50,712 bases of DNA, from IMG/VR virus record IMGVR_UViG_3300009034_000055, positions 1-50,712 of that record. The stretch is one strand, 5' to 3'. The position numbers and the translations under genes were made by a program. Source of the DNA: a virus. The notes beneath the pieces were generated by a model. It was not told where the DNA came from, did not search any database, and was given only the letters and a program-made list of their open reading frames with translations. Below are positions 1 to 50,712 of this stretch, piece by piece (the first letter of the stretch is position 1; every line of letters begins with the position of its first letter).

Positions 1-332
1 AACTCTGTAAAATCTATTCCATCAATACCAATTGCCTTTATATCCCCACCCACCCATTTTTTATTTTTTGCTCGATGAATTTTAGCTCCACTACCATCCT
101 GCCTAGTAAAAATCTCTTCGCTCTTCCCTTCCGACCACCACAGTGACAACATTTTCGCTATATCTCGCTCACCCTGATTCCCTTTACTTTTGGGATTTCT
201 ATGTCCTTGTCGCACCACCTTCCAACATAATAGTTTACTCCATCGAGGACGTGCCGCATCCAGTTGCTTTCTCAGAATAGATACATCCTGTTTTCCCGAA
301 ATACTAACGTCAATTTTAAATTTTGTAATCAT
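1..332 (-). CDS. PDDEXK-type (Holliday-junction resolvase-like) nuclease, C-terminus outside window
   Basis: The frame is open from an ATG at 332 to the window edge (110 residues, no stop). The segment KGNQGERDIAKMLSLWW, followed by FTRQDGSGAK and then a GGDIKAIG stretch, matches the layout of phage Hjc/RusA-like PDDEXK nucleases: a conserved GxxxER helix, a tryptophan pair, a TxxSGA loop, then the Asp of the catalytic core. The rest of the core (E-x-K) would lie outside the window, so activity cannot be judged. The proposed AGGG ribosome site is formed by the last copy of the 11-bp tandem repeat just upstream, five bases from the ATG. Such nucleases process recombination or replication intermediates, which fits the recombinase genes nearby. 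Family assignment is by motif memory, not by a search. Confidence 0.55.
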   Translation of the reverse strand, partial: MITKFKIDVSISGKQDVSILRKQLDAARPRWSKLLCWKVVRQGHRNPKSKGNQGERDIAKMLSLWWSEGKSEEIFTRQDGSGAKIHRAKNKKWVGGDIKAIGIDGIDFTE

Positions 333-439
333 ACACACCCTATACACACCCTATACACACCCTATACACACCCTATACACACCCTATACACACCCTATAC
401 ACACCCTATACACACCCTATACACACCCTATACACACCC
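332..439. repeat. 11-bp tandem repeat (about 9.8 copies) abutting the nuclease start codon
   Basis: The unit TACACACCCTA (plus strand; TAGGGTGTGTA on the minus strand) is repeated without interruption from 332 to 430, with a tenth copy truncated at 439. The period is close to one helical turn, so bound proteins would line up on one face. On the minus strand the final copy supplies AGGG five bases before the nuclease ATG, so copy-number change would not alter that site but would lengthen the leader. Confidence 0.9.
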
Positions 440-454
440 AGCTCCACGCTATCC

Positions 455-619
455 CTAACACAAAAGCCCTACATTCAAGAATCGGCTACGCCGCTTTGAG
501 ATAATTTCGAATTTTGAAACTACCGTAAACCCTGCTATTACAAACAAAGTAGCAATACCTGTTTCTCTGAAAACTATATAAAGCAACAAGCATGTCAAGA
601 GCCACCTAATATAATCCAC
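455..619 (-). CDS. Small membrane protein in a cassette-like unit
   Basis: Short frame (54 residues from a GTG at 619) with a hydrophobic stretch, WLLTCLLLYIVF followed by GIATLFVIAGFTVV, that would make one or two membrane segments, then a basic tail (SKRRSRF). The stop TAG falls in a GTTAG sequence, as is common for integron-cassette genes that end in their attC site. The start is uncertain: the frame is open further upstream into the attC-like element, and the purine-rich AGGGGGAAG lies about 17 bases before the GTG, which is too far for a good ribosome site. No function is recognised. Confidence 0.35.
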   Translation of the reverse strand: MDYIRWLLTCLLLYIVFRETGIATLFVIAGFTVVSKFEIISKRRSRFLNVGLLC

Positions 620-651
620 ATTTCGGATATATTTTTTTATAACTTCCCCCT

Positions 652-745
652 GTATAACATTGAAGTCAGCAGGCTTATGTCCCTGACATATTGTTAGTAT
701 AAAACGGCTTGTCAGCACAAGCCCCGCTACGCCGACGTGTTAGAA
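652..745 (-). other. attC-like recombination site 2 (about 94 bp, VCR-like length)
   Basis: On the minus strand the element runs from TTCTAAC to GTTATAC, resembling the R-box pair (RYYYAAC ... GTTRRRY). Its interior has an imperfect inverted repeat, GGCTTGTGCTGACA against TGTCAGGGACATAAGCC, giving the folded single-strand form that integron integrases recognise. It overlaps the 3' end of the zinc-ribbon gene, as cassette attC sites do. The boxes are not perfect consensus, so this is an inference from architecture. Confidence 0.5.
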
Positions 746-866
746 AATAATATGCTTTTTGTTTACATTTATTGCATAGCCTCATTAGTCCACGAAAAGA
801 ATAAGGCCAATCTTGGACATACAATAAATTCTTACATCCTTCACAGTAATATTTATTAATATTCAT
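675..866 (-). CDS. Small zinc-ribbon protein in a cassette-like unit
   Basis: A 63-residue protein starting at the ATG at 866, with a good ribosome site (GAAGGA, six bases upstream). It has YYCEGC near the N-terminus and LCNKCK about 30 residues later: a CxxC...CxxC zinc-ribbon pattern. The C-terminal third (after YYFLTRRRSG) is encoded inside the downstream attC-like site, so it may be read-through of the site rather than conserved protein. The frame is open upstream to 977 only because it passes through the other attC-like site; the ATG at 866 is preferred for its ribosome site and because the cassette gene should begin after the site. Function unknown; it may bind nucleic acid or a protein partner. 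Confidence 0.5.
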   Translation of the reverse strand: MNINKYYCEGCKNLLYVQDWPYSFRGLMRLCNKCKQKAYYFLTRRRSGACADKPFYTNNMSGT

Positions 867-874
867 TTTTTTCC

Positions 875-937
875 TTCTAACAAAAAAAATCAAAACGGGC
901 GGCTTTATGCCCGTCCGATGCATTCGCTTGTTAGGTG
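875..937 (-). other. attC-like recombination site 1 (about 62 bp)
   Basis: On the minus strand it begins ACCTAAC (a perfect RYYYAAC box) followed by AAGCGAATGCATCGGAC, contains the hairpin ACGGGC/GCCCGT, and ends in GTTAGAA. Read through in one frame it gives PNKRMHRTGIKPP. From memory, this kind of peptide is typical of reading through attC sites of chromosomal integron cassettes. It separates two short ORFs that each have their own ribosome site. Confidence 0.55.
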
Positions 938-1095
938 TCTTTTTCTTTGATTTCCAGATCGAATAAATCATATCCATCAGAAAAAGAATTTTGTATCTTT
1001 CTATAAGTTTTTCCTATATATATATTTATCCTAAGCAATGTAGGTTTCTAACTTCTGATATTTTCAATTGCATTTAAAATTTCTTTTTCTGTCAT
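931..1095 (-). pseudogene. Cassette-like small ORF interrupted by an in-frame amber codon
   Basis: A strong ribosome site (AAGAAGGAG, six bases before the ATG at 1095) starts MTEKEILNAIENIRS, then TAG at 1050-1048. The same frame continues open for 38 more codons (KPTLLRINIYIGKTYRK..., SFSDGYDLFDLEIKEKDT) and stops at the TAA inside the CCTAAC box of attC-like site 1, exactly where cassette genes usually end. The most economical reading is a 54-residue cassette gene carrying one nonsense mutation. A genuine 15-residue leader peptide, or amber suppression, is possible but less likely because other genes here (for example the decoration protein) use TAG as a normal stop. Confidence 0.45.
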
Positions 1096-1155
1096 TTTTA
1101 TCTCCTTCTTTTTAGTCCTTTTATAAGCTAACCCCCCACACACTACATTAACACA

Positions 1156-1404
1156 TCAACTTCTTACTTTAGGCTTTCGATTAGCAATCCTGTTTTCCTT
1201 CGCCTTTTCCTTTTGCTCACCCAAACCATACTCCATCTCAATTACATGTAATTCATCTTCCACAATACCCCTACTACTTTTATAGTAATCACTAATCTCG
1301 CTATTTTCCGGTATATCTCTCTCATACCCAAGTTCTACCCTAAACGACTCATAATTACCAAGATTATATACCCTAGCTAGCTTCACACTAATTCTATCAT
1401 CCAT
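1156..1404 (-). CDS. Conserved phage small protein downstream of the recombinase
   Basis: An 82-residue acidic protein. Its start is the ATG at 1404, overlapping the recombinase stop as TGATG, with TTAGG five bases upstream inside the recombinase 3' end, so translation is probably coupled. The N-terminal ISVKLARVYNLGNYESFRVELGYERD resembles a short protein often found beside phage recombination genes (pattern 'LxRxxNLGNYExxxV'), predicted as a small beta-rich fold; its biochemical role is not known to me. It ends in RKPKVRS, almost the same as the last residues of the recombinase (RKPKVRF). It is the last gene of the replication operon before the cassette-like strip. Confidence 0.65.
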   Translation of the reverse strand: MDDRISVKLARVYNLGNYESFRVELGYERDIPENSEISDYYKSSRGIVEDELHVIEMEYGLGEQKEKAKENRIANRKPKVRS

Positions 1405-2444
1405 CAAAACCTAACTTTCGGCTTCCTAGCCACTGTAAATTTTTTCTCCACATCTATCCACAAATCAATCACTCTCTCCCTTAACTCATGCTCTAAATTA
1501 TTCGCCTCAATTACCTCTATTGCTCTATCTACATGCGCCCACTCAGCACCAAAACAATCAAATTTTGTAGCTTCAGTCATCTCCTTCACGTATATTAAAT
1601 TACCTCGTACATCGTCTATACCATGACCAAACATAATATATATTGGTGCTTCCCTATATGGATCATCAATAGACGACTTTTTAACATAACATATCGATTT
1701 GATACCCTTAACTTTTTTTATAATCTTTTTACCAATCGTGATTTGCTTTTCTACCGCCCGTCCCTGAAAGGCGGGTGCAACTTTAATCCGCAATGACGAA
1801 TAAAACGGAATACCCTTGCCACCCGTTGTATATTCTCCAGAATCCCCCTGGCGCACTTGATTAGTACAAACAACCAACCAATTCTGTTTTTTCACTACCC
1901 GACACGTTTTCCGTAGTTCCTGCGAAAAATCTTTTGCCCGCTTCATACCCATCTTATCACCCTGTCCCATTTCTAACTCAGTGGACAACGCTGCTAGAGA
2001 ATCTACACCAATCCCATGTATTATTTCAGTACTATCCTTTTTCTCCTCCTTCCCCCATCCACGTCTAATTTCCTCAAACACCTCCACCACTGTATCAGGA
2101 CGATAATAATTATCTTTATTAATATCAACTCCGTATATCTTTGCGTACTCTTTATCCATCCTAGCTTCAGGATCTAATATTTTAGTATCACCCCCCCTCA
2201 ATTGTATAGAAGCTACTACCTCCGACAAAATGGACGTTTTACCCGCTCCAGACGGCCCATATATTTCCACAATAATTCCACCCGGAATACCACCGCCTCG
2301 TATACGCCCACCAAATATAGCCAAGTCTAACAATGTTGATCCAGTAGAAACTACACCACCCACCTGTCCATCCTCTAGTGGATATACTATCGGGGCTTGT
2401 AACCCACTCTCAATTTCTTTACTCTCTAAATTATTCATCCCCAT
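1404..2444 (-). CDS. RecA/UvsX-like strand-exchange recombinase
   Basis: RecA-fold ATPase of about 346 residues that would form a filament on single-stranded DNA and catalyse strand invasion, the step that primes recombination-dependent phage replication. Seen: STGSTLLDLAI-GG near the N-terminus; Walker A GPSGAGKTS around residues 63-71; a RecA-type 'DPEARMD' step; GVDSLAAL as Walker B; VVCTNQVRQG and TTGGKGIPFYSSLRIKV, equivalent to the RecA loop region (NQIR, TTGG-N-ALKFYAS). The ATG at 2444 is chosen (GGGG six bases upstream) over an in-frame TTG at 2465. Neighbours are an SSB and a UvsY-like protein, the classic T4-like recombination trio. Whether it is closer to UvsX or to bacterial RecA needs a tree. 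Confidence 0.88.
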   Translation of the reverse strand: MGMNNLESKEIESGLQAPIVYPLEDGQVGGVVSTGSTLLDLAIFGGRIRGGGIPGGIIVEIYGPSGAGKTSILSEVVASIQLRGGDTKILDPEARMDKEYAKIYGVDINKDNYYRPDTVVEVFEEIRRGWGKEEKKDSTEIIHGIGVDSLAALSTELEMGQGDKMGMKRAKDFSQELRKTCRVVKKQNWLVVCTNQVRQGDSGEYTTGGKGIPFYSSLRIKVAPAFQGRAVEKQITIGKKIIKKVKGIKSICYVKKSSIDDPYREAPIYIMFGHGIDDVRGNLIYVKEMTEATKFDCFGAEWAHVDRAIEVIEANNLEHELRERVIDLWIDVEKKFTVARKPKVRF

Positions 2445-2479
2445 ATAATACCCCAATAATAACAAATAAACGCACGTTA

Positions 2480-3472
2480 TTAAAATGGTACATCCGACAA
2501 ACCATCAGCCACTTTTGCACAATCATCCCATTTCGAACACGTAGCACACTTATCAAAAACATCTATGTCTTTACCAAATGTACCGCCCATAGGACAACTA
2601 TCTGTCGGCGTATCCAGTTTCGGTTGCTCAGCCGACCTACTTCGTACCCTTCGCCGTGGTGCATGCATTGCATCTGGCAATACTTGCTCTTCAGTATTCT
2701 CATTACAACTACTTTCATGCTCTTCATTATCACTACTATCACTCTTCCCATAATATATTAAACGAAGTTCATCGTAAGACAATATCTCGATCATATCATC
2801 CAAACAGTATGCCTGCTCCAAAATTTCATCAGAAATCACATAATCACGATCTATTAGCCTATGTCCAATAAATTCAGTTTTTGACTCTTTTGTAAAAGAA
2901 ATTGATTTTCCTATTTCCGCATCAGCAAACGGAATAAATCCACCAGTTTTAGGCGCTCTAGCAAGCGGAGCCAAATGACGCTCCATAAACCAATGTGCAA
3001 CTTCCCAAATCTGCACACCTTTATTTTCTTCTCTATCACTATCATAACAAAGCATATTATAAACCACTCGACGCTTTGGATACTTCAACTTTATCATTTC
3101 TTCATCATATTCACCCATTCGTTTTAGTTCATTTATATGCTCACAAATTGGGCACGGCCTATTATAATTTCTAGCTGGGCATATATATGTACTTTCATTA
3201 GCCCCAATACCCCTATGTACCCACACATCCAAAACATAATTTATATCACCCTTAGTCAACTTTGGATCGTTACTTCCCACAATATACGGCACAATATCAA
3301 TAACATGTGGATCTTTAGTACTCATCTCACATTCCCAAAAAAAGACACCATCTATTTTTCCTTTTTTAAAAAACGATGCCCCCCGCCCTGTAGACTCTCT
3401 ATTCTCATAAGACTCTCGTACACGTTTTACCATCTGCTCCCGCATTCTATCTCGCAAAGACTGATTCGCCAT
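2480..3472 (-). CDS. gp32-like single-stranded DNA-binding protein
   Basis: A 330-residue protein with the T4 gp32 plan: a basic N-terminus (LRDRMREQMVKRVRESYENRE), a core with a zinc site (C98, C107, C110 and H112 in ICPARNYNRPCPICEH), the typical WVHRGIG-N--TYICP context, and a long acidic, low-complexity C-terminal third (SDSSDNEEHESS...) that in this family recruits partners. It also ends in DGLSDVPF, close to the DDDIPF tip of bacterial SSB, which binds host replication and repair proteins. A second Cys cluster (CATCSKWDDCA) lies just before that tip. It coats ssDNA for the polymerase and recombinase. The stop of the UvsY-like gene and the ATG here overlap at 3472, indicating one operon. 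Confidence 0.85.
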   Translation of the reverse strand: MANQSLRDRMREQMVKRVRESYENRESTGRGASFFKKGKIDGVFFWECEMSTKDPHVIDIVPYIVGSNDPKLTKGDINYVLDVWVHRGIGANESTYICPARNYNRPCPICEHINELKRMGEYDEEMIKLKYPKRRVVYNMLCYDSDREENKGVQIWEVAHWFMERHLAPLARAPKTGGFIPFADAEIGKSISFTKESKTEFIGHRLIDRDYVISDEILEQAYCLDDMIEILSYDELRLIYYGKSDSSDNEEHESSCNENTEEQVLPDAMHAPRRRVRSRSAEQPKLDTPTDSCPMGGTFGKDIDVFDKCATCSKWDDCAKVADGLSDVPF

Positions 3473-3960
3473 TATATACCCCCTTTCTTTCTATTCAGTA
3501 TTTGTCTATGCCTATCCATTACACCTTCATCCATAACTTTTCTTGTTTTTTCTGATATATCTACCTCCGAATAATAAGAATTCAGCCACAATTTAACTAA
3601 ATCCTGTAAATTTCCTCTTCGATGCTCAAATGCATCCTTAATCCCTGATAACAACATCGCATCCTTTTTAGCCTCTAGGTACTTACTTTCAATTGCTACA
3701 TATTCTTCATGTGTTATCACGTACTCTCCCACCGAATCATTAGTAATCTTAACATCGTCTCCCAACAATTTAGGATTTCTTCGTACTTCTAAAGATAATC
3801 GGGCCTTAACTTGCTCACACTCCCGTTTTAATTGGTCACGTACCACAACAACTTCTACATATCTATTCGACCAATATACATAACGTGATGCATGCTCCTC
3901 ACACTCCTCTTCTAACATATCTCTATCTATTTCTATATCAGTCTTAAAATTTCGTTCCAT
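3472..3960 (-). CDS. UvsY-like recombination mediator (predicted)
   Basis: A 162-residue, highly charged, largely helical protein (EECEEHASRYVYWSNRYVEVVVVRDQLKRECEQVKARL...). The pattern of a coiled N-terminal half, then RRNPK--GDDVKITNDSV, then EYVAIESKYLEAKKDAMLLSGIKDAFEHRRGNLQDLVKLWLNSYY matches small helical phage proteins that sit between SSB and RecA genes and are likened to UvsY, which loads recombinase onto SSB-coated DNA. This is by pattern and position, not a search. A perfect AGGAGG lies seven bases before the ATG. Its first residues (MERNFKTDIEIDR) and the DNA upstream are a near copy of those of the octapeptide-repeat gene next door. Confidence 0.55.
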   Translation of the reverse strand: MERNFKTDIEIDRDMLEEECEEHASRYVYWSNRYVEVVVVRDQLKRECEQVKARLSLEVRRNPKLLGDDVKITNDSVGEYVITHEEYVAIESKYLEAKKDAMLLSGIKDAFEHRRGNLQDLVKLWLNSYYSEVDISEKTRKVMDEGVMDRHRQILNRKKGGI

Positions 3961-4027
3961 TTTTCCACCTCCTTATTATTTACTATACTTATCGACGGCT
4001 ATCATTAAATACTTTAGCTTTTATTTA
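3929..4027 (-). repeat. Duplicated leader, copy A (upstream region plus first codons)
   Basis: About 99 bp that closely match 4741-4837. The repeat covers the 5' untranslated leader with AAGGAGG, the ATG and the first ten or so codons (MERNFKxDIEI). It includes the conserved stretch ATAGCCGTCGATAAGTATAG. Copy A overlaps the end of the octapeptide-repeat gene by about 14 bases. Two adjacent genes thus carry the same translation start module. Confidence 0.85.
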
Positions 4028-4772
4028 TAGTTTCTAATACTTTAAAAATACAGCTAATCTGCTCCTCAGACAAACAGCTAATCTGATACTCAGACAAACA
4101 ATTAATCTGCTCCCCACTCAACCAATTAATCTGATGCCCAAACAAACAGCATATCTGATGCCCAAACAAACAGCATATCTGATGCCCAGACAAACAGCAT
4201 ATCTGATGCCCAGACAAACAGCGTATCTGATGACCAGTCAACCAACTAATCTGATCCCCAGTCAACCAACTAATCTGATCCCCAGTCAACCAACTAATCT
4301 GACCCTCAGTCAAACAGCTAATCTGACCCTCAGTCAAACAACTAATCTGATTCTCAGTCAAACAGCATATCTGATGACCAGTTAACCAACTAATCTGATA
4401 ACCAGTCAAATACCTAATCTGATAACCAGTCAAACAACTAATCTGATAACCAGTCAAACAACTAATCTGATAACCAGTCAAACTACTAATTTGATGACCA
4501 GTCAAACAACTAATCTGATAACCACTCAACCAACTAATTTGATGATCAGTCAACCAACTAATCTGATCCTCAGTCAAACAGCTAATCTGATCCTCAGTCA
4601 AACAGCATATCTGATGCCCAGTCAAACAGCGTATCTGATGACCAGACAAATGTCTAATCTGTGCCTCAGCCAAATTTATATTATCATTCAACAAAACACA
4701 TCTACATTCATTTATTTTATCTTTTAACTGCTTCCTATATATTTCTATATCAACCTTAAAATTTCGTTCCAT
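4014..4772 (-). CDS. Octapeptide-repeat protein, unknown function
   Basis: A 252-residue protein: an N-terminal segment (1-33, MERNFKVDIEIYR then a helical KQLKDKINECRCVLLNDN), 26 uninterrupted eight-residue units from residue 34 to 241, and a short tail (IFKVLETINKS). The unit is L-[TS]-x-x-Q-I-x-x. L, Q and I are invariant in all 26 full units; positions 3-4 vary (GH, GY, ED, EG, GD, EN, DH, GE, EY, EE) and positions 7-8 vary (SC, SW, CC, RC, NW, RY, SS). It is rich in Cys and Trp. Similar 'LTTxQIxA' octads occur in some bacterial proteins of unclear role; I know no defined function. Perfect ribosome site AAGGAGG, six bases before the ATG. It sits between the DNA polymerase and recombination genes. 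The regular pattern suggests a solenoid with two variable pairs per turn. Confidence 0.8.
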   Translation of the reverse strand: MERNFKVDIEIYRKQLKDKINECRCVLLNDNINLAEAQIRHLSGHQIRCLTGHQICCLTEDQISCLTEDQISWLTDHQISWLSGYQISCLTGHQISSLTGYQISCLTGYQISCLTGYQIRYLTGYQISWLTGHQICCLTENQISCLTEGQISCLTEGQISWLTGDQISWLTGDQISWLTGHQIRCLSGHQICCLSGHQICCLFGHQICCLFGHQINWLSGEQINCLSEYQISCLSEEQISCIFKVLETINKS

Positions 4773-4837
4773 TTATCGCCTCCTTATTATTTACTATACT
4801 TATCGACGGCTATCATTAATACTTTAACTTTTATTTA
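4741..4837 (-). repeat. Duplicated leader, copy B
   Basis: Partner of 3929-4027, carrying the same AAGGAGG leader, start codon and first codons for the octapeptide-repeat gene. Differences are few (for example a one-base length change in the TTAATG run). The remaining 70 bp up to the polymerase stop at 4909 are very AT-rich, and I see no gene in them. Confidence 0.85.
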
Positions 4838-4908
4838 AAAATCATATTATACTCTATATTTCTATTATATATCTATTTTCATTTTTCTGAAAAATTATAC
4901 TCCTCTTA

Positions 4909-7479
4909 TCATATCTTAAACTCACATGCTTTTTTAGTACTCCAAGCACCATCAATATCAGTAATATCAATCTCAATATCAAATGGCACAATAATCCAAG
5001 AAAATCGACGTTTTATCTTACTACATGCTATATCATACGTCGTAGACAAAACATATTCTTGCTCAGGCACGTATAAATCGTATACACCAGAATCATGTAT
5101 CTGCCCAACTATTTTCGTTTTCCATCCCTCTATCTTTCGTATTCTATTAATCTGTATAAGTGACCACAGCAAACAATGAAACGCAGTAGCTTGAAAAGGC
5201 GTATTAATTATTTGGTTATGTGTAAGCACTCCACCACGTCGATGTCCAAACATAGTCTGCACATATCCATATCTTCGATAAAAATCAATAGATTTCTCTT
5301 GCCACGCCCTAAAAACGCTAAATTTATCCCAAAACTTGCGTTCAATCTCCTTCACATGATTTTCAAAATCACAGTACTCTGTACTACGCCCCCCTATAAT
5401 CCCCTTATTCCTTAAATGCTTCCTAACTGTTATATTATCTGCTGTCTTTATCTCAAAGCAGCTATTAAAAATATCAACTGCACACGTTTTATAATAGCTA
5501 CCATAAAATTCAGGGAATACAAAACGACTCTTAATTTCCGAACGCAATATAGAAGTACACTGATTATTATCTAAAGAAAATAAATCCATTGCTTGATCTC
5601 TATGCATATCAGAATCAAGCGTATTTAAATAATCAATTAATACGGGATCTCGTGTATAACATGCAGCAACTCGTACTTCAATACCAGAATAATCCCACTC
5701 TACTAATTTATTTCCCGTGGACGGTATTATACCCCCTCGAATCACTTTTTTAGCTGTTTCGTCTCTTACAGGAACATTCTGAAAATTTGGAAATGACGAA
5801 CTCGACCGATATGTACGTGTGGTGTGTAAATCAAAAAATGGGTGTAATTTATTCTTAAAAGAACATCTTTTATATTGCGCTAAATATGTATCTTTTATTT
5901 TAATTAATGCTTTTAATAACAACAACTTCTTACAATAAGGTAACGATAACTCAAACAATACCTCTTTATCCGTTGATAACGCACCCGTACCCGTCCTCTT
6001 TTTCGTAGTATAGCCCAGCACATCAAACAATAAAACAGACAAATCCTTATGCGATCTGATATTAACATCCCTACCAAATCGAGCACGAAACTTCTTATTT
6101 TCTTCCGACGCTTTTAAAGACAATAAAAGTTTCGTTATCCGCTTCGCTATCTGTACACCCTCTTGCTCATAGTGCTCCATATCAATTTGTATTCCATCTT
6201 TTTGTATATCTGAAAACACAAACAACCCCAAATGAAAAAATCGATACGCCCTATAAAGATCTGCACAGCTCGTTACTTCTTTTATTTGTTCCTTATACAA
6301 TTTATACGTAAACAATGCATCAGCCGCATTATATGTACATAGATCAACTAATGGTGCCTCCCCCAATCGATTAGGACCACCAATATATGCACTTTTCATA
6401 TAAATAGAAATTTTGTCATTATACGGCTCAATGCCCCAACGAACATATGTTTGATATTTTAAACCTATAGATTTATTCTGCGTTTCTAATATATGAGACG
6501 CTATCATAGTATCCCATTCCCAACCTTGTACATTAACATCAAACACTTTAAACGACCATATATCCTCAAATTTTAAATTCTGTGCTATTTTTTTACAATT
6601 GGGATTCTGTAAAATCGTTTGCCACAAATATGTTATAGTATCAAACTGTTCAGAATCCCAATGTTTATATTGGTAAGGAAAGGAGTACCCCTTATCCGCA
6701 CTAATAGCAATGCCAATTGACCATATCATTGCATCAGTATGATATGGCGAAATAGCTGTAGTTTCATAATCAAATGCTATTTGTAAACATTCTTCATCTA
6801 TCTTTTTTAGTATATCAAAAACATCAGTATACTCAGTTAGTACATGTACATTTTCAAATACATTATCAGTAGGTAACGCACCACGATTCAAACACGTCAT
6901 AGCCCATTCTAAATCACTATCAAATATAGACTCTACATTTACATCACCTCTTTTATTTCTATGGAAAATAAAAGACGGATGGTACATAGGCATCACCCAA
7001 GCACCAGTCATTCTATCCGGTATGCAACGCCGCCGCCATCGATCAACAGTAAACTTTTTAAATCGCCCCATATAAAATGATTCAATCGCCCTATCTCCTA
7101 CTAACCAAATAAACTTTGGTTTTAGCTTTTTTATCTCATCATCTACCATAGATTTACAACATTTTAATTCCTTTTTTGTCGGTTGCCTATTATTTGGTGT
7201 ATCGCAACCTACAACAAATAATCTATAAAAATCTTTAGACAAATCTAATCCATAACGCCTAAGTTTTTCTTCAAATAGCCGCTCTATGCCTTTATTCATA
7301 CATTCTAATATGATTAAAATATCACGCTTACCCTCACCAAGAATATGTAACTGTCTTCTATTACCCTGTTTATATAATTCACAAACATCACATGATATAC
7401 TATACATACCTGCCTTCTCCCCCAAAAATAATGTTTGCTGCTTCTGCATTTGTATAGTAAAAAACCCTTTACGTTGCAT
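4909..7479 (-). CDS. Family A DNA polymerase fused to UDG-like and 3'-5' exonuclease domains
   Basis: An 856-residue fusion that would be the phage replicative polymerase. Residues 25-185 resemble a family-4/5 uracil-DNA glycosylase: Cys ligands at C30, C33, C92 and C107 for an Fe-S cluster, the NNRQPTKKELKCC step, and the HPS motif at 167-169. The usual catalytic GEAPG loop is replaced by LECMNKG, so glycosylase activity is doubtful. Residues 230-395 are a DnaQ-type exonuclease (D237/E239 in FDYETT, N301 and D306, Y383/D387). Residues 410-856 are PolA: motif A WDYSG (D596), O-helix-like RSEIK...FVFPEFYG (646-660), motif C QIHDS (H795, D796). Exonuclease and polymerase residues look intact. 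Start supported by AGAGGTG five to six bases upstream. Confidence 0.9.
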   Translation of the reverse strand: MQRKGFFTIQMQKQQTLFLGEKAGMYSISCDVCELYKQGNRRQLHILGEGKRDILIILECMNKGIERLFEEKLRRYGLDLSKDFYRLFVVGCDTPNNRQPTKKELKCCKSMVDDEIKKLKPKFIWLVGDRAIESFYMGRFKKFTVDRWRRRCIPDRMTGAWVMPMYHPSFIFHRNKRGDVNVESIFDSDLEWAMTCLNRGALPTDNVFENVHVLTEYTDVFDILKKIDEECLQIAFDYETTAISPYHTDAMIWSIGIAISADKGYSFPYQYKHWDSEQFDTITYLWQTILQNPNCKKIAQNLKFEDIWSFKVFDVNVQGWEWDTMIASHILETQNKSIGLKYQTYVRWGIEPYNDKISIYMKSAYIGGPNRLGEAPLVDLCTYNAADALFTYKLYKEQIKEVTSCADLYRAYRFFHLGLFVFSDIQKDGIQIDMEHYEQEGVQIAKRITKLLLSLKASEENKKFRARFGRDVNIRSHKDLSVLLFDVLGYTTKKRTGTGALSTDKEVLFELSLPYCKKLLLLKALIKIKDTYLAQYKRCSFKNKLHPFFDLHTTRTYRSSSSFPNFQNVPVRDETAKKVIRGGIIPSTGNKLVEWDYSGIEVRVAACYTRDPVLIDYLNTLDSDMHRDQAMDLFSLDNNQCTSILRSEIKSRFVFPEFYGSYYKTCAVDIFNSCFEIKTADNITVRKHLRNKGIIGGRSTEYCDFENHVKEIERKFWDKFSVFRAWQEKSIDFYRRYGYVQTMFGHRRGGVLTHNQIINTPFQATAFHCLLWSLIQINRIRKIEGWKTKIVGQIHDSGVYDLYVPEQEYVLSTTYDIACSKIKRRFSWIIVPFDIEIDITDIDGAWSTKKACEFKI

Positions 7480-7536
7480 TGCGCACCTCTATACGCTATA
7501 TAGTTATACATAAGTACTACTTTACTATATCTGTCT

Positions 7537-9060
7537 CTACCTATACCCAATAATAAAATATGAATCTAAACACACCTGCCCTAAACTCAGTTGTTGTAAA
7601 ACCATAACCTGATCATCCTCATTATATTCATCCTCTCTTTCTGCAATAATACCAATCCGCATAACATGTTGTCTCTTCTCTTCTTTTGTCTGGTTTAACG
7701 ACAACATTAAATCTACATGTGCTAATTTACGAATATCTTCAGCGGTATCTATCTGCGACACTGATTTCTTTTTAATTGAATCCCGTGTAGATTGACTAGC
7801 CGTAACAACTAAGCAATGTTTAGTTGCTGCCATATTTTTCAACATCTTCCATGTTTCATCTATCTGTGACCGTCTATCTATGCTTTTAGCTTCCGGTGCC
7901 AAAATATCTGCATAATCTATAACAATTACATCTGGTATAAAATCTTCAGTATATTCTAAACTGGCTATACCACGACATAAATCAGATAAATTTGCAGAAT
8001 GTGCTGGATATGTCTTTATCCGTAAGTAACTATCTAGACGCATACGCTGCAAGGCTAACAATTGCCTAGTTAACGTTACAGGACTCAATCGTTTTCGTTC
8101 TTCCTTCGTATACCACACAGATGGAACAAATCCAGCTACACCATGTACTCTACAATAATCACATATAATGTGCTCTTTGTTCTCTTTATATTGGGGTAGA
8201 TAACCATCACTACCCATTAATTTCCTAATACCCATACGTTCTACTTTTTCACATGTACCATCTTGATTTTTCAAACAGTCAAAACAGGGTAACAACACAT
8301 TTGTGTTCTTTTCGTTTAGTGCAACTAGCCGCTTATAAAACCGCATAGCTACAGCCTTATCAGACATTTCTAGACTGACAAACACCGTATTAAGCTTATG
8401 CAATGCGGCTTGTGTAGCCATTTCCAGTAACCACCAACTCTTTCCTCTTTTCATAGGCCCAAGAAAACCAACTAGCCAATCCCGATGAAATCCCCTATTT
8501 AACTTCGTAAAATCACCAGGTAAACTAAATAACGGTTCACTTCTATCCTCAAACGTCCTTTCCATGTACTCAAGATCACCTAATGGATTAGTCCAAGTAG
8601 TCGTCTCTTTAGCTACTTGTTTATACTTTTGTATTTGTTCCTCAGCTAAGTCCAATTTATCAGAAGCTAATAATTTTTTGATATTCTCAGATATTATCGA
8701 TAATCCCCGCATTCTAAAATACACAACCGTCTGATCTATTAAATAACTAATATTGAATTGTTCAGATTCTTCATACTCCTTTGACAAATTAGCAAGAAAC
8801 CCTAATATTAATTCACCCTCAGCTTCCGACAAATAGTCCTTATTTGTATCAAATAAATTTTGTATATGCTTACCTGGCGCAACTCGGTACTCAAAATAAT
8901 AAACAAGCACCCACTTCACTGTAATCTTCACATAATCAACCAAAAAATAATTTAGGTCAATTATAGAACACATCTCTTTACAAAAAGCATCAGAAACAAT
9001 CAAACCAGTAAGAATCCTTTTCTCTATACTATTGTTGATGTTCCTTCTCTGTATTTTCAT
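7537..9060 (-). CDS. DnaB-like replicative helicase with zinc-binding insertion
   Basis: A 507-residue RecA-fold hexameric helicase that would unwind the fork for the polymerase. A DnaB-type helical N-terminal domain (about 1-150) is followed by a PLGDLEYMERTFEDRSEPLFSLP linker, Walker A GPMKRGKS (201-208), a VFVSLEMSD step, Walker B VIVIDYAD (about 378-385) and VVTASQSTRDS (the conserved Gln motif). Unusual: an insertion between the ATPase strands has five cysteines (C259, C262, C270, C300, C303), a likely zinc ribbon absent from ordinary DnaB. The start codon directly abuts the stop of the upstream gene, so the two are co-translated. No separate loader gene was recognised; the upstream protein may do that job. 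Confidence 0.85.
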   Translation of the reverse strand: MKIQRRNINNSIEKRILTGLIVSDAFCKEMCSIIDLNYFLVDYVKITVKWVLVYYFEYRVAPGKHIQNLFDTNKDYLSEAEGELILGFLANLSKEYEESEQFNISYLIDQTVVYFRMRGLSIISENIKKLLASDKLDLAEEQIQKYKQVAKETTTWTNPLGDLEYMERTFEDRSEPLFSLPGDFTKLNRGFHRDWLVGFLGPMKRGKSWWLLEMATQAALHKLNTVFVSLEMSDKAVAMRFYKRLVALNEKNTNVLLPCFDCLKNQDGTCEKVERMGIRKLMGSDGYLPQYKENKEHIICDYCRVHGVAGFVPSVWYTKEERKRLSPVTLTRQLLALQRMRLDSYLRIKTYPAHSANLSDLCRGIASLEYTEDFIPDVIVIDYADILAPEAKSIDRRSQIDETWKMLKNMAATKHCLVVTASQSTRDSIKKKSVSQIDTAEDIRKLAHVDLMLSLNQTKEEKRQHVMRIGIIAEREDEYNEDDQVMVLQQLSLGQVCLDSYFIIGYR

Positions 9061-10119
9061 TTAATTAAGCTCCCCCATTTCTTTCAAATAATTCGGTAAA
9101 ATTTGATTAAACGTGTATTCTGAACACAAGTTACCTATATGTACCGTACCTTTAAAATACTCTGTTACCGCATTAATAAGACTATCAACTAGTTCATATG
9201 CTGGCTGCATCTCTGACAATCTATGCCTTTTATGAAATTGATATAGCATATTACTAGCTTTAATAATCTTATTTCTGTCCACCGCTCGTAACTCTCCTTC
9301 TTTGCTACTATATATAGACAATAGTCTATCAGCAGCTATTTTAGCGATCTCATTTGTAGGTTCTAAAATAGCTCTATTCTCACTACGTTTTTTTGGTTCG
9401 TTTTTTAAAAGATGTAAGCATCTGCTTTTGTAACCGTGATTATTGCCTACATAAGAATTCCAAAAGAATACTGCTACATTCATATTACGTAATGTCTCTT
9501 TAGTCTTAATCATTGGTAGATACTCATTATCCAAAGCCTCAAGTGCGTGCTTATCTATCGCAATTTTTATTTGCTCTTGTGTTAATATAGGTATCTCCTT
9601 ATATCCAACAGTCAACACCTTACTGATAATATCAATGGCTCGTTTGGCTACTGTTGATTTATGTTGTGCTTGTGGCTGTGGTAAACGTGTACCATCTATT
9701 CTTATGTCCTTCCAATACTGCATAATTTCTAATGCTTCAACTTTAACTTTTCGATGTTGTACATTACTTGGGTTTTCTAATAATTTCAACAACTTATGGT
9801 GACTTATTCTATAACTACGAACTGATTTTTCTTCTTTTGTTATTAACACACCAATTTTGCAAAGCATTTTAATGGCCATAACTTGTTTATGATAAGCTAA
9901 TCCTGTGTTTTCTGTTCGTTGCTTTATATCGCTACAGAAATAGTTATTCTGTAATTTACCTAAAATACGAAAATGTTGCTCCTCCATTACAAAATTTGTA
10001 AGAATAATTGCTGCTTCTACTCCAAATATTTTAATTGCATTTATGTTAAGTGGTAAATAAGGCTTATCAAACAGAATACCATAAGCCAATCTTTCGTTTT
10101 TGTAAACACCATAATCCAT
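9061..10119 (-). CDS. Replisome-organiser-like winged-helix protein
   Basis: A 352-residue protein, first gene of the replication operon. The N-terminal ~120 residues (ILFDKPYLPLNINAIKIFGVEAAIILTNFVMEEQ...NTGLAYHKQVMAIKMLCKIGVLITKEEKSVRSYRI) have the helix-turn-helix and wing layout of phage replication initiators (DnaD/O-protein type). The middle is low in recognisable motifs and the C-terminal ~90 residues are helical. Its place directly upstream of DnaB and beside an origin-like region suggests it binds the origin and loads the helicase; this is inference. GGAGG lies 13 bases before the ATG, a long spacing, so the true start could differ slightly. Confidence 0.55.
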   Translation of the reverse strand: MDYGVYKNERLAYGILFDKPYLPLNINAIKIFGVEAAIILTNFVMEEQHFRILGKLQNNYFCSDIKQRTENTGLAYHKQVMAIKMLCKIGVLITKEEKSVRSYRISHHKLLKLLENPSNVQHRKVKVEALEIMQYWKDIRIDGTRLPQPQAQHKSTVAKRAIDIISKVLTVGYKEIPILTQEQIKIAIDKHALEALDNEYLPMIKTKETLRNMNVAVFFWNSYVGNNHGYKSRCLHLLKNEPKKRSENRAILEPTNEIAKIAADRLLSIYSSKEGELRAVDRNKIIKASNMLYQFHKRHRLSEMQPAYELVDSLINAVTEYFKGTVHIGNLCSEYTFNQILPNYLKEMGELN

Positions 10120-10192
10120 AAAATTGGTTACGCCTCCATATTCATATATCTTTAATATATCTGATCCTCATTTTTTTAACAAAAAATTTTTT

Positions 10193-10220
10193 ATTATATC
10201 TTATATTTTCCTTACGTCAA
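10193..10220 (-). promoter_or_regulatory. Sigma70-type promoter of the replication operon
   Basis: On the minus strand TTGACG, 16 bases, then TATAAT. The first hexamer is one base off consensus and the second is perfect. It would start transcription near 10186, giving a leader of about 65 bases before the replisome-organiser gene. Confidence 0.75.
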
Positions 10221-10262
10221 TATTATGACGCAAATATGCTGTATAAACTATACATAGCATAT
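10215..10262. promoter_or_regulatory. Two palindromes over and upstream of the -35 box (candidate operators)
   Basis: Palindrome 1, CGTCA-6-TGACG at 10215-10230, covers the -35 hexamer. Palindrome 2 at 10234-10262 pairs ATATGC with GCATAT and, inside, TGTATA with TATACA. A dimeric repressor or activator binding either would control the operon. No repressor gene was recognised in the window. Confidence 0.5.
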
Positions 10263-10514
10263 TAGTAATCAAATAAATTTTTTCTATTTAAAATGAACTT
10301 AAAATAGTGGAGAAGAGTAGAGTAGAATTGCATAAAACTGTATACGTAACTGTGATTGGTTATCTACAGATAAAAAGTAATATTTTATTTTTCTGGAATA
10401 GGTTATTTTAGTTTTACTTATGCAAATTTAGTTCTTTCAATTAAATTCTACATATAAGTAATAAATCCTATAATCATTATTTTAATAATAAATTTCTTAT
10501 AAAAAGAAGATAAA

Positions 10515-10566
10515 ATTTTCCGAAGGAAAATATATTCCCATTTTCGCTATTCGCGAAAATGGGAAT
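10515..10566. other. Two adjacent perfect hairpins
   Basis: Hairpin 1 (10515-10531) has arms ATTTTCC/GGAAAAT with a three-base loop. Hairpin 2 (10534-10566) has perfect 14-bp arms beginning ATTCCC and ending in CGC, with a five-base TATTC loop. Neither is followed by a run of T on either strand, so they are more likely DNA or RNA structural signals than simple terminators. Confidence 0.75.
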
Positions 10567-10720
10567 TAACTATAGTTATACATATTGCAAAATATTTTTA
10601 TTGGTTTTAAAAGGAGGGATTTCTAGATACGATTATTAAAGATTATTTTATTTTTTAAAACTATTTATTAAAATTAATATAAAAAATTAAAATTAAATTA
10701 ATCTAGAAAACTATTTATTT

Positions 10721-10787
10721 ACTACGCTCACTTCGTTCACTACGTAAATTATAGTTTTACTACGTTCACTTCGTTCACTAGTAAAAC
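10721..10787. repeat. Direct repeat pair with inverted flanks
   Basis: The 22-base sequence around ACTACG[C/T]TCACTTCGTTCAC occurs at 10721-10742 and again at 10759-10780 with one difference. The second copy is framed by GTTTTACTA (10754-10762) and TAGTAAAAC (10779-10787). Similar TTCACTTCGTTCAC motifs are common in mobile DNA; here they may be protein-binding sites within the origin-like region. Confidence 0.7.
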
Positions 10788-10807
10788 TAGTTCATTCTTT
10801 TTTAATA

Positions 10808-10966
10808 TTAAGAAAAGAAAAAAAATACAAAAGAAAGAAGATTAATAAAGAAAGAGAATTACAAAAGAAAGAAAATTAAAAATAAAAGAAAGAAAAGATA
10901 TAAGAGAAAGAAAAATTATAGAAGAAAGCAAAGTATAAAAGGAAAAAATGAAAAAGTCAAATTCAG
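10808..10966 (+). other. Polypurine (A/G) tract of about 160 bases
   Basis: The plus strand is almost entirely A and G, built from loosely repeated AAAGAAAGAA units with isolated pyrimidines. Such strand-asymmetric, easily melted DNA is seen at unwinding elements and triplex-prone sites. No reading frame of any length is present. Confidence 0.7.
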
Positions 10967-11054
10967 AAACAAAAAAATAAATAAAGTTGAGCTTGGTTTT
11001 TATGTAAAAAAATAATTAATGATTATCAACATGCCTTAATTTACATTGTCAGCA

Positions 11055-11153
11055 TACCTGAGAGCTACGTCAAGGAACGATTAGAAAAATATCTATGGTC
11101 TACTACTGTTTTTATAGATCTTCGTCTCATGTAGCTCTCAGGTACGTGAGACG
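11055..11153. ncRNA. Structured element, copy 1 (candidate small RNA or origin element)
   Basis: Outer arms 11055-11070 (TACCTGAGAGCTACGT) and 11129-11144 pair at 15 of 16 positions. An inner hairpin pairs ATCTAT (11091-11096) with ATAGAT (11114-11119). A competing stem, CGTCTCA (11123-11129) with TGAGACG (11147-11153), would break the outer stem, so two alternative folds exist. It shares outer-arm, GATTAGAA and GTCTCA segments with the element at 11274. Strand of action unknown. Confidence 0.5.
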
Positions 11154-11273
11154 GTTATTAAATATTTAATACAAAACCAAGAAAAAAGAGAAAGCTGAAG
11201 AAAAGTGTATTTTGGTATTTAAGGTAGAAACGAACTGCTGACGATTAGCATATTGCAATTGGATATTCTACAC

Positions 11274-11347
11274 ACCTGAGAGCCATTGTAGCCTATGATT
11301 AGAAGATACCCTATAACTTAGTATAGTTTTTTTATGGAATGGTCTCA
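11274..11347. ncRNA. Structured element, copy 2
   Basis: The left arm begins ACCTGAGAGC as in copy 1, but the following bases differ (CCATT instead of TACGT) and the right arm differs to match (AATGGTCTCA), giving a 10-bp stem with one bulged G. An inner hairpin CTATA/TATAG occupies the same place as the inner hairpin of copy 1 with different bases. GATTAGAA precedes it in both. Compensating change between copies supports a functional fold. Confidence 0.5.
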
Positions 11348-11376
11348 CGTGACTCTTAAGCGGGTTTAGATAGAAG

Positions 11377-12225
11377 TCAGACATTTTGTCCAAAAATATC
11401 GATTTTAAGATTTCGTACATCATCATCTAACATATCGGCAGGGTCGCCATAAGGTAAAATGAGTAATTCAGTTTTCTCTATTCCCGGTAAGGTGTCAAAA
11501 CACTGACACAACTTTTCTGCTTGTTCTACAGCTTGAGGCTCACTGTCATACATCACAAAAACATTACGTATATGTTTTTTGCTAAGTTGGTAAACTTGTT
11601 CCTTTGTGTACTCAAGACCGAAAGTTGCAACCGTACCAGCCCCCATACGCCATACGTCAGTAATACCTTCTACAATTACAACGGTATCGCCCACGGTATC
11701 AATATTATATAAACAGTGCTTTATTGGTATTACTGCGTTATTGTTAGAACAATGTCTGTATTGTCTAGTAAACACATTAACAGAACTAAAATTAACTATC
11801 TGATCGTTTAGTATTACTGGAATAATAATACTAAATTTGTGAGAGGAAGTGTTGTTACAGAATTTAAGTTTGTACTTACGTTTTATTTCTTCCAGATTAA
11901 ATCGGCGTTTAATTAGGTAGTCGTAGTGGTATTGTTCCCATTTATCCATCATATATTTTGGAAATTCACACACTTCTTTTTTTGATATTACATTATTAAT
12001 AAGTATGTTAGAATGAGTGTTTTCTATTTTACCAATTAATTTTTCTATTGGTCCCTTTTCTCCACAAATCCAACAATTGAACCACTTTGATTCTAAATTA
12101 ATGCCCAAATGGTTTGAGTGATCAATGCAAAAGGGACATTGAATGTTCACCCATCCAAAAGTAACATTCTTACCTTGCTCATAGTATATAATATTCTTTG
12201 CTTTTAAGTATGTAATTATATCCAT
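11377..12225 (-). CDS. DnaG-type primase
   Basis: A 282-residue primase that would make RNA primers for lagging-strand synthesis with the DnaB-like helicase. The N-terminal zinc finger is CPFC (C30, C33), His at 36 or 39, then CWIC (C51, C54), with the typical GWVNIQCPFC...H-LGIN---KWFNCWICG layout. A TOPRIM core follows, with VVIVEGITDVWRMG (catalytic Glu) and VFVMYDSEPQAVEQAEKL (acidic pair). It is shorter than bacterial DnaG and lacks an obvious C-terminal helicase-binding domain, as in many phages. The ATG at 12225 is chosen (AGGTGG five bases upstream) over in-frame GTGs just before it. Confidence 0.85.
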   Translation of the reverse strand: MDIITYLKAKNIIYYEQGKNVTFGWVNIQCPFCIDHSNHLGINLESKWFNCWICGEKGPIEKLIGKIENTHSNILINNVISKKEVCEFPKYMMDKWEQYHYDYLIKRRFNLEEIKRKYKLKFCNNTSSHKFSIIIPVILNDQIVNFSSVNVFTRQYRHCSNNNAVIPIKHCLYNIDTVGDTVVIVEGITDVWRMGAGTVATFGLEYTKEQVYQLSKKHIRNVFVMYDSEPQAVEQAEKLCQCFDTLPGIEKTELLILPYGDPADMLDDDVRNLKIDIFGQNV

Positions 12226-12294
12226 AAACACCACCTGATCACTATCTATATTATTTACTTAATATTAAATAATACTTCACAATTACTTATTTTA

Positions 12295-14493
12295 TTACAT
12301 CCAGTCCATATCCATGTACAAACAAACGCGCTCACCGAAATGTGATATTAAGTAAGGATGACTAGAGTCAAAAAAATCATAAATTATTATGTCTTCTTTG
12401 TCTTTTGTTTTGCGTAAACCCCTTCCTACTGTTTGTAGTGTGGCGATTTCACTTTTACCACCTGCTCCGTTTATTAGTATATTTAAAGAGGGGATATCAA
12501 CACCCTCTTTCCAGACCGCTGTAGCCACAACACACTTTATTTTTTTTGAAATTAGTAGTTCCCGTATTTGTTCTCTATCGTCACCTTCTGTAGCTCCTCG
12601 TACAAAATGTATTATAAAGCTGTGTAACTCTTTTGCCATGTTTGTTAATATTTCACCATGTTCAATATGACGAACAATAATTAATACCGTTTCTCCTTTG
12701 TCCGTGTGTTGTTTAGCTATTTCTATTATTGCTTTATTTCTTGTTTTATTTTCCGTTACGCCAAGTTTATACACTTCTGCGTATTTATATTGTTCTCTAA
12801 TATTATGGTTATGTGGCATTTTTCTAAATACAATTTTTGGCTTAGCAAGAATAGCTTTTTTTTGTGCGTCTATGATTGTTAAGTCATCAATTAGTGGACC
12901 TACATATCCTTCCAAAGCTAATTTATTTTCTGTATGCTGTGGTAATGTAGCAGTGACACCAATACGAAAAGGAGCTAATATACTACCTAACACTTTTGCG
13001 TATGAACCAGTGAATGAACTTATATGATGGCATTCGTCAATAAAAACAGCATGATAGTAATCAATATATTTAGTGTGTACTTTTACATATGATTGTATTG
13101 TGGCAAGTGTTATTCGGCCTATTTCTTTTTTACCACCACCGAATACGCCGATGGTGTCTGATGGAAAACCGCATTCTATTAATTTGCTGTGTATCTGTTG
13201 TAGTAATGTGTTAGTATGACATAGAAATAATATATTATGTTCTTTTGGAATTGTAGACATAATTCCCAGAATTATGATCGTTTTACCACTATTATGTACA
13301 ACTATGCCATTAGCAACAAAATTTCTATATGGATCTTTACATATAATATCGTATGTATCTTCTATCCCAACGAAAGTAATGGATTTAACCTTGGAAAACT
13401 GGGGGTTACCTTGACCAAAGTAGGAATAATCTGAATGAAGTTGCTTATGTGTAGTTATTAATATCTTTTCTAAATTCAACACATCATTATTGTTATGATT
13501 TCCATCTTTATGGTGTATATGGTACTTATTAGGATTAACAAATTTTAATTTTTTGATCTCTACTGTATTATTTTGTAATATTTTTTTGTACTCATTTAAT
13601 GATATTTGATTTATATAAGATTCGTAAACCGCCCTATGGTATTCTACAACTTTATCCCAACCTATAGCATAGCTCCCTGATTTTATTTTTCTTGCATATG
13701 GATGATACCATAGCCTTCCTACAACATTATCCGGTACTTTTTTTTGTTTTGATTTATTATTTTTAGTAGCTTTTAAAGTGTCAACCATTATATTATCAAA
13801 TTTGGTTAGATATAAAAGCTTTTTCCATCCTTTTGATGTAAGAAACAAATGATCTTTTGTAGCTTTTATACAACAGTTATTATCTAATTCAAGTAAGTAT
13901 AGTTCCTTTTTACCAGAATAAACGACATCTTTAATTTCGTGCAGCAATATTTTGTTTTTATCATGTTTAAAACTTCGGACTTTCGTTACTATACATTCAT
14001 CAAAAGCCGGACCGTTTGTTTGACCAGATTTTCCATGATACTTTAAATATAGATGTCTTATTGTTACATACGATCCCTTTTTTGCCCTATTTATATTTAT
14101 ATGAGTATCTCCTGAAATACACCCAGTTGGTGCTTTTATTACACCTCTTTGTACGTTTATTGCAGATTGCATTAAACGTAGTTGATAATCCCTAAACTCT
14201 ATACCATCTATTTTAGGAGTAGTTACACATTTAATTTGTAAATCAACATCAATCCATTGTATTTTTATATCATTTTGTTCACAATAAGAAATAATTTTAT
14301 CTTTAAATCCATACAAAGTATAACGACTACCATTATTAGTAAAAATTAAAGATTTTGAATACACCTTTCTTTCTTTTTTATATCTACCTTGTCGCCAATA
14401 TTCTTTTTCATATTGCAATATCGGTGCTAATAATTTATGCCCACGGTTGATTTGGCAATAAGTGGCAGCGACAGTCGTTATTTTGATGTCCAT
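12295..14493 (-). CDS. SF2 DNA helicase (UvsW-like) interrupted by an intein
   Basis: A 732-residue precursor; removing the intein (residues 125-401) leaves a 455-residue helicase. The intein splits Walker A: VIKAPTG before it and SGKTIIIL after it rejoin as APTGSGKT. Later motifs are intact: FIDECHH (motif II), GVTAT (III), KCVVATAVWKEGVDIPSLN (V) and QTVGRGLRKT (VI). UvsW-type helicases unwind R-loops and branched intermediates and switch origin modes in T4, which suits this recombination-rich phage. The ATG at 14493 has AGGAG six bases upstream. The helicase cannot bind ATP until splicing occurs. Confidence 0.87.
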   Translation of the reverse strand: MDIKITTVAATYCQINRGHKLLAPILQYEKEYWRQGRYKKERKVYSKSLIFTNNGSRYTLYGFKDKIISYCEQNDIKIQWIDVDLQIKCVTTPKIDGIEFRDYQLRLMQSAINVQRGVIKAPTGCISGDTHININRAKKGSYVTIRHLYLKYHGKSGQTNGPAFDECIVTKVRSFKHDKNKILLHEIKDVVYSGKKELYLLELDNNCCIKATKDHLFLTSKGWKKLLYLTKFDNIMVDTLKATKNNKSKQKKVPDNVVGRLWYHPYARKIKSGSYAIGWDKVVEYHRAVYESYINQISLNEYKKILQNNTVEIKKLKFVNPNKYHIHHKDGNHNNNDVLNLEKILITTHKQLHSDYSYFGQGNPQFSKVKSITFVGIEDTYDIICKDPYRNFVANGIVVHNSGKTIIILGIMSTIPKEHNILFLCHTNTLLQQIHSKLIECGFPSDTIGVFGGGKKEIGRITLATIQSYVKVHTKYIDYYHAVFIDECHHISSFTGSYAKVLGSILAPFRIGVTATLPQHTENKLALEGYVGPLIDDLTIIDAQKKAILAKPKIVFRKMPHNHNIREQYKYAEVYKLGVTENKTRNKAIIEIAKQHTDKGETVLIIVRHIEHGEILTNMAKELHSFIIHFVRGATEGDDREQIRELLISKKIKCVVATAVWKEGVDIPSLNILINGAGGKSEIATLQTVGRGLRKTKDKEDIIIYDFFDSSHPYLISHFGERVCLYMDMDWM
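13291..14121 (-). mobile_element. Intein with HNH homing endonuclease
   Basis: A 277-residue intein. It begins with Cys (CISGDTHI, block A) and ends VVHN (block G: penultimate His, terminal Asn) before a Ser as the +1 extein nucleophile. TKDHLFLTSKGW is a block-B-like element. The central region has an HNH-type endonuclease signature, HIHHKDGNHNNND-LNLE, with a further HKQLH. All splicing residues look present, so it should be active. The nuclease would cut intein-free alleles of the same Walker A site, allowing spread between phages. Confidence 0.88.
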
Positions 14494-14574
14494 TATTAAA
14501 CTCCTGTTATACTTGTTTTACCTATTAAATCATATAAAAAATCTTTTATTTACATGTTCTAATACATACCTATC

Positions 14575-14765
14575 TTACTTAACTGCTTCTAAACATATTA
14601 CGTTAGTTTGCTTTTTAATATGTTTTAATGCATATCTAGCTTGCTTAACTACTTTTAAATATATAGCTTTCGTTTGCTTAGATATAATTTGTAGCACGTA
14701 TTCTTTTTTATATCTTTTATTACTTGCTCCCATTCTTGTTTATAATCCTTTAACGCTTTATCCAT
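14575..14765 (-). CDS. Small lysine-rich protein with probable -1 frameshift
   Basis: The ATG at 14765 has a strong ribosome site (AAAGGAG, five to six bases upstream). The zero frame encodes 36 residues and stops at 14655. A slippery heptamer A AAA AAG, correctly phased (ATA AAA AAG), lies at 14709-14703; shifting back one base opens a longer frame to 14575, giving about 63 residues, with SKQTKAIYLKVVKQARYALKH and KKQTNVICLEAVK as an internal repeat (also visible as a 70-bp imperfect DNA repeat). GGGAG lies 17 bases upstream of the heptamer, recalling dnaX. A one-base indel is the alternative. Function unknown. Confidence 0.45.
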
Positions 14766-14832
14766 GTTTTCTCCTTTTATGGTAAACTATGTAATTAAAG
14801 AGTAATAATTAATGTGTTGACTGATTTTTGTG

Positions 14833-15201
14833 TTACGTTATATATGCAACAAAAGTAGTGACTTCATCTAAAGCGGTACGTATTCTTATGCCTTTCCATT
14901 TATATACCCATTTTAGATAATTTTCAATTAATCGAGTAGTTGGTGTGGTCTTTTTTTTAGGTATATATGGCTTATTACCTTTTGGTGAAATTAGTATTGA
15001 AAATATGTTCATTGTGGTATCTAATGCTAAGTAAATAATAATTTTAGCATCTGCTGAAAGTTTTTCGTATAATTCTTTTTTAATACAAAGAGTCAAAGGA
15101 TTGTTTGTTGTATACAATTGATGTTCTAGCTCTGTTATTTCTACATAGTTTTGTGGCTCATAAGCCGATATCGCTAATTCGAGGTTACTTAACTTTTCCA
15201 T
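14833..15201 (-). CDS. Hypothetical protein of the early region
   Basis: A 122-residue protein with AGGAG seven bases before the ATG. The first half is acidic and helical; the second half (SADAKIIIYLALDTTMNIFSILISPKGNKPYIPKK...LIENYLKWVYKWKGIRIRTALDEV) has a shape I associate with small helical phage proteins of recombination/replication clusters, with a possible helix-turn-helix at the C-terminus. No family is named with confidence. It sits in a run of small genes transcribed towards the intein-containing helicase. Confidence 0.55.
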   Translation of the reverse strand: MEKLSNLELAISAYEPQNYVEITELEHQLYTTNNPLTLCIKKELYEKLSADAKIIIYLALDTTMNIFSILISPKGNKPYIPKKKTTPTTRLIENYLKWVYKWKGIRIRTALDEVTTFVAYIT

Positions 15202-15249
15202 TTTTTTCTCCTATTGTAGATATAAATTTTATTTTAGTTTTCTACATTA

Positions 15250-15579
15250 TTATATAGGTGTTAGTCCTTCTAAACATAACAATCGTTCATAGGCCCATTC
15301 TACTACTTGCTTTTTTGTAGTCATTTTATTTAGTTCTTGCGACCATCGATTGAATTTCTTTTTTGTACGCATTATAGTTCCTTTTTGCATAGGTTCTGTA
15401 ATTTCTTCTTTATATATATCAATATATTCATCAAACAATTTAAACAATTCTCTAAAATTTGTAACTATTGCTGCATGTGACATATAAATATACTCAGATA
15501 AAAACATCTGCATTGTTGCTGCTGCAAATTTATTAGGTGATATAATCGGTATTTGTTTGTTATTGATGTATACTTTCAT
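15250..15579 (-). CDS. Hypothetical early protein
   Basis: A 109-residue protein. The ATG at 15579 is chosen because AAGGAG lies seven bases upstream; the frame is open further but without a ribosome site, and it would overlap the next gene. Sequence: beta start MKVYINNKQIPIIS, then helical segments with MQKGTIMRTKKKFNRWSQELNKM, basic overall. No recognised domain. Confidence 0.6.
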   Translation of the reverse strand: MKVYINNKQIPIISPNKFAAATMQMFLSEYIYMSHAAIVTNFRELFKLFDEYIDIYKEEITEPMQKGTIMRTKKKFNRWSQELNKMTTKKQVVEWAYERLLCLEGLTPI

Positions 15580-15592
15580 TAGGTTCTCCTTA

Positions 15593-15820
15593 TTATATGT
15601 ATCGTTTTTTTTGTAGTAAAACCGCTGCACGCTCGTACATAACAGCCTCAAAATATTTCTCGTATACTTGAGGATTCTTTTTTTGTAGTATTTTTGCTGC
15701 TAGATTATTATCTACCCAGGCTTGTGCTTCATATATAACTTGTGCAGTAAATATAGGGTTACTTTTTAGTATTTGTTTAATTTCGATAATATCTGCCCGT
15801 ATTTCTTTTATGTCTTTCAT
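15593..15820 (-). CDS. Hypothetical helical early protein
   Basis: About 75 residues from the ATG at 15820 (GGATGG six bases upstream; an in-frame TTG at 15859 would overlap the zinc-ribbon gene). Charged and helical: MKDIKEIRADIIEIKQILKSNP, then AQAWVDNNLAAKILQKKNPQVYEKYFEAVMYERAAVLLQKK. It may form a coiled dimer. No recognised family. Confidence 0.5.
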   Translation of the reverse strand: MKDIKEIRADIIEIKQILKSNPIFTAQVIYEAQAWVDNNLAAKILQKKNPQVYEKYFEAVMYERAAVLLQKKRYI

Positions 15821-15839
15821 TTCTGACCATCCCAGTTTT

Positions 15840-16052
15840 TTAATGTAAGCGAAAACCAAGGACCCATATGTATTTATTCAGTTTTTCTTTAAGCAGTAAA
15901 CAACTAGAATGCCTCATTAGCTTTTTGTATGCGCTATAATGAAATTTCTTCATGCACGATAGACATATTCCATGAGAAACACCAACACCTCGTTGCTTAC
16001 CTAAAAAAGCGTTACAATAACAACAACGCCGTTCTTGATTATAACCAAACAT
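15840..16052 (-). CDS. Small zinc-ribbon protein
   Basis: A 70-residue protein with a very good ribosome site (AGGAGGTG, four to five bases before the ATG). CCYC near the N-terminus and VSHGICLSCMKKF about 20 residues later form a four-Cys zinc ribbon; the 'GVSHGIC-xC' motif is frequent in small bacterial and phage zinc-finger proteins of unknown role. The C-terminal tail is basic (YKKLMRH, LKEKLNKY), compatible with nucleic-acid binding. Confidence 0.65.
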   Translation of the reverse strand: MFGYNQERRCCYCNAFLGKQRGVGVSHGICLSCMKKFHYSAYKKLMRHSSCLLLKEKLNKYIWVLGFRLH

Positions 16053-16065
16053 TTTACACCTCCTG

Positions 16066-16389
16066 TTAGTAGTTTATAATACCATCTTCTGATAAACCTA
16101 ATTTTATAATACGTTGTTTTACGTATTTTATACTTTCAGTTAGTATATCAGCATTCATTCTGTCACTATTTTTTGCGTATTTAATTAATTGTGATATCGG
16201 TAATGTTGCTCGGAATGCTATTGTTCCAGTGTTGTATTCACTGAGTATCCATGCATTTCGATTACTACCGATTATGTCTCGGTGTATTACAAAAGTAAAT
16301 GGAATATCTTTAAAAGTTATTGTTCTTTTAGCATGAATTGTATTTATGTAGGGTTTAAAGTTTTTTGTTGCGATGATATTAAATTTCAT
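16066..16389 (-). CDS. Hypothetical protein, first gene of the early transcript
   Basis: A 107-residue mixed alpha/beta protein with AAAGGAAG six bases before its ATG. It follows the promoter at 16435-16463 and so should be the first product made. FTFVIHRDI and GTIAFRATLPISQLIKYA are beta-rich, the rest helical. First-transcribed small phage proteins often target host functions; nothing in the sequence shows which. No family recognised. Confidence 0.6.
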   Translation of the reverse strand: MKFNIIATKNFKPYINTIHAKRTITFKDIPFTFVIHRDIIGSNRNAWILSEYNTGTIAFRATLPISQLIKYAKNSDRMNADILTESIKYVKQRIIKLGLSEDGIINY

Positions 16390-16434
16390 TTTGTACTTCC
16401 TTTGTTAATAGTTTTTGTTATTGTACTATCTATT

Positions 16435-16463
16435 ATTATATTCTTCGTCAAGTACATAATAAA
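16435..16463 (-). promoter_or_regulatory. Early promoter
   Basis: On the minus strand TTTATT, 17 bases, TATAAT. The -10 box is perfect and the -35 box weak. Inside the spacer a TTGACG also occurs. Transcription would begin near 16428, about 40 bases before the first early gene. Confidence 0.55.
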
Positions 16464-16729
16464 CTTTAACTATAAATGCAAAAGTTTATTTAAAAAAAGG
16501 TTTTTTTACATAAATATAATAGTAGAGCAACAAAATAAAATTATATAATATTTGCATAAGGTAGATAGTGGTAATATATTTGGCACTTTATTGCCATGAC
16601 TGTTCCACAGCAGATATTATATGTCAAGAGTTTATAATTATTTTTAATTACGAGCACAGTTGTTTTAAGGAATGGTTTTACAATATCGATAAGTAAGTTT
16701 GGTAAGTGGATCTTAACATTTGACTCCAT

Positions 16730-16765
16730 ATAAAAAGCGCCTTGCGGTATATGTCAAGGCGCTTT
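16730..16765 (-). terminator. Rho-independent terminator after the lysis genes
   Basis: Perfect 11-bp stem AAAGCGCCTTG/CAAGGCGCTTT with a 10-base loop; on the minus strand it runs into a T-rich tail (TTTTTAT). It ends the late transcript just after the holin gene. The A-rich other side could make it partly bidirectional. Confidence 0.85.
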
Positions 16766-16784
16766 AATTCAATAATATAGAATA

Positions 16785-17372
16785 TTATTTCCCAATGAAT
16801 CCGGATAAAAAAGATTTCGCTGTTCCCTCTATGGTAGAATTATCTGTTTTTGCTTTTGTGACTTTTTCAAATCCTCGACTGGTAGCCGACACACCCAGTA
16901 CAGTAGTCCATAGCATATACACACTTGCAGGTATATGTACCCATGTAATATCTGTATTAATGAGATTTGCTACAATCTGCGAAATAAAATAATCGCAGAA
17001 TAATGTAATACCAAACATGTACCCATTAAATGGTCGCCAACTTCTTTGTATAACTGATTCAGATTTGGCTTCCGCCTTCATAGTCGTATTAATTATCGAT
17101 AATCTCTTTGTGTCTTCGCGCATGGCTTCTAATTCAAGGTTAGCTATTTCAGCTTTAAATTTTAAATACAGCTCAGGGTTTTTCATTAGTTGCTCGGCTT
17201 CAACTTCTTTTAGTTCTGTACCGTCATTAGGCGCGCCCAACACTCCACGAACAGTTTTTGCAACAATAGCACCAAATATAGGGTTACCACCCGTTAGCGT
17301 TGTTACAGCACCACCAGCAATAGTAGGTGCAATTCCTTTCATTGAATCCCATAATTGGTTTAAAAATCCCAT
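16785..17372 (-). CDS. Holin, '3TM' family
   Basis: A 195-residue protein with the layout of the three-TM holin family used by gene-transfer agents and many proteobacterial phages. Seen: hydrophobic/Gly-rich N-terminus (APTIAGGAVTTLTGGNPIFGAIVAKTV), a long charged helix, then the signature SVIQRSWRPFNGYMFGITLFCDYF and a last membrane segment (VYMLWTTVLGVSATSRGFEK). It would permeabilise the inner membrane at lysis. AGGAGAG five bases before the ATG. It is the last gene of the late transcript, just before the terminator. Confidence 0.85.
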   Translation of the reverse strand: MGFLNQLWDSMKGIAPTIAGGAVTTLTGGNPIFGAIVAKTVRGVLGAPNDGTELKEVEAEQLMKNPELYLKFKAEIANLELEAMREDTKRLSIINTTMKAEAKSESVIQRSWRPFNGYMFGITLFCDYFISQIVANLINTDITWVHIPASVYMLWTTVLGVSATSRGFEKVTKAKTDNSTIEGTAKSFLSGFIGK

Positions 17373-17380
17373 GATCTCTC

Positions 17381-17848
17381 CTATTTTGCTAATATTTTAA
17401 ATAATCGTTTAGTATTCTGGATGTCAGTAAAATAATGATAATGACCTTTTTCGTTTCTCCACCATAAAATTTTTTCTTTTCCTCCTCGAATATCTAAATG
17501 TAATCCACCATATAATTTTTTTTCTTTCCATTCCCAAAAAGGATATATGCCGATGCCCGTAAATAAGTTACTTTTCATTGCAGTAATAAATGCATGAATT
17601 AGTGGGCAATTTGGGAAAATGTCAGCCGCTAAACATAATCGGACACCTTGAATTGGATAATGATAACTTTTCTTAGAATGCCCTGTTTTTGCGACTACAG
17701 CACCTTCTACAGGACTTAAATATACTGATGAACTTAATTGCTTTCGGAAAATGTCCAATGAATAAATTAAAATAGGATCAACTAATTTAACGTCTCCCCA
17801 GTTCTCTTTACTGTTAAAATGGTTAATGCGGTGCCAGTTGAGTTCCAT
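17381..17848 (-). CDS. Endolysin, M15-like peptidase
   Basis: A 155-residue protein resembling phage M15 peptidases that cut peptidoglycan cross-peptides. Seen: VYLSPVEGAVV in place of the usual 'SGYR' step; SKKSYHY...CLAADIFP supplying the His and Asp zinc ligands (S-x-H ... A-D); and GGLHLDIRG for the third His and a catalytic acid. No signal peptide, so it depends on the holin next to it. The ATG at 17848 is used (GGAGG five bases upstream); an in-frame TTG at 17860 is part of the ribosome site. Confidence 0.75.
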   Translation of the reverse strand: MELNWHRINHFNSKENWGDVKLVDPILIYSLDIFRKQLSSSVYLSPVEGAVVAKTGHSKKSYHYPIQGVRLCLAADIFPNCPLIHAFITAMKSNLFTGIGIYPFWEWKEKKLYGGLHLDIRGGKEKILWWRNEKGHYHYFTDIQNTKRLFKILAK

Positions 17849-17865
17849 ATTCTCCTCCAATTTAC

Positions 17866-18201
17866 CTAGAATATTTTTATATTCATTTTTGCGGCTAATT
17901 TAAATACACTATAAAATAATGCAAACAGTATAGGGACTATACTAAAAATAATTGCTCTAGTAATTGTCGCCCACGTGTTTCGCTTCTGTATAGTTATTTT
18001 TTCGTCACGTTCCGCTTTAATTTGTAATATCAATTCATTTTTTTCTACCTCTGTAATACGTAGTAAGCATACTCTTATGTCAGAACGTATGTCCTTTATT
18101 TGATTACTTAAATCGTCCTTTGTTTCATCCAATTGTCGTCTTATTAATGAAAATTGTTCTTTGAAATTGTCTATAATTAACTGTATGCCGTTTGTTACCA
18201 T
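17866..18201 (-). CDS. Coiled-coil membrane protein, holin-associated (XhlA-like layout)
   Basis: A 111-residue protein: a long charged helix (about 1-75, LIRRQLDETKDDLSNQIKDIRSDI...ITEVEKNELILQIKAERDEKI) followed by one strong membrane segment (ITRAIIFSIVPILFALFYSVFKLA) and a short basic tail. This is the plan of haemolysin XhlA-type accessory proteins in lysis cassettes. It lies directly before the endolysin gene with AGGAGGT five bases before its own ATG. Exact role is inferred from context. Confidence 0.6.
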   Translation of the reverse strand: MVTNGIQLIIDNFKEQFSLIRRQLDETKDDLSNQIKDIRSDIRVCLLRITEVEKNELILQIKAERDEKITIQKRNTWATITRAIIFSIVPILFALFYSVFKLAAKMNIKIF

Positions 18202-18210
18202 AAGTACCTC

Positions 18211-18954
18211 CTACATAAGGTAGTGGTAATTAAATGTTTCTGTACCTACTGCATTTGAACCTGTAGCAGTCGATACACCAAAGCCGCTTCCAGGTGATAT
18301 CGTGCTAATATACGTTGCATGCTCAGATCCTTGTAATTGCGCTGCTATCGTGTTGGTAGCTGTGATAATAACAATTGATCCCGCTACAATATCCGTGTTA
18401 GGAATAAAACTATAATCGCTGGCCGCTAATTCATATGTACCTACATATGACGATAAACTGTGCTTTCCTGTCGTTGCGCTATGTTCTACTCCAAGTAAAG
18501 AATGTAGTGAATTGGTGTACACAGCGCCTCTTCGTGCCGCTATTGAATCAATGACCACCATAACAGATTGTGTGTAGCTATAGGCTACAGGTACTGACTT
18601 AGTATTGGGCGCGGTCTGTGTTAATATCCCAGGGCTATTAGCGCTGCAATATTGTGGACCAACAATAGATCCAGCATGTAAAAGTGGCCCAGCTACCGTT
18701 ACTTGTCCTTCTGTGCCTGAAGAAATCGCAGTAGATGTCAACCCGATACAGTCTACACCGTCTAATGCACCCGCTACGTAATTATTCAGAGAACCTACAA
18801 TGTATACAGGCATGCCATAGCTTAGAGGTGTAGTAGCTATGACAGGGATGTGCCGACCTTTTTCTATTTTTTCAAAGTTCTGGTTCAGTGCTGCGTCCCA
18901 ATCTAATGCTCCCTGTGCTAATTTCTCTAATTGCTCATTGGTCGTAAAACTCAT
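18211..18954 (-). CDS. Tail appendage / fibre-like protein
   Basis: A 247-residue protein. The N-terminal MSFTTNEQLEKLAQGALDWDAALNQNFEKIEKGRHIPVIA is the attachment pattern of many phage fibre proteins ('WD..LNxNFxxIE'), followed by a beta-rich region with repeated short strands (YGMPVYIVGSLNNYVAGALDGVDCIGLTST). It is probably a trimeric fibre or tip accessory placed just after the hub gene. The C-terminal half is Ser/Thr/Gly-rich without catalytic motifs. Ribosome site GGGGG four to five bases upstream. Confidence 0.6.
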   Translation of the reverse strand: MSFTTNEQLEKLAQGALDWDAALNQNFEKIEKGRHIPVIATTPLSYGMPVYIVGSLNNYVAGALDGVDCIGLTSTAISSGTEGQVTVAGPLLHAGSIVGPQYCSANSPGILTQTAPNTKSVPVAYSYTQSVMVVIDSIAARRGAVYTNSLHSLLGVEHSATTGKHSLSSYVGTYELAASDYSFIPNTDIVAGSIVIITATNTIAAQLQGSEHATYISTISPGSGFGVSTATGSNAVGTETFNYHYLM

Positions 18955-18972
18955 AATACCCCCTGTATTTAC

Positions 18973-21900
18973 CTATGAAATATATATTGTTTTAGGATCT
19001 GAAATTTGATGTGTATTTCCTATTTGTCGTATACTAAATGATACATCAGATAAACTGTGTGTAAATGTAGTTTCTGATTGCACTCCAGTATTTGTACTAT
19101 TTACGTATATTTGATAGCCAATTATATCGTCAGTTAAAGCATGGCCGTACCCCCCTATACCATAACCCTTTTTACCGTATCCTTCTATCCTACTTCTAGG
19201 TCGCCATGATATAGTTACCGGTGGTGTTATATTGACAGTAAAATCGTATGTAAAACTACTAACTATTATACCAAGATTTTCAACAGGTTTTAATGTGAAC
19301 GTCTCTTTTCCTATTGTCATCGCTGTCGCAGATATACTGCTCACGTCTTGCTCAATACCCGCAAAATTAAAACTTGGCGCTTTATAATATCGAATTACTG
19401 GTGATGCTAAATCATAAGAAATATAATCTAAATTACCATACGTTAAAAATAATATTTTATTGCCTGTTATATCTGTAGTGTAATTAAGTTTTTCTGTTAC
19501 TAGTATATTCTCTAATAAGTACGTTAAGCTGCCTTGTGATGTAATGGTTTGAAATCGTATTTTTCTATCATCCCAATATGCAAAATTTACATTGTTGTTT
19601 GTAAAGTTGTCTCGACTTGAATACGATACAAAAGTTTGTTCGCGTGCGTTTAATTGCACAGTAAGAGATTTAAAATACCCTGGGCTTGTATCTACAGCAG
19701 TAACAATACCTGAAATAGCGTTTTCATTCAATACCTTAGCACTACTGTAAGTAGCGTCATCTATACTATGATATATTCGACTTCCTGCAAAGGACGTGTC
19801 AGATACTTGACTTGTTACCCCTGCAATAATGTTTGTGGTGTCCCCTATTTTATTGATTGTTCTTTCTATCATATATAATTGTACGTCTTCCGTTTCTGAT
19901 CGTATATTATAGGGATCTACCGGAGGTGATGTTGGATTTGATGGTGGACTCTGTAATGATGTGTTATATGTAAAATCTTTTTCTTCCCGAAATTCTATTT
20001 CTAATATATTATCAGGTTGCTCGCTAATACTGGCAATTCTACCTTTCATGCTGTTAATACCGGTTACTGTATGATCAATTCCAAATACTCCACCTGGTGT
20101 TAGTTTTCCTTTTAATTTCGGTCCTACTTTCATAGACATGTTTAACGGACGATTTAACCATTTTTTTAATAATCGTTGAGACATTTTATCAGCTCGATCA
20201 AAACTAGTATATGCATCCATTGAAATTTCTTTTGGACGTAGCCCACTATAATCTTGTTCAGCGAATGCGTCCCTCTGCGCAATACCAGTAGTATAAGTAT
20301 TATCCCTGTTTGTATAAGCTAACCTAATTCTGTTTACTGTATCGCGTTCTGAATCTTTAGCTATTCCCAATTCTCCACCAACTACTTCATCAGTATCGGT
20401 TATAATAATTTCTTCATCTATTACTTCTAGCTGCTCATGACGAATTTTATTGTCAATACACGTAATATATCCATCATGATAACCAATTATGTTGTTTAGT
20501 CCATCTAAAATTGAATTTGCACTACGAAAAACTGGAGCAATTAAATAATCATTACGTATACAATATTCTTGCGTGGTTTCAAATACAGAATTGACAAGAT
20601 AAGAAGAATCTATCCCGCCACCCCAAAAATCGTTAGTTAAAAGTGCCTTAGTAACAAGTGGTGGGGATACATCAGCAGAACCAACAATAGTCCGTTTCGT
20701 CTTATATGACCCTAAGTAATCCGCTTGTTGTCCACCTACAATTATTCTTGATGTATTTGAATCATAAGCACAATAATAAGCACCTTCGAATTGTGAATTG
20801 CATCTTGCTGCTCGTTCTGAGATAGTTGATGTAGCTTTACTATATATGTATTGAATTACAAAATCATCATTAATACCATAAATATGAGCATCATCAGTAT
20901 CCCACTGAATATCTCGTAACCCTGGAGAACCGCTAGCCCCTACATTTATCCAGCAATCTTCAGTAAGTGTAACATTTTCGTATTTATAAATGGTGAGGCT
21001 ACGTGATGATACACTACGATGACTCACAGCAATCCTATCGCCAGCAGAATTCCACTTACACATAAAATGATACGGGGAATAAGGATTCTCCATATCACAA
21101 TCGGCATCCACATGTCTTATAGCCTGTTCTACTAAATTAAAATTGTAAACAACCATAATACGATTTTCAGTTAATGCAACTATATTATCTGTAGTAGAAC
21201 TCCAATCAATGCTATAACAACCGAATAGGCTTTCAGTGCCAGTTTGGTTAGTTTCTCTTATCGCTTGATTATAGGGATAATGAGCGTTAGGTGTGCTTAT
21301 TGCTGTCCATCCATACGTTTTTATACCTCCATACCCACCTCCCGCATTAGGTATAGCAATAGCAAGAAATTCACAATCATTACGCCATGAACAATCTTGT
21401 GCTTTGAAAAAAGAAGTATACAATGTAGTGGCGATAGTTAAACAAAAAGCAAAAGGCTCCATAATATCGTTTAATATGTTATATCTATGTACAGTAGCAT
21501 ATTGATCTGTTGCAAAAGCAAACATTTCTGATTGCGTAATACCAAGAAAATAACTACCCCCATCGTCACCAACCTCCTTACTACTAAAACTAGACGCTTC
21601 ACCACCATAAAGAAGTCTATTTCCATTAACATTAGCAACATTTTGAAGATATGTTAGTGTGTCACTATTCGTGCCTGTTGCAATACCCCACATAGAGTAC
21701 TTATAACTTGTATTATCGCCAAAAAATATTCTGTTTCTGCTCATTAATACAGCAGAATCTACCCCATAACCAGAATTCGTTTGCACTGCCGCCATTTCAG
21801 TAATACTGATATCTTCCGTAACTGACTCCTCATCAATCCCTAATCCATATACTTCAAAAGTAAAATTTGGTATTCTTGGCTGACTCCCTAAATTATAATT

Positions 21901-22443
21901 GTAGAATACTACGTATGCAACACCTCTATATGCTGTGTTTCGATCCAAAAAACTAGACATATGACTATCGGCTGTTTGAGTAGTAGTTCCCTTGTAAATA
22001 ACAAAGGAGGATCCTTCATCATTCATGTCTATTTCATCTTTGTCAGCCCAGATACGTGCTACTTGAGCTATTTCACCTACACAAATAGCAAAAGCAAACG
22101 AAGCACTGTACGTATATGATGTCGCTCCCTGAACACTCCCTCCACCTTTACCACTTACATCTTGTTCATGGGATTGCGTTGCAAAATTACCGTACCAAAT
22201 TAGATTTCCCGGTACTTTTCTAGCACCAAATATTACAGGAATAGGTGTACCTCGTTGTGAAGTTTGTGCCTGTAAACCTGTGTCGTGCTGAGTTATCTCT
22301 GGCGTATCCATTGGCGTTAAAGCAGATCCTAAACCAAAGCCTATGGCAAACCCATAGCCTGCCCCCACAGGTCCACCCATATAAAATCCAACAACACCAC
22401 CAACAACACCACCAACCCATGCTTGTGTACTTCCACCACTCAT
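18973..22443 (-). CDS. Central tail hub / tip attachment protein with internal beta-propeller-like region
   Basis: A 1156-residue tail tip protein of the GTA gp15/gpJ type. Residues 9-42 are a Gly-rich hydrophobic segment, then GTPIPVIFGARKVPGNLIWYG and a Ser/Ala-rich strand region (SYTYSASFAFAICVGEIAQVARIW), the conserved hub start. Residues about 225-590 differ: spaced strands CSWRNDCEFLAIAIP, SIDWSSTTDNIVALTEN, CKWNSAGDRIAVSHR, DIQWDTDDAHIYGINDD resemble WD40 blades. The later part (DGLNNIIGYHDGYITCIDNKI, then PKEISMDAYTSFDRADKMSQRLLKK, and Fn3-like strands near the C-terminus) returns to the hub plan. It would connect tube to receptor and trigger DNA release. The propeller may be the host-recognition part. 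Confidence 0.8.
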   Translation of the reverse strand: MSGGSTQAWVGGVVGGVVGFYMGGPVGAGYGFAIGFGLGSALTPMDTPEITQHDTGLQAQTSQRGTPIPVIFGARKVPGNLIWYGNFATQSHEQDVSGKGGGSVQGATSYTYSASFAFAICVGEIAQVARIWADKDEIDMNDEGSSFVIYKGTTTQTADSHMSSFLDRNTAYRGVAYVVFYNYNLGSQPRIPNFTFEVYGLGIDEESVTEDISITEMAAVQTNSGYGVDSAVLMSRNRIFFGDNTSYKYSMWGIATGTNSDTLTYLQNVANVNGNRLLYGGEASSFSSKEVGDDGGSYFLGITQSEMFAFATDQYATVHRYNILNDIMEPFAFCLTIATTLYTSFFKAQDCSWRNDCEFLAIAIPNAGGGYGGIKTYGWTAISTPNAHYPYNQAIRETNQTGTESLFGCYSIDWSSTTDNIVALTENRIMVVYNFNLVEQAIRHVDADCDMENPYSPYHFMCKWNSAGDRIAVSHRSVSSRSLTIYKYENVTLTEDCWINVGASGSPGLRDIQWDTDDAHIYGINDDFVIQYIYSKATSTISERAARCNSQFEGAYYCAYDSNTSRIIVGGQQADYLGSYKTKRTIVGSADVSPPLVTKALLTNDFWGGGIDSSYLVNSVFETTQEYCIRNDYLIAPVFRSANSILDGLNNIIGYHDGYITCIDNKIRHEQLEVIDEEIIITDTDEVVGGELGIAKDSERDTVNRIRLAYTNRDNTYTTGIAQRDAFAEQDYSGLRPKEISMDAYTSFDRADKMSQRLLKKWLNRPLNMSMKVGPKLKGKLTPGGVFGIDHTVTGINSMKGRIASISEQPDNILEIEFREEKDFTYNTSLQSPPSNPTSPPVDPYNIRSETEDVQLYMIERTINKIGDTTNIIAGVTSQVSDTSFAGSRIYHSIDDATYSSAKVLNENAISGIVTAVDTSPGYFKSLTVQLNAREQTFVSYSSRDNFTNNNVNFAYWDDRKIRFQTITSQGSLTYLLENILVTEKLNYTTDITGNKILFLTYGNLDYISYDLASPVIRYYKAPSFNFAGIEQDVSSISATAMTIGKETFTLKPVENLGIIVSSFTYDFTVNITPPVTISWRPRSRIEGYGKKGYGIGGYGHALTDDIIGYQIYVNSTNTGVQSETTFTHSLSDVSFSIRQIGNTHQISDPKTIYIS

Positions 22444-22444
22444 A

Positions 22445-22879
22445 TTAGAACCCCTTTAATCGGAAATACTTATGCTCTCTGTTGTTCCAATATTTATGAC
22501 ATATATTACTTTTTACAACACCTCGTTTTAGAATTGAGTGTATGATTTCATACTCTTTTATATATAATGCACCATGAGAAAAACATTTCCCAAATTTCAT
22601 TAGAATTAAATCCCCATATCTAAGCGCAATTTTTGATATTTCAAAACAATGTTGTTTTGCCATATTTAAAATTCGTTCTTCTGTCTGGTGCATATGCCAG
22701 TCAGGTGAATATGGTAAATACTTTATTTCCCCTGGTACAAACACTTCTAAATCCTCATATACGCAAAGTATAAAGTTAATACAATCAACACCTGCACTTT
22801 TCGTTTTTCCCGCATGTAAATATGGTATACCTTTCCATTTGTTAATTGTAAGTAAGAACTGCTCTTCACTAAAGACCAT
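22445..22879 (-). CDS. NlpC/P60-like tail-tip peptidase
   Basis: A 144-residue tail assembly protein of the gpK C-terminal / GTA peptidase type. Seen: KWKGIPYLHAGKTKSAGVDCINFILCVY with the catalytic Cys in VDC; LPYSPDWHMHQTEERIL, the conserved 'Y-DWH' segment; and KCFSHGALYI with the catalytic His. It could open peptidoglycan during infection. The ATG at 22879 (GGAGGT five bases before) is preferred to one at 22909; the gene then overlaps the previous one by 11 bases. Confidence 0.8.
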   Translation of the reverse strand: MVFSEEQFLLTINKWKGIPYLHAGKTKSAGVDCINFILCVYEDLEVFVPGEIKYLPYSPDWHMHQTEERILNMAKQHCFEISKIALRYGDLILMKFGKCFSHGALYIKEYEIIHSILKRGVVKSNICHKYWNNREHKYFRLKGF

Positions 22880-23762
22880 ACATAACCTCCGGCCTAGGTA
22901 TATGCTCAAAACCTAAGAAGTTAATATAATTAGCAAACTTACTATGACACATCGTACCCGTCTTATCACATCCTGGATAAACAATAAAATTGTCATTTAT
23001 ATTAGGGACATGGGGTAATTCAGTATACAAATAGACTATGTTAGACGTACAACGCTCTATAGAAGCCTTTAAATATTGATTATTTCCATCTATAAACTCT
23101 ATCATACCATGTTGATAATAGTTATCTATGCCCTGTGAACCAAAAGTACTACTAACAATCATTGTTTTGGTACTAACTGTATCCACAATACCGCTATTAG
23201 CATACGTAGTTTGATTCAATTGACAATAATCATCAAATAATGCATGATTGCATTGCTCTTGATAGTATTTAGTAGGGATTTTTTTGTTTAGATCATCTAG
23301 AATGTGCGTAACAGAACAATTAAATACTCCGTCTTTATATCCAACACTTTTTCTTATGTTCCCTGGATATAAAAGTACATGACCTAGTTCAGGTTGGTTA
23401 GGAATTATACGGTATACTTCAATTTTAGCGTTGTCTAAAAATCCATATTGAATAAGTTCTGGCATTGTATAAGATTTATTGCCGAAAGTTACACCATATA
23501 CACCTATAGTTAATTCTAATTCATCAACTTGTAAAGACGTATGGTACTTTATGGCGCTTCGTTCAATAGGTAATGCTACCCATGTCTTACTACCATATTC
23601 TATACTTTTATCATGACTAGTTATTGTGACTTCAAGATTATTTAATTTTATTAGTATTATTCTATACAGTTCAGCATATTCAATACTTTTATCTGTATAA
23701 TCTATTACTTTATCGCTATTTAATTCCTTTGTATTAAATTGTCCAACCCCTAAAATTGACAT
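22869..23762 (-). CDS. Tail-tip protein, DUF2163/BR0599 family (gpL-like, Fe-S candidate)
   Basis: A 297-residue protein with the DUF2163 N-terminal part (ELYRIILIKLNNLEVTITSHDKSIEYGSKTWVALPIERSAIK..., ELTIGVYG) and the BR0599 C-terminal part: CNHALFDDYCQL, then YPGCDKTGTMCHSKFANYINFLGFEHIPRPE. The four conserved Cys are the ligands that in lambda gpL hold a 4Fe-4S cluster. It forms the cap between tail tube and hub. It lies between the tip protein genes and the NlpC-like gene as in GTA-like tails. No clear ribosome site is seen before the ATG. Confidence 0.82.
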   Translation of the reverse strand: MSILGVGQFNTKELNSDKVIDYTDKSIEYAELYRIILIKLNNLEVTITSHDKSIEYGSKTWVALPIERSAIKYHTSLQVDELELTIGVYGVTFGNKSYTMPELIQYGFLDNAKIEVYRIIPNQPELGHVLLYPGNIRKSVGYKDGVFNCSVTHILDDLNKKIPTKYYQEQCNHALFDDYCQLNQTTYANSGIVDTVSTKTMIVSSTFGSQGIDNYYQHGMIEFIDGNNQYLKASIERCTSNIVYLYTELPHVPNINDNFIVYPGCDKTGTMCHSKFANYINFLGFEHIPRPEVMYGL

Positions 23763-23833
23763 ATATATTTAACACACTATATTATACAAATTAATTTCGT
23801 AAAAGTGCGCCTCCCATAAATTAAATTATTTAT

Positions 23834-24316
23834 TTACGCTAGACTCCCAGTAGCTAAAAACATTGATGTACCATCACTGTATAAAGCAACTTTTCTTGTT
23901 GTGTCAAAATACGTTATGCCTGCTAACGGTATAGACACAGGAGCTGATACCACGTTAATCACTCTTAGTGCTGCTGATCCTGCTGTGTAGCCTATTAAAG
24001 ATGTGGTCTGTGTCTCTAAGCTGTTTACAGCCCCATGAATATCAGTAAATAACACTTTTGTAATTCTTTGTTCTACACTATCAAACTTTGAATGTGCTGC
24101 TGCGGAAGTGTCATCTTGACTTCTTGAAACATATACGTGGTTTGATGTAGCGTCAAAACTAGTTACTTTTACAACCTCATTTTCACACGTTATATAATAC
24201 GGTGCAATTCCTGGTAATGCTGAAACATCTGCTAATACCCAAATACTGGCCGTAGATGTAACAGCTTCATCCATTACCGTTTGTGCAAGATTTTTTAGGT
24301 TACTAAACACAGTCAT
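23834..24316 (-). CDS. Tail-region structural protein with re-used C-terminal module
   Basis: A 160-residue protein. Residues 1-95 are beta-rich (ALPGIAPYYITCENEVVKVTSFDATSNHVYVSRSQDDTSAAAHS), a pattern found in small tail or fibre-base proteins. The last ~60 residues (GYTAGSAALRVINVVSAP..., FDTTRKVALYSDGTSMFLATGSLA) are nearly the same as the end of the protein at 45791-46066. It lies between the DUF2460 and DUF2163 genes of the tail tip, so it is probably in the virion. Ribosome site GGGGAG seven to eight bases upstream. Confidence 0.55.
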   Translation of the reverse strand: MTVFSNLKNLAQTVMDEAVTSTASIWVLADVSALPGIAPYYITCENEVVKVTSFDATSNHVYVSRSQDDTSAAAHSKFDSVEQRITKVLFTDIHGAVNSLETQTTSLIGYTAGSAALRVINVVSAPVSIPLAGITYFDTTRKVALYSDGTSMFLATGSLA

Positions 24317-24320
24317 GTAA

Positions 24321-24905
24321 TTACTCCCCTATAATCTCAATAAACTCAACTGACCTTTGATTAAACAATTGATGTAGAAAATACTCATAGTTAACTGCAT
24401 CTACTGCAAATCGAACTAAAAAATAAAAATCATGTGTTGCAGTAATAACTGCACCACTACTAGGCGCTGAAGCAAACGTGACAACACCGCTATTGTTAAG
24501 TGTAAAATCAGTTGGTGCAGACTGTAAAACATCGTCTAACCACACAGTAAACATACTACTGTCTACTTTTATAACATTCTTTTCATAATCACCAAAGGAT
24601 CTGATGAGCTGAAATGCTGTAGCACTATTTGTACCAGTACCTATTTGGTTACTGGTAATAGACAAAGATAGATCCTTAAACCAAAATGGTGAGTAAGCTC
24701 CCCTACAAGTAATAAAGAAATTAGCGATCTCCTCCATTTCAACTTGCGTTATATGATCATGCTGAATTTTAAACTTAAACTTAACCTCATTATGTCTTTT
24801 TATTCGCTGCTCTACACCAGTATTGTACTCAATGATTTTTGTGTCAAATGTTGGTATTTTAATTAATGGATACGATGGTAGCCATGTATAAATACTATAT
24901 GACAC
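24321..24905 (-). CDS. Distal tail protein, DUF2460 family (GTA gp12-like)
   Basis: A 194-residue protein of the DUF2460/GTA distal-tail family that forms the ring below the tape measure. Seen: FDTKIIEYNTGVEQRIKRHNEVKFKFKI near the N-terminus, the 'FITCRGAYSPFWFKD' loop, and a C-terminal strand region with SGAVITATHDFYFLVRFAVDAVNYEY and an NQRSVEFIEI end. It starts at GTG 24905, directly after the upstream stop, with AAGGAG eight bases before. Confidence 0.85.
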   Translation of the reverse strand: MSYSIYTWLPSYPLIKIPTFDTKIIEYNTGVEQRIKRHNEVKFKFKIQHDHITQVEMEEIANFFITCRGAYSPFWFKDLSLSITSNQIGTGTNSATAFQLIRSFGDYEKNVIKVDSSMFTVWLDDVLQSAPTDFTLNNSGVVTFASAPSSGAVITATHDFYFLVRFAVDAVNYEYFLHQLFNQRSVEFIEIIGE

Positions 24906-26372
24906 TTAATTTCTCCTTACTGGATGATTATCTGCTGATGCACCTAAAATAGCGTTCCCAATTGTAGACTTGTTTTTCATAAGAAAATCTATCCCACTTT
25001 GTGTATCAATCGCCTGTATAGATAAATTCACAATCGGCTGTTGACCACCACCTTTCATTTCCACAGGTACGGCCCTACCCCGCGATAACGGAACAATAAG
25101 TTCAGGTCCATTCTCAGCCACCGTAACGGATTTTCCTTGACTACCATAGGGTGTTACAACCCCACCTTCTGCATAGCCTGGTTGTTGCGCTGCAATAGCT
25201 GCAACACGCATCATGGCACTAGCATAAATAACTGCACTTAATGGGATACCCATAACACCTAATTGACCCGTGACCTTATTAGCCGCTAAATTGGCTGAAA
25301 TTATAGCCTCTGATATTGCTAAAGCTTTCATAGCGTAAAATATAGTCTTATTTTTCGCTAATCCAGACTCATAAAGAGCGCTAAGCCCTGAATTTATCTC
25401 TTGTGCCATCGATAGTGTCGCTTGCTTTTTTAATAACATACGTGCTCTATCATACGCATCATTTTCCGCATTCATCGCTCGTATTCTTGCATTACCAACT
25501 TGTTTAATTGCAAACTTACTATCCTCCATTGCCTGAGCCATTGTTAACAATTTATCATAATGTATCTGTATAGCCTCTTCTCGGCTTGTATGCTCTTCTA
25601 ACAATGTAGTATCGTAGCTAATGCCAGGGATATCTTTCTTCATAGCCGCTATAAATTCTTTCATTGACGGCGGTATTACAGGCTCAAGTAGTGCAAGTGT
25701 GGGAACCTCTTTATTAATTGCAGCAATTCTTATATTATAATATTTTACAATATCTTCTTCTTTTACTTTTGCATCTTTTAGAGCTTTAATTTCCTGTCGT
25801 AAAGCTTCTTTTCTCTTTTCTATTTGGGGGGCATAGAGTTCAGCAATCTTAGTATTATACTCTTTTACAATTATTTCTTCTGCTACTCCAGCCTCTCTTG
25901 CTTTATCTACACCCCTTTTTAGCGCTTTTGCTTTAATTGCTACTTCTGTTAATGCAGCCTTTTCAATAACATCTTTCATGTGTGAAATAATCGTTTTATG
26001 GTCATCATGTCCTTTACTACGTATCTTTGCTAGTTTTAACTGCAACCATTCCTCAATCTGCTTTCTATCCATAGCCGCTATTTTTTCGATACTAACCGTA
26101 GGTTCTTTTCCCGGTCGTTCAGGAATAGCCCGCATTATAATTCCTTGCGCCGCTCTTCTTTCTCTTTCCGCCTCTAATAGTTTTTTACTCTCAGCTATTT
26201 CTTTATCTCGAATAGCTTTAACTTTCTTTGCGGTCTCTTCATGCTCACGCACTATCTCTAACCTACGTATAGCTTCCTGCTTAACTGCCCACTCTGCAAA
26301 GTCTACGTCGGACATAGTTAGTCGTTTTATTTTAATCGAAAGATCCTCTCGCATTTTTACGAGCGTTTCCAT
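24906..26372 (-). CDS. Tape measure protein, C-terminal part (separate frame)
   Basis: A 488-residue frame with a long charged coiled coil (about 1-270) then a tape-measure-type C-terminus: SGLSALYESGLAKNK, AISEAIISANLAAN, IYASAMMRVAAIAAQQPGYAEGGVV, VAENGPELIVPL, the conserved end seen in phage tail tape measures. The first ATG is at 26372, but coding-like sequence in this frame continues upstream to 26543 (LLKGIRALVEQLAIAETKEADAAQAA...) without any start codon and without a ribosome site. It therefore probably continues the upstream frame (26486-27868) by a -1 shift or was separated by one lost base. Confidence 0.8.
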   Translation of the reverse strand: METLVKMREDLSIKIKRLTMSDVDFAEWAVKQEAIRRLEIVREHEETAKKVKAIRDKEIAESKKLLEAERERRAAQGIIMRAIPERPGKEPTVSIEKIAAMDRKQIEEWLQLKLAKIRSKGHDDHKTIISHMKDVIEKAALTEVAIKAKALKRGVDKAREAGVAEEIIVKEYNTKIAELYAPQIEKRKEALRQEIKALKDAKVKEEDIVKYYNIRIAAINKEVPTLALLEPVIPPSMKEFIAAMKKDIPGISYDTTLLEEHTSREEAIQIHYDKLLTMAQAMEDSKFAIKQVGNARIRAMNAENDAYDRARMLLKKQATLSMAQEINSGLSALYESGLAKNKTIFYAMKALAISEAIISANLAANKVTGQLGVMGIPLSAVIYASAMMRVAAIAAQQPGYAEGGVVTPYGSQGKSVTVAENGPELIVPLSRGRAVPVEMKGGGQQPIVNLSIQAIDTQSGIDFLMKNKSTIGNAILGASADNHPVRRN

Positions 26373-26485
26373 TTCCTTTTTTTCTTGTTTAAGTAATTGT
26401 GTTTTTTCTACACTTGCCGCTTGTGCCGCATCCGCTTCTTTAGTTTCCGCAATAGCTAATTGTTCTACTAATGCCCTTATACCCT

Positions 26486-27868
26486 TTAAAAGAGTAGCTT
26501 CACCTCCGCACTTATGAGCGAATCTATTACTTCCTTTTGCTCCTTAAATAAGGCGTTAACATGTACTATACGCTCCTCCATTTTTATCTGTTCTTTAGTC
26601 ATGCCACCAAGCCATTTTACTAATTCGCTAATACTTTGAGTAGCTCGCTTATACGATGCGTACATATCAGCCCAGGCTCTAGGACTTAGTCCAAGATAAT
26701 ACAATGTCTGTTCCAGCGCCGCACTTAAATCAAATGTAGCTTTAACTAACCAACCCAACATAGACCCTAACGCTCGTACTGCATCTTGATTCTCTTTCAT
26801 ACGTATAGTCATATCATGTATTACTTTATTCGTACTAAATACGAATTCTCTAAATGCAGGCAATGCAGCATCTCCAAAAGCCTCCATCATTAATTTAGTG
26901 TACCTTGTGGTAGAACGCAGTTGCTTACTAGCAGACGTCATAGCCGCTTCATAATTACCATGAATCCTTTCCGCTTCACCAAGCACCGCATTTAGTGCAA
27001 TTGCTTGTTTTTCTTGCCCAGATAAACTTTGTGTGGTTCTGTTATTTGCAATCGCCCAATCCTTATAAGCACGTTCCAGGCTTACAATTACCCCATACGT
27101 CCTCAAAACTTCAGGTTGTAACGAAATAATACCATGCGTTAGCATCGCCAGTGTATGGCTTGATTCTTGCCCACTAATAACCGCCGCATCCTGCGCCAAT
27201 CGCGTTAACTTCATCGCTTTTTCAAGACTAAAATTAGCGCGGATCATTTTAGTTAAAGACATTTGCGCCGCATCCGTTACAATACCTAATTCTTGCATCC
27301 TTGATGTATAATATTGCATTGTAGCAGCGGAATAACCAGCCGTGTTCCCCATATTACGTAAAACAATTTCTAGCTCCTCCACCCGACCAACATGTAACGC
27401 AGTAACTTTTATTGCACGCCCCAACATAGAAAACGATTTTAAAATTATACGTACTGCCAAATCACCAGCAACTAACGCACCAAATAAACCCCTAAATCCT
27501 ATACTACCCGCTTGTGCTGATCTACCAGAACGTCTAGTAGTAGAATTTAATTGATTAATACGATTTGCGCTATTATTAGCTGTAGTACTTAAATTATTCA
27601 TAACAGTATTTAGCTGCCTATGTCGATTAATGCTGGCATTTATATTACGATTTAACGTAGTAAGTGTTCTGTTTAATCTGCTGTAACTATTAGCACCTCT
27701 TTGAACGCCTTGACACATCACATTAATAGTTCTATTAAACGTAGCTGTCCGTCTATTCAGCATCGATACAGATCTACTAAGTGCATTTATATTATTAATC
27801 AACTTTTTAATAGTCTTTGATGCTTTATCTGTAGCTAACAATTGAGTTGTTATTACATTTGCAGCCAT
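26486..27868 (-). CDS. Tape measure protein, N-terminal part
   Basis: A 460-residue frame with the N-terminal hallmarks of tape measures: Asn/Ser/Arg-rich helices (INNINALSRSVSMLNRRTATFNRTINV, LNRTLTTLNRNINASINRHRQLN), a Gly hydrophobic turn (FRGLFGALVAGDLAVRIIL) and the NMGNTAGYSAATMQYYTSRMQELGIVTDAAQ...SGQESSHTLAMLTHGI core. It sets tail length and is ejected with DNA. It stops at 26486, while the rest of the protein lies in the -1 frame; the two open frames overlap for about 55 bases (26489-26543). No canonical slippery heptamer is seen there. Confidence 0.85.
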   Translation of the reverse strand: MAANVITTQLLATDKASKTIKKLINNINALSRSVSMLNRRTATFNRTINVMCQGVQRGANSYSRLNRTLTTLNRNINASINRHRQLNTVMNNLSTTANNSANRINQLNSTTRRSGRSAQAGSIGFRGLFGALVAGDLAVRIILKSFSMLGRAIKVTALHVGRVEELEIVLRNMGNTAGYSAATMQYYTSRMQELGIVTDAAQMSLTKMIRANFSLEKAMKLTRLAQDAAVISGQESSHTLAMLTHGIISLQPEVLRTYGVIVSLERAYKDWAIANNRTTQSLSGQEKQAIALNAVLGEAERIHGNYEAAMTSASKQLRSTTRYTKLMMEAFGDAALPAFREFVFSTNKVIHDMTIRMKENQDAVRALGSMLGWLVKATFDLSAALEQTLYYLGLSPRAWADMYASYKRATQSISELVKWLGGMTKEQIKMEERIVHVNALFKEQKEVIDSLISAEVKLLF

Positions 27869-27871
27869 AAT

Positions 27872-28348
27872 TTAATACCTTACTTTAGGTCGCGTTGCCG
27901 ACAGATTATGTGCATTCGAACTAAAATCATTGAATATTTGTTGCTTTTTATTTTTTGCTACTTCAATTTCTCGAAATTGTCCCTCCTTTGGTGCGTCACC
28001 AAAAGAAAATTCGGTAATTTCCTGAATCAAACACAAAGTATCTTCTTCTTCTAACTGAAACACAGACAATTCATTTTCAGCACAATCTTCCGCCGCCTTA
28101 TTAACAATTTTCAAATCTTGTGTAGGAATTATTGCTTTAGTCAAAAACATAATTTGCAAGTCTACCGCTAATTGTGGATTCTCAATTGGTCTGTCATTTA
28201 TTACATCTTCTCTATACTTTGTCAGCGTATCGGGTAAAATACCAAGCATTAAATAATCTACGCTTAGTACTTTCCTGATATTAACAGTCAAACCACTGGG
28301 ACATACGACCTCTTTCATTGTTCGTTTCTTGTATTCACTTGCTTTCAT
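27872..28348 (-). CDS. Tail assembly chaperone
   Basis: A 158-residue protein placed directly between tail tube and tape measure, the position of tail assembly chaperones (gpG-like), which coat the tape measure before tube polymerisation. Sequence: MKASEYKKRTMKEVVCPSGLTVNIRKVLSVDYLMLGILP (typical), then helical LAVDLQIMFLTKAII and an acidic middle (ENELSVFQLEEEDTLCLIQEI). No lambda-type slippery site or long second frame is evident. The last residues TRPKVRY resemble those of the recombinase and its neighbour. GGAGGAG five bases before the ATG. Confidence 0.7.
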   Translation of the reverse strand: MKASEYKKRTMKEVVCPSGLTVNIRKVLSVDYLMLGILPDTLTKYREDVINDRPIENPQLAVDLQIMFLTKAIIPTQDLKIVNKAAEDCAENELSVFQLEEEDTLCLIQEITEFSFGDAPKEGQFREIEVAKNKKQQIFNDFSSNAHNLSATRPKVRY

Positions 28349-28366
28349 AATGCTCCTCCATAATAA

Positions 28367-29332
28367 TTAATAGCTCTCTAGTGTGTTCACTATCGTTATT
28401 TCAAAACTATACAAACTACTCGTATCGTATATACCACGACCAGCAAATCCTACTGTTATTCTGCCTGGACCACCAATATTAACTGGAAATGCCTCATACC
28501 GAAATTTCGGAATATCAATCTTAAACGATTCATAATAACCACTACGCACTTCATTACCCGTCAATGTTACTACTACTCTACGCTCACTTTGTGATCTAAA
28601 TTCATCATACTCATCAAGGTTTGGTAGATCAATTGAGCCACTAATACGCACTTCACGGAATCCATCTCGCTGAATACGACTGTGTGTTTTTGTGCCGTCT
28701 ATCAAGGTCACACCAGACAATGTATTATTAATTAAAACAGTTACTTCTTCATAATCAGTTATAGCCGCTCCAGCCATACTTAAACTTGCTTGGTGCCATG
28801 CATACGCTTGTGGATTAGAATGGTAACTAGCGGTAAATGCTGCTCGTAGGCTACTGGTTCGACAAATCACATTACAATTCATTTTAACTAATGCACCTGC
28901 TGCTAAAATGAACTCAACCGAGTTAAACTGCCCATCCATATATTCAAATGCCTCATCTACCGATCTATAAATATGAAAACAAAGCGGTACTAAAGCTAAA
29001 TTACTATCAAACCTATCTTGAACGGGTGTAAACACATGCTGATAAACATACCCACTTTGTAATGCCGTAGAAGACATCTGGCCAGTTACACCGTACCATA
29101 GTAGACCACTATCAATAGGATTTACTTCAAATGCTGCATCCCCCTCCACAGTAGTTAATCCTTCAATTAACGGTGGTTCGTCATAACGATTTCTAATCGT
29201 TTCTTCCATTAACGTCTCAATAGCGTCAGTTATGCTCTCAGACACAAATGGCATCCAATGATATGCAGACGTAGGTGTATTATAACTATCTTGCTTACTT
29301 ATCCCCAAATACCCGTCAGTACCATAACCCAT
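28367..29332 (-). CDS. Major tail (tube) protein
   Basis: A 321-residue beta-rich protein that would polymerise into the tail tube. Seen: a GYGTDGYLGISKQDSYNTPTSAYHWMPFVSE start, typical of tube proteins with the 'SESI...IE-ME--I--R' strand, the V-GDAAFEV strand, a central variable part, and a C-terminal IGGPGRITVGFAGRGIYDTSS region. Its place, after the terminator protein and before the chaperone, is the standard siphovirus order. AAGGGGGT seven bases before the ATG. Confidence 0.78.
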   Translation of the reverse strand: MGYGTDGYLGISKQDSYNTPTSAYHWMPFVSESITDAIETLMEETIRNRYDEPPLIEGLTTVEGDAAFEVNPIDSGLLWYGVTGQMSSTALQSGYVYQHVFTPVQDRFDSNLALVPLCFHIYRSVDEAFEYMDGQFNSVEFILAAGALVKMNCNVICRTSSLRAAFTASYHSNPQAYAWHQASLSMAGAAITDYEEVTVLINNTLSGVTLIDGTKTHSRIQRDGFREVRISGSIDLPNLDEYDEFRSQSERRVVVTLTGNEVRSGYYESFKIDIPKFRYEAFPVNIGGPGRITVGFAGRGIYDTSSLYSFEITIVNTLESY

Positions 29333-29345
29333 TTTGTTTACCCCC

Positions 29346-29726
29346 TTATTGATCTATATGAACTGTTATTTGAATTTTTGCTACCATATAATATGTACTG
29401 TCATATATGTCATATTCATATTGTGTATCATTTATTATACTCGTTTTTACTCTACCAACTATTCCAACATCTTTAGTCAGCATATTAAAAACATTTTCTT
29501 CTATTTCTGTCACTAGTTTAAACGCATTTTCATATCCATCAAGACTAATTGACCAACACTGTACTTCGAATGTCGATAAAGTATTATATGGTGCATTCCC
29601 GCCTATTCTTGTTATTTCCCTAGCCTTCGATATAGGCAAAAGACATATACACGGGCACATATTCGGACTAGGTATATCATCCGTATTCAAAAATACTTTT
29701 AATATTTCATAGTCAGTCGCAGCCAT
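29346..29726 (-). CDS. Tail terminator protein
   Basis: A 126-residue protein with the size, place and fold signs of tail terminators (gpU-like), which cap the tube at the head side. Seen: a helical N-terminus (DYEILKVFLNTDDIP), a central strand pair (NTLSTFEVQCWSISLDGYENAFKLVTEIEENVFNML), and a C-terminal VAKIQITVHID strand. GGGAGGG about ten bases before the ATG. Confidence 0.65.
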   Translation of the reverse strand: MAATDYEILKVFLNTDDIPSPNMCPCICLLPISKAREITRIGGNAPYNTLSTFEVQCWSISLDGYENAFKLVTEIEENVFNMLTKDVGIVGRVKTSIINDTQYEYDIYDSTYYMVAKIQITVHIDQ

Positions 29727-29732
29727 ACACTA

Positions 29733-30209
29733 TTACCCTCCCGCTTTACGTACTATTTGTCTAATATATCGAGCAGTCGCCTTATTTAGTCTATCCATAA
29801 ATGTTTTATCCTTTTTTCTAGGTAGTATACGCCTTTTAGGTAAATGTTTCTTTGGACTACCAAACTCATGATACCGCCCATATTTTACACGTGTTCCTAT
29901 TACAATTCCTCTATTATTACTAAGCATACGAGTTTTAAAACTTGACTTTAACTTTCCGGTATCTCGTAATATTACAATTCTTCGCCTACTCTTTGCTTTC
30001 CTAACTTTAATCGTAATAGGACTTAACGCTGCCCACTTTCCCTCCTGTAATAGAGCGCCCTCTGCTGTAAAATTATCTGTAATCCATTTTTTAGTCTTTA
30101 TCCCCCATTGGACATACAAAGCACGGGGTTTCTTATACGCTAAAGCCAATCTATTCAGTCTGTTTATTGTTCCCCTCAAACTAGTTTGTAGTATTTTCAC
30201 ACTTAACAC
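29733..30209 (-). CDS. Tail completion protein (Mu gpG / virion morphogenesis type)
   Basis: A 158-residue very basic protein of the phage virion morphogenesis family: W-------FTAEGALLQEGKWAALSPITI--RKAKSRRRIVILRDTGKLKSSF, then IGTRVKYGRYHEFGSPKKHLPKRRILP. The 'LSP-T---R', 'L-DTG-L--S' and 'YG--HEFG' steps are the family signature. It joins tail to head. The start is a GTG overlapping the upstream TAG stop (TAGTG); another in-frame GTG is three codons in. Confidence 0.82.
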   Translation of the reverse strand: MLSVKILQTSLRGTINRLNRLALAYKKPRALYVQWGIKTKKWITDNFTAEGALLQEGKWAALSPITIKVRKAKSRRRIVILRDTGKLKSSFKTRMLSNNRGIVIGTRVKYGRYHEFGSPKKHLPKRRILPRKKDKTFMDRLNKATARYIRQIVRKAGG

Positions 30210-30985
30210 TATATATCACCATCTATTATATCCACTAATTCATCTATATAGTCTGTATCTATTTGTTGATCTTTAGCAGAGAGCAGATTAAATATTGGAT
30301 GATAATCTTCTTTACTTCCCCATATACGAGTATCAGATCTACTATTATAATAATTACCAGCAGTGTCTACTAAAGTATAGCTACCAGTTTCTAATCCGCC
30401 AAATAATTGTTCTAACTGCGCTTCCCTCTGTGTAATCCAAGCTGGTATGTCTCCACCATGTTTAACCGATTGATTTTTTAGAATATCTATTAATGCCATA
30501 TGCTTAGACAAATACGCAATAATCGGAGGAAAACTATTAGTATTTGTTGGAAACGGTACAGTATATCGTATACCTAACCGAATATTAATAATACTATCCA
30601 TATCACTAATTCTATTCTGTATTTTTTTGTTTGTCAATCCGGATATGGTATCGATTGTAGGGTATAACTCTCGTACATTATTTGGCGTAGAGTACAGGCC
30701 AGACCAATCTGCATCAGTCCGAATAACTTCAAATAACCCGCGTTTTTTATAATCAGTAGAAAAAACACTAAAATTCCATTCATAATAATAATGCCCTCTA
30801 GAATCCGGCACAGTATACATTGAATAGTAATCGTATGCTGTGCCACTCTGGTTGGCTGTTGCAGAGCTGATTAATGTACCATCACCACTAGTACTATTGT
30901 ATACAGCCAACCAAGGCGTACTATCAGGAAAAACCGATAACGTCATTGTAAATTGTCTACTATCACCAGCTTCTATACGTTCCAT
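30209..30985 (-). CDS. Head-tail connector (gp36/DUF1320 type) with N-terminal beta domain
   Basis: A 258-residue protein. The N-terminal ~95 residues (MERIEAGDSRQFTMTLSVFPDSTPWLAVYNST...GHYYYEWNFSVFSTDYKKRGLFEVI) form an Ig-like beta domain found in some connector proteins. The second half (YSTPNNVRELYPTIDTISGLTNKKIQNRISDMDSIINIRLGIRYTVPFP...PPIIAYLSKHMALIDIL) matches the helical gp36/DUF1320 adaptor. It attaches the portal to the tail completion protein. GGGG about nine bases before the ATG. Confidence 0.68.
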   Translation of the reverse strand: MERIEAGDSRQFTMTLSVFPDSTPWLAVYNSTSGDGTLISSATANQSGTAYDYYSMYTVPDSRGHYYYEWNFSVFSTDYKKRGLFEVIRTDADWSGLYSTPNNVRELYPTIDTISGLTNKKIQNRISDMDSIINIRLGIRYTVPFPTNTNSFPPIIAYLSKHMALIDILKNQSVKHGGDIPAWITQREAQLEQLFGGLETGSYTLVDTAGNYYNSRSDTRIWGSKEDYHPIFNLLSAKDQQIDTDYIDELVDIIDGDI

Positions 30986-30988
30986 CTG

Positions 30989-31480
30989 CTAATTCCCCTT
31001 TACCCCCATCACAAATCCAATACTATTTTTAATGTCTGTGAACGCAAACACACTTACTCGTTCTAGTCCACGTCTACTTATTTGATCCGATAGTAGCACA
31101 ATTCCATTATCAATTATTTTTGCTAGTGCCTTTTTTATTTCATCGGCTGTATATACAGCATCACCATACACTTTAAAAGTAACTAAATATTGCTGATCTG
31201 TTAATCTCTCTATGCTATCAAAAAAAATCACTGTTCTTATTACTGATAGCTGAACAGTATCCGAAATATTAATACTACTAAATCTATTGTAAATTAATTG
31301 TTTTACTGGAGAATCTTGAATATTTAATATTGTATCTTCTAAATTCAAAAATAATAATTTCTCTGGTATACTATCTAATAGAGGAAGTAAAGTATCGTAT
31401 AAAATTGGTGTTCTAACGTAACTAGCCGGATAAAGCCTTTCGTCATTTGTTGGACTTGCTGGTCGTAATATACTACTCAT
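30989..31480 (-). CDS. Protein carrying the 'junction' module of the repeat adhesins
   Basis: A 163-residue protein. Residues 45-130 (EDTILNIQDSPVKQLIYNRFSSINISDTVQ...SVIRTVIFFDSIERLTDQQYLVTFKVYGDAVYTADEIKKALAKI) match the module that links kelch blocks to 18-residue repeats in the giant protein at 34519-37170. The N-terminus (RPASPTNDERLYPASYVRTPILYDTLL) and C-terminus (LERVSVFAFTDIKNSIGFVMGVKGN) are unlike anything I recognise. It is probably a virion adaptor onto which the repeat proteins or their domains are modelled. Weak ribosome site. Confidence 0.45.
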   Translation of the reverse strand: MSSILRPASPTNDERLYPASYVRTPILYDTLLPLLDSIPEKLLFLNLEDTILNIQDSPVKQLIYNRFSSINISDTVQLSVIRTVIFFDSIERLTDQQYLVTFKVYGDAVYTADEIKKALAKIIDNGIVLLSDQISRRGLERVSVFAFTDIKNSIGFVMGVKGN

Positions 31481-31493
31481 AATATTTTATTCT

Positions 31494-32168
31494 TTATACC
31501 GGTGAATTAGTTATCGTAAATTTTGCCCCCGCTATATCCGTATCACCACCGTAAACACCCTCATAATTAAATAATACTAACACTTTCGTTCCTTGCACAA
31601 AACCCAAACTATTAACTTCCCAAGCCCCATTAACTGTATTACTCTGTGTTGTTTGGTACTTCGTTGTTCTATCGTCCTTATTAAGTATATCAATATTACA
31701 TAATGTATTAGTTATTACATTTCCATTTTTATCTACACACGTGTCTGATAATGTCGAATATGGTTCTACAATCCAAATCTCAGTAGTATCTACATTTGCA
31801 TCTGTATACCCACCAAAACATAAAGCTGCGCTCGTAGTACCACAACCAGCTAAATAACCTTTAGCTTCATTTAAACTACTCGTGGTTGCCCATAAAGATC
31901 CGTCCCAAATCTCAGTAGTGGCTACACGTGCTCCTGTACTTCCACCAAAACATAAAGCTGCGCTCGTAGTACTACAGCCAGCTAAAAAACGCTTAGCTTC
32001 ATTTAAACTACTCGTAGTTGCCCACGAAGTACCATTCCATATCTCAGTAGTATCTACATTTGCATTTATATACCCACCAAAACATAAAGCTGCACTCGTA
32101 GTACCACAACCAGCTAAACCATATTTAGCTTCATTCAAATTACTCGTAGTTGCCCACGCTGCATCCAT
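31494..32168 (-). CDS. Three-blade kelch-like protein with shared C-terminal domain
   Basis: A 224-residue protein with three 44-residue units (WATTSSLNEAK--LAGCGTTSAALCFGGYT-A-V-TTEIW-G), each with the GG and W of kelch/galactose-oxidase blades. The rest (about 135-224: LSDTCVDKNGNVITNTLCNIDILNKDD...WEVNSLGFVQGTKVLVLFNYEG) is a beta domain also found at the end of the broken repeat gene upstream; it looks like a carboxypeptidase-regulatory/transthyretin-type fold. AAAGG seven bases before the ATG, with surrounding bases matching the start of the giant gene at 37170. Three blades are half a propeller, so it may dimerise. Confidence 0.65.
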   Translation of the reverse strand: MDAAWATTSNLNEAKYGLAGCGTTSAALCFGGYINANVDTTEIWNGTSWATTSSLNEAKRFLAGCSTTSAALCFGGSTGARVATTEIWDGSLWATTSSLNEAKGYLAGCGTTSAALCFGGYTDANVDTTEIWIVEPYSTLSDTCVDKNGNVITNTLCNIDILNKDDRTTKYQTTQSNTVNGAWEVNSLGFVQGTKVLVLFNYEGVYGGDTDIAGAKFTITNSPV

Positions 32169-32211
32169 AACAAACCTTTATGTCTACTTAGTACACATAA
32201 ATATTAATCCA

Positions 32212-34149
32212 TTAGGTAGGAGAATTTGTTATCATAAATTCCATGCCTGCTATATCCGTATCTTCCCCATAAGTACCTTCATAGCTAAATAACGCTAACA
32301 TTTTCGTGCCCTGTACAAAACCTAAACTACTAACTTCCCAAGTACCATCAGTCGTATTACTCTGTGTTGTTTGATATAATGTACCTAAATCGTCCTTATT
32401 AAATATATCAATATTACACAAAGCACTAATTATGGCATCACCATTCTTATCTGTACATATACCTGATAGTATCGAATAGACATCCACTACCGGTATAGAT
32501 AAATCATCAGACGTTAATATACTATCAGCAGTTATTTTTGACAATGCTTTTAATATACTATCAAATACAACTACATCGTCACTGTAAACTTTAAAATTGA
32601 TCTTGTGATATAAATCGGTTAATTTAACAAGATTATCAACTAGAACTACTACTTTTATTAACTTCGATTGCACACTATCAAATATAGCTATTTCATTAGT
32701 AAATATTTTTAATAAAGACTTCCTCGCTTTATCCGATACTAATATTTCGTCAATAAATACTTTTAATATCGTTTTTCTTATTGTGTCTGATATTGGTACT
32801 TCATCAGTAAGTACTTTATTAATAATTGTTTGTATTAGTGCTACTATGCTATCAGATAGATTTATACCATCAGCAAATACTTTTAACAACTCTTTCTTTA
32901 CAACATCAGATGTTAGAATTTCATCAGCAATTATTTTTAATGCGCATTTTCTTACCGTATCAGATACTAATATATTGTCAGTCATCGTTTTTAATAACGC
33001 TTTTCTTGCCGTATCAGATACTACTATATTATCAGTAAGCACTTTACTGATAATTATTTGTATTAGTGCTGTTATACTGTCAGATATACTAACGTTGTCA
33101 GTAAATACTTTTAGTAGCGCTTTTTTTGCCGTATCAGATATAACTATATTATCAGTAAGCACCTTACTAATAAGTATTTGTATTAGTGCTGTTATACTGT
33201 CAGATAGGTCTATATTATCAATAAATACTTTTAATAAGGCTTTTATTGACGTATCAGATATAACTATATCATCAGTAAATATTTTTAGTAGACTCTTCCC
33301 TATATTATCTGATACAGATACCTCATCAATAATTAATTTTAGTAGTGCTTTTCCTACACTATCAGATATACTAATGTTGTCAGTAAATACTTTTAGTAAG
33401 GCTTTTCCTACACTATCAGCTATACTAATGTTGTCAGTAAATACTTTTAATAACGCTTTTCTTGCCGTATCAGATACTACTATATTATCAGTAAGCACCT
33501 TACTGATAATCGTTTGGATGAGAACTATTATACTGTCAGATATACCAATATTATCAGTAATCGTTTTTAATAAACCCTTCCTTATATCATCAAATGTATG
33601 TACATTATCAGTAAATATTTTTAATAGCGCTTTTCTTACGCTATCAGATATAGTTATATCATCAGTAAATACTTTTAGTAAGGCTTTTCCTACACTATCA
33701 GATATACTAATGTTGTCAGTAAATACTTTTAGTAAGGCTTTTCCTACACTATCAGATATACTAATGTTGTCAGTAAGCACCTTACTAATAAGTATTTGTA
33801 TTAGTGCTGTTATACTGTCAGATATACTAACGTTGTCAGTGAATACTTTTAGTAGACTCTTCTTTGCATTATCTGATACAAATATTTCATCAATAAATAC
33901 TTTTAATACCGTTTTTCTTATTGTATCAAATGCGTGCACATCATCAGTAATTAATTTTAATAGTGCTTTCTTTGCGTCATCAGATGTACGTACATCATCA
34001 GTAATTAATTTTAATAGTGCTTTCTTTGCGTCATCAGATGTACGTACATCATCAGTAATTATTTTTAATGCCAATTTTTTTGCTGTATCAGATATGGTTA
34101 TATTGTCAGTAATCGCTTTTAATAGCGTTTTTCTTACTGTATCAGATAC
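32212..34149 (-). pseudogene. Repeat adhesin, third fragment (18-residue repeats plus C-terminal domain)
   Basis: Continuation of the giant repeat gene in another frame. It is open from the repeat edge at 34149 (VSDTVRKTLLKAITDN...) to 32212. About two dozen units of 18 residues (KALLKVFTDN-S-SDSV-) are followed by a degenerate junction module (SVQSKLIKVVVLVDNLVKLTDLYHKINFKVYSDDV) and the same C-terminal beta domain as the three-blade protein. The only in-frame start near its 5' end is a TTG without a ribosome site, so it is not an independent gene as it stands. The reading break lies at 34149/34150, the edge of the 119-bp repeat. Confidence 0.6.
34031..34149 (-). repeat. 119-bp direct repeat, copy 1
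   Basis: As far as I can see by eye, identical to 34408-34526. It encodes two to three 18-residue units. The break in reading frame lies exactly at its upper end. Confidence 0.85.
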
Positions 34150-34526
34150 GTAAATATTTTTAATAGTGCTTTCCCTATGCTATCAAATATACTGACATTG
34201 TCAGTGAATACTTTTAATAGGCTCTTCTTTATATTATCTAATATAAATATTTCATCGGTAAATACTTTTAGTAACGCTTTCCTTGTATTATCGAGTACTA
34301 ATATATTATCAGATAATACTTTACTAATAATCGTTTGGATTAGTGCTATTATACTATCAGACACTAATATTTCATCAATAATTGATTTTGATAGTACTTT
34401 TCTTGTATCATCAGATGTACGTACATCATCAGTAATTATTTTTAATGCCAATTTTTTTGCTGTATCAGATATGGTTATATTGTCAGTAATCGCTTTTAAT
34501 AGCGTTTTTCTTACTGTATCAGATAC
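34134..34526 (-). pseudogene. Repeat adhesin, second fragment (18-residue repeats)
   Basis: A segment of about 130 codons in its own frame between the two breaks, open from 34526 to a stop at 34134, made entirely of the 18-residue units (SDTVRKTLLKAITDNIT, KSIIDEILVSDSI, KALLKVFTDEIFILDNI). It has no plausible start or ribosome site. Relative to the first fragment it lies in the +1 frame and the third fragment lies in the -1 frame, so no single frameshift event would join all three. Confidence 0.6.
34408..34526 (-). repeat. 119-bp direct repeat, copy 2
   Basis: Partner of 34031-34149, with the other frame break at its upper end (34526/34527). Recombination between the copies would delete 377 bp. 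Confidence 0.85.
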
Positions 34527-37170
34527 TGTTAGTAAATACTTTTAGTAACTTTTTCTTTATATTATCTGATATAAATATTTCATTGGTAAATATTTTTAAT
34601 GCGGATTTTCTTACTGTATCAGATACATTAACGTTGTTAGTAAATACTTTTAGTAACTTTTTCTTTATATTATCTGATATAAATATTTCGTCAATAAATA
34701 CTTTTAGTAGCGCTTTTCTTGTGTCATCAGATATACTAACGTTATCAGTAAGTACTTTATTGATAATTGTTTGTATTAGCGTTACTATGCTATCAGATAA
34801 GTTTATATCATCAGTAAATACTTTTAATAGCTTCTTCTTTATATTGTCTAATGTAAATATTTCGTCAATAAATACTTTTAGTAGCGCTTTCCTTGCATCA
34901 TCAGATATACGTATATCATCAGTAAATATTTTTAATGTAAATTTTCTTGTCGTATCAGATGCTAATATTTCATCACTATATATTTTGCAATTAGTTGTAT
35001 AATATTGATCTGTTATCTCATTGATAGTATTGAACCTACGGCAAATTAATTGTTTTGTTGCAGAATCCAAAATATGGAGTAATGTATCTTCTAACTTAAT
35101 AAATGCAGGTACTATACCCCAAATTTCTGTTGTAGCAACAAAAGCACCCGTGTCTCCACCAAAACTCAACGCTGCGCTTGTTGTTCCACAACCTGCTAAT
35201 CCGTACCGTGCTTGATTTAGACTACTCGTTGTCGCCCATGTAGAACCATCCCAAATCTCTGTAGTTGCAAAATTATCGCCCGTACCCCCACCAAAACTCA
35301 ACGCTGCGCTTGTTGTTCCACAACCCGCTAAATAATACCGTTCTTGATTCAAACTACTCGTGGTTGCCCAAGTAGAACCATTCCAAATTTCTGTAGTTGC
35401 AACAAAAGCACCCGTATACCCGCCAAAACTCAACGCTGCGCTTGTTGTTCCACAACCTGCTAATCCAAATCGTGCTTGGTTTAGACTACTCGTGGTTGCC
35501 CATATAGAACCATCCCAAATTTCTGTTATAGCAACAATCGCTCCAGTATGCCCACCAAAGCTTAAAGCTGCGCTTGTTGTTCCACAACCCGCTATTCCAA
35601 ATCGTACTTCACTTAAACTACTCGTGGTTGCCCAAGTAGAACCATCCCAAATTTCAGTTGTGGCAACAGCGGCACCTGTATATCCTCCAAAACACAAAGC
35701 TGCGCTTGTTGTTCCACAACCCGCTAATGCTTGTCGTGCTTCATTCAAACTACTCGTGGTTGCCCAAGTAGAACCATCCCAAATTTCAGTTGTAACAACA
35801 GCAGCACCTGTATTTCCACCAAAACTCAACGCTGCGCTTGTTGTTCCACAACCCGCTAATACAAATCGTGCTTGATTCAGACTACTCGTAGTTGTCCAGG
35901 CCCTGCTTATAATCGTCTGTATTGTGCTTTTTATAATATCAGATATGATTATATCATCAGTAAATACTTTTAATAGTGCTTTTTCTACACTATCAGATAC
36001 AACTATATCATCAATAATTGATCTTAATAGCGCTTTTTCTACACTATCAGATACAACTATATCATCAATAATTGATCTTAATAGCGTTTTCCTTGTATCA
36101 TCAGATACTAATAAAATATTAATAAGTACTTTTGATAGTGTTTTTTTTGCTACATCGGATATCAAAATTATATCAGTTTGTGTTTTATAGTTAATTATAT
36201 AACGTTGATCAGTTAATTTACTAATATTATCAAGAAAAAGTAGAAATTTCAATAGATTGTATTTTTCTGTATCGGTAATACCGATACCACTAACTCTATT
36301 GTATGTCAATTGTTTCGTTGATAAATCTGTAATGTCGATTAATGTGTCCGTTACATTTTTTATTTGAGGTATATTATACCAAATTTCTGTTGTAGCAACA
36401 AAAGCACCTGTATTTCCACCAAAACTCAACGCTGCGCTTGTTGTTCCACAACCCGCTAAATAATACCGTTCTTGATTCAAACTACTCGTGGTTGCCCAAG
36501 TAGAACCATTCCAAATTTCTGTTGTAGCAACAGCAGCACCCGTGTCTCCACCAAAACACAAAGCTGCGCTTGTTGTTCCACAACCTGCTAATCCGTACCG
36601 TGCTTGATTTAGACTACTCGTTGTCGCCCATGTAGAACCATCCCAAATCTCTGTTATAGCAACAATCGCTCCAGTATGTCCGCCAAAACTCAACGCTGCG
36701 CTTGTTGTTCCACAACCTGCTAATACAAATCGTACTTCACTTAAACTACTCGTGGTTGCCCAAGTAGAACCATTCCAAATTTCTGTTGTAGCAACAAAAG
36801 CACCCGTGTCTCCACCAAAACACAAAGCTGCGCTTGTTGTTCCACAACCTGCTAATCCTTGTCGTGCTTCATTCAAACTACTCGTGGTTGCCCAAGTAGA
36901 ACCATTCCAAATTTCTGTAGTTGCAGCAGGAGCACCTGTATGTCCGCCAAAATTCAACGCTGCGCTTGTTGTTCCACAACCCGCTAATGTTTCTCGTGCT
37001 TCATTCAGACTACTCGTGGTTGCCCAAGTAGAACCATTCCAAATTTCTGTAGTTGCAGCAGGAGCACCCGTGTCTCCACCAAAACACAAAGCTGCGCTTG
37101 TTGTTCCACAACCCGCTAATACAAATCGTGCTTGATTCAGACTACTCGTAGTTGCCCATGCTAAACCCAT
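34519..37170 (-). CDS. Giant repeat adhesin, first fragment: two six-blade kelch blocks plus 18-residue repeats
   Basis: 883 residues. Order: six 44-residue kelch-like blades (about 5-268), a junction module (DTLIDITDLSTKQLTYNRVSGIGITD...LTDQRYIINYK), five 18-residue units, six more blades, a second junction module (DTLLHILDSATKQLICRRFNTINEITDQYY), then more 18-residue units until the frame ends at 34519. Six blades make a closed propeller. Blade differences sit at the same places (two residues before LAGCG, the residue before F-GG, and after GG), while TTSSLN, LAGCGTTSAAL and TTEIW are constant. Probably a tail or capsid fibre binding host or environmental glycans. AAAGG six bases before the ATG. 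The natural product was likely about 1,650 residues. Confidence 0.65.
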   Translation of the reverse strand: MGLAWATTSSLNQARFVLAGCGTTSAALCFGGDTGAPAATTEIWNGSTWATTSSLNEARETLAGCGTTSAALNFGGHTGAPAATTEIWNGSTWATTSSLNEARQGLAGCGTTSAALCFGGDTGAFVATTEIWNGSTWATTSSLSEVRFVLAGCGTTSAALSFGGHTGAIVAITEIWDGSTWATTSSLNQARYGLAGCGTTSAALCFGGDTGAAVATTEIWNGSTWATTSSLNQERYYLAGCGTTSAALSFGGNTGAFVATTEIWYNIPQIKNVTDTLIDITDLSTKQLTYNRVSGIGITDTEKYNLLKFLLFLDNISKLTDQRYIINYKTQTDIILISDVAKKTLSKVLINILLVSDDTRKTLLRSIIDDIVVSDSVEKALLRSIIDDIVVSDSVEKALLKVFTDDIIISDIIKSTIQTIISRAWTTTSSLNQARFVLAGCGTTSAALSFGGNTGAAVVTTEIWDGSTWATTSSLNEARQALAGCGTTSAALCFGGYTGAAVATTEIWDGSTWATTSSLSEVRFGIAGCGTTSAALSFGGHTGAIVAITEIWDGSIWATTSSLNQARFGLAGCGTTSAALSFGGYTGAFVATTEIWNGSTWATTSSLNQERYYLAGCGTTSAALSFGGGTGDNFATTEIWDGSTWATTSSLNQARYGLAGCGTTSAALSFGGDTGAFVATTEIWGIVPAFIKLEDTLLHILDSATKQLICRRFNTINEITDQYYTTNCKIYSDEILASDTTRKFTLKIFTDDIRISDDARKALLKVFIDEIFTLDNIKKKLLKVFTDDINLSDSIVTLIQTIINKVLTDNVSISDDTRKALLKVFIDEIFISDNIKKKLLKVFTNNVNVSDTVRKSALKIFTNEIFISDNIKKKLLKVFTNSI
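35107..35898 (-). repeat. Kelch block 2: six tandem 132-bp units
   Basis: Six near-identical 132-bp units, each one 44-residue blade. Several units match units of block 1 more closely than their neighbours, as expected after recombination between the blocks. Confidence 0.85.
36367..37158 (-). repeat. Kelch block 1: six tandem 132-bp units
   Basis: Six units of 132 bp from the tryptophan codon at 37158. The same unit is present three times in the smaller gene at 31494-32168. Confidence 0.85.
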
Positions 37171-37172
37171 AA

Positions 37173-38429
37173 TTAACCTTTATTTACATATTCTTTATAC
37201 CCATAAAATATATTTTTTTCTTTATCTACATGCATACATTGTATTGATGTATCTAATATAGATTTTAAACCGTCTACACAAGAAAATTGTTGTCCAAAAT
37301 AAGTATCTTCTGTGATTTGTATTTTTCCTGCAATTTCTATTGTTTTATACCAAGGAAATGAGATTTTCGAAAATATATCGGTTTTTATTAACGTACATCC
37401 AGAACACATTACAATCGGATTTTCTATAAGGTCGCCAATTTTAAAGTTTACGCGAATCGGTCTACCATTTTTTTCCACCATAGAACATGATTCTAGTGGG
37501 TAATATTTTCTATAATAAAACCCCCCTGCCATATCATACCCTTGTTTAATATGCTCCATTAATTTACATAGTGCGTCAGAAGGTAATACTACATCATCAT
37601 CTACAAAAAATATATAATCAAACCCATTTTCTAATGCCTTTTTCACAGCAAAATTACGTCCATCGGCAACAGAAAAGCCATACGGCTGTTCCATCACAAC
37701 GGACATTGCTGCTGGAAATTGTACTTTTGAAAAATCTGTGACATTAGTACATTCTTTAGTTCTATGTAATGCAACAATTAAAATTTTTTCAGTATTCTTA
37801 TTCAATATAATTTTTGCTACTGGATCGTCCACATTTTCTTTTGTATCGTAATTGATTTGGTTACTATTACCACCTACACCATCTTTTATACTATATTTTT
37901 CAGGATGATGTAATTGAAAATCTGTGTCCCCATACTTTAATTGTGTGTGTAATGCCATTATAATTTTTTCCCACTCTCGTATCTCTCTAGTACGTTCTTG
38001 TGCTGTTTTTTGTTGAAGCGTATTATGATATACTTTTCTATCTTTGATATTCTTAAGAGTTTTTAACTTTAGTTCTGCCCTCCTTTTATTTGCCCCCTCA
38101 TCAAGACCAGCAATGTAAGCTTCTACTCCATTTATATCAAGTAACAATCCTTCAATTTCATTGTTTAACTGTTTATTGTCAAAACTAAGTTCAATTAACG
38201 CCTGTACATGTACAGCCTGTTCCCCAATTGCCTGCCAATATTTAGAATCTACTGTAGGCAAAACAGCATCACTTAATACACTATTTTCCATTTCGTAGTT
38301 CGAACGAAATAAAGATCTAGTAGCAAAACGATGCTCAAATTTCGTTTTTTGCGCCTGTAAAAAATCAATATCCGATGAACTAATAAGAGTTTTATCCTTA
38401 AATAATTCTGGTACTCCAATTACATCCAT
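37173..38429 (-). CDS. GT2-like glycosyltransferase with long coiled N-terminal domain
   Basis: 418 residues. Residues 1-190 are mostly helical and charged (FKDKTLISSSDIDFLQAQKTKFEHRFATRS...IEGLLLDINGVEAYIAGLDEGANKRRAELKLKTLKNIKDRKVYHNTLQQK), resembling a structural or oligomerisation segment. From about 215 a GT-A fold begins: ILIVALHRTKE, AMSVVMEQPYGFSVADGRNFAVKKALENGFDYIFFVDDDVVLP with the metal-binding DDD, then GGFYYRKYYP and EDTYFGQQ. It would transfer a sugar from a nucleotide donor. It lies between fibre-like genes and the adhesins, so the virion or its fibres are likely acceptors (inference). Confidence 0.72.
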   Translation of the reverse strand: MDVIGVPELFKDKTLISSSDIDFLQAQKTKFEHRFATRSLFRSNYEMENSVLSDAVLPTVDSKYWQAIGEQAVHVQALIELSFDNKQLNNEIEGLLLDINGVEAYIAGLDEGANKRRAELKLKTLKNIKDRKVYHNTLQQKTAQERTREIREWEKIIMALHTQLKYGDTDFQLHHPEKYSIKDGVGGNSNQINYDTKENVDDPVAKIILNKNTEKILIVALHRTKECTNVTDFSKVQFPAAMSVVMEQPYGFSVADGRNFAVKKALENGFDYIFFVDDDVVLPSDALCKLMEHIKQGYDMAGGFYYRKYYPLESCSMVEKNGRPIRVNFKIGDLIENPIVMCSGCTLIKTDIFSKISFPWYKTIEIAGKIQITEDTYFGQQFSCVDGLKSILDTSIQCMHVDKEKNIFYGYKEYVNKG

Positions 38430-38487
38430 AATTTTGCTTGCTCCTCTTGTAATACTAATAGTGCTTGCTCCTCTACTTCCACCTTAA

Positions 38488-38841
38488 TTATATTTTATTA
38501 TCGACCCACGTTTGTCCACTATTAATATCAAATGGTTGTGATATTAATGTATGTGTAAAACCAAATTCACATACAACCTCCTTTACAATTTCCGCTGGAT
38601 ACATACTCTGCCCAATAGTATTCAGTTCTTCTATTGTGCTCTCATATACTTTCCCCACATTATTACTTTTCCAGTTATCAATGTCACTATCAGGACCATT
38701 AAGTTCCATTAAATTTGTATACCTTGCTGTATACTGCCCCGATGCTTTTATTTTACATGTAACAGTTTGTGGTAACACTGTTGTGCAATTCTCAGCACCG
38801 GCAACACTTGTCGAACTTTGGAATACAAAATACCTACTCAT
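38488..38841 (-). CDS. Small structural-type protein, unknown
   Basis: 117 residues, beta-rich and low in charge: YFVFQSSTSVAGAENCTTVLPQTVTCKIKASGQYTARYTNLMELNGP, later EVVCEFGFTHTLISQPFDIN. No catalytic motif. AGAGGTG eight bases before the ATG, two bases after the upstream gene's stop. The context of fibre genes suggests a virion or fibre accessory protein. Confidence 0.55.
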   Translation of the reverse strand: MSRYFVFQSSTSVAGAENCTTVLPQTVTCKIKASGQYTARYTNLMELNGPDSDIDNWKSNNVGKVYESTIEELNTIGQSMYPAEIVKEVVCEFGFTHTLISQPFDINSGQTWVDNKI

Positions 38842-38843
38842 AA

Positions 38844-39296
38844 TTATGCACCTCTACTACCTAATGTTGTCTCAACTGTAAGATGCAAATAATCGCTACT
38901 ACCCAAAGTTCCTAATGTACTTTGCAGTCGCTGAAACATCGTTCCACTTGTCGTCTCATTAAACACCCCCGCCTCTGTCAACGCTACAGATGTAACAGAA
39001 TCAGTATCGCCAGCAAATGTTGCAACCGTGATCCAGACATTTTCAGACGCTTGTGATGTAGCCATAGCATTTCGTGCAACCTCACCTACCAATGCTTCCT
39101 GATTCAACGACGCCGCTGTAGTACCTGTCCCAACCGCAATATGAGCCATCGCAGACCCAGGAGACGTTGTTAGGTACGTAGCCAACCAATCCATACCCAC
39201 ATCAACTACTAAATTTTTAGCTTCTGAATATTCCTCAGAACCATCAGCCCTTATAATCCGTGTTTTCCAAACTGCTTTAATCGGTAATTTATCCAT
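38844..39296 (-). CDS. Tail-fibre/appendage-type structural protein
   Basis: 150 residues with a pattern common in phage appendage proteins: WKTRIIRADGSEEYSEAKNLVVDVGMDWLATYL, then MAHIAVGTGTTAASLNQEALVGEVAR, a variable strand region (TVATFAGDTDSVTSVALTEAGVFN) and a final LHLTVETTLGS strand. The 'IAVGTGTTAA...L..E' step is frequent in small tail proteins. AAGGAG about nine bases before the ATG. Confidence 0.62.
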   Translation of the reverse strand: MDKLPIKAVWKTRIIRADGSEEYSEAKNLVVDVGMDWLATYLTTSPGSAMAHIAVGTGTTAASLNQEALVGEVARNAMATSQASENVWITVATFAGDTDSVTSVALTEAGVFNETTSGTMFQRLQSTLGTLGSSDYLHLTVETTLGSRGA

Positions 39297-39429
39297 TACT
39301 CTTTCTCCTTACTAAATTATTATTAATATACTCCATTTCCACCCTTGTAAAACCTCTCACCCCCTGCCCTGGCACACCTTATCTAAATACAAACTTTAGT
39401 TTACCAGATAAATTTATACCACACTTAAT

Positions 39430-39989
39430 TTATGCTATAATAAAATCAATAATTATTTGACCCCTTCTTAAATCTAACCACATCAATAACTGCTCTATTT
39501 CTCGTTCAGGCGTAAACCATAATGCCTCATAGCTAATAGTACAGTCATATTTTCTTATAGCTGCTGTATATTTATTTACTAAAGAAACCGCCTGTGCAAT
39601 ATTTTGTGGTGAATCATTCCAAAATTCATTTTTCTGTATCATTGACCATATTATATCAAAAAAATTACGTTTTACAAATACAATACGTACTTTTGGTAAT
39701 AATTTCTTGGCCCTTTGCACTTTAAATAAATGACTAGGCGTCTTTTCTACTATATATTTTGCTGGTTCACACAACTTTAATGCAGTATTCAATTTTTCAA
39801 GAATTTCACTATCTGATAATCCTGCGCTACAAATAACCCCGTTTCTCTAGTATCACGTACCTTCTTCATCCCTAGCATTTCAGGTAATAGTAACCTGCAT
39901 TCAGGATGACTACTTATAATTGAATGTACCCAAGTTGTGCCCGATCTTGGTATACCAACAATAAATATTAGTTTACTGCCATCTATCAT
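39430..39989 (-). pseudogene. Sulfotransferase split by a frame disruption
   Basis: The first frame (39989-39789, 66 residues) starts MIDGSKLIFIVGIPRSGTTWVHSIISSHPE, the PAPS-binding loop of sulfotransferases. It stops early. The rest is in the -1 frame and ends at 39430: SAGLSDSEILEKLNTALKL, KYIVEKTPSH, then FVKRNFFDIIWSMIQKNEFWND, matching the 3'-phosphate-binding 'EKTPSH' and 'R-P-D---S' regions. The frames join best at the GGGG of 39840-39837, which would need one more G. Rejoined length about 186 residues, short for the family. It could be a decayed gene, a sequencing indel or a slippage switch. Possible role: sulfating the glycan made by the neighbours. Confidence 0.65.
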
Positions 39990-40842
39990 TATAAATACTT
40001 AAATATTGCTGGGCAGTTTTTTCCACATTAAACTCATCTAAGATTTTATCGCGTAACCACTCGCTTAAGTTAGCATCATATTTTTCTATCTCATACCGTA
40101 AAGATTCGCAAGTAAATGTTGTTTGCCCCTTTAATCGTCCTGTAAAATTATCTTGCTTTAATATATCAAATGATTCTTGATTTACTATCCCACCACCACA
40201 AAATTCATGCATATAATACGGACGATAATCTGCTGATATCACATTTCTTCCGCATGCCATGGATTCTAACGCCCCACGACCAAAAGAAATAACTAAATCA
40301 ACTTCGTTAATTAATCCAATAATATCACTTACATGTATATCTATCATTAAAACCTCAAAATCTTTACAAGCTGCCTTAACTATCTCTTTTGCTGCACCAC
40401 CATAATTAGGCGATGATAAATACAACACTCGCTTTAGTTTTTTGTTTATTGGTTTATTAGGAAAAAACTTAACACAATCAATACCATTTCGAATCACTTG
40501 GTAATTCCCTTGTGCAATTTCTTCTGACACAGCAACGTATGCATCTGCACCCAAAGGAAAAAATTCTATATCAACAACTTTGCTATGCGATGTAAAAATA
40601 CGAAAAATATCTTCCGGTATCCTACTAAAGCATGGTGTATGGTTTACTATTGCAAAATCATAAATATTATCTATCTTAGTAACAACTGAACAAAATTCTG
40701 AGACCTTTTCACTCATTATTCCAGGATGATTAGTATAAATATCAACAGTATGCGATTTTATTAACTCTTTAGCTAATGCGTACGTCCAAGCCTCAGTACC
40801 ATATCTATAATGCATCGAATTATTTGTAATAAGTATTCTCAT
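39973..40842 (-). CDS. GT4-like glycosyltransferase
   Basis: 289 residues with a GT-B plan. The N-terminal half (MRILITNNSMHYRYGTEAWTYALAKELIKSHTVDIYTNHP) holds the acceptor-side loop; the C-terminal half has RVLYLSSPNYGGAAKEIVKAACKDFEVLMIDIHVS, EVDLVISFGRGALESMACGRNVISADYRP, the donor-nucleotide site with an E-S-M-A-C-G step. The usual E-x7-E is reduced to a single Glu. Overlaps the sulfotransferase start by 17 bases, so they are one operon. Confidence 0.75.
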   Translation of the reverse strand: MRILITNNSMHYRYGTEAWTYALAKELIKSHTVDIYTNHPGIMSEKVSEFCSVVTKIDNIYDFAIVNHTPCFSRIPEDIFRIFTSHSKVVDIEFFPLGADAYVAVSEEIAQGNYQVIRNGIDCVKFFPNKPINKKLKRVLYLSSPNYGGAAKEIVKAACKDFEVLMIDIHVSDIIGLINEVDLVISFGRGALESMACGRNVISADYRPYYMHEFCGGGIVNQESFDILKQDNFTGRLKGQTTFTCESLRYEIEKYDANLSEWLRDKILDEFNVEKTAQQYLSIYNDRWQ

Positions 40843-40845
40843 ATC

Positions 40846-41673
40846 CTATGCTCTACATGCTGCATCTGCATTTTCTTTACCTTCCCATGTAGAACGCCCT
40901 TCACCTAAATGTTTAACTCGATATGGTATAGATACTACAGCTTTACCCATATTCTTAATACATGTCTCAGCATCCCTTGTCACCCACTCATCAAATCCAA
41001 TATATGGACGGACCCAATGACCACCTTGAAATGGTACCATCTTCTGTATATCAGAAACCCGCATCACTAAATGACAACCAGACGTAATTGGCTTTAAAAA
41101 TGCCATACCATATGCAGGCAAAGTAAATACCTGTGTCACTTGTAATCTACAATCATGGTACCCACTTACTATACCAATAGTAGGGTGATCATTAAGTATC
41201 TGTATATATTCACTAATCCTACTACATAGCTGAATATCATCATCCATAAAAACTACATGTGTATACTCATGTAACCTATGCACAATACTTATATTTAATG
41301 CTTCGCATATTCCCACACGTTTATTAACATAACTAATTTCTACATTTTTTAACTGTAGATCATCTGGCAATACACAAATACCATCAACTGTAATTATTAC
41401 ATCAGCTTTAATATCATTATATTCGTTTATCGACCTAATTGTTTTTTCTAGTAAATCATTCCGTGTTCCTAACGTTATAACAGATATCAATACTCTTCTA
41501 TCCATCAAATATATTGGTTGATAATTATCGCATTTCCTCCGATTAAAATTCAGTACCACCATACGGGTACCCTCAAATCGCTTTTTACGTTCATCTATAC
41601 ACTCATAAATACAAAAGCTTTTTAAATTAGTAGCATTATAAAATCTATATCTACATGTTATACATACACACAT
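40846..41673 (-). CDS. GT2-like glycosyltransferase with Cys-rich N-terminus
   Basis: 275 residues. Residues 1-55 contain clustered Cys (MCVCITCRYRFY..., SFCIYECIDERKKR, RRKCDNYQP), a small metal-binding domain of the kind found alone in other bacteria. The GT-A domain follows: VLISVITLGTRNDLLEKTIRSINEYNDIKADVIITVDG, VGICEALNISIVHRL, VVFMDDDIQL (metal-binding DDD), and a late GGHWVRPYIGFDEWVTRDAE region. The start is the ATG at 41673 that overlaps the previous stop as TAATG. Confidence 0.75.
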   Translation of the reverse strand: MCVCITCRYRFYNATNLKSFCIYECIDERKKRFEGTRMVVLNFNRRKCDNYQPIYLMDRRVLISVITLGTRNDLLEKTIRSINEYNDIKADVIITVDGICVLPDDLQLKNVEISYVNKRVGICEALNISIVHRLHEYTHVVFMDDDIQLCSRISEYIQILNDHPTIGIVSGYHDCRLQVTQVFTLPAYGMAFLKPITSGCHLVMRVSDIQKMVPFQGGHWVRPYIGFDEWVTRDAETCIKNMGKAVVSIPYRVKHLGEGRSTWEGKENADAACRA

Positions 41674-44537
41674 TATGCATATTTCCCTTCGTATGGCTCG
41701 CACATCCCATTAATTTGCGCATTTATCAATATTTTAAAATCTTCTGCACACTCTATACGTATAACACGTGTACCCTGCTGATCCATCTGTGGTCCTTGCT
41801 TTGCCGCTACAATATTCCAAGTTATCTCAAATCCACGGTTTAACATTCTCAATGCTTCACTATAATAGGTCATACCATCTATTTGCATATGATCAGCAAC
41901 ACCTAGAAAATACTCACGATACGCTTTAATTACCTCCTCACACATAGTATGTTGCCTAGGAGTAGGACGCCCACCACTAGCCTCTATCTCATAACGCGCC
42001 ATGTGAATCTGATCCCTCATCATAAGGAACCTACCTAGCCGACGTTCTGGGTTTTCCTGTCTATCCCGAAGTAACAAATTAATATTTCTATGAAACCTAC
42101 CCCGCCGAATCTCTTCAGTTAAATATCCATTATGTGCAATTTCTATATCATCTAATAACATTGCTGGTTGCACAGATTTATTTATCTCGGTCTCAACATG
42201 CTCATGTATAATCCCGTAAAATTGCACACCTTTACCAGTACGCCAAATCCGAACAGGTAAATCAGGTTTAAAGCAATTTACAGGTTGTACACTAAAATGA
42301 TGCTGCCTAATAGCATACCCAGTATATACATTATCTTTTAAGTATTTTCTAAGATTCTCAGACAACAACAAAATCTCATCGCTATCAATCCATACCACCC
42401 AATCTGTATCAATATATTTAAGTGTTTCATTCCTAGCTTGTGCAAACCCTACATCAAGCGGATTAGGTCCAATATATACCCTATTTGTATACTGTTTTGC
42501 TATTGATATAGTGCTATCAGACGATCCAGTATCAACTATTACTATATCATCTACTATATGCTGTACACTTTTTAAAGCCTGATGTAACATACTTTCACAG
42601 TCTTTTACAATCATACTTAGTGTTACTGTTTGACGTGGACTTTGTATTGCCAATTTTCTCTCTATATTAATTTGCCCAGTACGTCGATTACTGCTCATAA
42701 TATATGACACAAAATGCCACCCAATTATACCTCCAGCACGGCTCTTTCCAGCATAACCAACACTAATAGAATACCCACTTTTTGCCCCCAATAAATCTGT
42801 AAGATCTGCACGTTCTAAATTCCACATCCATCCTTCAAGAGCACTAGCCGAATATGTATCAACAATATCAGGTACTAAATCACCCCATTCACCTGTTGGA
42901 GTTGATATAATTATTGTACCACCATTAATTACCGACTTTTCAAGCAAATCAATAAATACATGTGGTTCCTTTTGCAGGTGTAGCACATCCAAACTCAATA
43001 CACAATCACACTTTTCACTACGATACACCCATTCAGATAGTGCATAAAAAGATACATTCTCCGGTACACCTTCCACACATGCCAATTCTTGTAGTCCCTT
43101 TATTTTTTCATCAACTATATCTGTCCCTATAAACTGTATACTCGGAAAAACTTCAGCTAACCCAAATATATATTGCCCAATATCACAACCATAATCCAAT
43201 ACAGTTTTTACTTCTCTCCCATGCTTAACCAAATCAGAAATTACTTTTTTAGCATACTCTAGTTTAACATTATTTCGATACTGTGCAATCCCAGCAATAC
43301 TATCAATCTGTGGTTTACACTTTTCAAATTGCTCTTTAAACTTACCTTTATCAAAAGATATTGCTTCCTGATTTTTTATTTTTATACACATATACTCATC
43401 ATTATAAAATGAAAAATGCCTTAGCATTCTATCTTCATTATTAGTTTGCTCAGCAAAGTAATCAAATATATTTGATTCCCATTCTGCTGCAACATCCGAC
43501 CAATCCATACTACTAGAACGTTTATACCCCAATTCTATAAACTGCTCACGTTTTACGTCATCACCTACTAATATAAGCAATTCTCGAATAAACTTCGCTT
43601 TATACTCTTGAGTTGCTGCATTACCATCAATAAACACACCCGCGTCACCCAATGTCTCAGGCAAAGCCCCTAACCTACTTGTAAGCACCACCACACCTGC
43701 GCACATACATTCTATCGCACTGATACAGGATATTTCCTCAAATCCCGTAGGATACGCATATACCGCCGCCTCTTCATAATGCTTATATAATACGTGCTTT
43801 GGTAAACTTCCCAAATTAGTACAATTAGGCAACTGCTCAATACGTCCCCACAACGCCTCATAATATGCTTTCATCTCTGGTACTGTATGATCGTACCCTG
43901 CGACATACAAATGTATTTCAGGATCAATTCGCAACAATTGTTCCATTATTCCATTAATGCCAACTAAATTCTCAAGACCTCGCTCTGGTCGTGCAGCATA
44001 CATAAGTTTCTTTGGGTTCTTCTTACTTCCACCTTTCCCAAAATCACTAAGCGTAATACCATTCCTAGTTTGCCACATCGCCTCCTTCGGTATTTTTAAC
44101 GTATCAACTTGTTGATCAATATGAAACTTACTCAAACCTGTTATACAATTAAGGTTCCACAATACTTTATGAATCTGCGCTCGCAACGGCTTAACAGCCA
44201 AATCATGATTCCATAATATTGTCATTTTCGCTTTATTCGGAACACCAAGTATACTTGAATTCCGCTGGACAATTAAAACATCATGCTGACAATTCTGAAT
44301 AAAATTTACTGCGTCTTGAATTGGTCGATAAGTTACCCCGTTATGCAAACCCGGCCCACCCGTTTTCGGATTTAAGCAATTAGAAAATACAGTTACAACA
44401 TGCCCCCTTTGTACAAGCTCTTCTGACAATTTCACCGCTGCTGTTTCCGAACCACCTAGACTATGTCGTGTCAAACTACCACCACTAAATTCCATGCCAG
44501 GTACAATAAACACAATACTTAGTTTTATCCCTTTCAT
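41673..44537 (-). CDS. Trifunctional GT4 - methyltransferase - GT2 enzyme
   Basis: 954 residues. 1-360: GT4 glycosyltransferase (SLGGSETAAVKLSEELVQRGH, AARPERGLENL, and E-x-x-C-I-S-A-I-E-C-M-C-A-G at 267-280, the E-x7-E-like donor site). 425-610: SAM methyltransferase (VLDYGCDIGQYIFGLA, FIGTDI, CDCVLSLDVLHLQ, GGTIIISTP). 640-900: GT2 (LSMIVKDCESMLHQAL, DIVIVDTGSSDSTISIA, WVVWIDSDE with the DSD metal site at 718-720). It could build and cap a short methylated glycan by itself. The fourth part (about 900-954) is small and unassigned. Its stop overlaps the next GT gene start. Confidence 0.82.
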   Translation of the reverse strand: MKGIKLSIVFIVPGMEFSGGSLTRHSLGGSETAAVKLSEELVQRGHVVTVFSNCLNPKTGGPGLHNGVTYRPIQDAVNFIQNCQHDVLIVQRNSSILGVPNKAKMTILWNHDLAVKPLRAQIHKVLWNLNCITGLSKFHIDQQVDTLKIPKEAMWQTRNGITLSDFGKGGSKKNPKKLMYAARPERGLENLVGINGIMEQLLRIDPEIHLYVAGYDHTVPEMKAYYEALWGRIEQLPNCTNLGSLPKHVLYKHYEEAAVYAYPTGFEEISCISAIECMCAGVVVLTSRLGALPETLGDAGVFIDGNAATQEYKAKFIRELLILVGDDVKREQFIELGYKRSSSMDWSDVAAEWESNIFDYFAEQTNNEDRMLRHFSFYNDEYMCIKIKNQEAISFDKGKFKEQFEKCKPQIDSIAGIAQYRNNVKLEYAKKVISDLVKHGREVKTVLDYGCDIGQYIFGLAEVFPSIQFIGTDIVDEKIKGLQELACVEGVPENVSFYALSEWVYRSEKCDCVLSLDVLHLQKEPHVFIDLLEKSVINGGTIIISTPTGEWGDLVPDIVDTYSASALEGWMWNLERADLTDLLGAKSGYSISVGYAGKSRAGGIIGWHFVSYIMSSNRRTGQINIERKLAIQSPRQTVTLSMIVKDCESMLHQALKSVQHIVDDIVIVDTGSSDSTISIAKQYTNRVYIGPNPLDVGFAQARNETLKYIDTDWVVWIDSDEILLLSENLRKYLKDNVYTGYAIRQHHFSVQPVNCFKPDLPVRIWRTGKGVQFYGIIHEHVETEINKSVQPAMLLDDIEIAHNGYLTEEIRRGRFHRNINLLLRDRQENPERRLGRFLMMRDQIHMARYEIEASGGRPTPRQHTMCEEVIKAYREYFLGVADHMQIDGMTYYSEALRMLNRGFEITWNIVAAKQGPQMDQQGTRVIRIECAEDFKILINAQINGMCEPYEGKYA

Positions 44538-44570
44538 ACGCTTCTCTGCTCCTCTGCTACAATCTTTACA

Positions 44571-45611
44571 TTAATACCATCTAAACCCGTCTTTTACTTT
44601 ACGATATAACCATAAATAATCACGAACTACATTCGGCTTACCCCATCGCTTTTCTGCAACTCTTCTACAGTCTATAGAGTTAATATTCTTAATCTTATCA
44701 TCATCACGTAAATAATCTACAAACTGCTGTTCATCTTTAACCAATAGCCCAGTAATACCATGCTCTACAGTGTGCGACATAGCCCCTCTATCATATACCA
44801 ATACAGGGCACCCGCACATCAAAGCTTCCATATTTTTATAACTCGTAATTTCCATCTGATTTACTGGGTAAACCAACGCTTTCGCTTTTTGTAGACATTC
44901 TATCTTAACCTCATCAGAAACACTACCCAAATACTCTATGTCACCAATTGACTGCCGTATCACTTCATTTTGATAACTTTCTGGATCACTCGCAACACCC
45001 TTACCACCAATTATTTTTAATTTAACACCAGCTTCTCGACAAATTCTAATAGCGTCTAAACACCCCTTCTCATAGGACAACTTACCCACAAAAACAAACC
45101 AATCCTCCCTTTTTACATCTGGGTTGTATTGATATTTTTGAGTATCGACTAATATTGTTTCTTGTACAATCGACTCTTGTTGATACACGTCCATAAATCT
45201 TACTTTTGACCACTCAGATAAACTAATAACATTATGATGTGGTTGAGGAAATTTTGCAATGTAGGGGTCGTGCCAATACACACTAATAGTAGGTGCATCT
45301 AAGCCCTCTATCCGTGAATACCAATGTTGGTGTGTTAAATCATGTATTACACCATACTGATCATTTTTAATTTGCTGTAAATTATTTAATACAGCCTCCT
45401 GCTCTCTACCAAGATCAGAAGTAGCATCAAACCCAACAGAAAAAAGGGTAACGCCCATAGGTGGGACAGTACCCTTTGCAGCAAATAATACCACATTACC
45501 GCCTTGACGCCTCAGCTCATCAGCAAAATCCCAAGCCAAACGCTCCATACCACCATAACATAAATCTGGTGTAACAGCAAAAGCCAAAGCACTCTGCACC
45601 ATAATTTTCAT
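44571..45611 (-). CDS. GT4-like glycosyltransferase
   Basis: 346 residues with the GT-B fold of family 4: GGMERLAWDFADELRRQGGNVVLFA near the N-terminus, a WYSRIEGLDAPTISVYWHDPYI acceptor segment, then FVGKLSYEKGCLDAIRICREAGVKLKIIGG, LQKAKALVYPVNQMEITSYKNMEALMCGCPVLVYDRG (the E...E donor-binding step) and HTVEHGITGLLV. It probably starts the glycan chain or adds to it. First enzyme of the carbohydrate block downstream of the capsid genes. Confidence 0.83.
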   Translation of the reverse strand: MKIMVQSALAFAVTPDLCYGGMERLAWDFADELRRQGGNVVLFAAKGTVPPMGVTLFSVGFDATSDLGREQEAVLNNLQQIKNDQYGVIHDLTHQHWYSRIEGLDAPTISVYWHDPYIAKFPQPHHNVISLSEWSKVRFMDVYQQESIVQETILVDTQKYQYNPDVKREDWFVFVGKLSYEKGCLDAIRICREAGVKLKIIGGKGVASDPESYQNEVIRQSIGDIEYLGSVSDEVKIECLQKAKALVYPVNQMEITSYKNMEALMCGCPVLVYDRGAMSHTVEHGITGLLVKDEQQFVDYLRDDDKIKNINSIDCRRVAEKRWGKPNVVRDYLWLYRKVKDGFRWY

Positions 45612-45618
45612 AGTGCTT

Positions 45619-45774
45619 TTAATCCTTTTGTATTTTTCTTATTACAGATCTACCTCCCTCAAACTTTTCCAATAATCTAATAATCTCCTCATACTGCACA
45701 GCCACTTTACGCTCAAATTCTACAATACGTGTTTCTAATCGTGCAATTCGTTTTCTAACACTTACTATTTCCAT
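45619..45774 (-). CDS. Short coiled-coil protein
   Basis: 51 residues from the ATG at 45774 (GGGGGG four bases upstream): MEIVSVRKRIARLETRIVEFERKVAVQYEEIIRLLEKFEGG, a continuous charged helix with a heptad of hydrophobics, ending VIRKIQKD. The frame is open upstream but that part has no ribosome site. It probably oligomerises; phages often have such small proteins as fibre-base or assembly factors. Confidence 0.5.
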   Translation of the reverse strand: MEIVSVRKRIARLETRIVEFERKVAVQYEEIIRLLEKFEGGRSVIRKIQKD

Positions 45775-45790
45775 ATGCCCCCCAATATAC

Positions 45791-46066
45791 CTATGCCAAA
45801 CTACCAGTCGCCAAAAACATAGACGTACCATCACTAAATAATGCAACTTTTCTTGTAGTGTCAAACTGCATTATTCCAGCGGCTGGAATAACTGTAACAG
45901 CAGAAGCAACATTTATAACTCTAAGAGAAGCCGATCCCACTGTATAACCAGATATTGTTCCCACTTCTGTAGTTAATGCCCCCAAAGAATTAGTAATGCT
46001 CGTAATTCCACTATCATCATTATCCTGTGATCTAGCACTTTTATATAACGCCCAAATACTACGCAT
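45791..46066 (-). CDS. Small structural-type protein with re-used C-terminal module
   Basis: 91 residues. The N-terminal 30 (MRSIWALYKSARSQDNDDSG) are unlike others; the C-terminal ~60 (GYTVGSASLRVINVASAVTVIP-AGI-QFDTTRKVALFSDGTSMFLATGSLA) are almost the same as the end of the tail protein at 23834-24316. It sits just after the capsid gene. GAGGG about nine bases before the ATG. The shared end is probably an interaction or capping module. Confidence 0.55.
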   Translation of the reverse strand: MRSIWALYKSARSQDNDDSGITSITNSLGALTTEVGTISGYTVGSASLRVINVASAVTVIPAAGIMQFDTTRKVALFSDGTSMFLATGSLA

Positions 46067-46120
46067 ATTTATATCCCTCTATAATTTGCATATTATTTAC
46101 TACTAAAACTTTATAATGTA

Positions 46121-46152
46121 TGTTGGTGAGCGAGGAGCGTCTCTCACCAACA
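46121..46152 (-). promoter_or_regulatory. Stable stem-loop after the capsid gene
   Basis: A perfect 10-bp stem (TGTTGGTGAG/CTCACCAACA) with a 12-base loop, located in the 146-bp gap after the major capsid gene. There is no strong run of T after it on the minus strand, so partial termination or protection of the capsid mRNA end are both possible. A small CTCCGGAG palindrome follows. Confidence 0.6.
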
Positions 46153-46212
46153 ATCTCCGGAGATGGTTACAGCACACCTACTACCACTCCATGCGCACAT
46201 AATCAATCACTT

Positions 46213-47181
46213 TTACTGACTAGAACCCACACCAGTCCTCAAAAATCCCAAATTACTATCCACAATTTTCTCATCCTGATAATACCCAACATGTAAGTCT
46301 TGTCTCCCTGTTTTATCGTCCATCGGAAAAGTTCTTACTTGCATATGCGGAACACCTTCGATCATCCATCTAAAAGAATACCCAAATGTAGGTTCCTCTT
46401 TACTTGGTGTAGGAGGGGCATAAAACAAAAGTACATTGTCATTCCAAATCTTAGAGAGTGCCATAGTCGCCCCCTCAGCCGCTGAATTACGATATGCACC
46501 ACCCACCAATACGTTTTCTATTTCCAACAAATCCCGTACATGCGCTACCCTGGGTATGCCACCACCATGAGGAAAGATCAGGGTTTGTATCTTTTCAGAG
46601 TCCCTAAACTTACGCCAAGAAGCTTTACCAAATACAATACCATTCGGCATATATCCAGTGAGATCTTCAAACGTAGCTATGTCCCCCTGCAAATCTAAAT
46701 ACGGATCTGCATTACTAGTACCCCATGCTGATGCCGTAGTAGTCGAACTTCCTACATTCGAAGTGCTATTTACCTGATTTGCAACACGAAGCTCGTAATT
46801 AATATTCAATATATTAGTTAGAAATCGCGCACGAATTATCTGTGTATTCAATGCCGCATCTGCATTCTTCAATTCCTCCCTAGTTAGATATGTCCCAAGT
46901 GCATGATTTTTTGCATAATAACCGTCACTAGAAACATCAAACGAAATATAATTAGGAAGCCGTCCAGGACTCCTATAATCTGGCTCGTCTCTAAACATAT
47001 CCCCCTGATCCATTTTATAGAATCGATCCGATTGTTTGTCTACTGGAACAATCGGCATAATCATATTAGCAATAAAACCCCTCGGTTGGTAATTAATAAC
47101 CACCTGACTCAATGCTGCATCAATATGCACATCACTTGGATCAAGATCATATTGTTTTACAGTAAAAATATCACTACTCAT
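46213..47181 (-). CDS. Major capsid protein
   Basis: A 322-residue capsid protein, expected HK97 fold: helical N-arm (DPSDVHIDAALSQVVINYQPRGFIANMIMPIVPVDKQSDRFYKMDQGDMFRD), GYYAKNHALGTYLTREELKNAD, the spine helix (LNTQIIRARFLTNILNINYELRVANQV), a P-domain (GYMPNGIVFGKASWRKFRDSEKI) and an E-loop end (EPTFGYSFRWMIEGVPHMQVRTFP). It is between the decoration and glycan genes. The third ATG (47181) has GGGGGA seven bases upstream; the first ATG at 47196 has only a weak site. Confidence 0.88.
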   Translation of the reverse strand: MSSDIFTVKQYDLDPSDVHIDAALSQVVINYQPRGFIANMIMPIVPVDKQSDRFYKMDQGDMFRDEPDYRSPGRLPNYISFDVSSDGYYAKNHALGTYLTREELKNADAALNTQIIRARFLTNILNINYELRVANQVNSTSNVGSSTTTASAWGTSNADPYLDLQGDIATFEDLTGYMPNGIVFGKASWRKFRDSEKIQTLIFPHGGGIPRVAHVRDLLEIENVLVGGAYRNSAAEGATMALSKIWNDNVLLFYAPPTPSKEEPTFGYSFRWMIEGVPHMQVRTFPMDDKTGRQDLHVGYYQDEKIVDSNLGFLRTGVGSSQ

Positions 47182-47210
47182 ATCCATATCCCCCATATTC
47201 TTTACAAATA

Positions 47211-47588
47211 CTATGCAAGTGCACTAATAGCATTTGAACAATTCAGTACCGTTGTTGCTATCATCCCAGACGCACAGCCATCAACAATAAATCCAAATGT
47301 TTTTGTACCAGAAGTAGCAACAGTCGCCCAACCAGAATCAGCTACGCTAAGTAAATCCCCATACGAACAAGCGCCGCCAACACGTATTTTTGAAACCCCT
47401 ATCGCTGCAACATTTGCATGTTGTGCTGATTCTGGTTTATTTTGTAGTACACCTGCACAATCTGAACCAGCAGTATCAGTAATATTTACTTTATTATCAC
47501 CAGTCAACTTTACACAGTAAAATTGTAGGCCGCTAAGATCAGCAGCAGCCAATGCCGGAAACCCCATCTGTTGTCTCTCGTAAGCCAT
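47211..47588 (-). CDS. Capsid decoration protein, DUF2190 type
   Basis: 125 residues with the DUF2190/decoration pattern: AAADLSGLQFYCVKLTGDNKVNITDTAGSDCAGVLQNKPESAQHANVAAIGVSKIRVGGACSYGDLLSVADSG. It should bind the outside of the capsid lattice at threefold or related sites. AAAGGAG seven bases before the ATG. Order scaffold - decoration - capsid is standard for this phage type. Confidence 0.85.
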   Translation of the reverse strand: MAYERQQMGFPALAAADLSGLQFYCVKLTGDNKVNITDTAGSDCAGVLQNKPESAQHANVAAIGVSKIRVGGACSYGDLLSVADSGWATVATSGTKTFGFIVDGCASGMIATTVLNCSNAISALA

Positions 47589-47601
47589 AATTCACTCCTT
47601 T

Positions 47602-49317
47602 CTATTCACAAACACCCATTGTATATTCAAAATATCGAGTTTTCAATTCTGGATCTGAACTAAGTACAGCTTTCATAGCATCTACATAATTAGTGCCTGT
47701 GTGCTTTGTCATATACTCAGTTGTTCTCTGTGCCAATTCCGCTTTAGCACTATCGCCGTATTCACGCATAGTATTCTCACTCTTAGCACTCTCTGACATA
47801 TGTACAAGTTCTGGCAACTCAGAAACGAATTTTTTTACCATATCAACAAGTGACATTTTATTAGATACACCGTCTACCGAATACTCTTTTACATCAGAAC
47901 AACCCATCAAAATTTGTTCAATTAATACTTCATGTTTTGGAAGAATTCGTTTATTACCCTGCACACTATGTGCCTGCACATACGCCTTAATATCAGCATT
48001 TCTTTTCTGTTGTGCCAATTCATTCAACTGTAATGTGTATAGCTTATTATCCTCTTCCAATTTTTTAATTTTTTCATCAGCCTCAATAGCAGCCTCTTTA
48101 TACGCCCGACAACTAACCAATTCAGCTTCTTTTGTTGCCAATAGTAATGTATACTCTTCTAACTTCTCATCAGCTTCCTTTTGCTCATATTCTTTAACTT
48201 CACTTTTTAGAATTATAATATCATTCTGTAACCCTTTAATGACTTCTTCTAGCCCCATACCATTTTCTCCTTTCATACTGACTTGTTCAAAAATATGTTT
48301 AGGCATATCCTCTTTTTTAACCTTTAGATTTGCGTACAACTCTTGCAATCTATCTTTAACTCTTTTGATATCCCTAGTTGGAATATCGACTTTCTGCCCT
48401 CTAAAACCACCGGGGGACAAAGCAGCAGCAACTCGTCCCAATTGACTACGTGTAACCTTCTTTAGCCCGTCAATGTCTTCCCAAATACGTAACTTCCAAG
48501 TACTTGGTTTTTGTGGATCTGGTACATATAAATAAGCTGCTTTAGGATATTCAACACCGGCTTCTACCTTTACTATTCTATTTACCAACGTGTCCTTATC
48601 TGCATAAATATCAAAACCACTTATATCATACTCTTTAACCTCTACATCCATTTCAAAAAACACTTCCAGTTCTTTTAAACTACTAACAGCTGGAATAGAA
48701 GTACCCAATAATGCTAACGCTTTTAACACTCGTGGATATATTTCTTTCGTAGTACCATCTATATAATTCCAAAATATCTCAGCACTAACCCGCTTAAATA
48801 ATCCCTTCTTAATTGCAGTATACACAATTTTAGGTATATTTGCAATAGTGGCAACTAACTTATTACCCACCCTATTCAACTCAGTAATATATCCAAGTGC
48901 TGGTTGCTCCTGCTTACCACTATGTCCACATTTCAATACTGGAGTCCAATTATTTTTAAATACATTAAAAGCATCAACCATATGATCTAAATCTTCTTCT
49001 GTATATACATCACCTTTCCACTTACCTACAGCAAAAATCTCAACATTAACTAATTTATGTGTATCTTCCTCATACTGTAATACCCATCCTACACTATCCT
49101 CCCAATATATAGCTGTAGGCATAGCATTTTCTTGATTTTTCGTTCGTGCCACTACTGCATTAGCTTGACGAATAGCAGAAACTTCACAATCTTTTTGATC
49201 GCCTCCTATATTCATACATCGTTCAAGTACACCATTAGCTACAGTAACCCAAATTTTTTTTTGAACAGTCCCAAGTCCTTTTATACTCTTATCAACATCT
49301 TCAATTTTCCATGGCAT
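47602..49317 (-). CDS. Fused prohead protease / scaffold with ChaB-like N-terminus
   Basis: 571 residues. 1-65: ChaB-like (WVTVANGVLERCMNIGGDQKDCEVSAIRQANAVV). 70-225: Mu gpI-type protease (IFAVGKWKGDVYTEEDLDHMVDAFNVFKNNWTPVLKCGHSGKQEQPALGYITELNRVGNKLVATI), with H and S in KCGHSG as likely catalytic residues. About 250-345: the YPKAAYLYVPDPQKPSTWKLRIWEDIDGLKKVTRSQLGRVAAALSPGGFRG domain often inserted next to such proteases. 355-450: a long coiled coil that acts as scaffold; the rest is helical. It guides capsid assembly and is then digested. AAGGA nine bases before the ATG. Confidence 0.82.
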   Translation of the reverse strand: MPWKIEDVDKSIKGLGTVQKKIWVTVANGVLERCMNIGGDQKDCEVSAIRQANAVVARTKNQENAMPTAIYWEDSVGWVLQYEEDTHKLVNVEIFAVGKWKGDVYTEEDLDHMVDAFNVFKNNWTPVLKCGHSGKQEQPALGYITELNRVGNKLVATIANIPKIVYTAIKKGLFKRVSAEIFWNYIDGTTKEIYPRVLKALALLGTSIPAVSSLKELEVFFEMDVEVKEYDISGFDIYADKDTLVNRIVKVEAGVEYPKAAYLYVPDPQKPSTWKLRIWEDIDGLKKVTRSQLGRVAAALSPGGFRGQKVDIPTRDIKRVKDRLQELYANLKVKKEDMPKHIFEQVSMKGENGMGLEEVIKGLQNDIIILKSEVKEYEQKEADEKLEEYTLLLATKEAELVSCRAYKEAAIEADEKIKKLEEDNKLYTLQLNELAQQKRNADIKAYVQAHSVQGNKRILPKHEVLIEQILMGCSDVKEYSVDGVSNKMSLVDMVKKFVSELPELVHMSESAKSENTMREYGDSAKAELAQRTTEYMTKHTGTNYVDAMKAVLSSDPELKTRYFEYTMGVCE

Positions 49318-49339
49318 ATCAATTATTCCTTATATTTAC

Positions 49340-49465
49340 CTATATTATATACAAAATCTTTAATAAAGCAAGTACAGCACCGTACTTTTTTGTGCATACA
49401 ACATATTCTAATACTTTTCCACCAATTAATAATAACAAAATATTCATAATAAATAGGCTATCCAT
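49340..49465 (-). CDS. Small membrane protein
   Basis: 41 residues from the ATG at 49465 (GAAGG six bases upstream): MDSLFIMNILLLLIGGKVLEYVVCTKKYGAVLALLKILYII. Two hydrophobic segments flank a short basic turn (CTKKYG). No family recognised. It is in the 324-bp gap (49318-49641) between head genes; the rest of that gap holds only a 17-codon hydrophobic frame (MGVLINLALFFLGSWLG) that stops in tandem TGA TAG. Confidence 0.4.
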   Translation of the reverse strand: MDSLFIMNILLLLIGGKVLEYVVCTKKYGAVLALLKILYII

Positions 49466-49641
49466 ATATTACCTTCTTTTAAACCATTTATTATATGTAC
49501 TCGTTTTGTCTGCCCTAATTTTTATATAGCCGCAAGCCACCGTAACTGTAACATTTCCTGTACTTACTAATTCTGCTTTTACATTCTATCAACCTAACCA
49601 ACTACCTAAAAAGAATAACGCTAAATTTATTAGTACACCCA

Positions 49642-49932
49642 TTATACCACCCAACCAAACTTTTCTATCCACACATAATCCATATCACTATCCTTATCTA
49701 TACTATCAGCCGCCTCCTCAATTTGTCGTTGTATTCTGCTCATAAAATCAGCAATACTTAAAGCCACCTCAACTTTATACTCAGCATCCACACTAATATC
49801 AAAAATACCCGACTCTATATCAATATTAACAACACCATTAAATTTTTTAACAATCTCTCTAACACCAATCTCAATCCTAACTATCCACTTTTTTTGATCA
49901 TCATATATTTTATTATTTATTATGCTCCCCAT
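49642..49932 (-). CDS. Hypothetical protein between minor head and protease genes
   Basis: 96 residues, acidic, mixed fold: WIVRIEIGVREIVKKFNGVVNIDIESGIFDISVDAEYKVEVALSIADFMSRIQRQIEEAADSI. No recognised family. Ribosome site uncertain (GGAG about 11 bases before the ATG, inside the end of the upstream gene). The position suggests a head morphogenesis accessory. Confidence 0.5.
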   Translation of the reverse strand: MGSIINNKIYDDQKKWIVRIEIGVREIVKKFNGVVNIDIESGIFDISVDAEYKVEVALSIADFMSRIQRQIEEAADSIDKDSDMDYVWIEKFGWVV

Positions 49933-49938
49933 ATTTTC

Positions 49939-50712
49939 TTATACTCCACCAATACGCCCACCAAATTCTTCAGAAAGAATTTGTAACGCCCTATCCATAT
50001 CTCTTCGACTAATACTCTCAAACGGACCATCATCCACAGTTATGGCCACTAGAATTGACCTACAATTAAAGTTATTCGGTGGCATTAATCTACGAAATTC
50101 AGGACTATTTTTTCTTAGTATTTTACCATCCAAATGCTTACAAATCTCTGTTGTTCTATCATCCAATATCGCACTATACTGGTATGCTTGAATATAGTCC
50201 TTATACTTAGACGTAAATGCCAACTCTACACGCCCATGATTATATGCTGATAATACTCCCATACGTACTATTTGATCTGTTCTAAATGGCACTTTAACCG
50301 CTTCGCCTTCTACCAATTCTACTGTACCGATCCATGGATCATACACAGCAGCTACTTTCTGCATAATCTCTGCAGAACTTTCCCCATTCTCAAGACCAAA
50401 CGTAAGTGCCCTTTTTATTTTACTGCTTATATTTGCGTCAATATCTCCTTTAATACGAAAACTCTGATCTGACAACCAATCAATAGTTCCTATATTAGGT
50501 ATGCCCAAAGAATCCTTTTGCCCTATCTCATGTAATGTTGTTTGCTCTCCCATTCGATACGCTTCACGAAACATTTCCCTGAGTACTCGTTGCGCGTCTC
50601 TACCATATTTCAACTGCAACGAATTAATTAACTTCATGTTTACCGTACCAGCATCTAATCTACTACGTAAAAAATTTATTACATGTGTTCTTTGCTTTCC
50701 TAATATAGCCAA
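49939..50712 (-). CDS. Minor head protein, Mu gpF / SPP1 gp7 type (N-terminus may be outside window)
   Basis: 257 residues visible; the frame is open to the window edge, where a TTG is present but the true start probably lies outside. Seen: FRIKGDIDANISSKIKRALTFGLENGESSAEIM, then the signature RMGVLSAYNHGRVELAFTSKYKDYIQAYQYSAILDDRTTEICKHLDGKI...FRRLMPPNNFNCRSILVAIT, the Mu F-type C-terminal domain (D-R-T-x-x-C, H-x-D-G, PP-N-NCRS), in which Cys/His probably bind a metal. It joins portal to capsid and may be ejected. The portal gene is expected just upstream. Confidence 0.87.
   Translation of the reverse strand: MAILGKQRTHVINFLRSRLDAGTVNMKLINSLQLKYGRDAQRVLREMFREAYRMGEQTTLHEIGQKDSLGIPNIGTIDWLSDQSFRIKGDIDANISSKIKRALTFGLENGESSAEIMQKVAAVYDPWIGTVELVEGEAVKVPFRTDQIVRMGVLSAYNHGRVELAFTSKYKDYIQAYQYSAILDDRTTEICKHLDGKILRKNSPEFRRLMPPNNFNCRSILVAITVDDGPFESISRRDMDRALQILSEEFGGRIGGV

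Follow-up and report, generated by a model that had tools for sequence, protein, structure and literature searches.

An octapeptide-repeat gene on the minus strand (4014–4772) of an IMG/VR virus contig is an accessory cassette that encodes a predicted solenoid of short helices. The contig was analyzed over its whole length of 50.7 kb, hereafter called the window. By analogy with known phage proteins, and not by homology, the product could quite possibly, though short of probably, be a tunable protein-binding factor in counter-defense. The octad unit (ALTTAQ) and repeat-tuned counter-defense (Tweety gp54) were both already known.

The gene is a 252-aa ORF with an ATG start and AAGGAGG 5' of the start codon. 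Residues 34–241 form an array of 26 units of 24 bp (4050–4673, minus strand) of the type L-[TS]-x-x-Q-I-x-x, and only approximately 33 N-terminal and 11 C-terminal residues lie outside it. The first-pass annotation had described 26 uninterrupted octads, and the ORF, a unit table, and TRF (24-bp period, 26.0 copies, 85% matches, 0 indels) all bear this out. L1, Q5, and I6 are invariant in 26/26 units, as that annotation had stated, and its assignment of T or S to position 2 holds in 23 of the 26 units and fails in three (Ala once, Phe twice). The two variable dipeptides with small residue sets that it had recognized are likewise seen in the unit table, with G (17), E (8), or D (1) at position 3; H (10), Y (6), D (4), G (2), E (2), A (1), or N (1) at position 4; S (15), C (5), R (4), or N (2) at position 7; and C (16), W (7), H, S, or Y, with zero Ala, at position 8. 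The protein is net acidic (pI 5.6), and the array contains 0 Lys, 4 Arg, and 15 acidic residues, giving a net charge of −11. A Pfam search identified the octad as the ALTTAQ repeat (PF20080, E = 3.3e-21), and the score of 75.1 bits is so far beyond the curated cut-off of 26.4 that a chance match is excluded. The Ala before the unit's Leu (A-L-T-T-A-Q), typical of PF20080 but not required by its profile, is absent from the window array; this is a difference of subtype, and membership rests on the profile score.

The surrounding genes, all on the minus strand, belong to replication and recombination. Upstream lies a DNA polymerase A with exonuclease and UDG domains (4909–7479; Pfam DNA_pol_A, E = 2.8e-47; UDG, E = 3.4e-9), and the other genes are UvsY-like (3472–3960; phrog_1069, E = 6.5e-19; phrog_231 UvsY-like, E = 0.003), a gp32-like single-strand DNA-binding protein (SSB) (2480–3472; Pfam gp32, E = 4e-8), and a RecA/UvsX-like recombinase (1404–2465; Pfam RecA, E = 4.9e-33; phrog_97 UvsX-like). 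These Pfam and PHROG matches agree with the neighbors named in the first-pass annotation. Unremarked there was a direct repeat of approximately 105 bp on both sides of the octad gene, found by local alignment and as repeat families. In its upstream copy (4720–4837, minus strand; alignment, repeat families D2–D4) lie the octad gene's leader, AAGGAGG, start codon, and first 13 codons. In its downstream copy (3908–4027, minus strand; alignment and repeat families), the octad stop codon is followed by the UvsY-like gene's own leader, ribosome site, and initial codons. A 32-bp core is present at exactly two places in the window. The octad gene opens with a duplicate of the UvsY-like 5' end (MERNFKTDIEID versus MERNFKVDIEIY), so that its first 13 codons, together with its ribosome site and leader, are copies of the UvsY-like ones. 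In a comparison of the octad protein with UvsY, no full-length UvsY-like domain was found, the common part being the first 13 or so codons. Recombination between the repeat copies would delete approximately 811 bp, that is, the octad gene, and would leave the UvsY-like gene intact. A pattern scan of relatives that share this recombination module covered L003, L004, and a further 80 loci retrieved through RecA, 32 of which matched both polymerase and UvsY; not one of these 82 loci contained an octad array. Given these array-free loci and the flanking repeats, the octad gene is an accessory cassette. Neither the empty site, searched by leader sequence in other viral contigs, nor a relative with another version of the gene, sought by protein and leader searches, was found. 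Of 16 polymerase–UvsY intervals read in relatives, 14 carry a clamp-loader gene; the search for a clamp loader in the window gave nothing convincing (best E = 0.03), and the octad gene occupies the polymerase–UvsY site (4014–4908) held by that gene in most relatives read. In L003 (8001–11673), the polymerase gene is split, with a CxxxCxxC protein, perhaps a radical SAM protein, between both parts.

Initial protein searches with the octad gene against named phages and IMG/VR returned nothing. Because the repeat weakens BLAST and seed searches, degenerate DNA patterns were scanned in their place to find octad arrays. Stand-alone arrays were identified in at least seven other phage contigs, namely L008/L017 (a single contig broken within the array), L012, L013, L020, L023, L025, L026, and L037; a match in MT835757, when read through, was a different repeat. 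These phage arrays share a common framework, with Trp at position 8 in a fraction of 0.25–0.75 of units and mostly Gly, Arg (CGG), or Cys (TGT) in the others. Most of them carry G, R, or Y where the window array has C; the richness in Cys noted earlier is not a general trait. Their charge per unit ranges from −0.46 to +0.42 and is not consistently basic. Unit number differs sharply between L026 (14 units) and L008/L017 (at least 27+8), even though their flanks are near-identical (99.3% over 1,490 bp and 100% over 4,156 bp), and these cousins support the earlier proposal that unit number can change by recombination. The related proteins of L012 and L013 have approximately 19 and 4 units. Bacterial PF20080 proteins, here from Duganella, Methylomonas, Fokinia, and Omnitrophica genomes, share the unit L-T/S-x-x-Q-I-x-x but are mostly huge (approximately 460–5,000 aa), whereas the phage type is stand-alone, 150–300 aa long, and has Trp at position 8 in alternation with C, G, or R. 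Ala occupies that position in a fraction of 0.44–0.73 of bacterial units, with Omnitrophica L036 intermediate at 0.26, and is missing there from every stand-alone phage array longer than four units. A conserved C-terminal domain with the motif WHTCxTTHCIAGW follows the octads in L012, L013, L017, L025, and L026; it corresponds to phrog_31265 in L012 and L026, and in L025 it has diverged further (SPMCIAGHT). The L012 octad gene adjoins a YqaJ exonuclease gene and has an ERF gene nearby. Also near it is a second short-repeat gene (L012:4186–4839), with a hexapeptide VGE[W/G]A[T/K] and a TGG/GGG switch, whose product is perhaps a left-handed beta-helix.

The fold of the array was predicted with AF2. 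Given the full-length protein and no alignment, it produced a beta model of low confidence (pLDDT 46) that had no good match among known folds. This model was replaced by a run on a 33-row alignment of the window and 32 other segments from phage and bacterial loci, with the octad repeats placed in register. Units 4–19 (4218–4601, minus strand) were modeled as 16 short helices for 16 units, each of 4–6 residues and extending from position 3 to 7 or 8 (pLDDT 96.9, pTM 0.87). The array is accordingly predicted, with good internal support, to be a short-helix solenoid; the first-pass annotation had suggested a solenoid, and the model agrees. Judged from the helix positions, L1 and I6 would form the solenoid core, and T/S2 and Q5 would lie at the sites of a helix-capping box under established helix-capping rules. 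Positions 3, 4, 7, and 8 hold the variable residues, with Trp at position 8 alternating with small residues. Searched against the PDB, the octad profile matched 9zem HeliScrew4 (E = 1.6e-30), apparently a designed protein by its name and regularity. It has LTPEQIAA-type octads in register and is helical by its name, a likeness of profile and name and not of superposed geometry. In Foldseek, the nearest solved folds were mesothelin chains (E of approximately 0.01–0.04, prob 0.51–0.99, TM 0.24–0.45). Mesothelin is a right-handed solenoid of short helices that binds CA-125 (PMC10035497). Unlike the octad protein, it is an animal cell-surface protein with irregular repeats, and homology is not claimed. 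The top viral fold match, A0A6J7X2V1, is an uncharacterized protein from an uncultured phage (E = 2.6e-4, 30% identity). Leucine-rich-repeat matches in the PDB were rejected as periodic L/x patterns of other length, and no such repeat was among the best 50 Foldseek matches.

Two phage proteins offer precedents for this layout. The tetrapeptide array of mycobacteriophage Tweety gp54 was described in the Tweety genome paper as 'consistent with selection for variation' (PMC2884959). Later reviews (PMC9262239, PMC8549241) report that gain or loss of gp54 repeats lets Tweety evade two prophage defenses, Phrann gp29/gp30 and MichelleMyBell, making gp54 a tunable counter-defense protein that is set by repeat number. 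The earlier statement that such octads are 'without an established function' stands for the octad itself but not for the layout, for which Tweety gp54 has been tested and acts in counter-defense. Like the octad genes, gp54 is accessory and combines short tandem units with a fixed framework and few variable positions. Its repeat number varies among relatives, as it does among the octad cousins L026 and L008/L017. Unlike the window protein, it is built of AAxx tetrapeptides unrelated in sequence to LTxxQIxx, and its N- and C-terminal regions are large, with a spacing that has been proposed to matter. When recomputed, its array showed invariant Ala codons with a switch among G (GGG), W (TGG), and Q (CAG) and another between S and Y (AGC/TAC); gp38 of an M. 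abscessus prophage has a GGG/CGG/TGG switch. A gp54 query of named phages gave matches in Mycobacterium phages only. The second precedent, bbp36 of Bordetella phage BPP-1, was reached via weak tblastn matches of octad arrays in named phages. Its annotated variable region 2 (VR2) is a 24-bp array encoding the octapeptide GTATAGYR/ES, with a length of 330 bp in BPP-1 and 498 bp in BMP-1, and downstream in the operon are an exonuclease, a gp2.5-like SSB, and a DNA polymerase. The replication and recombination setting emphasized by the first-pass annotation recurs in both L012 and BPP-1. VR2 has been described since 2002–2004 (as cited in PMC2884959), and that article presents it as varying between isolates, dispensable, and resembling Tweety gp54. 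It shares with the octads a 24-bp/octapeptide unit, two fixed variable positions, an early operon, and variation in unit number, but GTATAG[YR/ES] is unrelated in sequence and is attached to a longer N-terminal region. What the octad genes have in common with gp54 and bbp36 lies in architecture, setting, and codon pattern; the repeats are not homologous.

The main rivals of the counter-defense reading are an unselected young ORF and a recombination scaffold. Under the first, in-frame expansion of 24 bp by slippage or recombination would have produced a little-used ORF that took its start from the duplicated leader and has no selected function. The low third-position divergence within the array, as expected of recent turnover, is consistent with this, as are the duplicated leader, the absence of the gene from relatives, and the richness of this phage in other repeats. 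However, the codons for L1, Q5, and I6, kept in all 26 units, vary only synonymously (TTG/TTA, CAG/CAA, ATT/ATA), whereas positions 3, 4, 7, and 8 show mostly residue-changing variants, and the framework codons are under purifying selection. The unrelated phage L023 has units near-identical to those of the window (LTGYQISW, LTGDQIRC, LTESQISC) in other codons, with five of the eight codons of LTGYQISW differing synonymously. A probability of 5e-6 for the LTGYQISW match is no test, because this unit was picked for being identical. Among identical framework residues, a codon different from that of the window is used in 56% in L023 and in 65–98% in other phages. The coding frame of the array has 0 stops and the other five have 1–33. 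At the sequence level, codons and frames argue against pure junk, as well as against an iteron role for the DNA. The high-confidence predicted fold and the stand-alone arrays kept in other phages also speak against an unselected ORF. The window array by itself shows no amino-acid excess (15 extra residue types versus 7 extra synonymous codon types), a point against the counter-defense reading. In six young arrays, approximately 1 of about 20 variant codons is synonymous where about 5 would be expected. This excess is suggestive only, because variants spread by duplication are not independent, and the figure of 0.003 attached to it leaves out one synonymous variant in L020. We consider the young ORF rather unlikely, though a serious competitor.

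A scaffold role in recombination would have a UvsY-type N-terminal motif (DIEIxxxxL) dock to UvsX, SSB, or polymerase while the solenoid recruits or spaces partners. The duplicated first 13 codons, the position between polymerase and UvsY, and the company of cousin arrays (YqaJ exonuclease and ERF in L012; exonuclease, SSB, and polymerase in BPP-1) all point in this direction. Nevertheless, the 82 related loci have this recombination module but no array in the pattern scan, and D12 of the motif has become Y. The duplicated stretch includes the leader and ribosome site, which explains retention of the N-terminus without docking, and the octad arrays of other phages lack the UvsY-type N-terminus. 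A scaffold is, in our judgment, unlikely.

The first-pass annotation had named nucleic acid as one of three possible ligands and had drawn a comparison with the ordered recognition of TALE or PPR repeats. A modular reader of this kind, or one resembling PUF repeats, would fit the fixed framework with two variable dipeptide positions, and PUF proteins do appear low in the Foldseek list (E = 0.2–1.3). Yet the array is acidic and without Lys, and the phage arrays share no charge bias, which makes nucleic-acid reading very unlikely; Foldseek also gave no significant match to nucleic-acid readers. Neither the binding nor the code is supported. A DNA-level element, such as an iteron-type origin or a recombination site whose coding frame is incidental, is suggested by tandem 24-bp repeats in a replication region and by a weak lambda-O-like initiator candidate (9061–10119; phrog_9773, E = 0.02), but we regard it as highly improbable given that cousins keep the protein unit while changing its codons, that the stops spare only the coding frame, and that the array has its own ribosome site. 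The huge size of most bacterial octad proteins would favor an adhesin of their kind, on the virion or on a surface. We hold this to be equally improbable, since this short protein lies in a replication operon, distant from the structural genes, and phage and bacterial octads differ at position 8.

Elsewhere in the window, long ORFs at 16–50 kb read as tail and other structural genes by reading alone. Several other repeats were observed. A perfect 11-bp tandem repeat (ATACACACCCT x 9.9) lies at 331–439, and AT-rich short repeats at 10656–10955, between the O-like initiator candidate and a primase (11377–12234), mark a possible replication origin. Three repeat-rich proteins of 224, 620, and 883 aa (31494–37170) comprise 44-residue kelch-like units (WATTSSLNEAR..LAGCGTTSAALCFGG..ATTEIW) and 18-residue units (KALLKVFTDNISISDSV), corresponding to 132-bp and 54-bp DNA repeats, and are probably hypervariable virion or adhesin proteins. 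A DNA helicase (12295–14493) contains an intein (Intein_splicing, E = 8.5e-10) that matches phage HNH endonuclease families. An ORF cluster at 37173–45611 reads as glycosyltransferases, perhaps for DNA or virion modification. A promoter scan was uninformative (7 found versus 7.6 expected).

Under the counter-defense reading, an accessory cassette in the early region would make a free-standing, net acidic, short-helix solenoid that binds one or more proteins encoded by the host or by prophages resident in it. Through recombination inside the 24-bp array, the number and order of units would change, and the changed units would retune both what the solenoid binds and the distance between the protein ends. 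The likeliest use of such a protein would be counter-defense, as with Tweety gp54 against a prophage abortive-infection system. The protein partner, the counter-defense role, and the setting of specificity by unit number and order are what we infer here. More speculatively, and on balance doubtfully, early-region 'tuning' genes may form a class across many kinds of phages, in which several unrelated solenoid folds combine an invariant framework with one or two switch positions, array recombination retunes the binding of defense proteins, and a repeat-flanked cassette is gained or lost whole. Its members would include helical LTxxQIxW octads, AAxx, GTATAGxx, QLxx, and perhaps VGExAx, and the switch codon would often be TGG/GGG/CGG or TGG/TGT (Trp to Gly, Arg, or Cys). 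Linking octad (ALTTAQ) proteins and VR2 to Tweety gp54 makes this reading of their function directly testable through unit number. If true, these phages would possess an evolvable protein-binding module that they retune by recombination, which may aid the finding of counter-defense genes and supply a natural scaffold for binding whose module is eight residues long.

What the first reader, a model, noticed from the sequence alone, without database searches (positions are those of the whole stretch)
37173..45611. Carbohydrate-modification island between capsid and adhesin genes
Five glycosyltransferase genes (carrying six GT domains), a methyltransferase domain and a sulfotransferase lie on the late strand directly after the capsid gene and before the repeat adhesins, interleaved with fibre-like proteins. 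Known phage glycosyltransferases mostly modify DNA or host O-antigen and are early genes; here late position favours glycosylation of the virion (capsid, decoration protein or fibres), perhaps to hide from defences or to bind lectins. Sulfated or methylated glycans on a phage particle would be unusual.
Basis: partly seen in the sequence, partly recalled or inferred. Interest (0 to 1): 0.7.

Follow-up and report, generated by a model that had tools for sequence, protein, structure and literature searches.

The report
Capsid-linked sugar-building enzymes in a phage
This phage carries sugar-attaching enzymes right after its capsid gene, and one of them (three enzymes fused into one) follows the same capsid gene in every sufficiently long related viral contig examined, so these phages probably coat their own particles with sugars, although no sugar has been measured yet.

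Summary
The island is real. The fusion gene (44537-41673: GT4, methyltransferase, GmaR/SunS-type GT2), a GT4 gene and a GT2 gene are firm. Two further glycosyltransferase (GT) calls are weak. The sulfotransferase is split by a frameshift. All main genes lie on one strand, so "late strand" adds nothing; position does. The first GT gene is one small ORF after the capsid gene (MCP).

The fusion gene is a fixed neighbour of this capsid type. Starting from the fusion, 62 of 83 viral contigs have the MCP upstream, none downstream. Starting from the MCP, 67 of 67 contigs with enough sequence carry the fusion 0.1-1.7 kb downstream. Outgroup capsids almost lack GTs. Fusion and MCP distances correlate (r 0.84) and catalytic residues are conserved. 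Relatives of the 38429-37173 GT also adjoin capsid genes of unrelated families, whose capsid or tail proteins often end in (Gly-x-Thr)n tags.

Best reading: cytoplasmic glycosylation of virion proteins, capsid first; a candidate acceptor is the Ser/Thr-rich MCP C-terminus. The other GTs and the sulfotransferase are lineage-specific additions. Virion glycosylation by phages is known in mycobacteriophages; this capsid-linked three-domain enzyme is a new variant. Acceptor and sugar are unmeasured.

The parts
46213..47196 (-). major capsid protein (MCP), phrog_1005; C-terminus ends GVGSSQ, candidate glycan acceptor
   Evidence: phrog_1005 E 2e-57; C-terminal Ser/Thr pattern
47211..47588 (-). cement/decoration-like protein, rival acceptor
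   Evidence: phrog_673 E 1e-11, PF09956 E 0.012
45791..46066 (-). 91-aa ORF between MCP and island; 70 aa are 66% identical to part of the tail-region ORF 24316-23834
44571..45611 (-). GT4 glycosyltransferase, lineage-specific addition
   Evidence: PF00534 E 2e-16; PDB 8x3q/7fg9 E 2e-16
41673..44537 (-). conserved three-domain enzyme: GT4 (about 1-365), SAM methyltransferase (about 427-572), GmaR/SunS-type GT2 (about 635-850), helical C-terminus
   Evidence: linkage to MCP
40846..41703 (-). probable GT2 glycosyltransferase (weak; true start probably downstream of 41703)
   Evidence: phrog_2456 E 0.009; motif by eye; start options
39973..40842 (-). possible GT4-like glycosyltransferase, by sequence motif only
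   Evidence: no GT family hit; inference
39430..39989 (-). sulfotransferase (PF13469) split into two frames by a frameshift
   Evidence: PF13469 E 3e-9 and 5e-11 on the two pieces; sequence
38844..39296 (-). fibre-like protein; homologues follow the fusion gene in 15 of 83 contigs
   Evidence: phrog_5417 E 2e-13, phrog_4176 tail fibre E 3e-12; 64% identical in L304
38488..38841 (-). ORF of unknown function in the island
   Evidence: no family hit
37173..38429 (-). GT-A enzyme related to phrog_1574 and STIV A197, with an extra N-terminal helical region of about 200 aa
   Evidence: PF00535 E 1e-8; A197 Z 17.5, rmsd 2.7, 170 aa aligned, 23% identity
34519..37170 (-). kelch-like repeat protein directly after the last GT, possible acceptor
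   Evidence: 132-nt repeats; ORF
32212..34074 (-). repeat protein (NISISDSVGKALLKVFTD type); similar repeat ORF in the same slot in L304 and L347
   Evidence: 54-nt repeats
29733..30985 (-). g30 and neck genes that close the slot; they directly follow the fusion in 38 of 83 contigs
   Evidence: phrog_26 E 1e-14

Best explanation
The island makes a glycan on the phage's own virion proteins in the cytoplasm. The core is the fusion enzyme 44537-41673: its GmaR/SunS-type GT2 domain puts the first sugar on a virion protein, the GT4 domain extends it, and the methyltransferase domain methylates the glycan. The likeliest acceptor is the MCP, perhaps its Ser/Thr-rich C-terminus, with the cement protein as alternative. 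The other GTs, the fibre-like protein and the repeat proteins are an expansion of the same slot, perhaps adding sugars or serving as further acceptors. Shown here: domain content, conserved catalytic residues, fixed linkage and co-inheritance with the MCP, absence of evident membrane segments. Inferred: protein as acceptor, order of steps, MCP C-terminus as site, any benefit to the phage.
For: Linkage from both sides: 62 of 83 fusion contigs have the MCP upstream on the same strand, none downstream (nine sampled MCPs plus L219 are phrog_1005); 67 of 67 MCP-selected contigs with at least 1.5 kb downstream carry the fusion. Outgroup MCPs: 1 of 50 records over cut-off for GT2 and 1 of 50 for GT4. 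Fusion-MCP Mantel r 0.84, 0 of 2000 permutations. Invariant GT4 E276 and R183, GT2 D718/D720 and H778-E779-H780 in 61 of 61; MT G450 61 of 61. GT2 domain: GmaR E 2e-28, SunS E 2e-17; GmaR glycosylates flagellin (PMC9638930). MCP C-termini have Ser/Thr in the last 3 residues in 70 of 75 fusion-clade members against 15 of 80 outgroup members. Glycans at C-termini of capsid and tail tube are reported for mycobacteriophages (PMC12619734). phrog_1574-type GTs beside capsid genes of three other families with (GxT)n tags nearby.
Against: No glycan, acceptor or activity has been measured. The C-terminus contrast is a single clade difference among 29 clade-specific positions. GT2 and GT4 domains alone do not fix the acceptor. 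Contigs are partly redundant and mostly fragments. The tag evidence comes from relatives of the other GT, and the window itself has no (GxT)n tag. The fusion model has low confidence outside GT4.
Confidence: 0.72

Rival explanations
1. The GTs glycosylate the fibre and repeat adhesin proteins of the same slot, in the manner of adhesin glycosylation loci, rather than the capsid shell.
For: Fibre-like gene and repeat ORF follow the fusion in L304 and L347, fibre in 15 of 83; the last GT abuts the kelch-like gene by 2 nt; phrog_1574-type GTs also sit by collagen-like tail fibres.
Against: In 38 of 83 contigs g30/neck follows the fusion within 100 nt, leaving no room for such genes between them, so the conserved enzyme does not need adhesins in that slot.
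Confidence: 0.14
2. The enzymes alter the host surface glycan (LPS or capsule) to block superinfection.
For: GTs in tail-fibre regions of pelagimyophages have been read this way (PMC7029224).
Against: No evident membrane segment in any island enzyme; GT2 domain closest to flagellin/peptide GTs; invariable capsid linkage is not expected for this role.
Confidence: 0.08
3. The enzymes glycosylate phage DNA.
For: Phage GTs that hypermodify DNA are known (cited in PMC12619734); weak match of 38429-37173 to TAGT, E 0.041.
Against: No Tet/JBP match in window or 42 relatives (the control did not ring, so weak) and no base-hydroxylation gene among the window ORFs scanned with Pfam; capsid linkage unexplained.
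Confidence: 0.03
4. The linkage is positional inheritance only: a metabolic or cargo gene fixed by chance in the head operon of one clade, with no link to the virion.
For: The fusion-bearing MCPs are one clade (support 0.949), so linkage may reflect one ancestral insertion.
Against: Catalytic residues kept at about 37% median identity; an unrelated GT family repeats the pattern beside three other capsid types and in Manatee Spring phages.
Confidence: 0.03

Closest known systems
Mycobacteriophage virion glycosylation (Che8 and others, Freeman 2023, read through PMC11256854 and PMC12619734)
   Same: phage GTs, glycans on capsid and tail-tube proteins at their C-termini
   Different: in Maravista the GTs lie near the 3' end of the genome, not fixed beside the MCP; I did not compare the enzymes by sequence; the original paper was not held
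GmaR / SunS peptide and protein GT2 enzymes
   Same: GT2 domain related by profile (GmaR E 2e-28, SunS E 2e-17); GmaR acts on flagellin
   Different: here fused behind GT4 and methyltransferase domains and tied to a capsid gene
STIV A197
   Same: GT-A fold with the 38429-37173 enzyme (Z 17.5, 23% identity); suspected to glycosylate the STIV coat protein (PMC10551542)
   Different: tailed phage, unrelated capsid, extra N-terminal helical region
Manatee Spring podovirus MW202524 GT cluster
   Same: GT2-TPR-GT4 fusion, further GT and methyltransferases just after the MCP
   Different: domain order swapped, methyltransferases separate, different phage type

Membership tests
phage virion glycosylation system | covalent glycan on a virion protein | not testable with these tools
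   needs mass spectrometry
phage virion glycosylation system | phage-encoded GT with intact catalytic residues | tested here: met
   D718/D720, HEH 778-780, E276, R183 invariant in 61 of 61
GmaR/SunS-type GT2 | sequence homology of the GT2 domain | tested here: met
   E 2e-28 and 2e-17 with the five-sequence profile
GmaR/SunS-type GT2 | transfer of sugar to a protein or peptide | not testable with these tools
   no activity data
STIV A197-like GT | GT-A fold close to A197 | tested here: met
   Z 17.5, rmsd 2.7, 170 aa aligned; human LH3 scores equally (17.7), so closeness is not exclusive
Gtr-type O-antigen conversion | membrane GT/flippase (GtrA, GtrB, Gtr) set | tested here: not met
   no evident membrane segment in island enzymes by hydropathy; only weak GtrB-like hits, E 0.05
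DNA-glycosylating GT system | base-modification enzymes such as Tet/JBP alongside | tested here: inconclusive
   none found, but the control set did not ring
PAPS sulfotransferase (PF13469) | one intact reading frame | tested here: not met
   split across two frames

The most novel reading that the evidence does not exclude
A whole clade of uncultured siphoviruses carries, as an obligatory part of its head operon, one enzyme that starts, extends and methylates a glycan on the Ser/Thr-rich C-terminus of its capsid protein; and an unrelated GT family does the like on short (Gly-x-Thr)n tags at the C-termini of capsid, decoration and tail proteins in other phages and prophages. Capsid glycosylation would then be common in phages, with readable acceptor tags.
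Probability: 0.4. Interest if true: 0.85.

Novelty: new variant of a known kind. Interest (0 to 1): 0.68.

Why it matters
If true, many phages build sugars on their own shells with enzymes fixed next to the capsid gene, and the acceptor sites can be predicted from sequence. That would bear on how particles avoid or meet host surfaces and immune systems, and it gives a simple co-expression test in a laboratory strain.

Tried and rejected
DNA-level search in named phages: no match. Sulfotransferase in named phages: none. For some searches and 114/119 I queried the two sulfotransferase frames joined into one read-through protein. DNA pattern across the frameshift in viral contigs: no hit, so mutation and assembly error cannot be told apart. 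First MCP scan (A1) gave only 26-34% relatives and missed the true clade. Tet/JBP search uninformative. Counts for GT4a, GT2b, GTc, GT2d and g32 are invalid (stale files in my script); one search replaces them. Lambda-E-type MCPs beside phrog_1574 GTs do not carry Ser/Thr C-termini themselves (2 of 32); there the tag is on a neighbouring ORF of about 120 aa. Window ORFs have no (GxT)n tag. Cyanophage S-SM2 relative lies by baseplate genes, not the MCP. Host not identified: the genome scan with the phrog_1574-type GT gave rumen/gut MAGs, not relatives of the fusion.

Full report
What the window is. The record is an IMG/VR virus contig of 50,713 bases, without a completeness estimate and ending inside the head gene at 50712, so probably incomplete. 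Its main genes are all on the - strand: RecA, gp32-like, DNA polymerase, helicases at low coordinates, siphovirus tail and head genes towards 50712. The MCP is phrog_1005; named phages hold only 23-28% identical MCPs among the listed hits.

The island. From the MCP downwards: 91-aa ORF, GT4 gene, a 954-aa fusion (GT4, methyltransferase, GT2), a probable GT2, a possible GT4-like gene, a frameshifted sulfotransferase, a fibre-like protein, an unknown ORF, a GT2 gene, then repeat proteins and, at 30985, g30 and neck. Two of the five GT calls are weak; the sulfotransferase is in two frames. Genes are closely packed, several overlapping or a few nt apart.

The fusion enzyme is a capsid-module gene. 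A scan with its GT4 part gave four contigs with the full-length protein in the same place. A profile of five then gave 215 candidate loci, the best 80 nearly all full length. In 62 of 83 contigs the MCP profile finds the MCP upstream on the same strand, none downstream; 9 of the other 21 have under 1.5 kb upstream (repeated in 119). In 38, g30 or neck follows within 100 nt. Ten MCPs checked are phrog_1005. The reciprocal scan, selected by MCP alone, gave 79 contigs apart from the near-identical fragment L002: 67 carry the fusion 123-1665 nt downstream, and the 12 without it have less than 1.5 kb downstream. More distant MCPs (26-34%) lack it: 1 of 50 records over cut-off for PF00535, 1 of 50 for PF00534. 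The fusion-bearing MCPs form one clade, support 0.949. Fusion and MCP distances correlate, r 0.84 over 50 sequences; neck-MCP 0.72, neck-fusion 0.77. Catalytic residues are kept. No named phage record covers 80% of the fusion. Contigs are partly redundant, and identical samples recur.

What it acts on. The GT2 domain matches GmaR (E 2e-28) and SunS (E 2e-17) best among solved structures. GmaR transfers GlcNAc to flagellin (PMC9638930); SunS as a peptide glycosyltransferase is from my own knowledge. The GT4 part folds like UDP-sugar GT4 enzymes (BshA, MshA, Z about 28). No island enzyme shows an evident membrane segment. Together these favour a soluble protein acceptor. The MCP C-terminus of the fusion clade ends in NSST, GSSQ, TSSS or VTSV: Ser/Thr in the last three residues in 70 of 75, against 15 of 80 outgroup MCPs. 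This is one clade contrast, one of 29 clade-specific positions, hence a candidate only. Mycobacteriophage glycans are reported at capsid and tail-tube C-termini (PMC12619734).

The additions. Extra GT-like ORFs occur in only 3 of 83 fusion contigs, so the window's further GTs are a lineage-specific expansion. The fibre-like and repeat ORFs are older: L304 and L347 have MCP, fusion, fibre, repeat ORF, g30, neck in this order.

The last GT and its relatives. The 38429-37173 enzyme is a GT-A protein close to STIV A197 (Z 17.5, 23% identity) and to human LH3 (Z 17.7). Relatives (phrog_1574 type) in 80 viral contigs lie within 1.5 kb of an MCP in 56, within 60 nt in 41, over three MCP families (families). 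Manatee Spring phages show the same place. In 70 of 80 loci a neighbouring ORF carries a (GxT)n run, mostly at its C-terminus: 89 of 539 near against 14 of 949 far ORFs, five control motifs not enriched (overlapping ORFs and related loci inflate the significance). All 17 phrog_544 MCPs carry it. Flavonifractor phage Chenonceau, whose MCP is 77% identical to that of L100, has neither a tag on MCP or major tail protein nor the GT in the stretch examined. Homologues of its major tail protein in GT-bearing contigs do end in the tag. The window has no such tag.

Known or new. Virion glycosylation by phages is known; a three-domain enzyme fixed beside one capsid type, and GT-linked (GxT)n tags, I did not find described in the papers I could search (open-licence papers only). 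I rate it a new variant of a known kind.

Noticed in passing
L095-L174, e.g. L100:1630-2568, L135:7387-7788: Short (Gly-x-Thr)n tags at the C-termini of capsid, decoration-like and tail proteins next to phrog_1574-type GTs; 70 of 80 loci. Possibly glycosylation acceptor tags.
   Followed up: partly
L144:6369-7298, L113:7033-7926: A TagF/TarL-like polyol-phosphate transferase relative lies between MCP and GT in several contigs, suggesting phosphopolyol additions to the virion.
   Followed up: no
12295-14493: Helicase with an intein-like insert (PF14890, HNH-type hits).
   Followed up: no
45791-46066 and 23834-24316: Two copies of a fibre-like segment, 66% identical over 70 aa, one after the MCP and one in the tail region.
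   Followed up: no
10120-11376: AT-rich stretch (22% GC around 10001-11000) without a listed long ORF; possibly an origin region.
   Followed up: no
L228 / G109:20201-20356: Another virus contig with a GT4 relative also has a sulfotransferase match.
   Followed up: no
L178-L216: phrog_1574-type GT relatives in rumen/gut Clostridia, Actinobacteria and Methanobrevibacter MAGs, probably proviruses.
   Followed up: no
50712 end; L002: Another IMG/VR contig begins at the same base as the window's high end, perhaps a common assembly break or genome end.
   Followed up: no
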